This document shows positions 1 to 55,734 of a DNA stretch of 55,734 nt, one piece after another. The first letter of the stretch is position 1. The number at the start of each line of letters is the position of its first letter. The DNA lies in NCBI GenBank assembly GCA_004102785.1, contig SCEJ01000018.1, positions 1 to 55,734 on the forward strand. Direction: 5' to 3'. The notes below the pieces were generated by a model. That model saw only the letters and a program-made list of their open reading frames with translations. It made no database searches and was not told where the DNA came from. Made by a program: the position numbers and the translations under genes. Origin of the DNA: Muribaculaceae bacterium Isolate-013 (NCI). Lineage in GTDB: Bacteria; Bacteroidota; Bacteroidia; Bacteroidales; Muribaculaceae.

Positions 1-127
1 TGTTTTTCAATTCCTGTCATAGAGAACAGGCATAATCCTAGAGTATTCCGAAAGATTAAGCATTCCGGAAAATACATGACTCTAACAAACTACGCTCGCG
101 CTATTTGACCTTAAGTAAACAGCATTG

Positions 128-283
128 GGATGCTCCGTGGAGCGCCCGGAGAAATGGATGATTTTTTTGTGCGGGGATGTATTAAATTGTCAGGTTCTAT
201 CAGACAGTATGAATGCTCTGTGGGTGGCTGCGCAAAACGCGGAAATTCAGTGTCTTTTTTTTCGGACGCTCCACAGAGCGTCC
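128..283. repeat. pair of inverted REP-like palindromes
   Basis: Two 20-base palindromic units lie at 128-147 (GGATGCTCCGTGGAGCGCCC) and 264-283 (GGACGCTCCACAGAGCGTCC). They are in opposite orientation, about 115 bases apart, like the paired units of a BIME. The same unit recurs as a tighter inverted pair at 41873-41892 and 41929-41948, between pdxA and a glycosyltransferase gene. The sequence shows recurrence and symmetry. That they are REP elements mobilised by the RAYT-like gene near 27.2 kb is inference. Confidence 0.6.
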
Positions 284-371
284 TTACGGCGAGGCAGGGT
301 CGGCAGGTCAGATACGGCGTCCGTGCGGCGAGGGGGCTGAGGCATTGGTATGGGGGCCGGGGGAAATGGCT

Positions 372-399
372 AAGGGGGTGCCCGGACGGGCACCCCCTT
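372..399. repeat. GC-rich perfect hairpin
   Basis: Arms AAGGGGGTGCCCG (372-384) and CGGGCACCCCCTT (387-399) are exact reverse complements around a two-base loop. There is no T-run on either side, so it does not look like an intrinsic terminator. It differs in sequence from the GGACGCTC-type units nearby and may be another family of intergenic palindrome. Confidence 0.5.
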
Positions 400-472
400 G
401 CAGGGATAAGACGGTAGGATATGTTCGGTTAAATCAGTGTCGGGTGTCGGGGCGCGGCGCCCCGGAGGGTTG

Positions 473-1867
473 TCACTTTACGGCGTACTTCTTGCCGTTT
501 ACGATGTAGATTCCGGCGGGGAGTCCGGCGAGAGCCTCATCGGTGGCCACGTTGATGCGCACGGCGATACCCTGGAGGTTGTAGACGGTGCTCAGAGCGG
601 GCTCGGCATCGGCGCCGGTCTCTTCAATACCGGTGACAACGGTGTTGTCGGCCGACATCACATAGGTGCGGGGGCCTGTGGTGGAGAAGCCGTTGCCCTG
701 TACAATAGACCAATATGCATAGTGGAAAGCAACACCTAATTTCTTGTTGGCGGGGAATTCCTTAGTATTGTTGATGTCAGTCTGATAGGTGTTGACCATA
801 CCGGCTACATGCATCATCGGAAGTGTGATGACCTCAGCACCTTCGGGTATGCCATTATATGCGCGGGTGGATGCAGCCTTATCAATATCGTAAATCAAAA
901 CCTGGGGCTGGAAGTCGGTGGGTATAACAGTGTTGCCGTCGTATTCGGGGAATTTTACGGCCACAAAGATTTTGGAGTCGCCCGAAGCGGCTGTGGTGGC
1001 ATCGTTGGCGATGATGTATTCAAAGGGAGGGCAGAAGTAGAATTCGCCGTGTGTGTCGGTGGTGTTGGCATAGTCCGCGGGGCGTGCTGTGCGGAACCAC
1101 TTGCCTTCACCCCGTTCTTCTTCCTTCACCGGATATGAGGGGTCGTGAGCATGGCAGGTGTATATCTGTCCGGAAACCTGGCCTGCGCCCAAAGCGGCTT
1201 CGGCAAGAGTAGTCAGGGTATAGGGCTCGGAGATCCCGTTGGTCACGCTCTCAACCTTGTAGCCGAAGGTACGGGTTTGTATCTCTCCACCCCCCGCGAA
1301 GTTGGCGCGGAAGTAATAGGAAATGGTGCTGTTGTTGGGGTAGGGATACTTAGATATAGCCTGCCATTTGCCATCTTCGTTTTTATTGAAGTTCTGATCG
1401 CGGTTCTCCTGATTGTTATTGATAATCAATTGAGGAACAAAGCCATCGGGCAGTTCATCTTCAGGGATGTCGAGAGTTATGTAGAGATATCCATTTTCGT
1501 CGTTGCCGATGGTGTAGGGTATTTCCGGAGCCCATATTGTTGGTGTGCCATTCTTGTCCCAGGGTTTGATTTTGATATATCGGCCGGAGATGCCAAAAGT
1601 TATTGCGTCTTCGCCAATCTGGTCCTTGATGGACTGCGGGATGTTCCATATAATCTGTCCGTTCTCGTCGAGGTTAGCTGCGGTATAGCTGATATTGGCA
1701 TCAGCGCTGTTCACAGATTTCACAAGGGTCACGGGGTCAACCGGAGCCGGCTCAGTAGTTTCGGTGCTTGGCTGCACATCTATTGTTTCAGCCGATGCCG
1801 GGCTGAAACTGCACAGTGCCAGGATTGACAGCAATGCGGGGAGCAGAGATGTTCTGAGTTTTTTCAT
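473..1867 (-). CDS. secreted protein with T9SS-like C-terminal tail
   Basis: A 464-residue exported protein of unknown function. Residues 1-26 form a signal peptide (KK, then a hydrophobic stretch ending in SPASA). The mature part is rich in acidic residues, Asn, Tyr and Gly, as is common in beta-rich surface proteins of Bacteroidales. The last ~50 residues (GIEETG..., YNLQGIAV, LPAGIYIVNGKKYAVK) resemble the type A sorting domain recognised by the T9SS, in which a strand pair ends in G.Y.V plus basic residues. The start is the only ATG in front of a proper signal sequence. It is probably a single-gene unit; a TAnnTTTG-like box on this strand lies far upstream (2196-2203). The body could be a cell-surface or carbohydrate-related module, but nothing specific is recognisable. 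Confidence 0.8.
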   Translation of the reverse strand: MKKLRTSLLPALLSILALCSFSPASAETIDVQPSTETTEPAPVDPVTLVKSVNSADANISYTAANLDENGQIIWNIPQSIKDQIGEDAITFGISGRYIKIKPWDKNGTPTIWAPEIPYTIGNDENGYLYITLDIPEDELPDGFVPQLIINNNQENRDQNFNKNEDGKWQAISKYPYPNNSTISYYFRANFAGGGEIQTRTFGYKVESVTNGISEPYTLTTLAEAALGAGQVSGQIYTCHAHDPSYPVKEEERGEGKWFRTARPADYANTTDTHGEFYFCPPFEYIIANDATTAASGDSKIFVAVKFPEYDGNTVIPTDFQPQVLIYDIDKAASTRAYNGIPEGAEVITLPMMHVAGMVNTYQTDINNTKEFPANKKLGVAFHYAYWSIVQGNGFSTTGPRTYVMSADNTVVTGIEETGADAEPALSTVYNLQGIAVRINVATDEALAGLPAGIYIVNGKKYAVK

Positions 1868-2195
1868 CAGGTAAATATTAATAAGGAAAGTTAGTAATAC
1901 GTTTAGGTTTAATTCGGTAGATAGGATTGGTATGTGTTAGGTACGAAGTCGGGGCGGATGGTATCGGCAGGCAATCACGCGGTGGCGATGTATGACGGAG
2001 CTGTCCGGCCGTTCCGTGTAGAAACATCAGATTTGCTGTGTAGCGTCAGTATTATTAGTGTGCCGTGTACAAGAAATTGTATCAAATGCCTTATCACTCT
2101 TGAAGCACGGTAGGGTATGGAATGCCAAAAAGAAGCCGGGGGGTCAGGGCCGGTGTGAAATCGGCGAGCGCCGCAGGCTTTGCTACATAGCGGCG

Positions 2196-2203
2196 CAAAG
2201 GTA
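2196..2203 (-). promoter_or_regulatory. possible -7 box (TACCTTTG)
   Basis: Read on the minus strand this is an exact TAnnTTTG box. It sits about 330 bases before the next minus-strand gene, so it would give a long leader or a separate small transcript. No clear TTTG lies at the right distance. The remaining intergenic sequence from 1868 to 2415 shows no other gene that I can support. Confidence 0.3.
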
Positions 2204-2415
2204 ATGAAAATTTGCTTGCAAATTACAATGGGGGGGGGTAAATGTAACCAAAAAATAACTAAAATGTAACATTGGCATGGCTTTTTATCACACCACATGC
2301 CGGAATCGTATGTCGGCGCGGGAGCGTGATGCGGTGATGTCACGTATCGCGGCTATGGGCGGGTTTGACACGCATTTGACAAATAATGCATATTTTTAAT
2401 AAATTTAGCATTTTG

Positions 2416-2447
2416 TTTGGACGATTATAGTTTTATGTGTAAATTTG
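2416..2447 (+). promoter_or_regulatory. Bacteroidetes-type promoter for the giant secreted-protein pair
   Basis: TTTG at 2416-2419 and TAAATTTG at 2440-2447 are separated by 20 bases and match the housekeeping promoter of Bacteroidetes (-33 TTTG, -7 TAnnTTTG). Transcription would start near 2454, giving a leader of about 55 bases before the ATG at 2508. It probably drives both large secreted-protein genes. Confidence 0.7.
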
Positions 2448-2507
2448 CGATGCTCATATCCAAAATATGTGACGCCGATTCATTATTCACACCATATTCA
2501 TATCAGC

Positions 2508-5500
2508 ATGAAGAAACTCTACACCATGCTCTTGGGCGCAGCGATACCCCTTATGGGATATGCCGACGCGAAGACAGTGCCTTATCAGTCAACATTCTAT
2601 CAGGATGAGGAGTGGGTTGTGCACAACCTCAACAACGACGACAAAACCTGGGAGGACAATGACAACTCCACGGATTTCTCCGGTTCAGGCTTCTCTGTGG
2701 GGAAGACCTACCACTATCACAGAGACAACCAGGCCGACGACTGGCTGATAGGCCCGGCAATACACCTGGAGGCCGGCAAGCAGTATAAAGTCAAGTTCTA
2801 TCTCCGCACACAGGGCTCCGATGCCGAGGATGTGACCCTCTATATCGGCACCTCCGACCAGCCCGCCGAGCTGAAGGAGTCAACCGCGCTGATTGAGTTT
2901 GTCGACCATAAGGATACCGCCGGGGCATACCACGCGAAGGCTTTCACAGTGCCGGCCACGGGCGACTATCATTTCGGCATATATGCCTATTCGCCGAAAT
3001 ACAGGTATAATATAAAGATAACCGGCTTCCAGGTGCGCGAGGATGTGTTCACCCCCGGCGCGCCCACCAATCTGACGGTGATCCCCGGCGCCGACCGCGC
3101 GCTTCAGGCAAGGCTTGCCTGGAGCCTCCCCGTCAAGGACCTTGACGGGGAGGATATACCTGCCGGCTATACATATGACGAGGTACGCATCACACGCGAC
3201 GGCGTGCTGCTCAACACGCCGCAACTGGCCGGCGACGCCACGGAGTTCACCGACACCGAGGCTTACGGCCTCACCTCCGGAAAGCACACCTACGAGGTTG
3301 TTTCCGTGGTCAACGGAGCCGCTTCGCCCGCCGCCACCGTAGTCTCGAGGTATATCGGCCCGATAGCCCCGATGGCTATCCCCTTCTCGGCTCTGACCGA
3401 TACCTGGTCCGCAGATGATGATTTCGAGACTCTCTGGAGCACTGACAAAGGGCGTGGCTCCGACCAGTCCCAATCATGGAGCTTATATTCTACCACATGG
3501 GGCGACATTGTAAAGTCTCTGCGCTACTATTCATCGACCTCCATGGACGAATGGCTCATATCGCCCCCGATGAATTTCGCCGAAGCGGGCGTTTACAGAG
3601 TGTCGTATAACGCCAGTTTCGCAACAGAGGCTTCCACGCTCACCATGTACACCGGCACGGGCACCACTCTGGGGGGCTACACCGACGCATTCGCTGAAAT
3701 CACCGGAAAACTGGTGAAGGACAGCCCCGTCTACGGATATATCTCCGTCGACACTCCCTGCCAGAAGCAACTGGCGTTCCACACCGACTGCTCCTCCACC
3801 GGGTGGAATTACTATGATATCTATGACATAAAGGTGGAGAAATGGCATCTCGCTCCGGCACAGATCGCCGACCTGGCAGCTTCCGTGAGCGACGACGGCG
3901 AGCAGGTAATCCTCACATGGACCAACCCCTCGACCACCAACACCGGCGACCCTCTCGCTGCGATAACAAAGCATATCGTGTACTGCGACGGCGAGATGAT
4001 TGCCACCGTAACCGACAACCTCACCCCCGGCGCGGCCGCCTCCTACACCCACACCGACCCCGCGCCCGGCATCCACACCTATTATGTGGAGACCTACTCC
4101 GGCGATGAAAAGGCCGACGGCACCCCCATGCAGGTGACTTCGGCATGGGTGGGCGACGAGTCTCAGACGGTGCCTTACTCAACCTACTTCACTGACGCCA
4201 CACGCCCGATATGGACCGGCTTCGACGGCAACGCCGACGGCATCACATTCGTGTATCCCGATACCGACGCAAGCAGCAAGCCCACCCTGGCAAAGGTTTC
4301 AGAGGTGACCCAGCACGACGATTATCTCCTCTCGCCATATTTCAATATCGACAAGCCCGGCTACTACAACGTGCGCTTTGCGGTGGCCGGCGGTGCCTAC
4401 GGCTACAAGCTCGAGATGGGCCATGTGGCCGACAAGAAGAATGTGGCCGCTTCGTTTGTGAAGACCGGCGACGACTTCAGCATGAACGGCAACTATTCGT
4501 CGAGCTACTTCGAGCAGATGTTCCATTTCGACGCTCCCGGACGCTATGCCATGGCACTTCACACGGTGAATACAGGCAACCCCGCCACCAGCTCCGACAG
4601 GGCTATCGAGGTGTCGCAGTTCCTTGTAGAGTATGTGCCGGTCAACCCGGCCCGCCCCGAGGACTTCACCGCCTCGCCCGCTCCCGGCAACGAACTCAAG
4701 GCTGTGCTCAAATGGACTAACCCCACTGAATCGAACTTCGAGGGAGTGACTCCAGTTATCGCCAAAGCCGTGATCTCGCGCAAGCAGGGCTATGCCCTCT
4801 TCGAGGAGGTAGGCGTGGTGACCGAAGGGCTGGAGCCCGGCGAGGAGTTCACATGGTACGACGAAACACTCACCACCCCCGGCATCTACAAATACCAGGT
4901 GGTGCTTGAAGGCCCCGAAGGGAAGGACGGCAGCGCCTACGCGCAGGCCACCACCACATGGGTGGGCCCCGGCTACTCACTCCCCGTGAGCGTGCATATG
5001 GACGACAGCGACCCCGACCTGAGCTCTACCGAATGGTCAATCTACAATGTGAACGGCGATTCCAACTATTATGTAGGCGAGATTACCTGGGAAAAACTTT
5101 CGGGAAGCATAGGCATTACCTCAAACAACGCCGAGGATACCGACGACTGGGCCATCCACGGTTTCTACCAGTTCGACAAGGGCGACGAGTATAAGTTCAC
5201 CGTGCGCAACTACACCTCCAACACCACCACTACCGACTGGGAGCTCTGGCTGGGCGACTCCGACCACTATGACGGCATGACCGTGAAGCTGGCCGACATC
5301 ACAACCCCCGCCGAGCAGTATGTGAAAGAGGACCACTCGTTTATCCTCGTGGTGACCGACGGAGCCGACGACAGTGACGCTCCCGAGGCTCAGTCAGCCG
5401 GCGACAACGCCGCCCTGCCACGCTTCAATGTGGCTCCCGGCGCGACCGCTATCGGTCTCCACCTCGCCCAGCGCGGCCAGGTTTCGGTCAGCGGTTTCGC

Positions 5501-6416
5501 ATTCGAGGTGCTCAAGCGCGCCGTCAGGGGTGTGGTTATGTCGCAGACCGAGGCCGAGCTTCTTCCCGGCGCCACTCTGGCTCTGACTGCAACCGTGATG
5601 CCTGAGGACGCTACCGACAAGACTGTGACATGGACCTCCTCCGACGAGGCCGTGGCAACTGTCGACGCCGAAGGCAACGTCACCGCCGTAGCTCCCGGCC
5701 AGGCCGAGATTACCGCAACTTCCAACGGCTTCATTGCCGTGTGCGACCTTACGGTAAGCCCCGTGAAGGCTCAGTCGGTGACCCTCTCCGCCTCTGAGGC
5801 CGAACTCACCGAAGGCGACACCTTCCGGCTCACTGCCGAGGTGGCTCCCGCCGATGTCACTGACAAGACCGTGACATGGACCTCCTCCGACGAGGCTGTG
5901 GCCACCGTCGACGCCAGCGGCCTTGTTACCGCCGTGGCTCCCGGCTCCGCCACCGTGACCGCCTCATGCGGCGAAGCGTCGGCAACCTGCGAGGTCACCG
6001 TAAACGCCCGTGTAATCGAGGTTACCGGCATCACTCTCGACAAGACTTCGATATTCGGCGCCCCCGGCAATAGCGAGCAGCTCTCAGCCGAGGTGACTCC
6101 CGCCAATGCCACTGACGAGACCGTGACCTGGACCTCCTCCGACGAGGCTGTGGCCACTGTCGACGCCAACGGTCTGGTTGCGTTCATCGCCGACGGCGAA
6201 GCCGTGATAACCGCCTCGTGCGGCGGATTCTCCGCCACCTGCGATGTGAAGGTGGTTTCATCGGGGCTCGCCCTCATCCCGGCCGACATGCGCAACGACG
6301 CCCGCGTCTACACCCTCGGCGGCGTAGAGGTCAAGGCCGAGAACCTCAATCCCGGGTTCTACATCGTGACCTACCTCCGCGACGGTGTGCGCGTATCCTC
6401 CAAAATACGTCTTTGA
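2508..6416 (+). CDS. giant secreted protein with choice-of-anchor-J-like and Big2 domains
   Basis: About 1,302 residues. I chose the ATG at 2508 because it begins a clean signal peptide (MKKLYTMLLGAAIPLMGYADA); the frame runs 21 codons further upstream but without signal character. The N-terminal two thirds alternates jelly-roll-like modules with the choice-of-anchor J signature (DDWLIGP, DEWLISP, DDYLLSP, DDWAIHG) and fibronectin type III-like linkers (AP..L.V.PG.., LTWTNPST). Then come three Big2 Ig-like domains, each with VTWTSSDEAVATVDA. A short T9SS-like tail ends in NPGFYIVTYLRDGVRVSSKIRL. Function: probably surface adhesion or glycan contact (inference). The next gene follows after 23 bases and has the same architecture, so the two form an operon and are likely paralogues. 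Confidence 0.85.
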   Translation: MKKLYTMLLGAAIPLMGYADAKTVPYQSTFYQDEEWVVHNLNNDDKTWEDNDNSTDFSGSGFSVGKTYHYHRDNQADDWLIGPAIHLEAGKQYKVKFYLRTQGSDAEDVTLYIGTSDQPAELKESTALIEFVDHKDTAGAYHAKAFTVPATGDYHFGIYAYSPKYRYNIKITGFQVREDVFTPGAPTNLTVIPGADRALQARLAWSLPVKDLDGEDIPAGYTYDEVRITRDGVLLNTPQLAGDATEFTDTEAYGLTSGKHTYEVVSVVNGAASPAATVVSRYIGPIAPMAIPFSALTDTWSADDDFETLWSTDKGRGSDQSQSWSLYSTTWGDIVKSLRYYSSTSMDEWLISPPMNFAEAGVYRVSYNASFATEASTLTMYTGTGTTLGGYTDAFAEITGKLVKDSPVYGYISVDTPCQKQLAFHTDCSSTGWNYYDIYDIKVEKWHLAPAQIADLAASVSDDGEQVILTWTNPSTTNTGDPLAAITKHIVYCDGEMIATVTDNLTPGAAASYTHTDPAPGIHTYYVETYSGDEKADGTPMQVTSAWVGDESQTVPYSTYFTDATRPIWTGFDGNADGITFVYPDTDASSKPTLAKVSEVTQHDDYLLSPYFNIDKPGYYNVRFAVAGGAYGYKLEMGHVADKKNVAASFVKTGDDFSMNGNYSSSYFEQMFHFDAPGRYAMALHTVNTGNPATSSDRAIEVSQFLVEYVPVNPARPEDFTASPAPGNELKAVLKWTNPTESNFEGVTPVIAKAVISRKQGYALFEEVGVVTEGLEPGEEFTWYDETLTTPGIYKYQVVLEGPEGKDGSAYAQATTTWVGPGYSLPVSVHMDDSDPDLSSTEWSIYNVNGDSNYYVGEITWEKLSGSIGITSNNAEDTDDWAIHGFYQFDKGDEYKFTVRNYTSNTTTTDWELWLGDSDHYDGMTVKLADITTPAEQYVKEDHSFILVVTDGADDSDAPEAQSAGDNAALPRFNVAPGATAIGLHLAQRGQVSVSGFAFEVLKRAVRGVVMSQTEAELLPGATLALTATVMPEDATDKTVTWTSSDEAVATVDAEGNVTAVAPGQAEITATSNGFIAVCDLTVSPVKAQSVTLSASEAELTEGDTFRLTAEVAPADVTDKTVTWTSSDEAVATVDASGLVTAVAPGSATVTASCGEASATCEVTVNARVIEVTGITLDKTSIFGAPGNSEQLSAEVTPANATDETVTWTSSDEAVATVDANGLVAFIADGEAVITASCGGFSATCDVKVVSSGLALIPADMRNDARVYTLGGVEVKAENLNPGFYIVTYLRDGVRVSSKIRL
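5625..6167 (+). repeat. three near-identical DNA repeats inside the Big2 domains
   Basis: The segments 5625-5669, 5871-5915 and 6123-6167 (45 bases each) encode the same stretch VTWTSSDEAVATVDA and differ at only a few, mostly silent, positions. The spacing is about 246-252 bases, one Big2 domain. Such DNA identity suggests recent duplication or gene conversion and could allow domain number to vary. Confidence 0.75.
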
Positions 6417-6439
6417 TTATGTAACCTAATATCACGAAT

Positions 6440-9400
6440 ATGAAGAGAATCAGCATCGCGGCTGCTGCCGCAATGTTGGCCTTCACCCAGAACTTTGCCT
6501 CATCGCCGGGGCAAAGTTTTGTGGTTGAAAAGGTCAGAGGCCAGAACCGGCCGGAATGTGAGATTCCTGTGCGCGCCGGCGCATTGCCGCGGGCGCCTCA
6601 GCCCATGACTGTGACGCAGCGGGCAAATGCCGTGAAGCCGCCCTACAAGGTGCCCGGTGTGGAGCCGGTGAAGCTCCCCGGAGGCAACACGGTGCTTGCC
6701 GGCGCCCTGGTTTACAGCGACCTGTGGGGGCAGACCGATGCCTCAGGCAACTATGTGAATCCGATTACCGCCGGCTTCTACACCGTAGAGGCTCGCGAGG
6801 GTGGCAAAATCAGCCAGTTGCGCCTAAACCAGGCTCTGGTGAGGATGCGTGCCGGCGTGAAGGTGGGCACCCTCTACTACGGCATATCTACCGCCGACCA
6901 GGATGAGCGTGCGTTCCTGACCACGTACTACACCTCGTCGTGGAGCACGCGCTCGCAGGAGGAAATCGATGTGGTGAACGTGCCAACGGACCTGACCTAC
7001 TCCACGGCCACCGGCACTGTCTACGGTTTCTTCTACAATGACGAGCATCAGAACTACGACCGGTTCTGCACCTACAACCTCTACGACGGCGAGGCCACCG
7101 ACCTTTACGAGGTGGACCGCAACGGATATGCCGTGGCGGCCAACGACAAAGGTGAGATTTACGGCATAATGGGCGCCACCGGCTGGCTTATACGTCTTTA
7201 TCCCGACCGCCGCAGCTCCCCCAACGGCTACGGCTTCGAGTATATCGGCAAAACCGGATTCTCGCCGGGATATGTCAACTCGATGGCTTTCGATGACGCC
7301 ACCGGGAAGCTCTACTGGTGCGCCAACGGCATTGACGGCTATTCGGCGCTGCTGGAGGTCGACACCGCCACCGGCGCCGCCACTGAAATCATGCATTTCG
7401 ACAACAACGAGTCGTTTGCCGGAATTTTCGCGCAGCCTTACCGGGTGCCCGACGCCGCCCCGGCGGCTCCGTCAGGCCTGACGGTGAACTACTCCGCTCC
7501 GGGCGCCCTGACGGCCACCCTGGAGTGTGTGATGCCTTCGGCGTCCTACAACGGCGGGGCGCTGGCCGGGCCGCTGAGCGCTGTGTTCAGCGTCGACGGG
7601 GCCGTGGTGGCGCAGATCGACGGCCTGCAGCCAGGTGCCGCCGCCATGACCGAGACCCTTACGCTCCCGGAAGGGGAGTCGCTGGTGGAGGTGTTCGCCG
7701 CCTCGGCCACCTATCGCGGCGATGTGGCTTCGGCCACGGCATGGGGCGGGGAGGATACTCCGGCGGCTGTGACGGCGCTGACCCTGGCTGATGTTGACGG
7801 ACGACCCACACTCTCATGGGAGGCGCCCGCCGCCGGCATCCACGGTCAGTGGTTCGACCCGGCGGGGCTTACCTACACCGTGACACGCCTGACCGACAAC
7901 GCCTCCTTCACAGGCATCACCGCCACAACCTGGGCCGACGAGGCGCCCGCCGGAATGGCGGCGCTGGCCTATTCGGTGACGGCGGTCAACGCCAGGGGGG
8001 AGAGCCCGGCTGTGACCACCCCGAAAATGGTGTTCGGCTCGGGCTTCGCCATACCGTTCACCGTGGGCTTCGATTCGGAGGCCGATTTCGAGCTGTGGCG
8101 CCTGTTTGACCTCAACGGCAACACCACGTGGGTGTATGACCCCAAGGAGGAGGCCGTGAGCTATTCCTACGGCACAGAGGTGGAGCGCGAGGGGGACGAC
8201 TGGCTCATTTCGCCGCGTTTCAGCCTCAGCAAAGGGGTGACCTACGCCCTCCTTTTCTCAGCCAAAAGCCGCCAGGCGCGCTACACGGAGAATTTCCGCT
8301 TCTGCCTCGGCACGGCCGACAACCCCGATGCGATGACCCGTGTGCTGGCCGACCGGCCCGGCTACGACAACGCGGCAGGCTACCGCGACGAGCGTGTGCT
8401 CTTCACGGTCGATGCCGACGGCATATATTACCTGGGACTCCACTGCTACTCGCCGGCGCACAACTGGACTCTGTACGTCGACAACATCGGCATCATGGAG
8501 GTGTCGGCGCAGGTGCCGGCTCCGGTGGAGGCGCTTGCCGTGACTCCGGGCGCGCAGGGCGCGCAGGAGGCTACCGTGACAATGACCGCCCCGGCCGCAT
8601 ATGCCTCGGGCGACGAGATGACCTCGCCGGTGAATGTGGCGCTCTACCGCAACGACTCGGCAACGCCGTGCAAGAGCTGGAACGCCGTGGAGCCGGGTGC
8701 CGGGCTGTCGTGGACCGATACTTCGTTCGCTTCCGCCGGCACTGTCACCTACCGCGCGGTGGCTTCCAACAGCCACGGAGCGGGGGAGGCATGCGAGGCT
8801 TCGGCCTTTGTGGGGGTTGACCTTCCCGGCCCGGTGGAGAATCTTACTCTGACGGAGGGGGCCGACGGCGCTGTGACGCTGAGCTGGGATGCCCCTGCCG
8901 GAGGAGCCAACGGCGGCTGGTTCGACCCCTCGGGTCTGACTTACCGCGTGATGCGCAGCATCGATGTGGCGGAACTGGCCGACGGCCTTGCCGCGACATC
9001 GTTCACCGACCGCACTATCTCACTTGACCGCCAGGAACTGTGTTACTACCTTGTGTGGCCCGTCACCGCCGACGGCCGCCGCGGCACATATGCCAACACG
9101 CCGCTTAATGTGGTGCTCGGTCCGGCGCTCCGGGTTCCGGTGTCGGAGACCTTTGCCGGCGCCGACATGAGCCTCTATCCGTGGACCGACGAATCTGACG
9201 GCTCTGTGAGGCTGTGGACGCTGGAGAATTCCGGCATCAACCCGCCGTGCGCCGACCAGAACGGCGACCGGGGGCTGGCCATGTGTATCGCCACGGCCAA
9301 CACCGCCGGCCTTACCGGATATTTCCTCTCGCCTAAAATCTCGCTTGACGGGGTGGATGAGCCGGAGCTTTCATTTTGGTTCTACCACTCGGCTTCGCCC

Positions 9401-10996
9401 GGAAGCGCCCCCGCCGTGTCGGAGACGCTGACGGTGGAGGTGGCCGCCGACCATGGCGAATACAAGGCGCTGCCCGGCGCGGTGATGGCGCGCGACAACG
9501 GCACTGCCGGATGGAGCCGCTATGCTTTCAGTCTGGCGGAATATTCCGGCGCAGGGTTCATTCGTCTGCGCTTCGCCGGCAAGTCGGCCGGGGTGCAGTC
9601 GATGTATATCGACAATATCGCCGTGGGGCCGCGCCGTCATAATGATGTGGAGCTTACATCGGCAAGCGGCCCGGGCCGCATCGCCTCAGGCATCGAGGCT
9701 TCGTATGAGGTGATAGTGAGCAATCTCGGCGCGTCCGACGCCGATGTGCTGCTGTCGGCGTCGTTTGCCGGCGTGGCTGTGGCCCCGCAGGTGGCTGTGA
9801 CAGTGCCGGCGGCGGCTTCGGCAACGGTGGAGGTGCCCGCCGTGATTGATGCCCCCGGCTCGGGTCAGCTCCTCTTCGAGGTGACCTGCGACGGCGACGA
9901 GAACCTTGCCAACAACACCCTGGGGCGCCGTGTGGAGGCTGTGGAACCGGTGCGGCCGGTGCCCGCCGACCTCAGTGCCCGCGCTGACGGCCTTGATGTG
10001 ATACTCGACTGGACCGCCCCGCAGCATAATCCCGCCGTGACCGACGATGTGGAGAGCTACACCGACTTCGCCATCGACGGCATCGGCGACTATCTGATGG
10101 TCGACCGCGACTGGAGCATGACCTACTCGGTCAACAACGGTGTGGATTACCCCTTTATGTCGGACCCGAAGTCGTTCCAGGTGCTCAATGCGGCTCGCCT
10201 CGGCATCGACGTGTGGAGCGAGGGGCAGCCCCACAGCGGCAACCGCTTCTTCGGCTCCATCTCGGCAATGAACGGCGTCACCGACGACTGGATGATTTCG
10301 CCGCTGCTCAACGGCGCGGAGCAGACCATAGCGTTCTGGGCCAAGTCGATGACCACCGACGGCGTGGCGCCCGAGCGTATGCGGGTGTTCTATTCCACCG
10401 GTTCTGTCGACCCGCAGGATTTTGTGGCGGTGCACCAGGGCGAGTATGTGGAGCTCCCCGATATGTGGACGCTCTACCGGTTCGTGCTCCCCGCGGGGGC
10501 GCGTCGCTTCGCCATCAACTGTGTGAGCCACGATTCGTTCGTGATGATGGTCGACGACCTGAGTTTCAATGACCTCACGGTGCTTCCCGACGCCGTGTGC
10601 GGCTACGAGCTGCTGCGCGACGGCGAGGTGGTTGCTGCCACGGAGGTCCCCTCGGCCATCGACCGACTTGAAAGGTACGGCACATACACCTACACCGTGC
10701 GTGCCCGCTTCGGCGAGGGCGACGATGCGCCTTTCACCCGGTCGGCGAGTGTCAGAATCGAAGTTGCGCCCACAGCCGCCGGCGCTGCAGCCGTGCTCCT
10801 CCCGGAGGTGAAGGGCTGCGAGGGCATGATTGCCGTGAGCCGCGCTCCGGAAATGGAGGTCACAGTGGTATTCCCCGACGGCCGGCTGCTCTGCGCGGGC
10901 CGCACCGGTGCCGACGGCAATCTCAGCCTCCCGGCATCGTCCGGCATATATCTTGTTACGGTTGGCGGCGTAACCCACCGTGTGCTGGTGCGCTGA
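6440..10996 (+). CDS. giant secreted protein with choice-of-anchor-J-like and fibronectin-like modules
   Basis: 1,518 residues with a signal peptide (MKRISIAAAAAMLAFTQNFAS). Residues ~80-340 look like a propeller- or sheet-rich region. They are followed by alternating fibronectin III-like units (PAAVTALTLADVDGRPTLSWEAPA, P.PVENLTLTEGADGAVTLSWDAPA) and jelly-roll modules with DDWLISPRF, YFLSPKISLDG and DDWMISPLL. A CARDB-like stretch (NDVELTSASGPGRIASGIEASYEV) lies near residue 1075. The C-terminus (VVFPDGRLLCAGRTGADGNLSLPASSGIYLVTVGG...) is a T9SS-type sorting tail. It lies 23 bases behind its paralogue and ends before a strong terminator. Likely a surface-anchored or secreted adhesin-like protein; the exact role is unknown. 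Confidence 0.85.
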   Translation: MKRISIAAAAAMLAFTQNFASSPGQSFVVEKVRGQNRPECEIPVRAGALPRAPQPMTVTQRANAVKPPYKVPGVEPVKLPGGNTVLAGALVYSDLWGQTDASGNYVNPITAGFYTVEAREGGKISQLRLNQALVRMRAGVKVGTLYYGISTADQDERAFLTTYYTSSWSTRSQEEIDVVNVPTDLTYSTATGTVYGFFYNDEHQNYDRFCTYNLYDGEATDLYEVDRNGYAVAANDKGEIYGIMGATGWLIRLYPDRRSSPNGYGFEYIGKTGFSPGYVNSMAFDDATGKLYWCANGIDGYSALLEVDTATGAATEIMHFDNNESFAGIFAQPYRVPDAAPAAPSGLTVNYSAPGALTATLECVMPSASYNGGALAGPLSAVFSVDGAVVAQIDGLQPGAAAMTETLTLPEGESLVEVFAASATYRGDVASATAWGGEDTPAAVTALTLADVDGRPTLSWEAPAAGIHGQWFDPAGLTYTVTRLTDNASFTGITATTWADEAPAGMAALAYSVTAVNARGESPAVTTPKMVFGSGFAIPFTVGFDSEADFELWRLFDLNGNTTWVYDPKEEAVSYSYGTEVEREGDDWLISPRFSLSKGVTYALLFSAKSRQARYTENFRFCLGTADNPDAMTRVLADRPGYDNAAGYRDERVLFTVDADGIYYLGLHCYSPAHNWTLYVDNIGIMEVSAQVPAPVEALAVTPGAQGAQEATVTMTAPAAYASGDEMTSPVNVALYRNDSATPCKSWNAVEPGAGLSWTDTSFASAGTVTYRAVASNSHGAGEACEASAFVGVDLPGPVENLTLTEGADGAVTLSWDAPAGGANGGWFDPSGLTYRVMRSIDVAELADGLAATSFTDRTISLDRQELCYYLVWPVTADGRRGTYANTPLNVVLGPALRVPVSETFAGADMSLYPWTDESDGSVRLWTLENSGINPPCADQNGDRGLAMCIATANTAGLTGYFLSPKISLDGVDEPELSFWFYHSASPGSAPAVSETLTVEVAADHGEYKALPGAVMARDNGTAGWSRYAFSLAEYSGAGFIRLRFAGKSAGVQSMYIDNIAVGPRRHNDVELTSASGPGRIASGIEASYEVIVSNLGASDADVLLSASFAGVAVAPQVAVTVPAAASATVEVPAVIDAPGSGQLLFEVTCDGDENLANNTLGRRVEAVEPVRPVPADLSARADGLDVILDWTAPQHNPAVTDDVESYTDFAIDGIGDYLMVDRDWSMTYSVNNGVDYPFMSDPKSFQVLNAARLGIDVWSEGQPHSGNRFFGSISAMNGVTDDWMISPLLNGAEQTIAFWAKSMTTDGVAPERMRVFYSTGSVDPQDFVAVHQGEYVELPDMWTLYRFVLPAGARRFAINCVSHDSFVMMVDDLSFNDLTVLPDAVCGYELLRDGEVVAATEVPSAIDRLERYGTYTYTVRARFGEGDDAPFTRSASVRIEVAPTAAGAAAVLLPEVKGCEGMIAVSRAPEMEVTVVFPDGRLLCAGRTGADGNLSLPASSGIYLVTVGGVTHRVLVR

Positions 10997-11025
10997 CCCG
11001 CCCCTACTCCCGGATTACTCCCGGA

Positions 11026-11061
11026 TGTGGCGCGCTTTCCGGCGCGCCACATTCTTTTTTA
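11026..11061 (+). terminator. rho-independent terminator
   Basis: Arms TGTGGCGCGC (11026-11035) and GCGCGCCACA (11042-11051) pair perfectly around a six-base loop and are followed by TTCTTTTTT. It closes the operon of the two giant secreted proteins. Confidence 0.85.
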
Positions 11062-11093
11062 TAAGTATTGAACGGAGTTTCAAAAAAAAGCAT

Positions 11094-11101
11094 TACCTTT
11101 G
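11094..11101 (+). promoter_or_regulatory. -7 box for the phospholipid operon
   Basis: TACCTTTG matches TAnnTTTG and lies 38 bases before the psd start. A TTTG at the ideal distance is not evident; TTG at 11068-11070 is slightly too far. Confidence 0.5.
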
Positions 11102-11139
11102 TAAATTAATATCGGAATCGACATACCCATGATAACGAC

Positions 11140-11823
11140 ATGAGAGTAAAAATACACCGCGAAGGTACCAACATATTGATTTTTCTGTTCCTGGCACTAT
11201 TGGCAGTAAATGTTCCGCTTTGGCTCTGGTGCTCGGCATGGCCATGGCTGTGGATCACAGTCACGGCAGCGTCTGCTGTATTCTATATGCTGGTGGTCAA
11301 CTTTTTCCGCAGCCCCAGGCGCCATTTCCCCGGTAAGCCGGCGAATGCGGTGGTGTCGGCGGCCGACGGCAAGGTTGTGGCTCTCGAGGAGACTTTCGAG
11401 CCGGAATTCCTCAAATGCCGGTGCATACAGTTGTCGGTGTTCATGTCGCCGCTCAATGTGCATGCCAACTGGTTTCCGGTCGATGGCGAAGTGATTTACG
11501 CACGCCACCACAGCGGGCGTTTCCAGGCGGCTTATCTACCGAAGTCATCCACCGAGAACGAGCGCTCTACTGTGGTGATACGCACCACAGGCGGACAGCT
11601 CGTGCTGATGCGCCAGGTGGCCGGAGCCATGGCCCGACGCATCGTGACCTACGCCAAGCCCGGCGACGAGGCCTCTGTCGAGGACCACATGGGTTTCATA
11701 AAATTCGGTTCGCGAATAGACCTGTATCTCCCTCTGGGCACAGAGATTTTTGTGAAAATCGGCGACGCCACTGTGGGCGGTGTCACCCAGGTGGGGCTTC
11801 TCAAAGGTAATACAACTGATTGA
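11140..11823 (+). CDS. psd: phosphatidylserine decarboxylase
   Basis: 227 residues, the length of the short, soluble-type Psd family common in Bacteroidetes. It makes phosphatidylethanolamine from phosphatidylserine. Two hydrophobic segments at residues ~10-52 anchor it to the inner membrane. The conserved core FMSPLNVHANWFPVDG (101-116) is clear. The self-cleavage site Gly190-Ser191 (KFGSRIDLYLP) would split the proenzyme and create the pyruvoyl group. It is followed after 4 bases by pssA, which makes its substrate, so the two form one pathway operon. Confidence 0.95.
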   Translation: MRVKIHREGTNILIFLFLALLAVNVPLWLWCSAWPWLWITVTAASAVFYMLVVNFFRSPRRHFPGKPANAVVSAADGKVVALEETFEPEFLKCRCIQLSVFMSPLNVHANWFPVDGEVIYARHHSGRFQAAYLPKSSTENERSTVVIRTTGGQLVLMRQVAGAMARRIVTYAKPGDEASVEDHMGFIKFGSRIDLYLPLGTEIFVKIGDATVGGVTQVGLLKGNTTD

Positions 11824-11827
11824 CAAA

Positions 11828-12580
11828 ATGTTACGACGCATTATAACATCCGTACCCAATTTCCTTACCTGCTGCAACCTCCTGTCGGGGTGCCTGGCCT
11901 GCATATGCGCCTTCTCTTTCAACCACGACATAGAGCAGCTCGGAGGACTCAACGGGCGTCAGCTCGCCTGGATTCTAGTAGGACTGGCGGCGGTGTTCGA
12001 TTTCTTCGACGGCGCGGCCGCCCGATGGCTCAACGCTCCCTCGCCGCTGGGTAAGGAGCTTGACTCGCTGGCCGACCTTGTGAGCTTCGGCGTGGCTCCC
12101 TCGCTACTGCTTTACAATATCCTCCAGGTATGGACCGATTCGTGGTGGATTCCCTTCGTGGCCCTCTTTATCCCCGCCATGGGAGCGCTCCGCCTGGCCA
12201 AGTTCAACATCGATGACTCGCAGGCCACCGAGTTCAAAGGGCTGCCGATTCCGGCCAACGCCATCTTCTGGATCGGAGCCACGGCCTGGATGCAGAGCCA
12301 TGCCCAGGAATGGATCAAGAGCCACGTCTACTGGGGCAACCTCATAGTGAGCGTGGTGATTATCGGAGTGGCGCTGATGATGGTAATGGATATGCGCATG
12401 TTCTCGCTGAAACTCAAGAATTTCCGCATCGGCGAGAATCTCTTCCGCTACCTGCTGCTGATAGGCGCCGCAATATTCGTCGGTGTGTTCGGCGTGGAGG
12501 GCTTCGCCTACACCATCATCCTCTATTTCGTGCTGTCGGTGCTGGCTCTCGCCCGCAAAAAGTCAGCCCGCGCCGCCTGA
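11828..12580 (+). CDS. pssA: CDP-diacylglycerol-serine O-phosphatidyltransferase
   Basis: About 250 residues, an integral membrane enzyme that joins CDP-diacylglycerol and L-serine to phosphatidylserine, the substrate of the decarboxylase encoded just upstream. The CDP-alcohol phosphotransferase motif D-G-x2-A-R-x8-G-x3-D-x3-D is complete (DGAAARWLNAPSPLGKELDS then LAD). Several membrane helices follow. I chose the ATG at 11828 (MLRRIITSVPN) because it begins just after the psd stop and matches family N-termini; the frame also runs upstream into psd. Confidence 0.93.
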   Translation: MLRRIITSVPNFLTCCNLLSGCLACICAFSFNHDIEQLGGLNGRQLAWILVGLAAVFDFFDGAAARWLNAPSPLGKELDSLADLVSFGVAPSLLLYNILQVWTDSWWIPFVALFIPAMGALRLAKFNIDDSQATEFKGLPIPANAIFWIGATAWMQSHAQEWIKSHVYWGNLIVSVVIIGVALMMVMDMRMFSLKLKNFRIGENLFRYLLLIGAAIFVGVFGVEGFAYTIILYFVLSVLALARKKSARAA

Positions 12581-12658
12581 CAGGCGGCTTGCGCCGCCAT
12601 CCAAACTTTTGCATGGTGGCATTGTTATCAAATTAGTGTTAATTAGAGCATAGTCAGT

Positions 12659-13045
12659 TTGGGAACTTTTTTTCTCATACTCTTTCTGATATTTATCTTC
12701 TACTTTGTGGTGCGCCCCGTATATCGGATATGGAGTGCGGTGAAGCGCGCGCAGAAGCAGCAGAAAGATTTTATCAACTCAATGTTCGGCGCCCGGGGAG
12801 CGGATGAGGCTCAGACCGATGCTGACGCTGAGGCCAATGAGCGTGCCCGCCGCAAAGGCGGGTGGAGCGCTCCCCGCAAAAAACGGAAGAAAATCGACCC
12901 CGAGGTGGGCGAATTTGTGAAATTCAAGGAGACGGTGGTGTCGGAGCAGGATACTAAAACGTCCTCCGACGGCTCCGGGGCATCATTCACCGCCGAGGAG
13001 CAGATAACAGATGTGACCTGGGAAGACCTCCCTCCGGAGGACTGA
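12659..13045 (+). CDS. DUF4834 family small membrane protein
   Basis: 128 residues. An N-terminal membrane helix (FFLILFLIFIFYFVVRPVYRIW) is followed by a charged, soluble tail with KRAQKQQKDFINSMFG and basic KKRKK. This is the layout of the Bacteroidetes-specific DUF4834 family, whose function is unknown. No ATG precedes the membrane helix, so the start must be the TTG at 12659 or another rare codon. It lies 78 bases behind pssA and may be in the same transcript. Confidence 0.7.
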   Translation: MGTFFLILFLIFIFYFVVRPVYRIWSAVKRAQKQQKDFINSMFGARGADEAQTDADAEANERARRKGGWSAPRKKRKKIDPEVGEFVKFKETVVSEQDTKTSSDGSGASFTAEEQITDVTWEDLPPED

Positions 13046-13084
13046 CCTTCGGAAGTGTCAATGCGCATGATTCCGATGTTTTGC

Positions 13085-13104
13085 GGTCGCGACAGGTCGC
13101 GACC
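13085..13104. repeat. palindromic intergenic unit
   Basis: GGTCGCGAC-AG-GTCGCGACC is a perfect 9-base-arm palindrome followed by CTACA. The GGACGCTC-type pair at 41867-41954 has the same right flank (CCCTACA). It may be a related class of REP-like unit. Confidence 0.45.
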
Positions 13105-13170
13105 CTACATCTGCTGATATAATTTTTATAAATCTTATGGATTTTAAATTAGTATAAGTTTTACTCTCCG

Positions 13171-13881
13171 ATGAAGCAGAAATCATATATCCCTGATCTT
13201 TATGAGTTTCTTGAGCAGCTTGGGCGCCGCCAGGACCGTGAGTGGTTCCGCGCCAACCGCGGCCGCTACGATGAGCTGCGTTCGCTGTGGCTCGCCGACC
13301 TTGACCGTCTGATTGCTCTGATTGGGGAATGGTGGCCAGATGTGAAGGGGATGACGGCCCGCTCGGCCGCCTACCGCATATACCGCGACACGCGGTTCTC
13401 AGCCGACAAGTCGCCTTTCAAGTCCTATTTCTCGGCCGGATTCTCACGCTACGGGCGTTCGGCTTCGACGGCTCACCTGCCTGGTCTGTATCTGCAGATG
13501 GGGCCCGGACGCTTTGCCGAGAGTGTCGACTCGGGGCTTTTCGGCGGCGTATGGCAGCCTTCGTCGGCCGACCTGCGCAAGCTGCGCCGCGCCATCGTCG
13601 ACAATATCGAGGAGTTTGAGGAAATAACTTCGGCGCTCGAGAGTTCAGGCAAATATCATGGCTGGTGGGGCGAACGCCTCAAGACCATACCCAAGGGGTA
13701 CGACCGCAACCATCCGCAGGCCGAACTGCTGCGCCTGAAGGAATATGGCCGTTTTATGCCAGCCGATATGGATTATTTCAACGATCCGGCCTGGCCCGAG
13801 AAGGTGGCCGACGACTTCCGCCCCCTCCGCCCCATGCTCGATTTCTTCACTTATTCTTTGGAAGAGGAGCTGTTCGACTGA
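13171..13881 (+). CDS. DUF2461 (TIGR02453) family protein
   Basis: 236 residues, full length for the family. Typical features are visible: LYEFLEQLGRRQDREWFRANRGRYDE near the start, AYRIYRDTRFSADKSPFKSYF at ~67-87, GLYLQMGPG, and the end FFTYSLEEELFD. The family is widespread in bacteria and fungi and its biochemical role is not established. It ends 72 bases from the convergent rRNA/tRNA modification gene, with a long inverted repeat between them. Confidence 0.9.
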   Translation: MKQKSYIPDLYEFLEQLGRRQDREWFRANRGRYDELRSLWLADLDRLIALIGEWWPDVKGMTARSAAYRIYRDTRFSADKSPFKSYFSAGFSRYGRSASTAHLPGLYLQMGPGRFAESVDSGLFGGVWQPSSADLRKLRRAIVDNIEEFEEITSALESSGKYHGWWGERLKTIPKGYDRNHPQAELLRLKEYGRFMPADMDYFNDPAWPEKVADDFRPLRPMLDFFTYSLEEELFD

Positions 13882-13890
13882 AGTTTTTTT

Positions 13891-13948
13891 ACAATACGAC
13901 CGGTGGCGCAATTGCCTGCTGAGGCAATTGCGCCACCGGTCGTATTGT
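13891..13948. repeat. 27-base perfect inverted repeat between convergent genes
   Basis: Arms at 13891-13917 and 13922-13948 pair without mismatch around a four-base loop (ACAATACGACC... / ...GGTCGTATTGT). It could end transcription from both sides, but the only T-run (GTTTTTTT) is upstream of the hairpin on the plus strand, so the geometry is not that of a normal terminator. It may be a REP-like palindrome. Confidence 0.7.
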
Positions 13949-13953
13949 GTCTG

Positions 13954-14841
13954 TCAGTCTACGATTTTGCGGAATGAGGCGGGCACCGGGGTGGTGAAGT
14001 CCATGAGCTTGCGGGTGACGGGGTGCACGAAGCGGAGGCTCATGGCGTGGAGACAGAGGCGGTTGGCCGGGGAGGTCTTGGCGCCGTACTTGCGGTCGCC
14101 GGCAATGGGGTGGCCCAGATCCTTGAAGTGCACTCGTATCTGGTTTTTGCGTCCGGTCTCCAGCTCCACTTCGGCCAGGGTATAGCCGTTTCCGGAGGTC
14201 AGAGTGCGGTAGCGTGTGTAGGCGAGCTGCCCTTTGCGGGGGTCGTCGGTGGAGTAGACTATGTGCTGGGTGTTTTCGGCGAGGTATGATTTCACCTCCC
14301 CTTCGGGTGGGTCGAGGCGCCCTTCGGCCACGCATACATACTGGCGGCGCAGCACCATGTTGTTCCAGTTGTGCTGCAGTCGCTCCTTGGCTTCCATCGA
14401 TTTAGCGAAGACCATCAGGCCGGAGGTGTGCTGGTCAAGGCGGTGCACAATGAAGAGTTTGTTGCGCGGGTCATGGGTCTTGATGTATTCCTTTAGAATT
14501 GAGTAGGCTGTGCCCTGACGCACTTTGTCGTTGCCCATGGAGAGGAGGCCGTAGCCCTTGTTGGCCACGATTATATGCTCGTCCTCGTAAACGAGTTTCA
14601 GGCGCCGGTTGTAGAAGGTCACGAAGGGGCGCGAGAAGTTGACGCTCACCGGAGTGCCGGCTGCGACCGGGTGGTTGAACTGGGTCACAACCTCGTCGCC
14701 AACCTTTATCTGGCCGTATTTGAGCATGGCTTTCACCGCCGTGCGCTTATGCATGGTGAGTACGGTGAAGAGATATTCGAGCAGAGGGGTGTCGGCCCCG
14801 GGGGTGAAGGTCTGTATGGAATCGAGTTTTCGCGGGGTCAT
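13954..14841 (-). CDS. RluA-family pseudouridine synthase
   Basis: 295 residues. It converts uridine to pseudouridine in rRNA or tRNA. An S4-like RNA-binding segment (HKRTAVKAMLKYGQIKVGDEVV) at ~31-52 precedes the catalytic domain. The motif HRLDQHTSGLMVFAKS carries the catalytic Asp. NQIRVHFKDLGHPIAGDRKYG is the family's second signature. The start overlaps the topA stop by four bases (ATGA), so the two are cotranslated. The exact target nucleotide cannot be read from sequence. Confidence 0.92.
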   Translation of the reverse strand: MTPRKLDSIQTFTPGADTPLLEYLFTVLTMHKRTAVKAMLKYGQIKVGDEVVTQFNHPVAAGTPVSVNFSRPFVTFYNRRLKLVYEDEHIIVANKGYGLLSMGNDKVRQGTAYSILKEYIKTHDPRNKLFIVHRLDQHTSGLMVFAKSMEAKERLQHNWNNMVLRRQYVCVAEGRLDPPEGEVKSYLAENTQHIVYSTDDPRKGQLAYTRYRTLTSGNGYTLAEVELETGRKNQIRVHFKDLGHPIAGDRKYGAKTSPANRLCLHAMSLRFVHPVTRKLMDFTTPVPASFRKIVD

Positions 14842-17180
14842 TTCTTGCGTGTTGTGCGGCGCGCCGGGCGAGCTGCCTGGGCTGCGATGATGGCGCGCAC
14901 CTCCTCAAGGGAGAGTGCCGCCGGGTCGGCCACGGTTTTGGGTATTTTGTAGTTTGAGCCTGCCGAGGCGATATACACGCCGTAGCGGCCGTTGAGGATT
15001 TGTGTGTCGGGGTCCTCGTCGAAAGTTTTCACCACGCGGTTGGCTTCGGCGCGGCGTTTATCCTCGATAAGCTCCACGGCTTCCTGCAGGGAGATTTCGG
15101 CGGGCGACACTGCTTTGGGGATGGATACGAATTTGCCGTCGTGCCTTACGTAGGGGCCGAAGCGCCCGATGGCCACGGTGACGTCCTTCCCCTCGAATTC
15201 GCCTATCACTTTGGGGAATGCGAAGAGCTTGAGAGCTTCGTCGAGGGTGATGGTCGAGATCGACTGCCCTTTGAGGAGGGATGCGAACTGCGGTTTCTCC
15301 TCGGCCTCGCCGTCGCCGAGCTGTATCATGGGGCCGAAACGCCCGATTTTCACTGATACGGGCTTGCCGGTGGCGGGGTCGTTGCCGAGCACACGCTCGC
15401 CTACCTTGTGCTCCAGGCGCACGTCCATGGCGCGTGTCACTTCGGGGTGGAAGTCGCGGTAGAAATCTTTTATCTCCTTGTGCCACGGCAGCTTGCCCTC
15501 GGCAATGTCGTCGAATTTCTCTTCAATCTGGGCGGTGAAATTGTAGTCGAGGATGCCGGGGAAGTAGTCGGTGAGGAAGTCGTTGACCACTTCGCCGATG
15601 TCGGTCGGAAGGAGTTTCCCTTTTTCCGAACCTACGTTCTCGGTGCGCTCGCGCAGTGCCGGTGCGGTATCGCCGGGCTGTATGGTGAGCACGTTATAGG
15701 GGCGCTGCACGCCCTCTTTCTCCCCTTTTTCCACATATTCGCGCTGCTGTATGGTGGAGATGGTGGGGGCGTAGGTCGACGGGCGTCCGATGCCGAGCTC
15801 CTCCATTTTCTTCACCAGCGAGGCTTCGGTGTAGCGGGGCGGCTGCTGGGTGTGGCGCTGTATGGCCGTCATGGTGCCCAGGAGCATGTTGTCGCCTTTG
15901 TGCATGGGGGGGAGGAGCGACGAGCCGGCGGCGGAGTCGTTGTTGGTGTCGTCGTCGGAGCTCTCCATGTAGACTTTGAGGAAGCCGTCGAAGCGTATCA
16001 CTTCGCCGGTGGCGGTGAAGTGCTCGGGGCGCCCTTCGGGCTGGATGTCGACGGTGGTTTTCTCTATCTCGGCGTCGGCCATCTGGCAGGCGAGGGTGCG
16101 CTTCCATATCAGGGAGTAGAGGCGTTTCTCCTGGGCTGTGCCTTCGATAGAGGGTTTGTTGATATAGGTGGGGCGTATGGCCTCGTGTGCCTCCTGGGCG
16201 CCTCGCGAGGAGGTGTGCCAGTGGCGCACCTTGAGGTATCGCTCGCCGAGCTGCGAGGTGATTTCGCGGCTGAGGGCGTCGATGGCGAGCTGCGAGAGGT
16301 TGAGCGAGTCGGTACGCATGTAAGTGATGTGACCGGCTTCATAAAGGCGCTGGGCCACCATCATGGTCTGCGATACGGTGAAGCCGAGTTTGCGTGCGGC
16401 TTCCTGCTGGAGGGTGGAGGTGGTGAATGGGGGCGCGGGGGCCTTCTTCACCGGGCGCACGTTGACCTGCGACACGCTGAACCCCGAGCCGGAGCAGGCG
16501 GCCAGGAAGTTGCGTGCTTCTGTCTCGTCGGCGAGGCGGCGCGAGAGCTCGGCGTGGACCGGCGCGCCGTCGGGTGCTGTGAAGTCGGCGGTGACGCGGT
16601 AGAACTCCTCGGGGGTGAATTTCTTGATTTCGTTCTCGCGCTCCATAATCAGTCGCACGGCCACCGACTGCACGCGGCCGGCCGAAAGCGACGGCTTGAT
16701 TTTCTTCCACAGTACCGGCGAGAGCTCGAAGCCCACGATGCGGTCGAGCACGCGGCGGGTCTGCTGTGCGTCGACGAGGTTGAGGTCGATGTCGCGCGGG
16801 TTGGCCACGGCGTGGAGGATGGCATCCTTGGTGATTTCGTGGAATACGATGCGGCGGGTATTCTCCGGCTTGAGTTCCAGCACTTTGTAGAGGTGCCAGG
16901 CGATAGCTTCCCCTTCGCGGTCCTCATCGGAAGCGAGCCATACGGTCTGGGCCTCGCGGGCGTCTTTGCGGAGTTCGGCCACAAGGGCTTTCTTGTCGTC
17001 GGGAATTTCGTAGACGGGCTCGAAACCGTCGCCTTTAGCCGAGACGTCGATGCTGAAATTTTTTTTGGCCAGGTCGCGAATGTGGCCGTAGCTCGACTTC
17101 ACAAGGAAGTCGGGCCCGAGAAATTTTCCGATGGTCTTGGCTTTGGCCGGAGACTCTACGATAACAAGATTTTTCGGCAT
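14838..17180 (-). CDS. topA: DNA topoisomerase I
   Basis: 780 residues, a type IA topoisomerase that relaxes negative supercoils. The TOPRIM domain begins at residue 4 (LVIVESPAKAKTIGKFLG) and includes the acidic motif SDEDREGEAIAWHL (~84-97). The catalytic Tyr is Tyr287 in GHITYMRTDS. SLSAGRVQSVAVRLI and the arm domains are intact. The C-terminus has repeats of the GRYGPYV type (IGRFGPMIQLGDGEAEEKP, IGRFGPYVRHDGKFVSIP, NGRYGVYIASAGSNYKIPK) in place of cysteine-type zinc ribbons, as in other Bacteroidetes TopA. It ends in a basic tail (RPARRTTRKK). A 612-codon antisense frame opposite it is a shadow. Confidence 0.96.
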   Translation of the reverse strand: MPKNLVIVESPAKAKTIGKFLGPDFLVKSSYGHIRDLAKKNFSIDVSAKGDGFEPVYEIPDDKKALVAELRKDAREAQTVWLASDEDREGEAIAWHLYKVLELKPENTRRIVFHEITKDAILHAVANPRDIDLNLVDAQQTRRVLDRIVGFELSPVLWKKIKPSLSAGRVQSVAVRLIMERENEIKKFTPEEFYRVTADFTAPDGAPVHAELSRRLADETEARNFLAACSGSGFSVSQVNVRPVKKAPAPPFTTSTLQQEAARKLGFTVSQTMMVAQRLYEAGHITYMRTDSLNLSQLAIDALSREITSQLGERYLKVRHWHTSSRGAQEAHEAIRPTYINKPSIEGTAQEKRLYSLIWKRTLACQMADAEIEKTTVDIQPEGRPEHFTATGEVIRFDGFLKVYMESSDDDTNNDSAAGSSLLPPMHKGDNMLLGTMTAIQRHTQQPPRYTEASLVKKMEELGIGRPSTYAPTISTIQQREYVEKGEKEGVQRPYNVLTIQPGDTAPALRERTENVGSEKGKLLPTDIGEVVNDFLTDYFPGILDYNFTAQIEEKFDDIAEGKLPWHKEIKDFYRDFHPEVTRAMDVRLEHKVGERVLGNDPATGKPVSVKIGRFGPMIQLGDGEAEEKPQFASLLKGQSISTITLDEALKLFAFPKVIGEFEGKDVTVAIGRFGPYVRHDGKFVSIPKAVSPAEISLQEAVELIEDKRRAEANRVVKTFDEDPDTQILNGRYGVYIASAGSNYKIPKTVADPAALSLEEVRAIIAAQAARPARRTTRKK

Positions 17181-17321
17181 CGTTATATTGTATTTGTCAG
17201 GGGTTCAGTGTGTTGCATGTGGCTGACGGGCCTACGGTCCAATTAATCGCTTAATTAATAATGTGTGGCGCCATCAAATTCGGCCGCAAAATTACGCAAA
17301 GTTTCTCAATTAGGCAATAGG

Positions 17322-18029
17322 TCACTTGCGGAGTATGGGCCAGCGGTAGGTGCGCAGGCGGCGTGTGAGGATGGCTTCGGAGCCTCCGAGATAGCTGTCG
17401 AGCAGGGCATGGAACTGCGGCGAGTGGTTCATTTCGAGCAGGTGGGCGAGCTCGTGGAGAATCACGAAGTCGCGCAGGTCGGCAGGCAGGAATATCAGCA
17501 CGTAGCTCAGCGAGATTATCCCTTTGGCGTTGCAGGAGCCCAGGGTGCGGTGGCCGCCCGACACCTGCCATGCCATCGGCGCGTGGCCGGTGAGTGCGGC
17601 CAGGCGGCGTGCATGGGGCATAAGGATTCTGGGGGCTATGCGTCGGGCCACGCGCAGCAGCATGTCGTTGATATGCAGGGCGGTGTCGGGCGATTCCATG
17701 TCGAAGCAGGAGCCGATTTCGATGTACGATACCGGCAGGGTGGCGCCGGCGAGTATTTTATCCGGGGCTACGCTCTGCCGGCGCAGCTCGAAGGTTACGT
17801 CGGGGAGCTCTATGCGCTGGCCGATGTGGAAGCGCACCGCCGGCCTGGCGGCCAGCAGGCGCGGGGTGAAGTCGTCAAGGAGGCGGTTGATGTCGGCCAC
17901 GGGGGTGCCTGCGGGCACGTTGAGGCTCACCAGTCCGCTTTTCCAGCGGGCTGATATGCGGGAGGTGTTGCGCCTTACGTTGACGATAACCCTTCCGAGG
18001 TCCTTGTGGCTGATTTCGCCTGCGGCCAT
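17322..18029 (-). CDS. YgjP-like (DUF45) metal-dependent hydrolase
   Basis: 235 residues of the M48-related YgjP/DUF45 family. The zinc site is HELAHLLEMNHSPQFH (~191-206), with HExxH and a third ligand in the following NHSPQF segment. GGHRTLGSCNAKGIISLSYVLIF is also diagnostic. These are predicted metallopeptidases; in Escherichia coli and other species the role is poorly defined. The ATG shares one base with the stop of nadK (TGATG), showing translational coupling. Confidence 0.87.
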   Translation of the reverse strand: MAAGEISHKDLGRVIVNVRRNTSRISARWKSGLVSLNVPAGTPVADINRLLDDFTPRLLAARPAVRFHIGQRIELPDVTFELRRQSVAPDKILAGATLPVSYIEIGSCFDMESPDTALHINDMLLRVARRIAPRILMPHARRLAALTGHAPMAWQVSGGHRTLGSCNAKGIISLSYVLIFLPADLRDFVILHELAHLLEMNHSPQFHALLDSYLGGSEAILTRRLRTYRWPILRK

Positions 18030-18898
18030 CAGTTGTTGAATCCGAGTTTTGTGCGCAGTGCGCGCGTGAAGGTATGGCCGGGTGCGAATGCTATGGCTAT
18101 GCTGTAAGGCGCGCGGGTGATGCGCAGCCGCTGCCCTACGGGGAGTGAGAAGGCGCGTCCGTCGACGGTGAGACGGAATGTGGCGGCGCGGCTGTTGACG
18201 AGGATGTCAACCTCGCCCGTGTCGGAAATCACCAGCGGCCGCACCGAAAGGGAGTGGGCGGCGATTGGCGAGATTACCCATCCGGGGAGGTGGGGCTCAA
18301 GGATGGGGCCGCCAACCGAGAGGTTGTAGGCCGTGGAGCCGGTGGGGGTCGACACTATGAGTCCGTCGCCGAGGTAGTCGAGGGGCTCGGCGCCGTTGAG
18401 GCTCACTCGCAGGTTTACCATCGAGGCGTTGTCGGCCCGGGTTATCGCCCCCTCGTTGAGGGCGAAGAGCTCGCGCGGGCACCCCTGCGGCTGCCCGACC
18501 TCGATGCGCATCACCGAGCGGTGCTCCACCACGCGGTCGCCGCCGATGATTGCCGATTCGATTTCGTCGGGACGGTCGAAGGAGAACGCCGCCAGGAAGC
18601 CCAGGTGCCCGGTGTTGATTCCGGCCACCGGGGTGTTGCCGTCGGCCACCCATGCGGCGGTTTTCAGAAAAGCGCCGTCGCCGCCGATGCTCAGGGCCAT
18701 GTCGGCGCGGGGGGCGCGTGTGAGGGGCACAGACTCGATGCCTAAGGCGAAGCGCCCTCCGATGCGGTCTTCAAGATAGCGGAGGAAGCGGTCGGATATG
18801 GCCACGGTGTCGCCGCGGCGCAGCAGCGCCGACACGAGGCGGTCGATATTTTCCAGGTGTCCTTCCTGATGGCGGTTGCCGTTGATGGCGATTCGCAT
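18029..18898 (-). CDS. nadK: NAD kinase
   Basis: 289 residues. It phosphorylates NAD to NADP. The GGDG motif is in ALSIGGDGAFLKTA, the second motif in PVAGINTGHLGFLAAF, and the substrate loop in GDGLIVSTPTGSTAYNLSVGGPI. All are intact. It is the first gene of a two-gene unit with the YgjP-like hydrolase. Upstream lie a 16-base motif shared with the pdxJ leader and a complex inverted repeat, described separately. Confidence 0.96.
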   Translation of the reverse strand: MRIAINGNRHQEGHLENIDRLVSALLRRGDTVAISDRFLRYLEDRIGGRFALGIESVPLTRAPRADMALSIGGDGAFLKTAAWVADGNTPVAGINTGHLGFLAAFSFDRPDEIESAIIGGDRVVEHRSVMRIEVGQPQGCPRELFALNEGAITRADNASMVNLRVSLNGAEPLDYLGDGLIVSTPTGSTAYNLSVGGPILEPHLPGWVISPIAAHSLSVRPLVISDTGEVDILVNSRAATFRLTVDGRAFSLPVGQRLRITRAPYSIAIAFAPGHTFTRALRTKLGFNN

Positions 18899-18931
18899 AT
18901 GTGAAGATTTGACTGACGTGGGTTAAAGTTA

Positions 18932-18947
18932 TTAAACAACCTCTAAG
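18932..18947. repeat. 16-base motif, copy 1 (TTAAACAACCTCTAAG)
   Basis: An exact copy of the sequence that directly precedes pdxJ at 19609-19624. Here it lies 34 bases upstream of nadK, in reverse orientation relative to that gene, and touches the start of the inverted repeat at 18945. It may be a leader or regulatory motif, or a relic of a duplicated end. Confidence 0.5.
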
Positions 18948-19035
18948 TAACTGTTCAAAATTATTTTATACTGACCGGTCATATTATTTCAATGTTTCTG
19001 CGGATGAACATTAAAATAATTTCGGCCAGTTACTT
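18945..19035. repeat. imperfect inverted repeat with inner palindromes
   Basis: Arms 18945-18968 and 19012-19035 both read AAGTAACTG-4 bases-AAATTATTTTA on their own strands, so 20 of 24 positions pair. Inside are a perfect 10-base palindrome TGACCGGTCA (18972-18981) and a hairpin AATGTT...AACATT. The outer right arm includes the stop codon of the ACT-like gene. It could be a structured leader of nadK, a terminator for the upstream gene, or a MITE-like insertion. Confidence 0.6.
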
Positions 19036-19399
19036 AAAGCTCCAGGATGTGGAGCAGCTCGTTGGCGCGGGCCATGTCGCGGTCGCGCAGACGCGGGTCG
19101 CCGGGGGCGTCGGTGGAGAGGGTCTCATAGCCGTACCGCTCCAGCGAGCGCTCTAGCGAGCGGGTGTCGGCGGCGGCCACCCGCAGCAGCACCACATGCC
19201 GCCCGCCGCGTGTGCGCATGGCGGTTACGGTAAGCCCCAGAAGCTGCACATCGCAGTCCTCCACCGCCTTGGCTATGGCCGAGGCGGAGTAGTCGGCGGG
19301 GTGCACCGCCACCAGCAGTCGCGAAGTGTCGGCCGATTCCGGGAAAATCGTCTCCAGCTTTTCGGCAGCCGTGAGGTCGCCGGAAAGAAATTTCGCCAT
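19034..19399 (-). CDS. ACT-like protein, apparently a CBS-domain protein that lost its CBS part
   Basis: About 121 residues from the ATG at 19399 (MAKFLSGDLTAAEKLE); a TTG at 19420 is an alternative. In Bacteroides the gene between nadK and pdxJ encodes a ~220-residue protein with two CBS domains and a C-terminal ACT-like domain ending in ERF.Y...NELI..MEM. Here only the ACT-like half remains: LLVAVHPADYSASAIAKAVE, SLERSLERYGYETLS, ANELLHILEL. The CBS pair, which senses adenosyl ligands, is missing. The comparison rests on memory of the Bacteroides locus, so the link is inference, but position and C-terminal pattern both agree. The upstream 200 bases contain no CBS coding trace. Confidence 0.6.
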   Translation of the reverse strand: MAKFLSGDLTAAEKLETIFPESADTSRLLVAVHPADYSASAIAKAVEDCDVQLLGLTVTAMRTRGGRHVVLLRVAAADTRSLERSLERYGYETLSTDAPGDPRLRDRDMARANELLHILEL

Positions 19400-19608
19400 T
19401 ATGCCGTTATTACTGTTCAATCTCTTTCAAAGTTTGAATTTTCTGAGTACTTTTGTAGTCGGAAACCGTGGCGGGCTGCCTTGCGCCGCGCGCGGTGCCG
19501 GTTACTGACCACAAAGTTAGGAATTTTTTAATAATAACGTGAATACGGTGGCGCTCATTATACGCGCCGCCGCGATATATAGGCTGATTTAGTGATTTTT
19601 CAGAATTG

Positions 19609-19624
19609 TTAAACAACCTCTAAG
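19609..19624 (+). promoter_or_regulatory. 16-base leader motif, copy 2, directly before pdxJ
   Basis: TTAAACAACCTCTAAG ends three bases before the pdxJ ATG. The same 16 bases occur at 18932-18947. In the usual place of a ribosome binding site it does not resemble one. Confidence 0.45.
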
Positions 19625-19627
19625 GAT

Positions 19628-20347
19628 ATGACAACGAATCTAAGTGTGAATATCAACAAGGTGGCCACCCTGCGCAATGCCCGCGGAGAGAATAATCCCG
19701 ATGTTTGCAAAGTGGCGGTTGACTGCCAGGAATTCGGTGCCGACGGCATCACGGTGCATCCGCGTCCCGACGAGCGCCATATACGCCGCGCCGATGTGTA
19801 TGCCCTGCGTCCGATTGTGCGCAAGGAATTCAATATCGAGGGGTATCCCGACGAGGAGTTTATGAAACTGGTGCTTGCCGTGAAGCCCGAGCAGGCCACT
19901 CTTGTGCCCGATGCGCCGGGGGTGCTCACCTCCAGTGCCGGCTGGGATGTGACCGGCAATTTCGACTTCCTCCAGGGGATAGCCGAGCGCCTGCGCGATG
20001 CCGGGATACGCACCTCGATTTTCGTGGCACCCGATGCCGTGCAGATTGCCGCCGCCGCCCGTGCCGGCGCCGACAGGGTGGAGCTTTACACCAAGCCCTA
20101 TGCCGACGGCTACGCCGCCGACCCCGCCGCCGCCGTGGCTCCCTATGTGGAGGCCTCGAAGGCCGCCCACCGCGTGGGGCTGGGGGTGAACGCCGGCCAT
20201 GACCTCTCGCTGGAGAATCTGGCCTATTTAGCCGACCGTGTGCCTTATCTCGACGAGGTGTCAATAGGTCACGCGCTGATCTGCGACGCGCTCTATCTCG
20301 GCCTCTCCGAGACGATAAGCCGCTATCGCAAGTGTCTGGCCCGATGA
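19628..20347 (+). CDS. pdxJ: pyridoxine 5'-phosphate synthase
   Basis: 239 residues. It condenses 1-deoxyxylulose 5-phosphate with 3-amino-2-oxopropyl phosphate in the last step of the DXP-dependent vitamin B6 pathway. Family segments are clear: [16 protein letters not shown] at the start, [45 protein letters not shown] and [13 protein letters not shown]. The partner enzyme PdxA is encoded 20 kb further on. The ExbB-type gene follows after 34 bases, the same order as in Bacteroides. Confidence 0.96.
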
Positions 20348-20381
20348 ATGATTAATACCAATCCAATAAGAATATACAACG

Positions 20382-21074
20382 ATGTTTCTTCTTGATGCGG
20401 CACTCAACGGTGCCCCTGCCGCGGCAAAGGCCGCCGGCGTTACTACCGAAGTCGACCTCTCGCTCTGGGAACTTTGTCTGCGAGGCGGATGGCTTATGCT
20501 TCCTATCGCCCTGCTGTCGCTGGTATGCGTATATGTGTTTATCGAGCGCGCCGTGGTGATATACCGCGCCGGCCGCACCGATGACTCCTTTATGAAGCGC
20601 ATACGCGCATACGTGCATGAGGGGGACCTTGAAAGCGCCAACAACCTCTGCCGCAAAACCGACAACCCCGCCTCGCGCCTTGTGGAGAAGGGACTCTCGC
20701 GTATCGGCCGCCCGGTGAACGACATCCTTGCCGCCATCGAGAATACCGGCAATATCGAAATCGCCAGCCTCTCCAAAGGGCTCCCCTGGCTGGCCACCAC
20801 CGCCGCCGGAGCGCCGATGCTCGGCTTCCTCGGCACGGTAATCGGCATGGTGGAGGCGTTCTACGCTATCGCCTCCTCGGGCAATTCGGCCAATATCGGC
20901 ACCTTCGCCTCGGGTATCTACACGGCCCTTGTAACCACGGTGGCCGGCCTTGTGGTGGGTGTGATCGCCCTGTTCGCCTACAACATCCTGGTGGCCCGCA
21001 TAAACTCGGTGATGAACCTGCTCGAGCAGAAAACCATGGAGTTCATGGACCTGCTCAACGAGCCGGCGCGATAA
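20382..21074 (+). CDS. MotA/TolQ/ExbB proton channel protein
   Basis: 230 residues, inner-membrane part of an energy-transducing complex that uses the proton gradient to drive a TonB- or TolA-like partner. Three membrane helices are seen: GGWLMLPIALLSLVCVYVFIE (~31-51), the segment around GAPMLGFLGTVIGMVEAFY (~145) and IYTALVTTVAGLVVGVIALFAYNIL (~182). The family signature APMLGFLGTVIGM is intact. It forms an operon with the ExbD-like and TonB-like genes. Confidence 0.93.
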   Translation: MFLLDAALNGAPAAAKAAGVTTEVDLSLWELCLRGGWLMLPIALLSLVCVYVFIERAVVIYRAGRTDDSFMKRIRAYVHEGDLESANNLCRKTDNPASRLVEKGLSRIGRPVNDILAAIENTGNIEIASLSKGLPWLATTAAGAPMLGFLGTVIGMVEAFYAIASSGNSANIGTFASGIYTALVTTVAGLVVGVIALFAYNILVARINSVMNLLEQKTMEFMDLLNEPAR

Positions 21075-21104
21075 CATAAGTCTAACACTCAACCATATAC
21101 AGCA

Positions 21105-21554
21105 GTGTTTAAACAACAGAACAAGATGATGGACACCTTCTCGATGGCATCGATGACCGATGTTATCTTCCTGTTGCTCATCTTCTTCATGGTGACATCC
21201 ACCTTCGTGTTCCCAACGGGGCTGGAGGTGAATCTGCCGCAGTCGACCGAGCAGAGCGCCGTAAAGCCGGTGACAAAGGTATATATCGACGCCAACGACT
21301 CCATATATGCCGCCACCGCCGACGCTCAGCCGCAGCCTGTGACGCTCCAGGCGCTCCCCACATTCCTGAAAATGGCGCAGGAGCAGGACTCCACGGGTTT
21401 TGTGGCTCTTTATGCCGACCGCGATGTGCCTTACGGCAGGATTGTGGAGGTGCTCGGCGTGGGCACGGAAAACAACCTCAAGATTGTGCTCGCCACGAAC
21501 CCGGTGGCGCTCCCGGAGCGCACTCCGGCTCCGTCGGATAACCAAACTAACTGA
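21105..21554 (+). CDS. ExbD/TolR biopolymer transport protein
   Basis: 149 residues with one membrane helix (TDVIFLLLIFFMVTSTF, ~20-36) and a periplasmic domain. The Asp in SMASMTDVIFLLL is the proton-carrying residue of the family. The GTG at 21105 keeps the basic N-terminus (FKQQNK) expected before the helix; the ATG at 21126 is the alternative. It ends seven bases before the TonB-like gene. Confidence 0.9.
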   Translation: MFKQQNKMMDTFSMASMTDVIFLLLIFFMVTSTFVFPTGLEVNLPQSTEQSAVKPVTKVYIDANDSIYAATADAQPQPVTLQALPTFLKMAQEQDSTGFVALYADRDVPYGRIVEVLGVGTENNLKIVLATNPVALPERTPAPSDNQTN

Positions 21555-21561
21555 TTGATTC

Positions 21562-22374
21562 ATGCGATATTCCAACCGCATATACGGCATAGCCGGGACG
21601 CTGCTGCTGCATGCTCTGCTGCTGCTGGCGCTCCTGTTCGGTTTCATGCACTATCCCCCCGGCGACCTGACGCAATGGCCTCCGGCCTCCGACGATATGA
21701 TCGAGGCGCAGGAGCTTGAGCCGCTTTATGCCGCCGGCGATTTCGTGCGCACCGGCGACAACCTGGAAATCCCCACTGCCGATGACACCCCCGCGGCCTC
21801 AAACGAGACCGTCGACGAGCCTACTCAGCCGGGCACCGACGCCCGTAATTCAGGCGTAGCCGCAAACCCCGCGCCGGCGCTGACTTCAAAGGAGCCGTCG
21901 CCTGCCAAGGTTAAGGAGGAGAAAAAGGGCCCCACAAAGGAGGAATTCGCCGCTGAAAAGGCAAAGCAGGAAGCCGCGCGCCAGGAGCAGGCGCGCAAGA
22001 CGGCCGACGATGCCACCCGCCGTGCTTTCGGACGCGACAAGGATGCCGCCGGCTCGGGCAAGGCAGGGCAGGCCGCCGGCAATTCGGCCTCGGGCGACTA
22101 TGTGGGCCTGGTCGGGAGCGGTGTCACCGGACGCTCGCTGGAACGGTGGACCACGGTGCGGTCAACCAAAACCGGCAAAATCGTAATCCGCGTCACCGTA
22201 GACCCGCAGGGCAAAGTCACTTCGGCAAGCTATTCGGCCACAGGCTCGTCGGGTAGCGCCGCCGCCGATGTGGCCATGCGCCGCCGATGCGAGGAGGCCT
22301 CGTGCAAATGCCAGTTCTCACGCGCGGAGGGGTCGAAGGCCGCCACCGGTACCATAATATGGAACTTCCGCTGA
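21562..22374 (+). CDS. TonB-like energy transducer
   Basis: 270 residues: an N-terminal membrane anchor (GIAGTLLLHALLLLALLFGFMH), a long Pro/Ala/Lys/Glu-rich stretch (~60-165) that would span the periplasm, and a C-terminal ~90-residue domain with KIVIRVTVDPQGKVTSASYS and RRRCEEASCKCQFSR. This is the build of TonB family proteins in Bacteroidetes. It completes an ExbB-ExbD-TonB module. Confidence 0.88.
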   Translation: MRYSNRIYGIAGTLLLHALLLLALLFGFMHYPPGDLTQWPPASDDMIEAQELEPLYAAGDFVRTGDNLEIPTADDTPAASNETVDEPTQPGTDARNSGVAANPAPALTSKEPSPAKVKEEKKGPTKEEFAAEKAKQEAARQEQARKTADDATRRAFGRDKDAAGSGKAGQAAGNSASGDYVGLVGSGVTGRSLERWTTVRSTKTGKIVIRVTVDPQGKVTSASYSATGSSGSAAADVAMRRRCEEASCKCQFSRAEGSKAATGTIIWNFR

Positions 22375-22445
22375 CCCCGGGGCGTTTATTATTTGTGTGG
22401 CCTGACAGCCACTTGTTTATCGAATTTATATAAAACCAAAATATT

Positions 22446-23426
22446 ATGGCTGAAATCAAAACCATAGGCATACTTACCTCCGGCGGCGATGCCCCGGGCA
22501 TGAACCCCGCCATCCGCGCCGTGACGCGTGCCGCCATCTTCAGCGGCTTCAAAGTGAAGGGTATATACCGCGGCTACCGCGGTCTGCTCACCGATGAGAT
22601 TGTGGAGTTTTCCACCGCCAACGTGTCAAACATCATACAGCGCGGCGGCACTATCCTCAAGACCGCCCGATGCAAGGAGTTCCGCACCCCCGAGGGGCGT
22701 CAGCTCGCCTACGACAATCTGCGACGCCACGAGATCGACGCGCTGGTGGTAATCGGCGGCGACGGCTCCCTTTCCGGCGCGCGCATCTTCGCCAATGAGT
22801 TCAACCTCCCCATAATCGGTCTCCCGGGCACTATCGACAACGACCTTTACGGCACCGACACCACTATCGGCTACGATACGGCGCTAAACACCATCATGGA
22901 ATGCGTCGATAAAATCCGCGACACCGCCACCAGCCATGAACGTCTCTTCTTTGTGGAGGTGATGGGACGCGACGCAGGCTTCCTGGCTCTCAACGGCGCT
23001 ATCGCCGCCGGTGCCGAGGCTGCCATCATCCCCGAAATCTCCACCGAGACCGACCAGTTGGCCGAACTTATCGAGAACGGTTTCCGCAAGAGCAAGAACT
23101 CCTCGATTGTGCTTGTGGCCGAAAGCCCGGTAACCGGCGGAGCCATGGGCATAGCCAAGCGTGTGGAGGAGGAGTATCCGCAGTACGATGTGCGTGTGTC
23201 GATTCTCGGCCACCTGCAGCGCGGCGGCTCCCCCACGGCCCACGACCGTATCCTGGCCTCGCGCATGGGCGCCGCGGCTATCGATGCCCTGCTTGACGAC
23301 CAGCGCAATGTGATGATCGGTATCAAGAACGATGAAATCGTTTACGTGCCTTTCACCCGTGCAATCAAGAACGACAAGCCTATCAACCGCGAACTGCTCA
23401 ACACCTTGCGCCGTCTCTCTATCTAA
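22446..23426 (+). CDS. pfkA: ATP-dependent 6-phosphofructokinase
   Basis: 326 residues, the usual bacterial length. It phosphorylates fructose 6-phosphate in glycolysis. Motifs: [19 protein letters not shown] at the start, GGDGSLSGA (ATP and Mg), [13 protein letters not shown] with the catalytic Asp, [13 protein letters not shown], and [15 protein letters not shown]. All are intact. The Gly after GGDGS fits the ATP-type, not PPi-type, enzyme. Confidence 0.97.
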
Positions 23427-23436
23427 ACATATGTAA

Positions 23437-24555
23437 ATGAGCATGATGAAATATTTGCTCGAACGCCTTGGCCGCTCTCTGAAAAGGGGGGCGGCCTTCG
23501 GTGTGCTATGCGCGGCGCTGGCCGTGGCTCTTGCCGGCTGTGGTTCAGGTCCGGAATTCCGTGTCGACGGACTCGTCAAGGGGCTCGGCACGCAGAATCT
23601 CCAGGTGGTGTATTATGCCGACGGGGCTTTCCAGCAGGTGTCGGCCCCGGCTATCGACGGCAAATTCTCGGCAATAGGGCGCACCGACGGCCCCACGCTG
23701 GTGTGGGTCTACAACAATGCCGGCTCCCCCGTAGGGCGCTTTATAGCCGACCGCGGCGATGCCCTGGAGGTGGAGTTTTCGGTCAGCAATCCGCTTGAAG
23801 TCAAAATGAAAGGTAATGACGAGTCGGAGCTTCTGGCCCGCTTTATCACCAACAACGCCACTCTGCTGGCCAAGGTGAACCGCGCCCCGCAGAGTGCCTC
23901 GGGTGCCACTAAGGCTACCGTTGCCGACCATTATGCTCTGAATGAAGCTGTTGACCGTTTTATTCGCCGCAACAGTTCGTCGGCTGTCGCCGCGGCGGTG
24001 CTCACCGAGTATTTCTGGCTCGACGAATCGACCCGCGCGCAGGCTGTGGAACTTCTGGAACTGATAAAGGCCGATGCGCGCCCTGAAAATATTGTGCGCT
24101 CCTTTTCGTATTCGCTCGCCGAGACGGAGTTTGCCGACTCGCTGCTTGCCGCGCGCCATTCGCCACTGCGCGCCGGCTTGCGCCTGATTTCCGACCGCGG
24201 ACGCGGCCATGATTCCCTTTCAGTGCGCGACTCCCGCCGCACGTTGCTGATTTTCACCGACGAACATTCACGCCGGAGTGACTCGGTGTCGAATGTTGTC
24301 AAAACCCTTGCTAACCGCGCCGGCATGAAAGTGGCCGACATCTCCTTCGACGGCGACACCGTGACCTGGCGCCGCTCACTCGGTGACGCCTCCTCCTCCG
24401 GCCCCCTTCGATTCTGGGCACCTGGCGCCGCCGCCACCCCCGGCCTGGAGCCTTTGCGCATAGGCCGCCTTCCATTCTTCGTGCTCTGCGACTCCACAGC
24501 CCGCATCCTCTATCGCGGCTCCTCGGCCTCCGCCGCCCTACGCGCTGTCCGATGA
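23437..24555 (+). CDS. DUF4369-containing lipoprotein
   Basis: 372 residues. A lipoprotein signal peptide ends in LALAGC (Cys ~34). Residues ~40-130 match the DUF4369 pattern (FRVDGLVKGLGTQNLQVVYY, ...IDGKFSAIG...) found at the N-terminus of many Bacteroidetes lipoproteins that carry thioredoxin-like domains. The C-terminal half (TLLIFTDEHSRRSD..., LPFFVLCDSTARILYRGSSA) has a degenerate thioredoxin-like feel without a CxxC pair. It begins 10 bases after pfkA. Confidence 0.75.
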   Translation: MSMMKYLLERLGRSLKRGAAFGVLCAALAVALAGCGSGPEFRVDGLVKGLGTQNLQVVYYADGAFQQVSAPAIDGKFSAIGRTDGPTLVWVYNNAGSPVGRFIADRGDALEVEFSVSNPLEVKMKGNDESELLARFITNNATLLAKVNRAPQSASGATKATVADHYALNEAVDRFIRRNSSSAVAAAVLTEYFWLDESTRAQAVELLELIKADARPENIVRSFSYSLAETEFADSLLAARHSPLRAGLRLISDRGRGHDSLSVRDSRRTLLIFTDEHSRRSDSVSNVVKTLANRAGMKVADISFDGDTVTWRRSLGDASSSGPLRFWAPGAAATPGLEPLRIGRLPFFVLCDSTARILYRGSSASAALRAVR

Positions 24556-24565
24556 TAAATTCTGA

Positions 24566-24724
24566 TATTTAGAAATTGGTGGGTGTTTTGTAAATAATTT
24601 GCAGGATAATCTTGGAATGAATGCTCCCGGAACAACGTATAGTCTCCCGATAGGGAATAGAAATGCTTTTACTTCACATGGAATAGACGGAATAGTGGAT
24701 TATCTTAGAAGTTTAGGATTATGA
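24566..24724 (+). pseudogene. C-terminal tail of a lost toxin-like gene
   Basis: A frame without a start codon of its own is open from 24566 to a TGA at 24722-24724. The end translates as a plausible protein tail (MNAPGTTYSLPIGNRNAFTS, then HGIDGIVDYLRSLGL). Its stop overlaps the ATG of the following lipoprotein gene (ATGA), the sign of a coupled pair. The body of the gene is absent: upstream is the intact DUF4369 gene. The sequence is AT-rich, unlike its neighbours. Polymorphic toxins often leave such displaced C-terminal cassettes with an immunity gene behind. The toxin assignment is inference; the coding tail is seen. Confidence 0.55.
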
Positions 24725-25311
24725 AGAAGATGTTACTGGTATCAGTACTGTTAGCGATATTGTTTGGTCTACAGGGTTGCTGGTATTCCAAGATGACGCA
24801 TTTTGACGAAGATGATTTGAAGTGGGTTGAATGGGCCAATGTTGGCGATTCTTTGCTGTTCCGCTCGGATTCAGGAATAATAGATACATGGATAATATCA
24901 GAAGTCCATGTGTATGACATTCATAACCCCATCGTTTTTTTTAATGTCGATCCTGGTGTGTTTGAGGCAAATGCGGCATATTATATGGAAAACAGTAAAG
25001 ACAAAATGCTGAGTGGCGCTTTGTTTATTTGTAAAAAGGAAAAAGAAGATTCTTTATATATATGCGCATACTTACAAGGACGTTTCCTAAAAAAAAGTTA
25101 CGATTATATTCCGCCAGTGTTTGTTAAGTTTAAAATCAATAATAAAGAGTTCTCGGATTGCATGGTATTTGATGATACAAATACCCGTTATTCTCCTCAT
25201 TGGCCACAAAGTGGTATAAACAAGATGGAAAGTTTTATAATCAGCCGGGAGTATGGACTTCTATGGTACCGTTTTGAGGATGGTCAAGAATATTGGCGCA
25301 TAAATATCTGA
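24721..25311 (+). CDS. putative immunity lipoprotein
   Basis: 196 residues with a lipoprotein signal (LLVSVLLAILFGLQGC, Cys at ~20). The mature domain is short, acidic and aromatic-rich (WVEWANVGDSLLFRSDSGIIDTWIIS...). Small lipoproteins with a GDSLxFxSxxGxxDTxxI pattern follow toxin genes in Bacteroidetes, which suggests an immunity role. It is coupled to the toxin-like tail just upstream. Base use is AT-rich compared with the genes on both sides, a sign of transfer. No definite family could be named. Confidence 0.6.
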   Translation: MKKMLLVSVLLAILFGLQGCWYSKMTHFDEDDLKWVEWANVGDSLLFRSDSGIIDTWIISEVHVYDIHNPIVFFNVDPGVFEANAAYYMENSKDKMLSGALFICKKEKEDSLYICAYLQGRFLKKSYDYIPPVFVKFKINNKEFSDCMVFDDTNTRYSPHWPQSGINKMESFIISREYGLLWYRFEDGQEYWRINI

Positions 25312-25352
25312 TTTGTTCAATTCAGAGAGATTAAAAACATAAAATATTTTCT

Positions 25353-26915
25353 ATGCCTAAGAATGAAGACGCTGTTCTTGTGAAAAGCTATGCCGCTGCG
25401 GTGCAGGGTATCGACGCTATCGGTGTGACCGTGGAGGTGATGGCCACAAAGGGTTTTCTTACCACGATGGTGGGGCTGCCCGACACGGCTGTGAAGGAGA
25501 GCAACGAGCGCATACATTCGGCGTTGGCTGCCTGCGGATATGCTTATCCGCGCAAAAAGCTTGTGGTGAATCTTGCTCCGGCCGATGTGCGCAAAGAGGG
25601 GTCGGCCTACGACCTCCCTATCGCCATGGGGATTCTCGGCGCCGACAGGCAGATTCCGTCCGAGGCTCTGGGGCAGTTCCTGATAATGGGGGAGCTGTCG
25701 CTTGACGGCACTCTGCTGCCGGTGAAGGGGATTCTGCCGATGGCTATAATGGCGCGGGCAAGGCAGATGCGCGGCATGATAGTGCCGGCCGAGAATGCCA
25801 CGGAGGCTGCGGTGGTGAATAATCTTGAGGTTTATGGCTGTCGCTCGATAAAGGAGGTGGTGGAGTTTCTGAAGGGTAATCTGCGGCTTGAGCCTGTGGT
25901 GGTGAATACCCGCGAGGAGTTCGGGCGCGCCCTCGACAGCTTTGATTTCGACTTTGCCGATGTTAAAGGGCAGGAAACGGTGAAACGTGCCATTGAGGTG
26001 GCATGCGCCGGCGGCCACAATCTGCTGATGGTCGGGCCTCCCGGAGCCGGAAAGTCGATGATGGCAAAGCGTCTGCCGTCAATCCTGCCGCCGCTGACCC
26101 TCGGCGAGGCGCTGGAGACAACGAAGATTCATTCGGTGGCCGGAAAGCTCAAGGGGGGCGCCAGGCTGATGACGCAGCGCCCTTTCCGGGCGCCGCACCA
26201 CACTATATCGCCTGTGGCGCTCGTCGGTGGCGGGTCGAACCCTATGCCGGGCGAGATTTCGCTGGCTCACAACGGGGTGCTTTTCCTTGACGAGTTTCCC
26301 GAGTTCTCGCGCACGGTGCTCGAGGTGATGCGCCAGCCGCTTGAAGACCGGCATATCAACATATCGCGCGCAAAGTATTCGATCGACTACCCGGCCGGAT
26401 TTATGCTCGTGGCCTCGATGAATCCGTGCCCCTGCGGATATTACAACCATCCTACGAAGGAGTGCACCTGCTCGCAGATGCAGGTGCAGCGCTATCTCTC
26501 GCGCATATCGGGGCCGCTGCTTGACCGCATCGACCTCCAGGTGGAGATTCTTCCCGTGCCGTTCCGCGACCTGCAGGATATGCAGCCCGGAGAGCATTCC
26601 GGAGATATACGTGCCCGGGTGGTGCGTGCACGCGAAATCCAGGCCGCGCGTTTCGCCGGTTGCCCAGGTGTGCATTCCAACTCGCAGATGACCCCCTCGA
26701 TGCTGGCACGCTTCGCCCGGCCTGACCAGGCTGCGATGGCCATCCTTGAGCGTGTGATGGTAAAATATGACATGAGCGCCCGCGCCTACGACCGAATTCT
26801 GAAGGTGGCCCGCACTATCGCCGACCTCGACGGCTCTGAAACCATCACTACTCCGCATATCACCGAGGCTGTTTCCTACCGCTCCCTCGACCGCTCCACC
26901 TGGGGCCTGAAATAG
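25353..26915 (+). CDS. comM: YifB/ComM-family magnesium chelatase-like AAA ATPase
   Basis: 520 residues. An N-terminal Lon-like domain (ESNERIHSALAACGYAYPRKKLVVNLAPADVRKEG) is followed by the AAA core with Walker A GPPGAGKSMMAKRLPSILPP (~223-242), Walker B GVLFLDEFPEF, and a C4-type finger CPCGYYNHPTKECTCS. In naturally competent bacteria ComM is a branch-migration helicase; elsewhere its role is unclear. The family length is ~510, so the gene is complete. Confidence 0.93.
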   Translation: MPKNEDAVLVKSYAAAVQGIDAIGVTVEVMATKGFLTTMVGLPDTAVKESNERIHSALAACGYAYPRKKLVVNLAPADVRKEGSAYDLPIAMGILGADRQIPSEALGQFLIMGELSLDGTLLPVKGILPMAIMARARQMRGMIVPAENATEAAVVNNLEVYGCRSIKEVVEFLKGNLRLEPVVVNTREEFGRALDSFDFDFADVKGQETVKRAIEVACAGGHNLLMVGPPGAGKSMMAKRLPSILPPLTLGEALETTKIHSVAGKLKGGARLMTQRPFRAPHHTISPVALVGGGSNPMPGEISLAHNGVLFLDEFPEFSRTVLEVMRQPLEDRHINISRAKYSIDYPAGFMLVASMNPCPCGYYNHPTKECTCSQMQVQRYLSRISGPLLDRIDLQVEILPVPFRDLQDMQPGEHSGDIRARVVRAREIQAARFAGCPGVHSNSQMTPSMLARFARPDQAAMAILERVMVKYDMSARAYDRILKVARTIADLDGSETITTPHITEAVSYRSLDRSTWGLK

Positions 26916-26995
26916 GAGCCCCCCACCCCCTGCACCCCCTGCGCTGAAGCTTGGGGCTTCTCAAAAAGCTCGCGGGATGACACAGGCGCCGCAGA

Positions 26996-27098
26996 TTTTC
27001 TCTCTTTTTTCTCTCTCTCTTTCTTTCTCCTCTTCTCTTCTCTTCTTCTTTCTCCTCTTCTCCTCTTCCTTCTCTTCTTCTCTTCTTCTCTCCTTTCT
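26996..27098 (+). repeat. 103-base uninterrupted polypyrimidine tract
   Basis: Only C and T occur from 26996 to 27098, continuing after a single G for 14 more pyrimidines to 27113. It mixes T runs, CT and TCTTC units, with no simple fixed period. It separates comM from the RAYT-like gene. Such mirror-type homopurine/homopyrimidine DNA can form triplexes and is prone to slippage. Confidence 0.9.
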
Positions 27099-27177
27099 GC
27101 TCTTTTTCTCTCTGCTTTAGTAATTTATTTTATTAACCGTGCCTTCCCTTTTGGGGCGGCACTAAATCATCTCTCTG

Positions 27178-28080
27178 ATGTGGACTGGCAACAACCGCGC
27201 TTCATGGCATGATTATTCCTCCCGCGCCATTTATCACATAACTCTCAAAAAGAGCCCTTTGGCTTCTCCTTTCGGGGTTATCGACGGCAACTGCGCGCTG
27301 AGGCCGGGGGTGCCGGGCAGCCCTTTCCTCCGCGCCGGTGCCCTGGGGCTGGCTGTAAAGAGGGCGCTCAGGGAGCTGCCTCTGATTCACCCCGCGCTGC
27401 GTCTCTACCAGTATGCGCTGATGCCTGACCATCTGCACATGATTATCTCGGTGGAGGCGCCTATGGATGATATTCTGGGCCGCAAGCTCGCTGCCTTTAA
27501 GGTGAGGGTGAACCATTATGCCGGAGTTGATGGTGTTTTCGCCAAGGGGTTCAACGACCAGATCATTGGTCCGGGCAGGTCACTTGATGTAGTTTACCGC
27601 TACCTGAGGGAGAATCCTTTCCGGCTGGCGGTGCGGAGGGCCAATCCCGACTTTTTCAGGCGTCTTGACAATCTTGAGATCAACGGCCGGAGATGCCGGG
27701 TCTACGGCAATCTGCACCTGCTGGATAATCCCTTTAAGGAGCAGGTGGTGGTGCATCGTGCCGATGATGATGCCACGCGCCGACGTAACCGTGAGCGCTG
27801 GCTCTATGCTGCCGCCAACGGCGGTGTGCTGGTGTCGCCCTTTATCTCGCCGGCCGAGAAGGCTGTCAGGGCTGAGGCCGAAGCACTCGGCGGCAGGCTC
27901 ATACTCATCACCGACACACATTTCGGCGAGCGTTACAAACCTGCCGCTCACGATTTCGAGCTGTGCCTCCGGGGCAGGCTGCTGATAGTATCGCCTCTGG
28001 GCGACACCGCACCCCTCAGCCGCGAGCGCTGCCTCCGGATGAACGATTTTGCCTCCGCTCTTGCTTCTGACCGCATATGA
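27178..28080 (+). CDS. REP-associated (RAYT-like) HUH transposase with C-terminal extension
   Basis: 300 residues. The Y1-type domain (~1-165) has the HUH motif in LMPDHLHMIIS (His at ~84-86) and the catalytic Tyr context YRYLRENPFRLA, where RAYT proteins have Y.xxNPxxA. RAYTs are single-copy domesticated IS200-like nucleases linked to REP palindromes. Residues ~205-300 form an added domain with GGVLVSPFIS, GGRLILITDTHFGERYKP, RGRLLIVSPLGD and RERCLRMNDFASALA, resembling the Rossmann-type SLOG/DprA fold (inference). A hairpin GTGCC...GGCAC at 27139-27162 lies just upstream. The transposon ends expected for an active IS are absent. Confidence 0.75.
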   Translation: MWTGNNRASWHDYSSRAIYHITLKKSPLASPFGVIDGNCALRPGVPGSPFLRAGALGLAVKRALRELPLIHPALRLYQYALMPDHLHMIISVEAPMDDILGRKLAAFKVRVNHYAGVDGVFAKGFNDQIIGPGRSLDVVYRYLRENPFRLAVRRANPDFFRRLDNLEINGRRCRVYGNLHLLDNPFKEQVVVHRADDDATRRRNRERWLYAAANGGVLVSPFISPAEKAVRAEAEALGGRLILITDTHFGERYKPAAHDFELCLRGRLLIVSPLGDTAPLSRERCLRMNDFASALASDRI

Positions 28081-28104
28081 TTCACGATTCCTCCCGGATC
28101 GCTT

Positions 28105-28135
28105 TTTGCCACCAGGATTGTTTTTATTATTTTTG
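28105..28135 (+). promoter_or_regulatory. promoter for the acyltransferase gene
   Basis: TTTG (28105-28108), 19 bases, TATTTTTG (28128-28135) is an exact Bacteroidetes-type promoter. It is only 12 bases before the ATG at 28148, so the leader would be short or near zero. Confidence 0.6.
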
Positions 28136-28147
28136 TACCGGTTTACT

Positions 28148-29197
28148 ATGAATAAGAACGAAACACAGTTGATAAAAGGGGTAGCTATCTTTATGATGAT
28201 ATTCGGGCATCTCTTCTTTCTGCCCGACGAGGTGTCACAGATGCATCATTTTGTAACGATTGACGGTGAGCCGTTGGTCCGCATTCTATTGCATCTGTCA
28301 AGTCCGGTGCATATCTTTCTGATGCTTGGAGGTTACGGGATGTACAGGGTATGGCAGAAAGGCGACCGGAACCGTTGGCGGCGCATCGCCAGGCTTATGG
28401 TGCATTACTGGATTATACTGATTGCGTTTCTGACACTGGGGCATTTCATCAAGCCCGATGTTTATCCGGGAGAATTGTCGGATCTGGCCGGAATTTTCTC
28501 CGGACTTGATACATCGCTCAATAAAGAGATGTGGTTTCTGCTGCCCTATATCGTGCTTGGGTTGATCAGTCCTTGGATTTTTCGTTTCACACGCAGGATT
28601 CCATGGTATATACTTTTGCCTGCGGTGGTAGCGGGCTATATGTGCTACCGTTGGTATTTTGACAGTAAGGGCTGGTGGTTTGTCAATATCAACCTTGTGA
28701 CCTACAATCTCTACCGGCTAATACAGCTCGTGCCGTCGTTTGTTATCGGAGCTGTTTTCGCACGTGAAAGTTTCATTGAAAGGATAAAAGCGAAAACCCG
28801 GAATATTCCGGGAATCGGCTATTGGTCTTGGGCGGCTCTTGTCGGCTGTATGATATTGTGTTGCCTGGGTTATTCTTATTGCTATCCCTATGCGATGGTG
28901 TGTCTGCTTGTTATAGTGCCGATACCTATGGCGGCGAGGAGGGTGTTGATTGAATTGGGGAACCGTTCAACGGATATGTGGATGACACACACATGGTTCT
29001 GCTATTATCTTTTCCACGATGAAATCTATGGCTTGAAGTATCCGCTGGTGATATTGCTGGTGGAGATGGCCGTCACGTATGCTTCGGGCGTACTGTTCGG
29101 GAGAGTCAGCGGATATGTTCTGGGGATGTTGTATCCGGCCAAACCGGTGGGCGGGATGTCGCCCGGAGGGGGGCTGCCTGAAAAAGATGTCAAATAA
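28148..29197 (+). CDS. membrane acyltransferase family 3 protein
   Basis: About 349 residues with ten or so membrane helices. It begins with the family signature LIKGVAIFMMIFGHLFF, where a His in the first helix is expected to be catalytic. Such enzymes O-acetylate or succinylate surface sugars. The ATG at 28148 (MNKNETQLIKG) fits the family; the frame upstream lies inside the previous gene. It has more AT-rich codons than neighbouring housekeeping genes, as is common for surface-modification genes. Confidence 0.85.
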   Translation: MNKNETQLIKGVAIFMMIFGHLFFLPDEVSQMHHFVTIDGEPLVRILLHLSSPVHIFLMLGGYGMYRVWQKGDRNRWRRIARLMVHYWIILIAFLTLGHFIKPDVYPGELSDLAGIFSGLDTSLNKEMWFLLPYIVLGLISPWIFRFTRRIPWYILLPAVVAGYMCYRWYFDSKGWWFVNINLVTYNLYRLIQLVPSFVIGAVFARESFIERIKAKTRNIPGIGYWSWAALVGCMILCCLGYSYCYPYAMVCLLVIVPIPMAARRVLIELGNRSTDMWMTHTWFCYYLFHDEIYGLKYPLVILLVEMAVTYASGVLFGRVSGYVLGMLYPAKPVGGMSPGGGLPEKDVK

Positions 29198-29255
29198 TCA
29201 GCTTTGCAGTGGGGCACCCCCGGATGTGTTGGCGATGCTGGCCGGGGTGTGATGC

Positions 29256-29603
29256 TCAGATCGCCATTTTAAAAGGGAGCAGCCGCTCGAGTATCGATTC
29301 GCCTACCATCTTCAGATGCACGCTCACGGAGCCGTCCTCCTTTGATATGAAGATTATCGAGGCGCGGAGCACTATGGCTACCGATTCGTCGAAGTTGACG
29401 ATGGCGTGGATGTTGCGCACGGGGATGCGACGGAAAGGGGAGGAGTTTTCGACCGAGCCGAGCACAATGTCGTCGCCGTCAATCTCCACTCCGGCCTCAA
29501 AAGGGAGCTGCTCGAAGAGCAGGGGGATGTCGAGTTCGTCGGGGGAGGCGGGACGCTTTTTGTACTTTTTGTATATTGAGTCGATTACTTTTTTCTGTAT
29601 CAT
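29256..29603 (-). CDS. conserved hypothetical protein
   Basis: 115 residues, soluble, no signal peptide or membrane segment. The C-terminal two thirds look like alternating strands (IPVRNIHAIVNFDESVAIVLRASIIFISKEDGSVSVHLKM). I do not recognise the family. It is convergent with the acyltransferase gene, with a hairpin (CACCCC...GGGGTG) between them. Confidence 0.55.
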   Translation of the reverse strand: MIQKKVIDSIYKKYKKRPASPDELDIPLLFEQLPFEAGVEIDGDDIVLGSVENSSPFRRIPVRNIHAIVNFDESVAIVLRASIIFISKEDGSVSVHLKMVGESILERLLPFKMAI

Positions 29604-29780
29604 ATTTATTGCGGGTTTAGGTGAGTTTCAATCATCTAACATTCCCGATGCAGAAATTGTTGACGGTGAAAATGCCGAAAATTAAAGAAAATCGAAAAAA
29701 CACAAAAATGTACTTAATTTGTAACCGGACTGTGTGCAAAACGTTATTTTGTGGCGTTGCCGGCCACAAACCGTTGCTGA

Positions 29781-30257
29781 TTATTTGCGGCAAAGGAGGG
29801 CGGTAGCCTGGGCGGCTATCCCTTCGCCGCGGCCGGTGAAGCCGAGGCGTTCGGTGGTAGTGGCCTTGACAGAGACGCAGTCGGCGGGGAGCCCGAGGTC
29901 GGCGGCCACATTCTCAATCATCTGCGGGATGAATGCCAGCAGGCGGGGAGCCTGGGCTATGATGGTGACGTCGACGTTGACCGGGCGGTAGCCCCGCTCG
30001 TCGGCGAGCCGGAGCGTGTGGCGCAGCAGCAGACGCGAGTCGGCGCCTTTGAAGCGTGGGTCGGTGTCGGGGAAGTGATAGCCGATGTCGCGGAGGGCGC
30101 ATGCTCCGAGAATGGCGTCGCAGAGGGCGTGTAGAGCCACGTCGGCGTCGCTGTGGCCGAGCAGGCCGAGTGTGTGGGGCACCTTCACGCCGCAGAGCAC
30201 GAGGTCTCTTTCGGGAGCGAAGCGGTGCACGTCGAAGCCGTTTCCGAGTCTGTACAT
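29781..30257 (-). CDS. ispF: 2-C-methyl-D-erythritol 2,4-cyclodiphosphate synthase
   Basis: 158 residues, the family length. It makes the cyclic diphosphate intermediate of the non-mevalonate isoprenoid pathway. The metal site is DVHRFAP (Asp8, His10) with [28 protein letters not shown] and [20 protein letters not shown] complete the signature. It follows porV by 27 bases and is probably cotranscribed with it. Confidence 0.96.
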
Positions 30258-30284
30258 TACTGGTGGCGGATTGGTGTGGGATGA

Positions 30285-31508
30285 TTAGCGGCGGCCGCCG
30301 ATGAGGTCGCGCAGGCCGTCCATGTCAAACGACAGGGTGAAACGCAGGGTCTGGTCCAGAGGGGAGGTCTGGGCGGTGGCCAGCATGTAGGATGCGTCGA
30401 GACGCACGATGTTGAGCGAGAAGCCTGCTCCGAAGCCGAAGTACTGGCGGTTGCCTTTGTAAGCGCTCTCGTGGTAATATCCGGCGCGCACGAAGAACTG
30501 CTGGTTGTAGTTGTATTCGGCGCCGATGGAGTACTGTATCTCGCGGAGCTCCTCTTTCATTCCGCCGGGGGCGTCGGAGAAGGATTTGAAGATACCGGTG
30601 ATTGGCGACATGTTCTGCCAGTCCTCGTAGGCTTTCTCGTAGGCTCGCTGGTCCTCCTGTCCGTCGGCGTCGAGATAGTCGCTCTGGCGCGGTTTCGAGG
30701 GCACAAGGAGTTTGTTGAGGTCAAGCGACAGCGCCAGGTTGTGATAGTCGGCCAGGGGGAACATGAAGGTAGTGCCGAGTCGGAGGTTTGTGGGGAGGAA
30801 TGCCGGGCGGTTGCCGTTGTCGTACGACACTTTCGTACCGATGTTGGATATGTTCCAGCCCCACGACCACTGGCATTCGTTCTGCCCCACGATGGGGTAG
30901 GTGGTGAAGTAGCCTGCGATGTCGGCCGACACGGCTGAGGCGCCGGTCGACTGGTCGCCGGCATAGGAGGAGGAGAACCCGAGGTCGGAGTAGATGTAGC
31001 GGAACACCACGCCCATGGAGAATTTCTCCGACAGTTTGCGTGAGTAGCCTACATCGACCGACAGCTCGTAGGGCTGCAGCGAGGTGGTTACGTTGGCCAT
31101 ATCCTGAGAGTTTACTTCGCCCAGCGAGAAGTAGCGGAGCGATGCCGAGATGGCCTGGTTGTCGCCCGAGCCTACTTTCCAGTAGCCGGCCAGGTTGGCC
31201 AGGAATATGTCGTTGACGAGTTTGCGGAGCCAGGGGGTGTAGCTGAGCGACACGGCGGCCTGCGAATATGCGAAGGCGTATTTCGACGGATTCCAGAACT
31301 GTGAGTTGGCGTCGGGGTCGGTGGCCGCGCCGAGGTCACCGAGCGAGGCGCCGCGGGCATCGGGTGCGATGCCGAGCGAGGTCACACCCGTCTCGATGGG
31401 GTTGAACTCGTTCTTTATGGCGTCTTCGGCCTTTGCGGCAGGTGAGGCTGCCAGCAGAATGGCGCCGGCGAATCCGGCAGATATGGCGAGGTTTAGCGTC
31501 TTTGTCAT
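30285..31508 (-). CDS. porV: type IX secretion system outer membrane protein PorV
   Basis: 407 residues. A signal peptide precedes SLGIAPDARGASLGDLGAATDPDANSQFWNPSKYAF, the hallmark N-terminus of PorV (LptO/PG27). The rest is an outer-membrane beta-barrel of the FadL type. PorV binds cargo released from the SprA translocon and carries it to the attachment complex. Together with PorZ, encoded 3 kb away, it shows that the organism exports proteins by T9SS, matching the sorting tails of four large proteins in this window. Confidence 0.92.
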   Translation of the reverse strand: MTKTLNLAISAGFAGAILLAASPAAKAEDAIKNEFNPIETGVTSLGIAPDARGASLGDLGAATDPDANSQFWNPSKYAFAYSQAAVSLSYTPWLRKLVNDIFLANLAGYWKVGSGDNQAISASLRYFSLGEVNSQDMANVTTSLQPYELSVDVGYSRKLSEKFSMGVVFRYIYSDLGFSSSYAGDQSTGASAVSADIAGYFTTYPIVGQNECQWSWGWNISNIGTKVSYDNGNRPAFLPTNLRLGTTFMFPLADYHNLALSLDLNKLLVPSKPRQSDYLDADGQEDQRAYEKAYEDWQNMSPITGIFKSFSDAPGGMKEELREIQYSIGAEYNYNQQFFVRAGYYHESAYKGNRQYFGFGAGFSLNIVRLDASYMLATAQTSPLDQTLRFTLSFDMDGLRDLIGGRR

Positions 31509-31606
31509 CGTGATAATTTTATGGCTGGGGCATAAGCCCTCTGTCTTATAATAACTGAATTTCCCCCGGTTTATTGTGTGGATAACAGAGCGGGAGTTAT
31601 GCGTGC

Positions 31607-31637
31607 TTGTGCATTAGCCACGGATTTGCTAACTTTG
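31607..31637 (+). promoter_or_regulatory. promoter for the second acyltransferase gene
   Basis: TTG (31607-31609), 20 bases, TAACTTTG (31630-31637) fits the Bacteroidetes promoter. Transcription would start near 31644, giving a leader of about 28 bases. Confidence 0.6.
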
Positions 31638-31671
31638 CAGTCAGATACACACATAATCATATCAATCAACA

Positions 31672-32865
31672 ATGAACAATACACTTACAATGGATTCGGT
31701 CAGGGAGGCTTCACTTGACCGGGCGAAGCTGCAGTCGGCCACCATAGATTTTTTGCGCTTTCCGATGGCGGTGGCAGTGGTGATGATACATGTAAATCCG
31801 CAAGTAATGCCTTTGAATGAGGCTGATTTCCCTTTTTTTTCAGCCGACGGTTTATTTAATGTGGTGGCTATCGGGCTATCGCATGTTCTCGCACGAATAG
31901 CTGTTCCGGTGTTCTTTTTGCTCTCCGGTATGCTTTTCTTTCTGAATATGAGGCAGTTAAGTTGGGGGGGGTACCGCGCGAAGCTCAAGAGCCGTGTGCA
32001 CACACTGATTATCCCCTATCTGCTTTGGAACCTTGTGCCGTTCATTGCGGGTGTCATGTTGGATGTGGCCGTAGGAATAAAGCATGGCCACGGCCTGGCA
32101 AATCTTTGGGGCTATCTGTCGGTTGACTCCCTGTCGGTCTTATGGAGTCATGGCACGTGGAACGCAGACAATGTGAATATACTCGGTTTCAGATTCGTTC
32201 CCAGCGGGCCTTATGATTCTCCCCTGTGGTTTCTGCGTGATTTGATTGTGGTTGTGGTGTTATCGCCGGTAATATACTGGTTTATCAGGAAAACGCGTGT
32301 TTTCGGACTCGGTATTCTGTTTGCGGCGTACTTTACGGAGATATGGATACCATGGCCAGGCTTCAGTCCTATTGCGTTCTTATTTTTTTCAATCGGTGCG
32401 TACTTCTCGATTGAGGGCAAAGATATAATTGGATTCGTGCGTGCGAACAAGTATGTGATTTCTGCCGGAGCATTGCTGTTTTTTGTTCCCGCGACATATT
32501 ATGACGGATATTTTACTCCCGAGGGGAAATGGCTGGTGAATGTGTTTAGGGTATTTGGAGTTTTTGCCGCGTTTCTTGTAGCCTCGGCTCTTGTGGAGTA
32601 CAGAGGATGGCGCGCCAACCGTTTCCTTGTGTCGGCATGTTTCTTTATATATGCACTGCATGCAGTGCCGGTGCCGTTAGTCGGATCGCCGTTGTTGATG
32701 TTCTCAGGCATTCTTAAGTCTGTGTTCCCCGGCAGTTCGGCGCTTTGTCATACTGCGGTTTATTTCGGGGCGCCGGCTCTTACGATAGCTTTCTGCGCGG
32801 TGGTGTATGCGGCTCTGCGGAGATGGATGCCGGGGGTGGCCAGGTTATTCTCCGGAGGCCGGTGA
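31672..32865 (+). CDS. acyltransferase family 3 membrane protein
   Basis: 397 residues with about ten membrane helices. The opening TIDFLRFPMAVAVVMIHVNP carries the family's first-helix His, and RIAVPVFFLLSGMLFF is the second signature. Likely O-acetylates a surface polysaccharide. It starts at an ATG after a good promoter. Its last 21 bases overlap the end of the opposite-strand fucosyltransferase-like gene. Confidence 0.85.
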   Translation: MNNTLTMDSVREASLDRAKLQSATIDFLRFPMAVAVVMIHVNPQVMPLNEADFPFFSADGLFNVVAIGLSHVLARIAVPVFFLLSGMLFFLNMRQLSWGGYRAKLKSRVHTLIIPYLLWNLVPFIAGVMLDVAVGIKHGHGLANLWGYLSVDSLSVLWSHGTWNADNVNILGFRFVPSGPYDSPLWFLRDLIVVVVLSPVIYWFIRKTRVFGLGILFAAYFTEIWIPWPGFSPIAFLFFSIGAYFSIEGKDIIGFVRANKYVISAGALLFFVPATYYDGYFTPEGKWLVNVFRVFGVFAAFLVASALVEYRGWRANRFLVSACFFIYALHAVPVPLVGSPLLMFSGILKSVFPGSSALCHTAVYFGAPALTIAFCAVVYAALRRWMPGVARLFSGGR

Positions 32866-33708
32866 CGTTGCACGGCGGAGCTGACGCAGTGGGGTGTCGC
32901 CCAGAATGGCGGCCGCCTCTGAGTATGAACTGTAAAATGAGCCTATGATGCGGGCGCAGCCCGCGAGAACCAGCATCTCGGTGAGGGCGTGCCGCATCCC
33001 GGATAGGGTGCGTCGGTCGGCCGTCGCCGGGGTGGTTACTGTTTTCCCGGGAAAACGGGCGTGAAAGAGGTGTTTCACCTCATTGTCGTCGGTGGCGAGA
33101 TATATTTTTCGTCCGGGATGAAGGGCAAATTCGTTCTCCGCCTCGGTTATAAAGGCCTCTACGGGCGATTCCGTGATCGATACAGTGTTGTCAGTGCGCC
33201 TGATATGGAAGCCGGTGGCGTCGTCGCCCAACAGGGCGAGCACTTTGTCGGCTTCGGTGCGCACGGCCTCTACGGGCCTGAACAGATGCCGGTAGGCGTC
33301 GTTGCCGCAGGGATAGAAGAAGGTGCCGGCGCGGAGCAGTACGCTTCCGCGCGCTGATTTTATGGCTGCAAGAATTTCCGGGGCGTTTTCCGTGCGGAGG
33401 CTGTCGTCGTCGGAATACACGGCGGTGAATCTGCCTGTGCGCAGAAGCGGCGACAGGTAGAGGTTGCGTTTTCGCGCCGGGCGGTAGAGCCACAGTACGC
33501 GTGCTTCGGATACGTTATGGAGGTCCACTCCGGCGTGGAACGGATGGAAAAGGTCGTCGAAGCGTGCGCGCAATTCGTTGTTGACAGGCCATATTACCCG
33601 GAGCGGGCGGCGGGTGTCGTGAGCCAGGGCCACAGCCGAGGCTATGGCTCTCATCCGGTTGGCGAGGCCGCCGAGGGTCAGCAGGGTTATGGAGGAGTCA
33701 GTGGCCAT
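32845..33708 (-). CDS. fucosyltransferase-like protein
   Basis: 287 residues. GGLANRMRAIASAVALA near the start, FHIRRTDN in the middle, KIYLATDDNEV and GSFYSSYSEAAAILG near the end resemble the GT-B fold of alpha-1,2/1,6-fucosyltransferases and NodZ (P-loop with GGxxNxxR, HxRxxDN, ATDD.). Donor and acceptor are not evident. The start is ten bases from the next gene on this strand. The 3' end overlaps the convergent acyltransferase gene, fitting a surface-glycan role for both. Confidence 0.65.
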   Translation of the reverse strand: MATDSSITLLTLGGLANRMRAIASAVALAHDTRRPLRVIWPVNNELRARFDDLFHPFHAGVDLHNVSEARVLWLYRPARKRNLYLSPLLRTGRFTAVYSDDDSLRTENAPEILAAIKSARGSVLLRAGTFFYPCGNDAYRHLFRPVEAVRTEADKVLALLGDDATGFHIRRTDNTVSITESPVEAFITEAENEFALHPGRKIYLATDDNEVKHLFHARFPGKTVTTPATADRRTLSGMRHALTEMLVLAGCARIIGSFYSSYSEAAAILGDTPLRQLRRATSPASGE

Positions 33709-33718
33709 ATGATGGCGG

Positions 33719-34243
33719 TCAGAGCCGCTGAAGGGGCGCGAGGATTTCCATCACGCGTTCATGCCCGAGGTGCCGCTCTGATTCGAGTGTGGAGCAGAGG
33801 GTGCGTGTAAGGTCGGCCACCGCCGGGTGCGAGAAGATTTTATGGAAGTAGCTGTAAGCCTTTGAGAATAGCGCCTCGACTTCGGCGGGGGTGAGGTCGG
33901 CGCTCTGGCGTCCTTCGTCCTCGAGGGAGCGCACCAGCGACTGCCGCATCTGTGGGGTAATCTCGGTGTTCTGCCGCACCAGCGCGCGGCAGAGGAGGTT
34001 TGAAATCAGTAGACCGGTGCCGAGCTGGAATTTCTCCACGGCATCGTTCCAGGCTTCGCGTGGCGAGGCTTTGGGGCTGCGTATCATGAAGAACTCGGGA
34101 TAGAGAGCCAGCCCGAGGTCAGCGGGGGCGTCGATGTCAAGCGATTGCATGAAGCGTTCGCTTTCCCACACCACCATGGCCACCGCCATGCCTCCCAGGC
34201 CGAAGGCCCGGTCGGTCGTATCGGTGTATTTTAGTGTTGTCAT
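33719..34243 (-). CDS. hypothetical protein coupled to porZ
   Basis: About 174 residues, mostly helical and soluble (SLDIDAPADLGLALYPEFFMIR, ...QMRQSLVRSLEDEGRQSADLTPAEVEALF). I do not recognise a family. The ATG at 34243 shares one base with the porZ stop (TGATG), so I prefer it to the longer frame that runs into porZ. The coupling suggests translation together with porZ. Confidence 0.6.
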   Translation of the reverse strand: MTTLKYTDTTDRAFGLGGMAVAMVVWESERFMQSLDIDAPADLGLALYPEFFMIRSPKASPREAWNDAVEKFQLGTGLLISNLLCRALVRQNTEITPQMRQSLVRSLEDEGRQSADLTPAEVEALFSKAYSYFHKIFSHPAVADLTRTLCSTLESERHLGHERVMEILAPLQRL

Positions 34244-36621
34244 CAGTTTACTATCAGGATTTTTGTCACGGCGCCCGACGAGGAGCCGGTGGCGTTCTGC
34301 GATGCGAATACATAGTAGACGCCCGAGGGCACGCGTTCGCCGGCGGTGTTGGCGCCGTCCCATACGAACATACCTCCGTTGGAGCGTCCCTGGGCCACAA
34401 CGTTGCCGGCGGCATCGGCGATTTTCACCAGAGAGTCGTTCATAAGCCCTTTCACGGTGATCCATCCGGAATATTCTGGACGCACGGGGTTGGGGTATGC
34501 GTAGACTTCGGAGTAGTCGTCGTTGCCGGGGGAGGTGGTGGAGCTATACTCCATCAGTCCGTTCTCGACTCCGAACCATACCGAGCTGGTGTTGGGGTCG
34601 CAGGCCACGGCGGTTACGCGGGTATAGGGGAGGGGGGAGTTGTCCTTGGTGAACTGTTCGAGTATGCGGTCGTTGGCTGCATTGACCTGAATGGCGCCCG
34701 ACGAGGTTGCCAGCCATTTGTTGTTGGCTGCGTCGAAAGCCATGTCGTAGACCTGGGCGCCGTCGGCGAGGTAGTCGGCGAGGTTTGTGCCGTCGTTGCG
34801 CGGTATCTTTATTCGGGTGAATTTTTCGGACGAACCGAGTTTCTCCACCTGCGGTTTGCCGAAGTTGAACACCACGCCGTCGCCGCCGCCCCATATGTTG
34901 CCGTCGTTATCTTCGGCAAACGAGGACCATACGCACTCGGGGGCGTTATTGTCCTGGTCATAGACGGTCTCCACGGTCTGCCATACGTCGTCGGTGACCG
35001 AAGATGTGCCTTTTGTGTCGACGAATGTCAATGTCGGGGTCCAGTAGCATTTCGCCATCACCACGATATTGGATTTCTTGCCGGCGAACACGCGCGAGCT
35101 GCGCTCCTGGTGGGTGGCGCCATTGTAGCCGGGCACGATTTTCTGCACGTCGGCAACGGTGAATGTGGCGGGGTCCTTGGCTATGCTCTCGGCCGATACG
35201 CAGTAGAGTCCGGTGTTGGAGTGCACTATCCAGAGGTTCCCTTTGCCGTCGAAGTCGATGTCGGCCACGTATTGCAACTGGGCGGGTCCGTTCTGGTTTG
35301 TCCAGGGGTAGTTGTAGCGGGCGGTCCACTGGCCGTTGTCGATACGGCAGAGTCCCTGGCCCCATGTGGCGATGTAATATGAATCGTCGGAACCGGGGAT
35401 TTTCAGTGTGCGCTGAATGCTGAGATTGCCCCAGGGGCAGGCTGACTGGGGGGTGACATCCTTGATTTTTCCGTTCTCGATAATCACGACGCGGGCAGGC
35501 TGGCTTAGCACGGAGTGGCTGATAAGCTGGTCGATGGCGCGGTGTGATGCGGTGATGCTGTTGTCGTTGCCGATCGAAAGGTGGCGGATGTCGGCCAGGG
35601 TGAGTTCTGAGCCGGTGAAACGGTCGTGGAGCACCACCGGTTCCGGACCGGTGAGGTCGAATTCGGCCACGCCGGAGCTGTTGGCCGTCCATACGGAGGA
35701 TGCACCGGCGTCGGCCGACGCCAACTGGCCTTTGAGCGAGGCGGGGATGCCGATGCGTGTTGTGGTGCCGTCGGCGGCCACGCGGTATATTGCGTCGGCG
35801 GTGTAGAAGGAGGCCGAGCCGTCGGAGTTGCCGCGCATGTCGGTGATTCCGGTCACGGGCCGGGCGGTGGCGGGATCGGTGATTTTTCCGAAAGTGAAGG
35901 CCTGTGTGTCGAAGTTGATTGTCATGCGCCACACGGAGTAGCCCGATGCCACGCCGTCGGCGAAATAGCCTGTGTCGGAGGTTGTGCCGAGCATTTTGGG
36001 CTTGGCAATGGCGTTGGTATAGGAGTCATATACCTTGAGCTTGTCGATGTTGGTCACGCGCTCGGATGTGGGGGCGAATCTGAGCTGATTCTCGATGTTG
36101 GCCACCACGTGGTCGCCGATAACCATCACCGACTGTATGTCGGTGGTATAGGCGGTGGCGCGCACCTCGTTGCGGTTGTCGTCGTAGTTTACAAGGCCGA
36201 AGTTGGTGAGCACATAGAAGCAGTCTTTGCCGAAGGCCACGTCCTTTACCGAGGGGGTTGTGGTCATTATGGCGTTGGCAATGTCGGGGAGGTTTACGAT
36301 TTTGCCGTTGTCGTGAATCTTGTCCATGTTTCCGGTGGAGTAGCACACCAGCAGGTAGTTTGCCACCGGGTTGTAGAAGATGTCGGAAATCGACACGTCG
36401 TTGAGCCCGTTCGAGGCGTTAAGCTGTCCGCGCTCCTCGGTGTCTTTGTCGAAGTAGAACAGTGAGCCTGACGAGAGGAAATACACTCTCTCCTTTGACT
36501 CGATGATTTTGCTCACGGTGGAGAATGAGGGGTAGAAAGTCCATGAGCCCACGGCCTGCTGGGCTGATGCCGGCAGCATGGCTGTGATCAGTGCCAGGAG
36601 TATGCAGAGTTTCTTTATCAT
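34243..36621 (-). CDS. porZ: type IX secretion system protein PorZ
   Basis: 792 residues. A signal peptide (MIKKLCILLALITAMLPASAQ) precedes GSWTFYPSF and beta-propeller units, the two-propeller body of PorZ. The C-terminal ~90 residues (YAYPNPVRPEYSGWITVKGL, then ...WDGANTAGERVPSGVYYVF) form the T9SS-type Ig-like CTD. PorZ works in the attachment complex that links A-LPS to cargo on the surface. The ATG overlaps the stop of the upstream rdgB by four bases. Confidence 0.9.
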   Translation of the reverse strand: MIKKLCILLALITAMLPASAQQAVGSWTFYPSFSTVSKIIESKERVYFLSSGSLFYFDKDTEERGQLNASNGLNDVSISDIFYNPVANYLLVCYSTGNMDKIHDNGKIVNLPDIANAIMTTTPSVKDVAFGKDCFYVLTNFGLVNYDDNRNEVRATAYTTDIQSVMVIGDHVVANIENQLRFAPTSERVTNIDKLKVYDSYTNAIAKPKMLGTTSDTGYFADGVASGYSVWRMTINFDTQAFTFGKITDPATARPVTGITDMRGNSDGSASFYTADAIYRVAADGTTTRIGIPASLKGQLASADAGASSVWTANSSGVAEFDLTGPEPVVLHDRFTGSELTLADIRHLSIGNDNSITASHRAIDQLISHSVLSQPARVVIIENGKIKDVTPQSACPWGNLSIQRTLKIPGSDDSYYIATWGQGLCRIDNGQWTARYNYPWTNQNGPAQLQYVADIDFDGKGNLWIVHSNTGLYCVSAESIAKDPATFTVADVQKIVPGYNGATHQERSSRVFAGKKSNIVVMAKCYWTPTLTFVDTKGTSSVTDDVWQTVETVYDQDNNAPECVWSSFAEDNDGNIWGGGDGVVFNFGKPQVEKLGSSEKFTRIKIPRNDGTNLADYLADGAQVYDMAFDAANNKWLATSSGAIQVNAANDRILEQFTKDNSPLPYTRVTAVACDPNTSSVWFGVENGLMEYSSTTSPGNDDYSEVYAYPNPVRPEYSGWITVKGLMNDSLVKIADAAGNVVAQGRSNGGMFVWDGANTAGERVPSGVYYVFASQNATGSSSGAVTKILIVN

Positions 36622-37235
36622 ATCGGGGTTGACGGTTGGTTCTGGTTTTCGATAGCGTGAAGCAGGTTCTCGATGGCGCGGCCGCGGTGCGAGATTGCGT
36701 TCTTTGCCTCGGGTGCCATCTGGGCGAAAGTGAGGCAGCTTCCTTCGGGCAGAAAGACGGGGTCGTAGCCGAAGCCGTCGGCCCCTGCCGGAGCTTCGGC
36801 GATCTGTCCGTTGACAATCCCCTCTACCAGGGTTTCCTTGCCGCCGCGAATGAGCGCTATGGCGGTGCGGAAGCGGGCCGAGCGGTCGGCGATGCCGGCC
36901 ATTCGTTCAAGCAGCAGGTGCATGTTGGCTTTTGAGTCGTGGCTTCCGCCGGCGCCGTTGGCGCTGGCATATCTGGCCGACATAACTCCGGGTTCGCCGC
37001 CGAGAGCGGCGACTTCAAGCCCGGTGTCGTCGGCAAAGCAGTCCATGCCGCAAAGCCGGGCCACACGCCTGGCTTTCTGGAGGGCGTTCCCTTCGAGTGT
37101 AGGCGAGGTTTCGGGCAGTTCTTCGCTGATTCCTGCCTCGGCAAGCGACAGCACGCGGCAACGTGCGCCGAGAATCTGGCGCACTTCGCTGAGTTTGTGG
37201 TCGTTGTTGGTTGCGAAAACTAACTGGGGTATCAT
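36618..37235 (-). CDS. rdgB: non-canonical purine NTP pyrophosphatase (RdgB/HAM1 family)
   Basis: About 205 residues. It hydrolyses dITP and XTP to keep deaminated purines out of DNA. The substrate loop LVFATNNDHKLSEVRQIL, the catalytic segment CFADDTGLEVAALGGEPGVMSARYA, and GFGYDPVFLPEG are typical. I start at the ATG at 37235 (MIPQLVF); a longer frame adds 15 unconserved residues. The stop and the porZ start share ATGA, so rdgB is the promoter-proximal gene of this operon. Confidence 0.93.
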   Translation of the reverse strand: MIPQLVFATNNDHKLSEVRQILGARCRVLSLAEAGISEELPETSPTLEGNALQKARRVARLCGMDCFADDTGLEVAALGGEPGVMSARYASANGAGGSHDSKANMHLLLERMAGIADRSARFRTAIALIRGGKETLVEGIVNGQIAEAPAGADGFGYDPVFLPEGSCLTFAQMAPEAKNAISHRGRAIENLLHAIENQNQPSTPI

Positions 37236-37328
37236 ATACGGTTGGGCCGTTATAAGTGATAGGGGTGTATTGCCCTGCACTAATAACGGCCGCAGTCCGG
37301 TTTTATTGTGTGTAGCCCTGCCGATGGT

Positions 37329-37874
37329 TCAGAGACGTGGCGCGGCAGCCGCGATGGCGGCGTTTACGGCCGCTGTGTCGGCCAGGGCTTCGGCGGGTGT
37401 CATGTCGAGATGCATCACTTCCGTGACTTTGGCGCCGGGGATTACCGCGGCCGAAATCTCGCGCGGCGCCGGCACCTCTTTCAGGGCGTGGTATTCCTCG
37501 TAGGTCCAGCGGGTGAACACGGTGTGCTCCCCCACGCCGCGGCGGTCGAGCCACCAGCCGCCGGCCAGCGGCACTGGCGCCGAGGCCGGTGTGACGTCGG
37601 CCGGCGCCGGATATGAGAAGAGGCGTCCTTGCGGATAGATGTCGACAGGCACGTTGTCGGCATAGTCGCCCGACATGCGGAACACCGTGGCCTGCGGCAT
37701 GGCCTGCACCGGCGGGAGGCCTATCACGTGGGGCTGTGATGTGGCCGGCTGCATCTCTACTGTCTGCTCTGCGGCTGCGCCGGGTGTGGTCGCGGCCTGG
37801 CGCCTGGTGCTACACGCTGCTGTGGCCACGAGTGTGGCCACGGCCATGGCGGTAGCTGGTATAGCATTTTTCAT
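37329..37874 (-). CDS. hypothetical lipoprotein
   Basis: 181 residues. The signal peptide ends in VATAAC (lipobox Cys ~21). The mature chain is rich in Ala and Pro with WWLDRRGVGEHTVFTRWTYEEY near the middle. I do not recognise a domain. It starts 18 bases after the C10 protease stop and may share its transcript. Confidence 0.6.
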   Translation of the reverse strand: MKNAIPATAMAVATLVATAACSTRRQAATTPGAAAEQTVEMQPATSQPHVIGLPPVQAMPQATVFRMSGDYADNVPVDIYPQGRLFSYPAPADVTPASAPVPLAGGWWLDRRGVGEHTVFTRWTYEEYHALKEVPAPREISAAVIPGAKVTEVMHLDMTPAEALADTAAVNAAIAAAAPRL

Positions 37875-37892
37875 GAAGTGGCTTTGGGGGTG

Positions 37893-40259
37893 TCAGAAAA
37901 TCACTTTTTCAACATTCCCGGCTGTGCGGCGCAGGTAGATGTGGCCCGGCTGCGGGTCGGATATGCGTCGGCCGGTGAGGTCGAAGTATTCGGCCTCGGC
38001 TCCGGTGCCGTCGGCTGCGACGGCCTCTATACCGCTCTCCGACGAGCCGATGGTGAAGTCGGCCTGCGCGAGCTGCTGCTCGGCGTTGTTGCGCACGTAG
38101 ACGAGCTGGGCGATGTATGTGGTGCCGACTTTGCCGCCGACGAAGTCATAGGCCAGGTTGAGATTCTGGTTCTGGCCGGAGGTGATGAATACGGGTGCCG
38201 AGTTGAAGGAGTCGACGTAGTCGAACTGGAATCCGGTGCCGGTGCGCTCGAACAGGTTCACAATCAGGTTGTCGGAGAAGTATCCGGCGGTGCATTCCAC
38301 CGTAGCGGCGAACGAGAGCTCACGCGCATTGACGCCTGAGGCATTGCCGTTTACTGTGAATGATGTGGCCCGGAGGGCGGGTGTGCCGGGGTCGGCGTTG
38401 AGGGTGCAGCTTTCCGAGTAGTAGACCTGGCCTGTCTCCGGGTTGAATATCAGCATTATGTATTCACCGGCCGACAGTGCTGACGTTGCGGTGAGCGAGG
38501 AAAAGAACTCCTTGTCGGCCGATTCGCCGGCGCGGAGATCGAGCAGCTCTATTGTGCCGTGTGCGGCAAGCTGGAGCTGTGTGCCGCTGCGTTTTGCCAG
38601 GCCTACGGCCACGGGGCCGTAGAATTCCGATTCGCCGGAGTTGGTAAGAGTGGCGTTGACCTGGAAGCTGTGGCCGATGTAGAAGCCTGACGGATTGCTG
38701 ACTCCGGTCACTGTGAGGGTGCCGGCCGAGGGTGCCGACACCGAATAGCCGGAAGCCGACACGGTGAGGTAGCCGAAGTCGGTGTAGGCTATCTGCTGCT
38801 CCATGCGGGTGCCTTCGGCGGCTCCGGAGGCCTTGAAGGCGGGATATACCTTGTATACGCCGTTGTCGAGCGACGGCAGACGGATGCCGTACTGCGAGTA
38901 GCCTGAAAGATAGTTGATGGCGAGAGTCTGTGTGTTCCAGAAATATTCGGTGTAACCCTCCTGGTTCTCCAGTATGATGCCGATCTGGCCGTTGATTGTG
39001 GCGCCGGTGGTGTTGAAGAAGCCGTTGTTCACGCCGTTCTCGCATGAGAGATATAATATGTTGCCGTCGAGCGACAGCACGAGATTGCCCCCCTGCGAGA
39101 GGTTGGGTGTGCGTGCCGGAGTGGCTTCGGGCTGTATGCCAAGAATGGCGTCCTGGTAGAAGTTGAAACCCAGGCCGGAGCCGCCGCCGATGCCGACGGC
39201 GGCGGGGTTGAGGGCTGTAAGACGGAAGTATCCGTCGCACATGCCGCCCCATCCCCAGTTGAAATGGAAGAAGCCGTCGGATGAATAGCCGTCGCACACG
39301 AAGGCGTGTCCTTCGTTCCCCTCGAAGTTGGCGCCGGTGTAAAGCACCGGTCCGCATTCGGCGAGGTTGTCATAGATGAGCGCCTCCCAGTCGTCGATGC
39401 CGTAATAAGTGCGGTCGGCGGCATAGAGCGAGGGGTTGTAGCCGAAGTAGGTTTTCAGGGCGGTTACGCCGTCGGGGGTGGTGGCACCCGAGCCGTAGGG
39501 CGAGTAGTTCATTTTTGAGGCATATCCGCATGATTTCATCAGGAATGCCACAGCGTTGCCCTGTGCGGCGGTGAAATCGGCGGTCGAGCCGGTGTAGGTG
39601 TAAGTATCGAGCATGTCGGCCCAGTCGAATGTGCCGAAGTCCATGGAGTATGTGTTGCGGTAAGCGTCGGTATAGCTGATGCTGCCGGTGCCTGCGGCGG
39701 GGTATTTGTGGTAGTACATTATCTGCGCCATGGCTGTGGCGAGGCAGCCGGTCACGGCCTGTCGGTTGCTTACTGTGGGGCACTGGCTGTTGTAGGGGGC
39801 GTCCTGATTCCATTTGCTGGAGACCATCGGGGCTATCGCCGCGCGTGAGGCCGCGGCGGCTGCCGGCGAGGCTGTCACTGCGGTAAACTGCTGCCGCGAT
39901 GCGGCATACTCTATCTGGCGGCTGTATTCCGATAGCCACCATGCCACGTTGGCGGGGAGCTCTGTGGCCGCAGTGAGGTGGGAGTAGCCGTAGGCGAGCA
40001 CGGGGAGGCATGTGTCGTCGGCCGGCAGCATCACAAAGCCGTCGGCTTTTGTGGAGAAGAGATATACTGCGGGAGCTCCGGAAGAGGATGTCATGGTCTT
40101 TACAAGAGTAGGACTTGCGGTGACCGCCGAGCGAACGGCCCTGGGGGCGCGTGAGTCAAGACTGGCGCGTGTCAGCGCCTCCTGTGGGGTGACAGGTGCG
40201 GCCGAGGCCGCCATGGCGATTGCAATTCCGGAAAGAGCCGCGAAGTGACGGATTTTCAT
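37893..40259 (-). CDS. C10-family cysteine protease, likely T9SS cargo
   Basis: 788 residues. A signal peptide is followed by a prodomain with YLFSTKADGFVMLPADDTCLPVLAYG (Spi-type propeptide, ~66-91). The C10 (streptopain/PrtT/interpain) catalytic Cys is Cys172 in AVTGCLATAMAQIMYYHKYP and the His is His318 in NEGHAFVCDGY, followed by HFNWGWGGMCDGYF. A long beta-rich tail ends in a T9SS-type A sorting sequence (YFDLTGRRISDPQPGHIYLR). Members act as secreted proteases against host proteins in Prevotella and Porphyromonas. It has its own promoter-like box upstream. A lipoprotein gene follows. Confidence 0.93.
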   Translation of the reverse strand: MKIRHFAALSGIAIAMAASAAPVTPQEALTRASLDSRAPRAVRSAVTASPTLVKTMTSSSGAPAVYLFSTKADGFVMLPADDTCLPVLAYGYSHLTAATELPANVAWWLSEYSRQIEYAASRQQFTAVTASPAAAAASRAAIAPMVSSKWNQDAPYNSQCPTVSNRQAVTGCLATAMAQIMYYHKYPAAGTGSISYTDAYRNTYSMDFGTFDWADMLDTYTYTGSTADFTAAQGNAVAFLMKSCGYASKMNYSPYGSGATTPDGVTALKTYFGYNPSLYAADRTYYGIDDWEALIYDNLAECGPVLYTGANFEGNEGHAFVCDGYSSDGFFHFNWGWGGMCDGYFRLTALNPAAVGIGGGSGLGFNFYQDAILGIQPEATPARTPNLSQGGNLVLSLDGNILYLSCENGVNNGFFNTTGATINGQIGIILENQEGYTEYFWNTQTLAINYLSGYSQYGIRLPSLDNGVYKVYPAFKASGAAEGTRMEQQIAYTDFGYLTVSASGYSVSAPSAGTLTVTGVSNPSGFYIGHSFQVNATLTNSGESEFYGPVAVGLAKRSGTQLQLAAHGTIELLDLRAGESADKEFFSSLTATSALSAGEYIMLIFNPETGQVYYSESCTLNADPGTPALRATSFTVNGNASGVNARELSFAATVECTAGYFSDNLIVNLFERTGTGFQFDYVDSFNSAPVFITSGQNQNLNLAYDFVGGKVGTTYIAQLVYVRNNAEQQLAQADFTIGSSESGIEAVAADGTGAEAEYFDLTGRRISDPQPGHIYLRRTAGNVEKVIF

Positions 40260-40319
40260 CTGATATATAATTGATGTTATAGTTGAAACGCATCAGTGGC
40301 TGCCGGGGGCAGCCTGCTG

Positions 40320-40327
40320 CAAAGATA
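40320..40327 (-). promoter_or_regulatory. -7 box upstream of the C10 protease
   Basis: On the minus strand this reads TATCTTTG, an exact TAnnTTTG. The leader to the protease ATG would be about 55 bases. No clean TTTG lies 19-20 bases further up. Confidence 0.5.
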
Positions 40328-40573
40328 GTCGCTATTTTTACTATAACATCTGAAAGGGGCGGAAATTTCACAGATACATATACATTTTTTTTACATATAG
40401 GCTTTGCGAAGACCCGTTGACTGCTGTGAATATGATGGTCGGGGCAGGCGCAAAAAAAAATTACCCGTCATCTCGACGAATAATCTTCTTACCTTAAATC
40501 TAATACCATGAAAAACTGATGCAAAGGTAGAGTTTTTATGTTTTACAGCATAATTTTTGGGTGATAAATTTGT

Positions 40574-40597
40574 TTGCGTTAACTTAAATTAACGCAA
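40574..40597. promoter_or_regulatory. AT-rich palindrome in the protease-pdxA intergenic region
   Basis: TTGCGTTAA (40574-40582) and TTAACGCAA (40589-40597) are exact reverse complements around CTTAAA. It lies in the gene-free stretch 40260-40732 between the divergent C10 protease and pdxA genes. It could be a regulator site or a hairpin. The rest of this stretch is AT-rich and shows nothing else that I can name. Confidence 0.4.
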
Positions 40598-40732
40598 TGG
40601 CAACTATATAACGGTTAATTGTTAAATTGTGTAGATATATTGACAGGGTGTAGTGGCGTTTGCATAGCCGTTTGTCCCCGGTGTTTTGGGCGGTTGGCGG
40701 GATTTTTGTAATTTTACAAAAAAATTAGACTG

Positions 40733-41854
40733 ATGAGCAACAATAATAAAGATAACTCAAATAAAGATAATTCCACACAGAAGGAGAACCGCAAGCCTGA
40801 AGCGCATGGGCATCGCATTCGTGTGGCGATAACGCACGGCGATACCAACGGCATCGGTTATGAGGTGATTCTCAAACTGTTTGACGATAACCGGATTCTC
40901 GAACTGTGTACCCCGGTAATCTATGGCTCGGCCAAAGTGGCGCAGCTCTACCGCAAGGCATGCGGACTCCAGGGGCCGGTGCCGCAACAGGTATCCTCGG
41001 CCGCGGAGGCGCGCCCGGGGCAGATCAATATAGTGAATGTTGTGGGCGAGGAGCTGCGTGTGGAGCCGGGTGTGGCCTCCGACGAGGCCGGCAAGGCTGC
41101 TTTCGCGGCGCTGGAGGCGGCAGTTGCCGACCTCCGCGCAGGCAGGGTAGACGTGCTGCTCACTGCCCCGATAAACAAGAAGACCATCCAGAGCGAGCTT
41201 TTCACCTTCCCGGGGCATACGGAGTATCTTGAGACTTCAGTCGGCGCCGAAGGGCGCGACAAGGCGCTGATGATACTCTGCAACGAAGTGATGCGTGTGG
41301 CTCTTGTCACAACCCACCTCCCGGTGAGCCGCCTGCATGAGGCTGTGACAAAGGATAGCATTCTGGAGAAGCTCGAGCTTTTCGAGCGCTCGCTCATCGA
41401 GGATTTCGGAGTCGTGAAGCCTCGGATCGCCGTGCTGTCGCTCAACCCCCACGCCGGAGAGGACGGTCTGCTCGGCTCGGAGGAGAATGAGGTGATTGCC
41501 CCGGCAATAGAGGAGGCGCGCGCCCGCAAAATCCATGCTTTCGGCCCGTATGCCGCCGACGGCTTTTTCGGCGCCGCACTTTACCGTAAGTTCGACGGGG
41601 TGCTGGCCATGTACCACGACCAGGGGCTTGCACCCTTCAAGTCGCTGGCAATGGACTCGGGGGTGAATTTCACCGCCGGACTCCCCTTTGTGCGCACCTC
41701 GCCCGACCACGGCACCGGCTATGATATCGCCGGCAAGAACCAGGCCGATCCGTCGTCGATGCGTCAGGCGCTTTACTGTGCGATCGATGTGCTCCGCAAC
41801 CGCCGCAAATATGCCGCCGCCACGGCAAACCCCATCTACAAGAAACCTCAGTAA
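40733..41854 (+). CDS. pdxA: 4-hydroxythreonine-4-phosphate dehydrogenase
   Basis: 373 residues, slightly longer than the family because of a 25-residue polar N-terminal extension (MSNNNKDNSNKDNS...). It oxidises 4-phosphohydroxy-L-threonine in vitamin B6 synthesis. Signatures: RVAITHGDTNGIGYEVILKLF, LLTAPINKKTIQS, FPGHTEYLE (metal His), VALVTTHLPVSRL, and MYHDQGLAPFKSLAMDSGVNFTAGLPFVRTSPDHGTGYDIAGK with the remaining metal ligands. The other late enzyme, PdxJ, is encoded at 19.6 kb. Confidence 0.95.
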   Translation: MSNNNKDNSNKDNSTQKENRKPEAHGHRIRVAITHGDTNGIGYEVILKLFDDNRILELCTPVIYGSAKVAQLYRKACGLQGPVPQQVSSAAEARPGQINIVNVVGEELRVEPGVASDEAGKAAFAALEAAVADLRAGRVDVLLTAPINKKTIQSELFTFPGHTEYLETSVGAEGRDKALMILCNEVMRVALVTTHLPVSRLHEAVTKDSILEKLELFERSLIEDFGVVKPRIAVLSLNPHAGEDGLLGSEENEVIAPAIEEARARKIHAFGPYAADGFFGAALYRKFDGVLAMYHDQGLAPFKSLAMDSGVNFTAGLPFVRTSPDHGTGYDIAGKNQADPSSMRQALYCAIDVLRNRRKYAAATANPIYKKPQ

Positions 41855-41866
41855 CTTATCCACAGC

Positions 41867-41954
41867 TTGTAGGGACGCTCCGTGGAGCGTCCGCATGAAT
41901 AATCGCCTGGTAATCAGGATTTATCTGCGGATGCTCCACGGAGCGTCCCTACAA
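41867..41954. repeat. BIME-like inverted pair of REP-like units
   Basis: Arms 41867-41895 and 41926-41954 (29 bases each) are reverse complements with one mismatch. Each arm contains the palindrome GGAYGCTCCRYGGAGCGTCC, so the unit is a palindrome within a larger inverted repeat, with a 30-base spacer. It lies just behind pdxA and before the convergent GT9 gene. The same palindrome occurs twice near 128-283. Confidence 0.75.
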
Positions 41955-41982
41955 TTGTATGAGTGTCTGAGACAGGAGCGAG

Positions 41983-43059
41983 TCAGCGCAGGTGGGCGCG
42001 GGCGCGGTCGGCTATGAGCTGGGGGGGGATGCCGCGGAGGCATTGCCAGTCGCCGCGGAAGCATGGCTTGTTGCCGAACACGGAGCACGGGCGGCAGGTC
42101 ATCGGGAGCTGCACGATGTCGGCCTCCGACTGGCGCCACCCTTTGAAGCCGCAATAGGGGTGGGTGGCACCCCACACGCTCACCACCGGGGTGGCCACGA
42201 GCGAGGCCAGGTGCATGTTGGCCGAATCCATCGAAATCATCACGTCGAGACGGCTCATGAGCGGCAACTCCACGGCGAAACCGTGGCGTTTGTCGGCGAG
42301 CGATGTGACGCGCGGATATTTGCGTGCCCATCCGGCAAGCACCGGCTGCTCCGCTGCTCCGCCTCCGAAAAGGAATATGCGGTGCGCAGGGTCGGCCGCA
42401 AGCTCTTTCACCACTTCCTCCATCAGCTCGGGGGGATAGATTTTCCCTTTGTGCTGGGCGAAGGGGGCGATTCCTATCCATTTTTCACCCGGAGCCTTGT
42501 CGGGGGTGACTGAGGCGAATGCTTCGGCCGGGGCCAGGCATCCTCCGGCGCCGTAGAGCCCCTCGAAGGTATTCTCGACCGGCAGACCGATGGCGTGGAA
42601 TGCCTGGCGGTAGCGGGCGCGCGAGGAGATGAGGGGCAGCAGCTCCTTGTCGGTGCGGCGGGTGAGGGCGCGTTTCCCTTTCCGGCCTTTGTTTATCACA
42701 GCGGTGGTGATGCCGTGGAGGCGGGCCAGCAGGCGCAGCACGCGTGTGCGCAGCACATCGTGGAGATCGACCATCGCATCGAAGCTGTGTTCGCGCCGCA
42801 GGCGGCGGAAGAGTCGCAGCAGGCCGCCGGCTCCCTTGTATTCATCAAGATCGACTCCTACCACGGTGAGGTTCTGCGGCGGATTGATGAATATCGATGC
42901 CATGGCCTTGCGGGTGACCATTGTGAAACGCACGCCGGGGTAGCAGGCGCAGACGCTGTAAAGCACCGGCACTGTCATGGCAACGTCGCCGAGGGCTGAG
43001 AATCGCACGGCCAGCACGCTGCGCAGGTGGCGGGGATTGTTGTGTTCGGGCGTGGTCAC
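41983..43059 (-). CDS. glycosyltransferase family 9 (heptosyltransferase-like)
   Basis: About 358 residues. The start is the GTG at 43059, because it overlaps the DUF4254 stop (GTGA) and leads directly into VLAVRFSALGDVAMTVPVLYS, the GT9 N-terminus. GIAPFAQHKGKIYP, the FLFGGGAAEQP segment and ISMDSANMHLASLVATPVVSVWGATHP are typical. These enzymes add heptose or similar sugars to lipopolysaccharide cores. A much longer upstream frame is an artefact. Confidence 0.88.
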   Translation of the reverse strand: MTTPEHNNPRHLRSVLAVRFSALGDVAMTVPVLYSVCACYPGVRFTMVTRKAMASIFINPPQNLTVVGVDLDEYKGAGGLLRLFRRLRREHSFDAMVDLHDVLRTRVLRLLARLHGITTAVINKGRKGKRALTRRTDKELLPLISSRARYRQAFHAIGLPVENTFEGLYGAGGCLAPAEAFASVTPDKAPGEKWIGIAPFAQHKGKIYPPELMEEVVKELAADPAHRIFLFGGGAAEQPVLAGWARKYPRVTSLADKRHGFAVELPLMSRLDVMISMDSANMHLASLVATPVVSVWGATHPYCGFKGWRQSEADIVQLPMTCRPCSVFGNKPCFRGDWQCLRGIPPQLIADRARAHLR

Positions 43060-43661
43060 GCTTTTTTGTAGAGTACGGGATTGGTGTCGGCGTCGTTGTA
43101 CATTTTCATCTGGCGATACACCTTCATGTATTTGCGTCCGGCGGCGATGTCGCTGAGCAAAGCGTCGATGGCGGCTGTGAGGTCGCGGCGCTGTTCGCGG
43201 AGCACCTCGAGCTTGGCGGCGCATTTGCGCAGATGCTCGGGCGAGGCATCGGGGCGCTCAAGCTCGGCGTTCATGTGGAAGAGCTTCACAGCCAGAATCG
43301 AGAGGCGGTCAATGGCCCATGCCGGCGACTCGGTGTTGATGGTTGCGTCGGGCAGCGGGGCTACTCCTGAGAATTTCTCGCGGAAGTATGTGTCGATATC
43401 TTCCACACGGTCAGTGCGGTCCTGGTTTGATGCGTCTATACGGTGTTTGAGCACCATTCCGTCGGCCGGGTCGATTTCAGGGTCGCGGATAAGGTCTTCC
43501 ATGTGCCACTGCGCCACGTCGATCCAGTTCTTGGCATAGAGCAGTGCCTCCATGCTCCCCGCCGGGTAAGGTGTCGGTGCCGGCGCGTCGATAGAGTCGG
43601 TGATATGGTAGTCGGCGGTTGCGCGGTCGAATATCTCGTTACAGTTTTCTGCGAAAGTCAT
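43056..43661 (-). CDS. DUF4254 family protein
   Basis: 201 residues, mostly helical. It shows DVAQWHMEDLIRDPEIDP, HRIDASNQDRTDRVEDIDTYF and TESPAWAIDRLSILAVKLFHMNAE, characteristic of DUF4254. This Bacteroidetes family commonly precedes GT9 glycosyltransferases, as here with a 4-base overlap. Function unknown; a role in the same LPS-related pathway is inference. Confidence 0.85.
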   Translation of the reverse strand: MTFAENCNEIFDRATADYHITDSIDAPAPTPYPAGSMEALLYAKNWIDVAQWHMEDLIRDPEIDPADGMVLKHRIDASNQDRTDRVEDIDTYFREKFSGVAPLPDATINTESPAWAIDRLSILAVKLFHMNAELERPDASPEHLRKCAAKLEVLREQRRDLTAAIDALLSDIAAGRKYMKVYRQMKMYNDADTNPVLYKKA

Positions 43662-43705
43662 GGTGTTCGGTTTATTGATGATTCTGCAAATTTAATTCAT
43701 ACACA

Positions 43706-43872
43706 TCACTTGTGCAAATATTGTAGAGGAACTGCTGCTAATATTGAGTCTGGATGGTTACCATAGAAAGCAACCAATATCAACGAAAAGGCGATACCAT
43801 GCGCTGCTATCCAGTCCCAAGGAAATGACTGAATTATACTTCTATTGCATTGAAAAGCAGATCGTTTATAGT
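43706..43872 (-). pseudogene. C-terminal remnant of a gene cut at the IS66 end
   Basis: A frame open from the IS66 border to a TGA at 43706-43708 encodes a convincing C-terminus with a membrane-like helix (SIIQSFPWDWIAAHGIAFS, then LILVAFYGNHPDSILAAVPL). There is no start before the IS end at 43873, and no matching N-terminal part is visible on the far side of the IS. The parent gene was probably interrupted and its 5' part lost. I do not recognise the family. Confidence 0.5.
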
Positions 43873-45451
43873 GTAACTATTCAGCCAAATTAAAGACATG
43901 ATGATTTGGCTCGCCTTTATTAGACGAGGGCAAGGATAGCGTCAAGCGGCGATTGTCCGCTTTTCCAGGCCGTATCGGCAATGGAATGTATAGCGTGGAA
44001 TGCATCAGCGCCGGAGTCTGAAGGGAAGCATCCTGATATTTTCTGTTTGACCTTGAGTTTGCGGATTCCGCGCTCCGAGCCGTTGTTGTCCGATGGTATG
44101 GACGGATTCTCAAGGAAGTTGAATATGTAGTCCCGGCATTTTATAATTCCCCGTTTCAGCTCATTGAACTCTTTTCGCAGATTGTCGAGGTTCTTTTTCA
44201 ACAAGCCATCAAGCCTTGTGAGCCAGTTTTCTTTCGGGATTATATCTGCGGTTTTTTCGTTTCGCAGATGGATTGCCTCCCGCAGGAGCGTCTGCACGTC
44301 TCTTGCCCATGTCTGTTCCTTGTCGATGTCGTTGAGATATTCAAGATTTCTCAAAAGGTGGGCCAGACATATCTGGTTGTTGAGGAAGTCGATGGCGAAG
44401 TAGGCACTGTGGCGGTCGGTAACTGCGATCATGTTTTTCAGTGAGTCGCCAAAGCGTTCTTCAAGCACTTTCGCACCACGCCCGGCACCACGGAACACGA
44501 GTGTCAGATATGTGGTCTGCGCTATCCATGACCAGTTGAGTTTGCCGTTGACGTAGCAGCCAGACTCATCAAAACCCACGACTGCGGATTCCTTTAGCAG
44601 CCGCTCTATAAGTTCTATAGCCGGTCTGGACTTATCAAGCATCTCTCGGACGATGTTGGCCAGTGTCCCTTGGCTTACGCGAACATTGAACATTGTTTCA
44701 AACAACGACTGCAACCGCTCGTAAGGCATACATTGGACAACACTCAGATATGTTGCTGCCGCACGGATATTCTTGCCAAAGGTGATGGCATTTCCGCCTC
44801 TCTTGCGGGGAGCATAATCACGGTTGCAGCAACCGCAGGCGCAGACCTTTTTATAAAATCTACGCTCTCTGTATATCGGCTTTATCGGTGGCAGGTCTAT
44901 CTCCTGGATGACATAATCAAGCACCCCATCGACATCCGACAGATCTCTGCCACACTCCGTGCAGAACTGCGATGATACATTCTCAATCTCATCTGGAGTT
45001 GCCACCATCTTACGTGTTGTGCCTTCATGGCCCGGCTGGCCGCCAACAGACTTGTCCGATTTCTTTCTCAACGACTTTGTCCGGCGTTCCATCTCTGACT
45101 TGACCGGCTCTTTTGATGGAGGAATGCTGCTATTGCCTGAGTCTTTCGGCGGCATATTTCTCCAGCCTCTTGCGCAACTCGCGGTTTTCTTTCAGCAGTT
45201 TGTCTATATTGCTATTAAGCGAGCAGATTTCGGCATGCTGGAAATCAATCGTACCCCGCAATTCTTTAAGCTCGGACAATAGTTCGGCCAAGGCTGAATT
45301 TATGTCGTTAACCTGCTGTTTCACAGACACAAAGATAGCGATTTTATCTGACATATGCAAATGAAATCGCTATTATCTTAATGATAATCAGAGGATTATT
45401 CTGAAATTATTACTGACAGGCCTGATTATCTTCGATTGGCTGAATAGTTAC
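43873..45451 (-). mobile_element. IS66-family insertion sequence
   Basis: GTAACTATTCAGCCAA (43873-43888) and its exact complement (45436-45451) form 16-base terminal inverted repeats with the GTAA ends of the IS66 family. The element is about 1.58 kb and carries only a transposase gene, as in the tnpC-only (ISBst12-like) subgroup. The flanking eight bases (TTTATAGT and GCAAACAT) do not match, so no target duplication is visible; one side may have been rearranged. Confidence 0.85.
43920..45354 (-). pseudogene. frameshifted IS66 transposase
   Basis: The N-terminal part starts at 45354 (MSDKIAIFVSVKQQ) and runs in one frame to KENRELRKRLEKY. The rest continues in another frame from about 45147 (PPKDSGNSSIPPSKEPVKSE). 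The join needs one extra base removed or two restored, so the gene is broken or needs recoding. The large part holds the zinc-finger-like CTECGRD, CACGCCNRD and the DDE region with GFDESGCYVNGK, VTDRHSAYFAI and NGSERGIRKLK. The C-terminus is complete. Confidence 0.8.
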
Positions 45452-45858
45452 GCAAACATACTGATAACGCGAGTTCGGGATAAGGAACACCATAAAAAAG
45501 CTGCCGATTCTTTTGGTAATATCACTGATATTTAGTAATTTAGAGGTGCCAAACAATAAATACTATATCATGATTACCGAAAGTAAAGTTACAGAAAAAT
45601 CTCTGGAATAACCGACAAAAGAGGTTGAAATGTCACTGAAATGGCTATCATTAAAGCGTTTACAGTGCCAAATGAAGCCAACCGCAAAAAACGGGAAACG
45701 CAAAGGAAAGCAGTTCTATGAAGCAGAACGGTTTTCAAATCGTTACCCGAAGCGGAACGCATTTTTAACGCTCCCTGCAATGATTGCGCCGTTCTGCGCC
45801 GATTTGCTTATCAAGGTCTAACTCGTTGAGTAATAACTTTGCAAACAAAAAAACGAGT
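45452..45858. other. left end region of the integrative element
   Basis: No well-supported gene. A 26-codon reading frame at 45641-45721 begins MAIIKAFTVPNEANRKKRET and might be a real small peptide, but a second frame overlaps it. The stretch is expected to hold the left attachment site; I cannot fix its position without the empty site. Confidence 0.35.
45834..45841 (+). promoter_or_regulatory. -7 box for the integrase gene
   Basis: TAACTTTG matches TAnnTTTG and ends 17 bases before the integrase ATG. A TTTG at normal spacing is missing, so the box may be weak or helped by a factor. Confidence 0.45.
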
Positions 45859-47088
45859 ATGGCAAGAAGTACATTCAAAGTGCTGTTCTACGTGAACGGC
45901 AGCAAGGAGAAAAACGGTATTGTCCCCATCATGGGACGAGTGACAATCAACGGGACTGTGGCGCAGTTCAGTTGCAAGCAGAGTGTCCCGAAGACGCTTT
46001 GGGACATCAAGGGCAACCGAGCCAAAGGCAAGAGCAAGGAGGCACGGGACATCAATTTAGCTTTGGACAACATCAAGGCGCAAATCATCAAACACTACCA
46101 GCGCATATCCGACCGTGAAGCGTTCGTGACTGCGGAAATGGTGCGCAATGCCTATCAGGGTATCGGCAACGAGTACGAGACACTGCTAAAAGCGTTCGAC
46201 CGTGAGAACGAGGTTTTCAAGAAGCGTGTCGGCAAGGACAGAGTAATGGCAACCTACCGTTCACGGGTAGTGGCAAGAAACCATGTGGCAGCATTCATCA
46301 AGTCTTTCTACAGACGGGCTGATATGTCCATGCTCGAACTTACGCCCGACTTCATCAAGGAGTTTGCCGCCTACCTCTCAACGGAAGCAGGACTGCGCAA
46401 CGGGACGATATGGGAAAAGTGTATGTGGCTGAAAGGTGTAGTTATGCGTGCGCACTTCAACGGACTGATACCGAGAAACCCGTTTGCCCAATTCCACATC
46501 AGCCCGAATGTAAAGGAGCGTGAATACCTGACGGAAGACGAACTGAAAGCGTTAATGACGCACGAGTTCGGGGATACCAAACTGTCCTATATCCGTGATA
46601 TTTTCGTTTTCGCCAGTTTCACCGCCCTCTCTTTCGTGGACATCAAGGAACTGACCAATGACAACATCGTGGAAGTGAACGGTGAGAAGTGGATATTATC
46701 GAAACGGCACAAGACGAAAGTACCGTTCCAAGTGAAACTGCTGGATATTCCCTTGCAGATAATAGAGCATTACCGCCCCTTGCAGGAGGATAATCTCGTG
46801 TTCCCCAACCTCAACTACTGGTCTATCTGCAAACCTCTGAAAAAGGTGATGAAAGAGTGCGGGATAACAAAAGACATCTCGTTCCATTGCTCAAGACATG
46901 GGTTCGCGACCCTTGCTTTGAGTATGGGTATGCCGATTGAAAGCGTAAGCCGTGTTTTGGGACACACGAACATAGTCACGACCCAAATCTACGCCAAAAT
47001 CACAACACAGAAATTGGATAACGACCTTACCATGCTCGGCAACAGGCTGAACCAATCGTTTAACAATGTATCAATGGCAGGACAATGA
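45859..47088 (+). CDS. tyrosine recombinase (integrase)
   Basis: 409 residues. It would integrate and excise the element. An arm-binding N-terminus (MARSTFKVLFYVNGSKEKNG) and a SAM-like core-binding domain (~110-210) precede the catalytic domain: HCSR (His343, Arg346), LGH (His369) and the nucleophile Tyr378 in TTQIYAKI. The first catalytic Arg is replaced: the box reads ASFTALSFVDIKELT, as in other Bacteroides integrases such as IntDOT. The ATG at 45859 fits the family; its stop overlaps the next ATG. Confidence 0.93.
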   Translation: MARSTFKVLFYVNGSKEKNGIVPIMGRVTINGTVAQFSCKQSVPKTLWDIKGNRAKGKSKEARDINLALDNIKAQIIKHYQRISDREAFVTAEMVRNAYQGIGNEYETLLKAFDRENEVFKKRVGKDRVMATYRSRVVARNHVAAFIKSFYRRADMSMLELTPDFIKEFAAYLSTEAGLRNGTIWEKCMWLKGVVMRAHFNGLIPRNPFAQFHISPNVKEREYLTEDELKALMTHEFGDTKLSYIRDIFVFASFTALSFVDIKELTNDNIVEVNGEKWILSKRHKTKVPFQVKLLDIPLQIIEHYRPLQEDNLVFPNLNYWSICKPLKKVMKECGITKDISFHCSRHGFATLALSMGMPIESVSRVLGHTNIVTTQIYAKITTQKLDNDLTMLGNRLNQSFNNVSMAGQ

Positions 47089-47459
47089 AAAGGAATATCA
47101 TCAAAATCACAGAACACGGTACGATAACTATACCGAGTGAAACGGTATGGATGAGCGAAGCGGAACTTGTCAGCCTGTTCGGTGTTATCGCTCCATCCGT
47201 CCGTACTGCAATCAAAGCAGTCTATAAAAGCGGAATACTGAAAGAGCATCATGCACAACGGTATATCCGCCTGTCGAACAAATGCAGCATGGATGTTTAC
47301 AGTTTTGAAATGGTTGTTGCCCTCGCTTTCCGTATTAACTCATACAGAGCGAAACAGGTACGCAAAGCCGTAATTGAAAGGCTGTACTTGCGAAAAGAGC
47401 AAACAAGCATCTTCTTTTCGCTGGGTAATAGAATTAAAATGCCTAAGTATCAAGCATAA
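47085..47459 (+). CDS. small RhuM-like or regulator-like protein
   Basis: 124 residues. A possible helix-turn-helix-like segment (WMSEAELVSLFGVIAPSVRTAIKAVYKSG) is followed by YIRLSNKCSMDVYSFEMVVALAFRINSYRAKQVRKAV. The pattern resembles the N-terminal part of RhuM-family proteins and small genes next to integrases of Bacteroides mobile elements. It is coupled to the integrase by ATGA. Control of excision is possible (inference). Confidence 0.6.
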   Translation: MKRNIIKITEHGTITIPSETVWMSEAELVSLFGVIAPSVRTAIKAVYKSGILKEHHAQRYIRLSNKCSMDVYSFEMVVALAFRINSYRAKQVRKAVIERLYLRKEQTSIFFSLGNRIKMPKYQA

Positions 47460-47574
47460 AATATATAGATATGACGACATGAAGTAATGAAACCGATGCG
47501 TATTCCCATTGCCGACAATTCATTTACACGAGTGTTTGAATAGGCGCATGGCCATTCATTCATACGAATGCGAC

Positions 47575-47622
47575 AATCCCGAAGAAACTGTCATTAAAGT
47601 GGTATTTCTTCGGGATTTCTTG
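47575..47622 (+). terminator. terminator after the integrase operon
   Basis: AATCCCGAAGAAA (47575-47587) pairs perfectly with TTTCTTCGGGATT (47605-47617), followed by TCTTG. The T-rich tail is short. It lies in the 305-base gap between the integrase operon and the helicase gene; the rest of the gap shows only a promoter-like box. Confidence 0.65.
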
Positions 47623-47719
47623 TTGTCAAGTTCTCCGATATACTGCAAGTTTTTCATTCCGTGTGTTTTTTGCGCCATTCTGCCGTGATTTGCGTATCAA
47701 GGTTTCAAGCAACCCTCTC

Positions 47720-47727
47720 TAATTTTG
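47720..47727 (+). promoter_or_regulatory. -7 box for the helicase gene
   Basis: TAATTTTG matches TAnnTTTG and lies 37 bases before the start of the helicase gene. The nearest TTTG (47689-47692) is 27 bases away, too far for the usual spacing. Confidence 0.4.
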
Positions 47728-47764
47728 CATACGATTATTTATCAACCATTTAAGCGTATGAACA

Positions 47765-48970
47765 ATGAGTAAATCAGACATCAGCAAAGAGGAGTTTATC
47801 CGAGTTGGTACGACCCTCTACAAGTTAGTGAACCAGCCCCGACTGGACGGCGGCTACGTGAAGAAACGCATCGTGTGGAACAACGAAACATTACGGCAGG
47901 ACTATGGCAAACACTATCTCGCTACCGTCCCCAAGTATGACGGCTTCTGCACGGTTCCCGACCATGTGAATTACCGTCCGATAGTGGACAAGTTCCTTAA
48001 CCTCTATGAACCGATAGACCACAAACCGATGGAGGGCGATTTTCCCTTTATCCGTTCGTTGGTGAAGCACATCTTCGGGGAGCAATACGAGTTGGGAATG
48101 GACTACCTACAGCTGCTATATCTGCAACCCATCCAAAAACTGCCTATCCTGTTGTTGGTATCGGAAGAACGCAATACAGGCAAAAGCACATTCCTGAACT
48201 TTCTGAAACTCCTCTTTCAGAACAATGTAACTTTTAACACCAACGAGGACTTCCGAAGCCAGTTCAATTCCGACTGGGCAGGGAAGCTCCTTATCGTGGT
48301 GGATGAAGTGTTATTAAGCCGCAGGGAGGATAGCGAGCGATTAAAGAACCTCAGTACCACGTTGTCCTATAAGGTGGAAGCCAAAGGCAAAGACCGTGAC
48401 GAAATAGTGTTCTTCGCCAAGTTCGTGCTGTGTTCCAACAACGAGTATCTGCCCGTCATCATAGATGCAGGGGAAACACGTTATTGGGTGCGCAAGATAG
48501 ACCGCTTGCAGTCCGATGATACCGACTTCCTGCAAAAGCTGAAAGCGGAGATACCTGCTTTCCTCTACCATTTGCAGCACAGGCCGCTCTCCACCGAAAA
48601 AGAGAGCCGTATGTGGTTTGCACCGTCGTTGCTGCATACCGAAGCCTTGCGGAAGATTATCCGCAGCAACCGCAACCGATTGGAGATAGAGATGTGCGAA
48701 CTTGTACTTGACATCATGGCAAGCACAGGTATCGACACTCTCTCTTTTTGCTGCAATGACATTCTCACGCTGCTGGCAAACTCGTATGTCAAAGCGGAGA
48801 AGTACCAAGTAAGGAAGGTATTGCAGGAGTGTTGGAAGCTCACGTCTGCACCGAACGGGCTGACATATACCACCTACCAACTGAACTACAATCGGGAATG
48901 TCGGTATGAGCCGATAAGGAGAGTGGGACGTTTCTACACCGTCACAAGGCAGCAACTTGAAACTCTGTAA
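47765..48970 (+). CDS. superfamily 3-like helicase/primase (DUF5906 type)
   Basis: 401 residues. Walker A is SEERNTGKST (133-142), Walker B KLLIVVDEV (~174-182) and a downstream motif VLCSNNE matches the SF3/P4-like helicase fold (phage or plasmid replication initiators, VirE-type annotation in Bacteroides elements). A C-terminal winged-helix-like part ends the protein. It likely unwinds the excised circle so that the element can be copied or prepared for transfer. The primase gene follows. Confidence 0.82.
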   Translation: MSKSDISKEEFIRVGTTLYKLVNQPRLDGGYVKKRIVWNNETLRQDYGKHYLATVPKYDGFCTVPDHVNYRPIVDKFLNLYEPIDHKPMEGDFPFIRSLVKHIFGEQYELGMDYLQLLYLQPIQKLPILLLVSEERNTGKSTFLNFLKLLFQNNVTFNTNEDFRSQFNSDWAGKLLIVVDEVLLSRREDSERLKNLSTTLSYKVEAKGKDRDEIVFFAKFVLCSNNEYLPVIIDAGETRYWVRKIDRLQSDDTDFLQKLKAEIPAFLYHLQHRPLSTEKESRMWFAPSLLHTEALRKIIRSNRNRLEIEMCELVLDIMASTGIDTLSFCCNDILTLLANSYVKAEKYQVRKVLQECWKLTSAPNGLTYTTYQLNYNRECRYEPIRRVGRFYTVTRQQLETL

Positions 48971-49034
48971 TTCCATTGTCTTTTTGTTGAATTGTTGAAT
49001 AAGAATATAATTCTACTGATAATAAGCAATATAC

Positions 49035-49140
49035 ATTCTCAACAAAATCTCAACAGGCCAAAAGAGAAGTTGAGCATAAAGCCACAACCTATTGTCGGCT
49101 TCTCTTTGGGCGAGTGGTTTGTTGAGCGGATGTTGAGAAT
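49035..49140. repeat. nested inverted repeats between helicase and primase genes
   Basis: Three segments pair concentrically: ATTCTCAAC (49035-49043) with GTTGAGAAT (49132-49140), CTCAAC (49049-49054) with GTTGAG (49121-49126), and CCAAAAGAGAAG (49058-49069) with CTTCTCTTTGGG (49099-49110). The whole can fold into one long stem of about 106 bases. Placed between two replication genes, it could be an origin, a primase loading site or an mRNA structure. The 74-codon frame over it looks like a by-product. Confidence 0.6.
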
Positions 49141-49223
49141 CTATTTGCATGGATATAAGCATATTACATATACCATTCAACGAATCAACGATTTTCATTT
49201 ACCATTAAAACCATAGGAAGATT

Positions 49224-50189
49224 ATGACTACACAGGAAGCAAAGAAGATACGCATCGCATACTATCTGCAAAGTTTGGGCTATAACCCCGTCAAGCAGCA
49301 GGGCAAAAGCCTTTGGTACAAATCACCGTTCAGGGAGGAAACGGAAGCCTCGTTCAAGGTGAACACCGAACTCAACCAATGGTACGACTTCGGAACAGGC
49401 AAGGGCGGCAACATCATCGCTTTGGCGCAGGAGCTTTACGGTTCGGACTATGTGCCTTACCTGCTTGGCAAGATAGCGGAACAAGCACCGCACGTCCGTC
49501 CCGTGTCTTTCTCTTTTCGCCAGCAGGCATCCGAACCGAGTTTCCAACATTTGGAAGTGAGAGAACTCACGCACCCTGCATTGCTCCGTTACTTGCAGGA
49601 GCGTGGAATAAACACCGCATTGGCGCAAGCGGAATGTAAGGAACTGCACTTCGTCCACAACGGTAAACCCTATTTCGCCATAGGGTTCCCGAATGTGGCT
49701 GGAGGATATGAGGTGCGCAACCGTTTCTTCAAAGGATGCATTGCCCCAAAGGACATCAGCCATATCCGACAGTCGGGAGAGCCGAGAGAGAAATGCCTCG
49801 TGTTCGAGGGAATGACGGACTATCTTTCATTCCTCACCTTGCGGATGAAGAACTGCCCGACCATGCCCAACCTTGACGGGCAGGATTACGTTATTCTCAA
49901 TTCCGTTTCCAATGTATGCAAAGCCATAGACGTGCTGCACGGGTATGAGCGCATACACTGTCTGCTCGACAATGACGAGGCAGGACGGAATGCGTATTGG
50001 GAACTGGCAGGAGAGTTTGCCGGACGTATCAGGGACTTCTCCCAAAACTACAACGAGCACAAAGACCTGAACGATTACCTGTGCGGCAAGCCCCTGTCCC
50101 AATCGGCAGAGCCGATAAAGCAGGAGAAGCAAGTCCAATCCGCAAGGCGGATGATGCAGCCACCGAAAAAGCGAGGGCTGAAGATGTAA
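49224..50189 (+). CDS. TOPRIM primase of the mobilizable element
   Basis: 321 residues. The N-terminal part has the CHC2-like layout (YLQSLGYNPVKQQGKSLWYKSPFREETEASF, WYDFGTGKGGNIIALA) but with no zinc cysteines or histidines, as in many mobile-element primases. The TOPRIM residues are Glu195 (KCLVFEGMTDYL) and Asp249/Asp251 (CLLDNDEAGRNAY). It would prime the transferred or unwound strand. Upstream lies the nested inverted repeat. Confidence 0.85.
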   Translation: MTTQEAKKIRIAYYLQSLGYNPVKQQGKSLWYKSPFREETEASFKVNTELNQWYDFGTGKGGNIIALAQELYGSDYVPYLLGKIAEQAPHVRPVSFSFRQQASEPSFQHLEVRELTHPALLRYLQERGINTALAQAECKELHFVHNGKPYFAIGFPNVAGGYEVRNRFFKGCIAPKDISHIRQSGEPREKCLVFEGMTDYLSFLTLRMKNCPTMPNLDGQDYVILNSVSNVCKAIDVLHGYERIHCLLDNDEAGRNAYWELAGEFAGRIRDFSQNYNEHKDLNDYLCGKPLSQSAEPIKQEKQVQSARRMMQPPKKRGLKM

Positions 50190-50239
50190 GGAGAGGATGC
50201 TTGCTGCGACACGGATATTTGCCAACAGAAAATACCGTA

Positions 50240-50299
50240 GCTTATTAGGGAATTTGTCCGAGCCGCATTGCAAGCAACGCTGAAAATTCCCCAATAAGC
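50240..50299 (+). other. candidate origin of transfer (oriT)
   Basis: GCTTATTAGGGAATTT (50240-50255) and AAATTCCCCAATAAGC (50284-50299) form an inverted repeat with one mismatch around 28 bases. It is located directly before the MobV relaxase gene, where oriT is expected. Two further small hairpins follow (AGAGGATGCACCTCT at 50303-50317; ACGGCAAAAGCCGT at 50336-50349). The nick site is not identified. Confidence 0.55.
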
Positions 50300-50402
50300 C
50301 AAAGAGGATGCACCTCTCTGGACACTCCCCAACCAACGGCAAAAGCCGTAAAGGAGAAACCATCAACCATTGTTTCACAAGTTAAAAAGAAAGGATTTAT
50401 AT

Positions 50403-51707
50403 ATGGGTTATGCAGTATTACACATGGAGAAGACAAGCGGAACGGATGCCGCCATGTCAGCGCACATAGAGCGCATCATCAAACCGAAGAATGCCGATGA
50501 GAGCAGGACGCACCTAAATCGGGAACTGATAAGGTTTCCTGACGGGGTGGAGAACAGGACACAAGCCATACAGCACCGACTGGACACCGCAGGACTGACA
50601 CGCAAAATTGGCAACAATCAAGTGAGGACTATCCGTGTCCTGCTTACGGGAACGCACGAGGATATGGAACGCATCACCAACGAGGGCAGACTTGATGAAT
50701 GGTGCAGCGACAATCTGAAATACCTTGCCGACACATTCGGCAGGGAGAATATCGTGTCGGCAGTCCTGCACATGGACGAGCAGACACCGCACATACACGC
50801 CACCCTTGTTCCGATAGTCAAGGGAGAGCGCAAGCGCAAAAAGAAAGAGGAACAGGTTAAGAAGCGATACCGCAAGAAGCCGACAGGCACAGCCCGATTG
50901 TGTGCCGATGAGATTATGACACGCGCCAAACTCAAATCCTATCAGGACACCTACGCCCAAGCTATGAGCGGTTACGGGTTGCAGCGTGGCATAGACGGCT
51001 CGGAAGCGAAGCATATCACCACACGGCAGTATTACCGTGACCTGATGCAGCAGACGGAACAGTTACGAACAGACATAGGGCAACTTCAAGACCGCAAGGA
51101 AACGGCACAGGAGGAACTTAGGCGAGCCAAGAAGGAGGTACAGACCGAGAAGCTGAAAGGGGCAGCTACGACTGCAGCCACTAACATAGCAGAAAGTGTA
51201 GGTTCTCTTTTCGGAAGTAATAAGGTCAAGACATTGGAAAGGGAAAATGCAATCTTACAAAATCGCATTTCTGAACTTGAAGATGAAGCCCAAAAACGTG
51301 AAGAACGGCAAGCCAAACAGATGCAGGATATGAAAAGCGCATACGAGCAACAGAACCGCAGGTTGTCCGAGTTCGTGGATTTCGTCAAAAGCTATTTTCC
51401 ATATGTGGAGAAACTGATGCCGACAATAAAGTTCCTGCGTGATACTCTGAATTTTGGCGATGCCGTCATTAGAAAACTATGCACGTTCAAGGATGTTTCC
51501 ATTAGAGGCGAACTATATTCCCGTGAATTTAACAAACATTTTAAAACTGACGGTGCAGTTTGTTCACTCAAACAGGACACAGAAGGAAATTTTGAACTCA
51601 ACATAGACGGCATTTCACACGTTAGCTGGTTCAGACGAAAGAAAGGCGAGTTCATAGAAGCGTTGGGAATGCCTGCAAAAAGCAAAAATAGAGGAATGAA
51701 TTTATAA
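50403..51707 (+). CDS. MobV-family relaxase
   Basis: About 434 residues from the ATG at 50403 (MGYAVLHMEKTSGT). The Pre/Mob HUH motif is HMDEQTPHIHATLVPI (123-138), and the N-terminal HIERIIKPKNADESRTHLNREL segment holds the expected catalytic surface. A long coiled coil (~225-330) and a C-terminal globular region follow. It would nick oriT and lead the strand into a helper pore. The frame upstream (50370) adds 11 residues without family match. Confidence 0.9.
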   Translation: MGYAVLHMEKTSGTDAAMSAHIERIIKPKNADESRTHLNRELIRFPDGVENRTQAIQHRLDTAGLTRKIGNNQVRTIRVLLTGTHEDMERITNEGRLDEWCSDNLKYLADTFGRENIVSAVLHMDEQTPHIHATLVPIVKGERKRKKKEEQVKKRYRKKPTGTARLCADEIMTRAKLKSYQDTYAQAMSGYGLQRGIDGSEAKHITTRQYYRDLMQQTEQLRTDIGQLQDRKETAQEELRRAKKEVQTEKLKGAATTAATNIAESVGSLFGSNKVKTLERENAILQNRISELEDEAQKREERQAKQMQDMKSAYEQQNRRLSEFVDFVKSYFPYVEKLMPTIKFLRDTLNFGDAVIRKLCTFKDVSIRGELYSREFNKHFKTDGAVCSLKQDTEGNFELNIDGISHVSWFRRKKGEFIEALGMPAKSKNRGMNL

Positions 51708-51766
51708 AATTGGCCTCCTAAGTCGTAATAATTAGCCTATTATAAGGAATTTATTACGGCTTTTTG

Positions 51767-51774
51767 TACCTTTG
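51767..51774 (+). promoter_or_regulatory. -7 box for the two-gene cargo
   Basis: TACCTTTG matches TAnnTTTG exactly and would give a leader of about 62 bases to the ATG at 51843. No TTTG lies at the right distance, so expression may need an activator. Confidence 0.5.
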
Positions 51775-51842
51775 TAATCACATTAAATATCCGATTTATC
51801 AATCGAAACAATAAGGCGTCTATACTAGAAAGTAAGTATAAT

Positions 51843-54755
51843 ATGACTCAAAAAATAAACCATAAGCAAATTGTTTCCGAAAGGAATACATATTTTTCAT
51901 CTCTTATTTCTCAAAAAGCATATTGGACTACAGAAGAAATATTGAGCATTTCTAGGGACTTGCTTACTCCTTTTAAAGGTCTAAAAGAAGATAACATAGA
52001 ACCATCAATCGAAGTTTCTATGTTATATGATATAGTATATTTACTTCCGTATAAATTAGAATGCTACAAATCTGTGGTTAATGCCTTATACGAAAATAGG
52101 GGTATGGCTTGCGATGATTTAACAATAAATGTTTTCAATGCTGATTGCGGGATTGATTCTATTGCTTTTGTTTGTGCATTAATAAACAAAGGTTATAAAA
52201 TCGAGGATATTAAAACCATTCGCTTATTTTCGTCTAATGAGGAGAAGCTTAAACGTGCAGTATTGCTTCATAAAAAGTTATATGCTTCTATTCCATTAGA
52301 AGCATATAATATGGATATAAAAGAAATAAACGATGAATGCATGTGCAATTCATTGCTCACAATCAATCTTTTTGCTCATACCTTTAATCTTGCTAAGGAT
52401 ATTCATAAAGAAATATCTCGTATTATTATTGGTTCGCATTATATATATTCCCACTCAATATTCTTTGAAAACATTTCTTCCAATAGAATGCCGCAAGTCT
52501 CAGGTCTTGATTGTAACTTCTATTGGCAAGACTTAAATATTTGTCGTTTTTACAAGAATGATTCGCGTAATTTCTCATTTGACTCGGTGAATTCTATTGA
52601 GGGCGAAAGATATTATGCAAAATATGCTATTTTTTCAAACTTGTCGTTTGAAACATTAGATATTAAACACGAATATCAAATTGTGTTAAGTGGTTTATGT
52701 CCCGGTGTACCAATTAATACACTGTTTAATCAAAAAAGAACTTCTTTGTTTTTTGACCGACCGTTCCAAAACAAAAACCTATGTAATGAGGTTGACAATA
52801 CGAATGTAGTGATGCAAGGCATAGATTATAATAGAGTTTGGGACGACACTAAGGTTGATTACACACTAAGAAAAATCATTGAGGAATTTCCTCAATACTC
52901 CATTAGTGAAGGATTGGATAATAATGAGGAATGGGCACACGAAGTTATTGCTTACTACCTTAATGCTGCTGAAAATGGAAATACACAATGTTATAACAAT
53001 ATTGGGGTTCTTAAATCTCTTAGCAACTGTTTGAGTGATGACTCTAAAGATATTAATTCTGAACGGAATAAAGAGATTGTTGGTTTCTTTACGTTAGCTT
53101 CAAAAGGTGGAGATGTAAATGCAATGATAAACCTTGCTTCGCTATATATGTTTTTTGAAGATTATTCGAATGCTATTAACTATTATAAGATGGCTTCTGA
53201 TAATGGAGAAGCAGCAGGATCATATTCTATGGGGATTGTTTATCACTTTGGATTGTATGGCAACTCTAAGAACGAAGATTTAGCTATAAAATATTACAAA
53301 AAAAGTATTGAACAATACTTGAAAGAAATCGAGACAGATATTTCAAGTTGTACACCTATCAGTAATTGCTGCCTCAATCTTATAATTTTGATGTATGAAA
53401 ACGGATGTACTTTATGCGATATAACGAAAGAATTTAATAAAATTAAAAAGGCTTCATCTGAGCTCACTTATGCTTATACTGTAATAAGTAATAACCTTTC
53501 CAATAAAGCAAAAGATTTCTTCAAAGTATTAAAGTTGAAATCACCAGACAAGGACGAACCTGCTTTTGTTACTTATAATCGCATTTGTGCGCTCTATAAT
53601 GGTATAAAGAACGGAAATGACAGTTTAAAATCTGATAAGGCATTAGCTTTAGAACAACTTAAAAAATTAGCGAATACAGAATGCCCTAACTGGCCCGATT
53701 GGGAAAAATATGTTTGGTGTAAATTGGCTTTATGGACGAATCAAGCCAAAGAAAGTTCTGCCACATATTCAACATATTGGATAAAAGCGAGCAACGCAAA
53801 TCCTAAAAAATCTTGTGCATATCGTACAAATATGGCTTCATGTAGTCAATTAGACGAAGAAGAAGTTATGGCTATATGGCATAAATATGCTTATGGAAAT
53901 GGGTGCGAAACATGTCACGAATGTTCTTCATATGATAAAACCTCAAGGTGCTGCCCAAAAGCTCAATTTAACTGGGCACGTAAATACGAGAAAGATACAG
54001 CAGTAACCGAGTTCCTTATGAAGGCAGCAATGCGTCAAGGTTATAATGCTGCACTTCAATATTTAGCTATTGATAAAGTTAAAGATGAACTTTTGCCAGA
54101 TGTGGAGGTGAGTCCTCTTGACAACTTCTTTTTTAATTGGGGTACTATTCCATCTGCTTATAGACAAATTATACCTGAATTTACTTCAGATAGTCGTTAT
54201 AAACTTTTGTGTCGTGCAGCTGATAATGGAAGTAGGAAAGCTGTATCTTTATTAGTAGAAGTTTCAAAACTGAGAAATAGCAATTTAGAAAACATTTATT
54301 GGTCAGCACTCACAGCAAGAATATCAGAACAAATTTCAATTCTTCAAAAAATTACTAATAAGAGTTTTGATAATGATTTCTTTAGAGCAAGTAGCCTTGC
54401 AGAACAAGATCTTATTGCTTTATCTAATAAACGAGCTGAACAGTTCATCGGAGAGAAAGAAGATGCTTTCGCTTTCTTAAAAACATTAGCAGAATTTTAT
54501 GTTCGTGGCGAATTGTATTCTAAGGCTGTTGAACTCTACAAAATTGCTGCGAACAAAGGCTTTGATGTAAACAAACGAATTGATGAACTTGAAGAAGAAA
54601 TTAAACAAATAAATAGAGATTATTCTTATGACCAAGATTATGACTATTATGAAGAACCAGATTATGCACAAGACACTTGGGACGCAATGACAGATGGAAT
54701 GTATGGTGACATGCCTGATGGTTTCGATGGTGATTATGATTTCTTAGGGAGATAA
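51843..54755 (+). CDS. large Sel1-like repeat protein with degenerate methyltransferase-like N-terminus
   Basis: 970 residues, no signal peptide. Residues ~93-180 look like a Rossmann methyltransferase core that has lost its SAM motif: INVFNADCGIDSIAFVCAL where DxGxGxG is expected, IRLFSSNEEKLKRA where an acidic residue would bind ribose, then YNMDIKEIND and a hydrophobic strand. Residues ~365-500 and ~860-910 carry Sel1/TPR-like helical repeats (AINYYKMASDNGEAAGSYSMG, LYSKAVELYKIAANKGF). A cysteine cluster (C688, C691, C694, C703, C704; GCETCHEC...CC) may bind a metal. The last 45 residues are very acidic (DQDYDYYEEPDYAQD...). Codons are much more AT-rich than the host's. It is followed after ~20 bases by a metalloprotease gene. 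Function unknown; a protein-interaction scaffold, perhaps in defence, is inference. Confidence 0.75.
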   Translation: MTQKINHKQIVSERNTYFSSLISQKAYWTTEEILSISRDLLTPFKGLKEDNIEPSIEVSMLYDIVYLLPYKLECYKSVVNALYENRGMACDDLTINVFNADCGIDSIAFVCALINKGYKIEDIKTIRLFSSNEEKLKRAVLLHKKLYASIPLEAYNMDIKEINDECMCNSLLTINLFAHTFNLAKDIHKEISRIIIGSHYIYSHSIFFENISSNRMPQVSGLDCNFYWQDLNICRFYKNDSRNFSFDSVNSIEGERYYAKYAIFSNLSFETLDIKHEYQIVLSGLCPGVPINTLFNQKRTSLFFDRPFQNKNLCNEVDNTNVVMQGIDYNRVWDDTKVDYTLRKIIEEFPQYSISEGLDNNEEWAHEVIAYYLNAAENGNTQCYNNIGVLKSLSNCLSDDSKDINSERNKEIVGFFTLASKGGDVNAMINLASLYMFFEDYSNAINYYKMASDNGEAAGSYSMGIVYHFGLYGNSKNEDLAIKYYKKSIEQYLKEIETDISSCTPISNCCLNLIILMYENGCTLCDITKEFNKIKKASSELTYAYTVISNNLSNKAKDFFKVLKLKSPDKDEPAFVTYNRICALYNGIKNGNDSLKSDKALALEQLKKLANTECPNWPDWEKYVWCKLALWTNQAKESSATYSTYWIKASNANPKKSCAYRTNMASCSQLDEEEVMAIWHKYAYGNGCETCHECSSYDKTSRCCPKAQFNWARKYEKDTAVTEFLMKAAMRQGYNAALQYLAIDKVKDELLPDVEVSPLDNFFFNWGTIPSAYRQIIPEFTSDSRYKLLCRAADNGSRKAVSLLVEVSKLRNSNLENIYWSALTARISEQISILQKITNKSFDNDFFRASSLAEQDLIALSNKRAEQFIGEKEDAFAFLKTLAEFYVRGELYSKAVELYKIAANKGFDVNKRIDELEEEIKQINRDYSYDQDYDYYEEPDYAQDTWDAMTDGMYGDMPDGFDGDYDFLGR

Positions 54756-54776
54756 CATTATGAATCATTGAGCAAT

Positions 54777-55307
54777 ATGAAACTTTTTCATTATACAAGT
54801 TATAAGGAATTTAACACTTTCGAGGAATTGTACAAATCCAATGCATACGCAGTTTGTAACCTATTAAAAAAGTTCTCTGTTAATGTACATACTATAGGAG
54901 AGTACAAGGAGTTGTTAGAACAATACCCAAAACTTCCAGTCATTGAGGATATTGATAAAGATTTGTTTGGTTGTTGTGTTTTAAAAGAAACAAATGATGC
55001 AAAAGATACAATTTCGGGAATTATAATTAATGATGAACTATGTTCACAGCTGAAACTTACTACCAATGATAAATTAGCTGCAATTGCCCATGAAATAGGA
55101 CATATCATGTTTTTCTTTCTTAAAAACAAGCAAACTGATGAAGAATTTAAAGCAGATGAATTTGCTTGCCAAATGGGTCTCTCTGTAGAACTATTTGGAT
55201 TATTGGAAAAACTTCAAAAATCTGATATATACAATAAGCATACGACAAGGCTATTAGAGTTAAGATTAAAGGCTATAAAAAAGTATAGACATTATTTCAA
55301 TGCATAG
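54777..55307 (+). CDS. HEIGH zinc metalloprotease (ImmA/IrrE-like)
   Basis: About 176 residues from the ATG at 54777; a TTG at 54768 is an alternative. The zinc motif is AIAHEIGHIMF (His105, Glu106, His109), and Glu123 in DEEFKADEFA is the probable third ligand, the gluzincin pattern of ImmA/IrrE and small M48-like enzymes. The ~100-residue N-terminal part is unrelated to anything I recognise. In phages and plasmids such enzymes cut a regulator; here no XRE-type regulator is next to it, and the natural partner is the 970-residue protein just upstream. The pair looks like one operon. Confidence 0.8.
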   Translation: MKLFHYTSYKEFNTFEELYKSNAYAVCNLLKKFSVNVHTIGEYKELLEQYPKLPVIEDIDKDLFGCCVLKETNDAKDTISGIIINDELCSQLKLTTNDKLAAIAHEIGHIMFFFLKNKQTDEEFKADEFACQMGLSVELFGLLEKLQKSDIYNKHTTRLLELRLKAIKKYRHYFNA

Positions 55308-55320
55308 AAAAATCTAATTC

Positions 55321-55351
55321 TTTGCCAAATAAAAGAATTTGTGTACTTTTG
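55321..55351 (+). promoter_or_regulatory. Bacteroidetes-type promoter
   Basis: TTTG (55321-55324), 19 bases, TACTTTTG (55344-55351) is an exact match. It ends one base before the ATG of a short reading frame, so any leader is extremely short or the start is downstream. Confidence 0.6.
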
Positions 55352-55352
55352 C

Positions 55353-55463
55353 ATGGAGTTTCTTGAAAAGCAATTCAAAGCAGAATGCAACAACAAGAAC
55401 GGTTGGCAATTCGTTACCTCAAAATCGGGTTATCTACCTAAAGTACTTATTATAAAGGGATAA
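55353..55463 (+). CDS. short ORF truncated near an IS982-family element
   Basis: 36 residues (MEFLEKQFKAECNNKNGWQF, then VTSKSGYLPKVLIIKG) behind a strong promoter. The stop lies directly before, and in frame with, the coding start of the IS982-type transposase. The IS end may therefore have cut a longer gene near 55435-55460. No family is recognisable from so short a piece. Confidence 0.4.
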   Translation: MEFLEKQFKAECNNKNGWQFVTSKSGYLPKVLIIKG

Positions 55464-55734
55464 GGATTATATTCCAAAGTTACACAAATTTTTTGTATTG
55501 CCGATGATTTCTGCAAGGAATTTGAGGTTGAGATGGCAAAAAACGCCCTTCCGTCCACAACTGACACTCCAAAACGGAAAAGAAAGCGCATGATGTCGGA
55601 TGCCGAGGTCATCACGATTCTGATCTGTTTCCACTTCAATTCGTACCGAAACTTCAAGCACTATTATCTGGGATGTGTGCGCATTCACTGGAAGCATCTG
55701 TTTCCGCAGACATTCTCCTACAACCGCTTCGTGG
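55464..55734 (+). CDS. IS982-family transposase, 5' part, runs off the window
   Basis: The frame is open from 55464 to the edge and encodes VTQIFCIADDFCKEFEVEMA, MMSDAEVITILICFHFNSYR, FKHYYLGCVRIHWKHLFP and SYNRFV, the N-terminal pattern of IS982-family transposases in Bacteroides. No ATG precedes the conserved start; the first in-frame ATG is at 55533, inside the domain. The start codon may be lost or non-standard, so the gene could be defective. Only ~90 residues are seen. Confidence 0.75.

Follow-up and report, generated by a model that had tools for sequence, protein, structure and literature searches.

Exchangeable cargo behind the relaxase of a Muribaculaceae mobilizable element: a repeat protein with a recurrent C-terminal tag beside a small HEIGH metalloprotease

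Bacterial conflict systems contain effector-associated adaptor domains, short folded modules found repeatedly on sensors and effectors of different kinds. Among zinc proteases, the Peptidase M48 family includes Ste24 and BepA, both of which possess further parts, and small gluzincins such as selecase are also known. For the mobile element described here, the nearest described counterpart is the blaMUN-1 genomic island, a 7.6-kb island of B. uniformis pBUN1 and others which consists of an integrase, a small gene, a helicase, a primase and a plasmid recombination enzyme followed by cargo (PMC10989005). An integrative mobilizable element in our window (the whole stretch of 55,734 nucleotides that was analysed; Table 1) has the same plan. 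The order integrase, small gene, primase-helicase, Toprim primase, MobV relaxase and cargo is also found in NZ_AP019725.1, and the relaxase of the blaMUN-1 island is 67.7% identical to that of the window. Unlike the window element, the island carries a beta-lactamase as cargo; no Sel1 protein, protease or tag was found in it, and the blaMUN-1-bearing pBUN1 stretch has no match to the right end of the window element at E <= 1e-3.

The backbone of the element, from the integrase through the small gene, the primase-helicase and the Toprim primase to the MobV relaxase, is conserved between copies. DNA of the sister element L082 aligns with positions 45660-47423 (77.9% identity), 47786-51652 (78.9%) and 55356-55493 (75.7%), and the cargo between 51652 and 55356 has no DNA match in L082. 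The terminator-like hairpin behind the relaxase has a similar hairpin in the same place in L082 (-17.0 kcal/mol) and, by eye, a comparable inverted repeat in L103. The consensus of the Bacteroides -7 promoter box is TAnnTTTG; TACCTTTG resembles it, and TACTTTTG takes the same place behind the hairpin in both L082 and L103. Beyond L082, 17 stretches were searched for the right end: L103 and L085 have it, and in 15 it was not found. It was not found in L118, L119, L102, L101 or L054, so that for these five only a position behind the relaxase can be claimed for the cargo.

Table 1. Features of the element and its cargo, in positions of the window
Feature	Position	Strand	Evidence
Integrative mobilizable element, ~9.8 kb	45660..55493 (ends approximate)	+	DNA alignment to sister element L082
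23-bp imperfect direct repeat, att-like, left copy	45725..45747	+	87% identical to right copy, E 0.009, two-sequence search
Tyrosine integrase	45784..47088	+	Pfam Phage_integrase 1.9e-16; L082 copy 84% identical
DUF5906 primase-helicase type protein	47765..48970	+	Pfam DUF5906 3.4e-23; L082 copy 85% identical
Toprim primase	49224..50189	+	Pfam Toprim_2 2.7e-15; L082 copy 85% identical
MobV relaxase	50370..51707	+	NCBIfam MobV 4.6e-65; L082 copy 71% identical
Terminator-like hairpin, then T run, 3' of relaxase	51720..51762	+	Fold of 51706-51775, -17.3 kcal/mol
TACCTTTG, resembling the Bacteroides -7 promoter box	51767..51774	+	Place behind the hairpin
Cargo gene 1: 970-aa Sel1/TPR-like repeat protein with C-terminal tag	51843..54755	+	
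Strand-helix alternation, possible Rossmann-like core, residues 93-177	52119..52373	+	Low-confidence model
Putative Sel1/TPR-like solenoid, residues 359-557	52917..53513	+	Weak Sel1/TPR profile matches, solenoid-like match
Cys cluster CETCHECSSYDKTSRCC, residues 688-704	53904..53954	+	Kept in L054
C-terminal tag DTWDAMTDGMYGDMPDGFDGDYDFLGR, residues 944-970 (~27 residues)	54672..54752	+	Recurs at other C-termini
Cargo gene 2: 176-aa HEIGH gluzincin-type metalloprotease (179 aa from TTG 54768)	54777..55307	+	
HExxH motif HEIGH, residues 105-109	55089..55103	+	H105, E106, G108, H109 invariant, 6/6 aligned sequences
ExxAD motif, residues 123-127	55143..55157	+	E123, A126, D127 invariant, 6/6 aligned sequences
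Right end of element	55356..55493	+	DNA identity 75.7% to L082, 89.7% to L103, 75.4% to L085
23-bp imperfect direct repeat, att-like, right copy	55396..55418	+	Same two-sequence search

The position 3' of the relaxase is a site of exchangeable cargo, its contents varying from copy to copy; in the window, L082, L103 and L085 the common right end follows them. Behind the relaxase, L082 carries a trypsin-like and a HEIGH protease, L118 the non-defence gene blaMUN-1, and L054 a tagged Sel1 protein followed by PLD-like and Schlafen-domain genes, here behind a related relaxase of about 50% identity. The cargo of L103 is a Pycsar anti-phage system (PycTM, E 3.5e-28; PycC, E 6.1e-36) with a radical-SAM peptide cluster. 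Like the window cargo, it is flanked by a close relaxase on one side (DNA 92% identical over 878 bases; protein 70% over residues 1-422) and the common right end on the other; unlike it, Pycsar consists of a cyclase and a membrane effector, and neither the HEIGH protease nor the tag was found in the fetched stretch of L103. This survey left out L100, L104 and L113, where a contig end or truncation lay too near, and L105, L106 and L114-L117, whose relaxases are more distant. The conserved backbone and the Pycsar system at the same position in a sister element bear out the original prediction that the two window genes are cargo of a mobilizable element; as for their being a piece of a known conjugation module, neither gene matches a conjugation gene.

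Both predicted genes, adjacent on the plus strand and of low GC content, are real. The first encodes a protein that resembles Sel1-like repeat proteins (PF08238) in its weak Sel1/TPR profile matches and its solenoid-like region, and departs from them in long N- and C-terminal regions outside the repeats and in a conserved C-terminal tag. For the repeats foreseen in it there is thus a solenoid-like match, while its Sel1 score of 23.2 bits lies below the curated cut-off of 30.7. A methyltransferase-like fold had also been proposed and was not confirmed: the N-terminal region has no class I methyltransferase match by sequence, residues 1-363 match no PDB sequence at E <= 1, and the strand-helix alternation comes from a poor structure model of low confidence. 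The protein matches no PADLOC model at E <= 1 and as a whole has no relative in IMG/VR; it matches 35 plasmid records, through the repeats only among the 20 matches listed. A single full-length relative was found, in L054 (48% identity), in which C688, C691, H692, C694, C703 and C704 of the predicted Cys cluster are conserved. The tail is strongly acidic, as anticipated, and its last ~27 residues recur elsewhere.

These residues form a tag, DTWDAMTDGMYGDMPDGFDGDYDFLGR, that also ends otherwise unrelated WG-repeat, Sel1 and ExoX-like proteins and occurs as stand-alone frames of 39-40 aa in L053 and L057. Compared without the tag, the 42 tagged proteins of the collection, re-fetches among them, form three groups, and five stand alone. 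The 35 loci of the collection came from a contig scan for exact WDAMTDG or [MQ]YGDM[PT][ED][GC], and a protein entered the first list only with the motif in its last 60 residues; the invariance and C-terminal place of the tag are therefore partly a product of construction. Four loci failed this first filter, namely L053, L057, L066 (a 38-aa frame without a clear start) and L068 (a divergent C-terminus). Less biased evidence comes from three sources. At the invariant residues, 33 distinct sequences show free variation in codon choice but keep the amino acid. A scan of the fetched DNA without an end condition, re-fetches included, placed 59 of 59 motif matches 17-26 residues from the stop. Profile searches of whole genomes found the tag in 10 others of 246 genomes of the family, 4 others of 392 of the order (two of them, with E near 0.0015, resemble chance matches) and 1 other of 295 of the phylum. 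Tagged proteins form a sparse set, mostly in Bacteroidales, with WG, Sel1 or other domains. The tag may be akin to the effector-associated adaptor domains as a short module on differing sensors and effectors; it differs from those folded domains as a ~27-residue acidic C-terminal peptide with no Pfam model match. Its profile matched no PDB sequence at E <= 5. A search of plasmids and phages with a single 41-aa tail gave no match, but so short and acidic a query makes this a weak test. A literature text search, judged from titles and abstract openings, found no paper on tagged proteins, and we know of no tagged protein with a known function.

The invariance of both motifs (Table 1) sustains the original assignment of the second gene as a gluzincin protease, in which E123 would be the third zinc ligand. 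An HExxH motif with a downstream ExxAD, as in Peptidase M48, is present. Set beside M48 and the small gluzincins, the protein scores 18.4-18.5 bits against M48, below the cut-off of 20.3, has no Foldseek match at E <= 0.001, and at 176 aa is too short for the further parts of Ste24 and BepA. PADLOC returned weak matches to peptidase_U41 (0.0016) and RmrA (0.0051), and no relative was found in IMG/VR. At three of five other protease loci the HEIGH gene is preceded by one for a trypsin-like protease, once with a small gene between, and the N-terminus of these trypsin-like proteases resembles a signal peptide by eye; the HEIGH protein may therefore neither act on its neighbour nor be held by it. 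Weak matches G349 (E 0.009) and G429 (E 0.005) were left out of the protease neighbourhoods. A scan of neighbour proteins covered 78 of the 162 listed plus three trypsin-like proteins.

Defence-type genes lie within the fetched stretch at 22 of the 37 other tag loci, a count that has no genome-wide background for comparison, and none of those queried was found at the other 15 (14 if a CRISPR array beside L120 is counted). Since the queries were taken from the tag loci themselves, a locus with only its own query (SIR2 in L037, TIR in L122) shows no recurrence. The count left out L002-L008, L033, L034, L050, L051, L059 and later re-fetches, as duplicates or short stretches, and includes both L041 and L072, which are near relatives. 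Some neighbours recur: in L040 a PLD-like gene of the same family as that of L054 (59% identity) comes after a tagged WG protein, in L043 and L045 tagged WG proteins are immediately followed by f8-family genes, and in L122 a weak f8-family relative stands upstream of such a protein.

The best explanation, which we hold tentatively, is that the two genes are accessory, most probably defence-type, cargo in which the tagged repeat protein cooperates, as sensor or scaffold, with an effector that can be exchanged. From the observed exchange of cargo and the recurrent tag we infer a possible mechanism. The cargo would be assembled from parts exchanged independently, and the solenoid and N-terminal domain of the repeat protein would recognise an invader or a state of damage. 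The gene downstream would supply the effector, in the window a small zinc protease that a triggered sensor sets upon a protein of the host or the invader. The exposed acidic tag may serve as a docking or regulatory peptide for a common partner.

Nearly as likely is that the two genes act independently, sharing only a transcript and a position. The protease was found within the fetched stretches of none of the 37 other tag loci, and the tag in none of five other protease stretches; in L081 and L084 the protease has neither a trypsin-like nor a tagged neighbour. Against independent action stand the gap of 12-21 nt and what looks like a single promoter for the unit, as well as the recurrence of multi-gene cargo behind the relaxase (trypsin-like and HEIGH proteases in L082; Sel1, PLD-like and Schlafen-domain proteins in L054), which suggests joint action. 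The original prediction of a dedicated two-gene unit did not survive the same counts: the full-length homologue in L054 adjoins PLD-like and Schlafen-domain genes instead of a protease, and as far as was searched homologues of the two genes lie mostly apart. We consequently rejected a protease-sensor pair as a conserved unit. The tagged protein and the HEIGH protease were seen together at a single locus, the window, and because the pairing is not conserved, any notion that the protease processes or restrains the large protein would be drawn from this one case.

An ImmA-type regulatory role for the protease, which would cut a repressor so that the element excises, is improbable; the tagged protein would then be the only true cargo. 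In favour of it, the window, L082 and L085 all have a HEIGH protease of this family as the last gene ahead of the right end, integrase or relaxase sequences lie near four of the five followed relatives, and the small element gene (47085-47459) has weak regulator-type profile matches. Yet the stretches fetched for L103, L118 and L102 yielded no such protease, and the GC content of the window protease (29.9%) is cargo-like. The window and L082 proteases are only about 31-34% identical, against 71-85% for the backbones, so the protease looks exchanged with the cargo and not inherited with the backbone. No XRE-type repressor gene directly adjoins it, its direct neighbour being the 970-aa gene. ImmA/IrrE membership was likewise not confirmed, and we did not accept it as a sure identity: Peptidase_M78 (PF06114) matches two of six family members weakly (best E 2.4e-4), a point in favour of the regulator reading, and the window protein not at all at E <= 1. 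No ImmA/IrrE chain was among the matches listed by VIA-align and Foldseek, although this does not speak against membership.

Equally doubtful is a role of the large protein in anti-defence or in the stability of the element, with an acidic tail that imitates nucleic acid or a docking peptide of the host. Although the acidity of the tail, its carriage on a mobile element and the stand-alone tag frames fit, an anti-defence factor would not need the proximity of defence-type genes at 22 of 37 tag loci, nor would charge mimicry need a tag kept residue by residue, a conservation that the pattern search itself favours.

Returning to the reading of a tagged sensor or scaffold with an exchangeable effector, a broader version of it is speculative and, in our estimate, rather unlikely. 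The peptide W-D-A-M-T-D-G-[MQ]-Y-G-D-M-P-x-G-F-D-G-D-x-x-F-L-G-x would then be a common connector of Bacteroidales immunity, a C-terminal plug that also exists as a free microprotein. It would link otherwise unrelated repeat sensors (Sel1, WG, ExoX-like) to one common partner, either regulatory or of the host, and would thereby put exchangeable effectors (HEIGH protease, PLD-like, f8 family) into action near retrons, type III CRISPR and restriction systems.

One family of elements carries an anti-phage operon, proteases, an antibiotic-resistance gene and tagged proteins of no known role, and the position behind its relaxase is a practical site for finding new systems. Should the tag serve in docking or control, its sequence would be a handle on defence-type proteins not yet described in a dominant gut order, its partner would be a node common to several immune systems, and the freedom with which mobile elements swap sensors and effectors would be explained.

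The window locus is real and belongs to the cargo of a mobile element; it does not have the look of housekeeping genes. The placement of the genes for the large Sel1/TPR-like repeat protein and the HEIGH metalloprotease as cargo of a mobilizable element was borne out: a genome of the same family (L082) carries the same element, with integrase, DUF5906 protein, primase and relaxase 84%, 85%, 85% and 71% identical to those of the window, and the cargo differs between the relaxase and a shared right end. The L082 cargo encodes two proteases, one trypsin-like and one of the HEIGH type, the second sharing about 30-34% identity with its window counterpart (the figure varies with the alignment). Since this is far below the identity of the backbone, the cargo seems to have been exchanged as a whole. 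An IMG/VR stretch (L103) has a close relaxase, 92% identical over 878 bases of DNA and 70% identical as a protein, and the same right end (89.7% DNA identity), while its left part differs, with other integrase-like frames upstream on the minus strand. Its cargo comprises two radical-SAM-like proteins (assigned by eye, with weak matches to viperin models), a 94-aa peptide with His-Ser-Ser repeats and a Pycsar pair of cyclase and membrane effector. A further relative, L085, keeps the right end (75.4%) and a relaxase remnant and carries a trypsin-like and HEIGH pair. Of 17 stretches searched for the right end, the remaining 15 yielded no match, the B. uniformis plasmid pBUN1 (L118) with its blaMUN-1 behind the relaxase among them; some of the 15 stop too early to show it. 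A paper describes the blaMUN-1 element as an island of 7.6 kb in which the same genes are listed (PMC10989005). The cargo in L102 is a UvrD-type helicase resembling GajB models. Exchangeable cargo of this sort is an example of an already known kind. A B. finegoldii plasmid (L119) has, upstream of a related element's integrase, a helicase gene and one annotated as Hachiman HamA.

Behind the relaxase, a hairpin and T run are followed by TACCTTTG in the window and, at the corresponding place in L082 and L103, by TACTTTTG; both are putative promoter boxes, judged against a Bacteroides promoter consensus. The element may thus supply its own terminator and promoter to whatever cargo is present. Directly behind the right end, an open frame cut by the window's end resembles, by eye, the start of a transposase.

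Coordinates of features in the window and in stretches fetched from other genomes and plasmids
Stretch	Positions	Feature
Window	45660-47423; 47786-51652; 55356-55493	DNA aligned with L082 (the last being the right end); cargo between the last two unaligned
Window	55533-55734	open frame behind right end
L039, L042, L046, L052, L056	around 6400-11000	WYL protein, tagged protein, 317-508 nt gap, retron-type reverse transcriptase, ~300-aa protein
L043	8105-9481	f8-family protein
L045	8099-9436	f8-family protein
L122	10127-10849	weak f8 relative
L044	9019-10380	relative of L058 gene
L058	8174-9232	gene after tagged protein
L047	607-2142	511-aa neighbour of tagged WG protein
L057	6902-13918	40-aa stand-alone tag between WYL protein and Cas-type cluster
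L120	8810-10455	CRISPR array, 23 repeats, about 72-nt spacing
L103	8838-13338	cargo between relaxase and right end
L119	3227-7401	HamA-annotated gene and helicase gene

A whole-protein search of the family returned, beside repeat matches, hits limited to the last ~50-65 residues in otherwise unrelated proteins. With a profile of these tails, 35 tag loci came up in the genome collection and one in IMG/VR; by their titles, nearly all tag loci belong to Bacteroidales or Bacteroidia, and two are MAGs labelled Clostridia or Lachnospiraceae. Stripped of their last 50 residues, the 42 collected tagged proteins, re-fetches of the same gene included, form three groups (31 with WG repeats, four Sel1 proteins and two that share an ExoX-like C-terminal domain) and leave five singletons. 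The motif lies 17-26 residues before the stop codon in 59/59 matches in fetched DNA (again with re-fetches). The amino acids are kept in the 33 distinct versions of the tag, a side of the comparison biased by the pattern search that collected them, while Ala, Thr and Gly codons appear with three to four synonyms each. This speaks for selection on the peptide and against recent copying of one DNA stretch. No Pfam family matched the tag itself at E <= 0.5, no PDB sequence at E <= 5, and full-text searches with five-to-nine-letter pieces of the tag and look-alikes returned no paper on it, their one hit being unrelated. The tag is sparse, with 10 others among 246 genomes of the family at one match each; one MAG holds two (L056, L059).

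At 22 of the 37 other tag loci the stretch fetched holds at least one queried defence-type gene, at distances of up to about 8 kb. This is a descriptive count rather than a formal test of enrichment, with queries (WYL, retron RT, DUF1016/YhcG, HsdR/HsdS, NERD-UvrD, Cas10, PLD, Schlafen, SIR2, Abi_2, TIR and type I methylase) taken from these same loci, some of which have one common arrangement (e.g. L044, L060, L066). WYL occurred in 11/37 and RT in 9/37, and the main calls were backed by PADLOC and Pfam; neither the window's first 45 kb nor its own element holds any of the queried genes. Five loci have the retron-type arrangement listed in the table, with one extra gene between WYL and tagged protein in L046, and the gap ahead of the reverse transcriptase could be the site of a retron RNA. 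The tag also occurs as a stand-alone frame. In L053 this frame is 39 aa long and comes behind two genes, one for a retron-type reverse transcriptase and one of 267 aa; in L057, where AGGAGG precedes its ATG, it lies beside a cluster that includes Cas10 (Pfam 2.5e-13 for the Cas10-Cmr2 palm domain) and, by eye, other type III Cas proteins. In L120, some 0.5 kb separate the CRISPR array from a 51-aa frame that has a divergent version of the tag, LTDGMEGDYPGGDVDYDAYGF. Some neighbours have distinctive C-termini of their own: NDDDDLPF in L058, which resembles the C-terminal tip of bacterial SSB, an acidic stretch plus YFKPF in L044, and the acidic YRDAFDGDPDADWNID in L047, perhaps a second tag type.

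The original prediction also treated the two cargo genes as a functional pair; as far as could be searched, this pair is not a conserved system. A large-protein profile found one relative at E <= 1e-8 in 333 other genomes of the order (G538, apparently the same Tidjanibacter MAG as L054), and whole-protein matches listed from 246 other genomes of the family covered repeats or tail only. The L054 protein is 48% identical over 909 residues and stands behind a relaxase that shares about 50% identity with its window counterpart; next come a PLD-like protein (PLDc_2, 5.1e-19) and a Schlafen AlbA_2 protein (3.6e-13), not a HEIGH protease. Relatives of that protease numbered four among 148 further genomes of the family and four among 294 others of the order (one of these in common, two weak). 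In the five followed (L081, L082, L083, L084, L085), a trypsin-like protease lies upstream in three (L082, L085 and, with one small gene between, L083), a 142-aa protein precedes it in L081, and it adjoins a TIR protein, by eye, in L084. The tag was absent from all five stretches, and no fetched tag locus except the window's own codes a HEIGH-family protease.

In the best-supported picture, the cargo would consist of exchangeable parts, the tagged repeat protein acting as sensor or scaffold and the gene downstream of it as effector. What most suggests that tagged proteins and effectors form a functional set is that different tagged proteins have the same downstream family: one PLD family follows both the tagged Sel1 protein of L054 and a tagged WG protein (L040). 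Two tagged WG proteins, those of L043 and L045, are followed by an f8-family protein, and a third, in L122, is preceded by a weak relative; paired CxxC motifs occur in the longer members, and the L045 member had no Pfam match. Nearly as likely is that the HEIGH protease and the large protein act independently. The trypsin-like partner in the sister loci counts against a direct protease-sensor mechanism, and since it begins with a signal-like hydrophobic stretch (by eye), it possibly works in another compartment. The C-terminal tag is the new and general finding and, if it is a connector, would surprise specialists.
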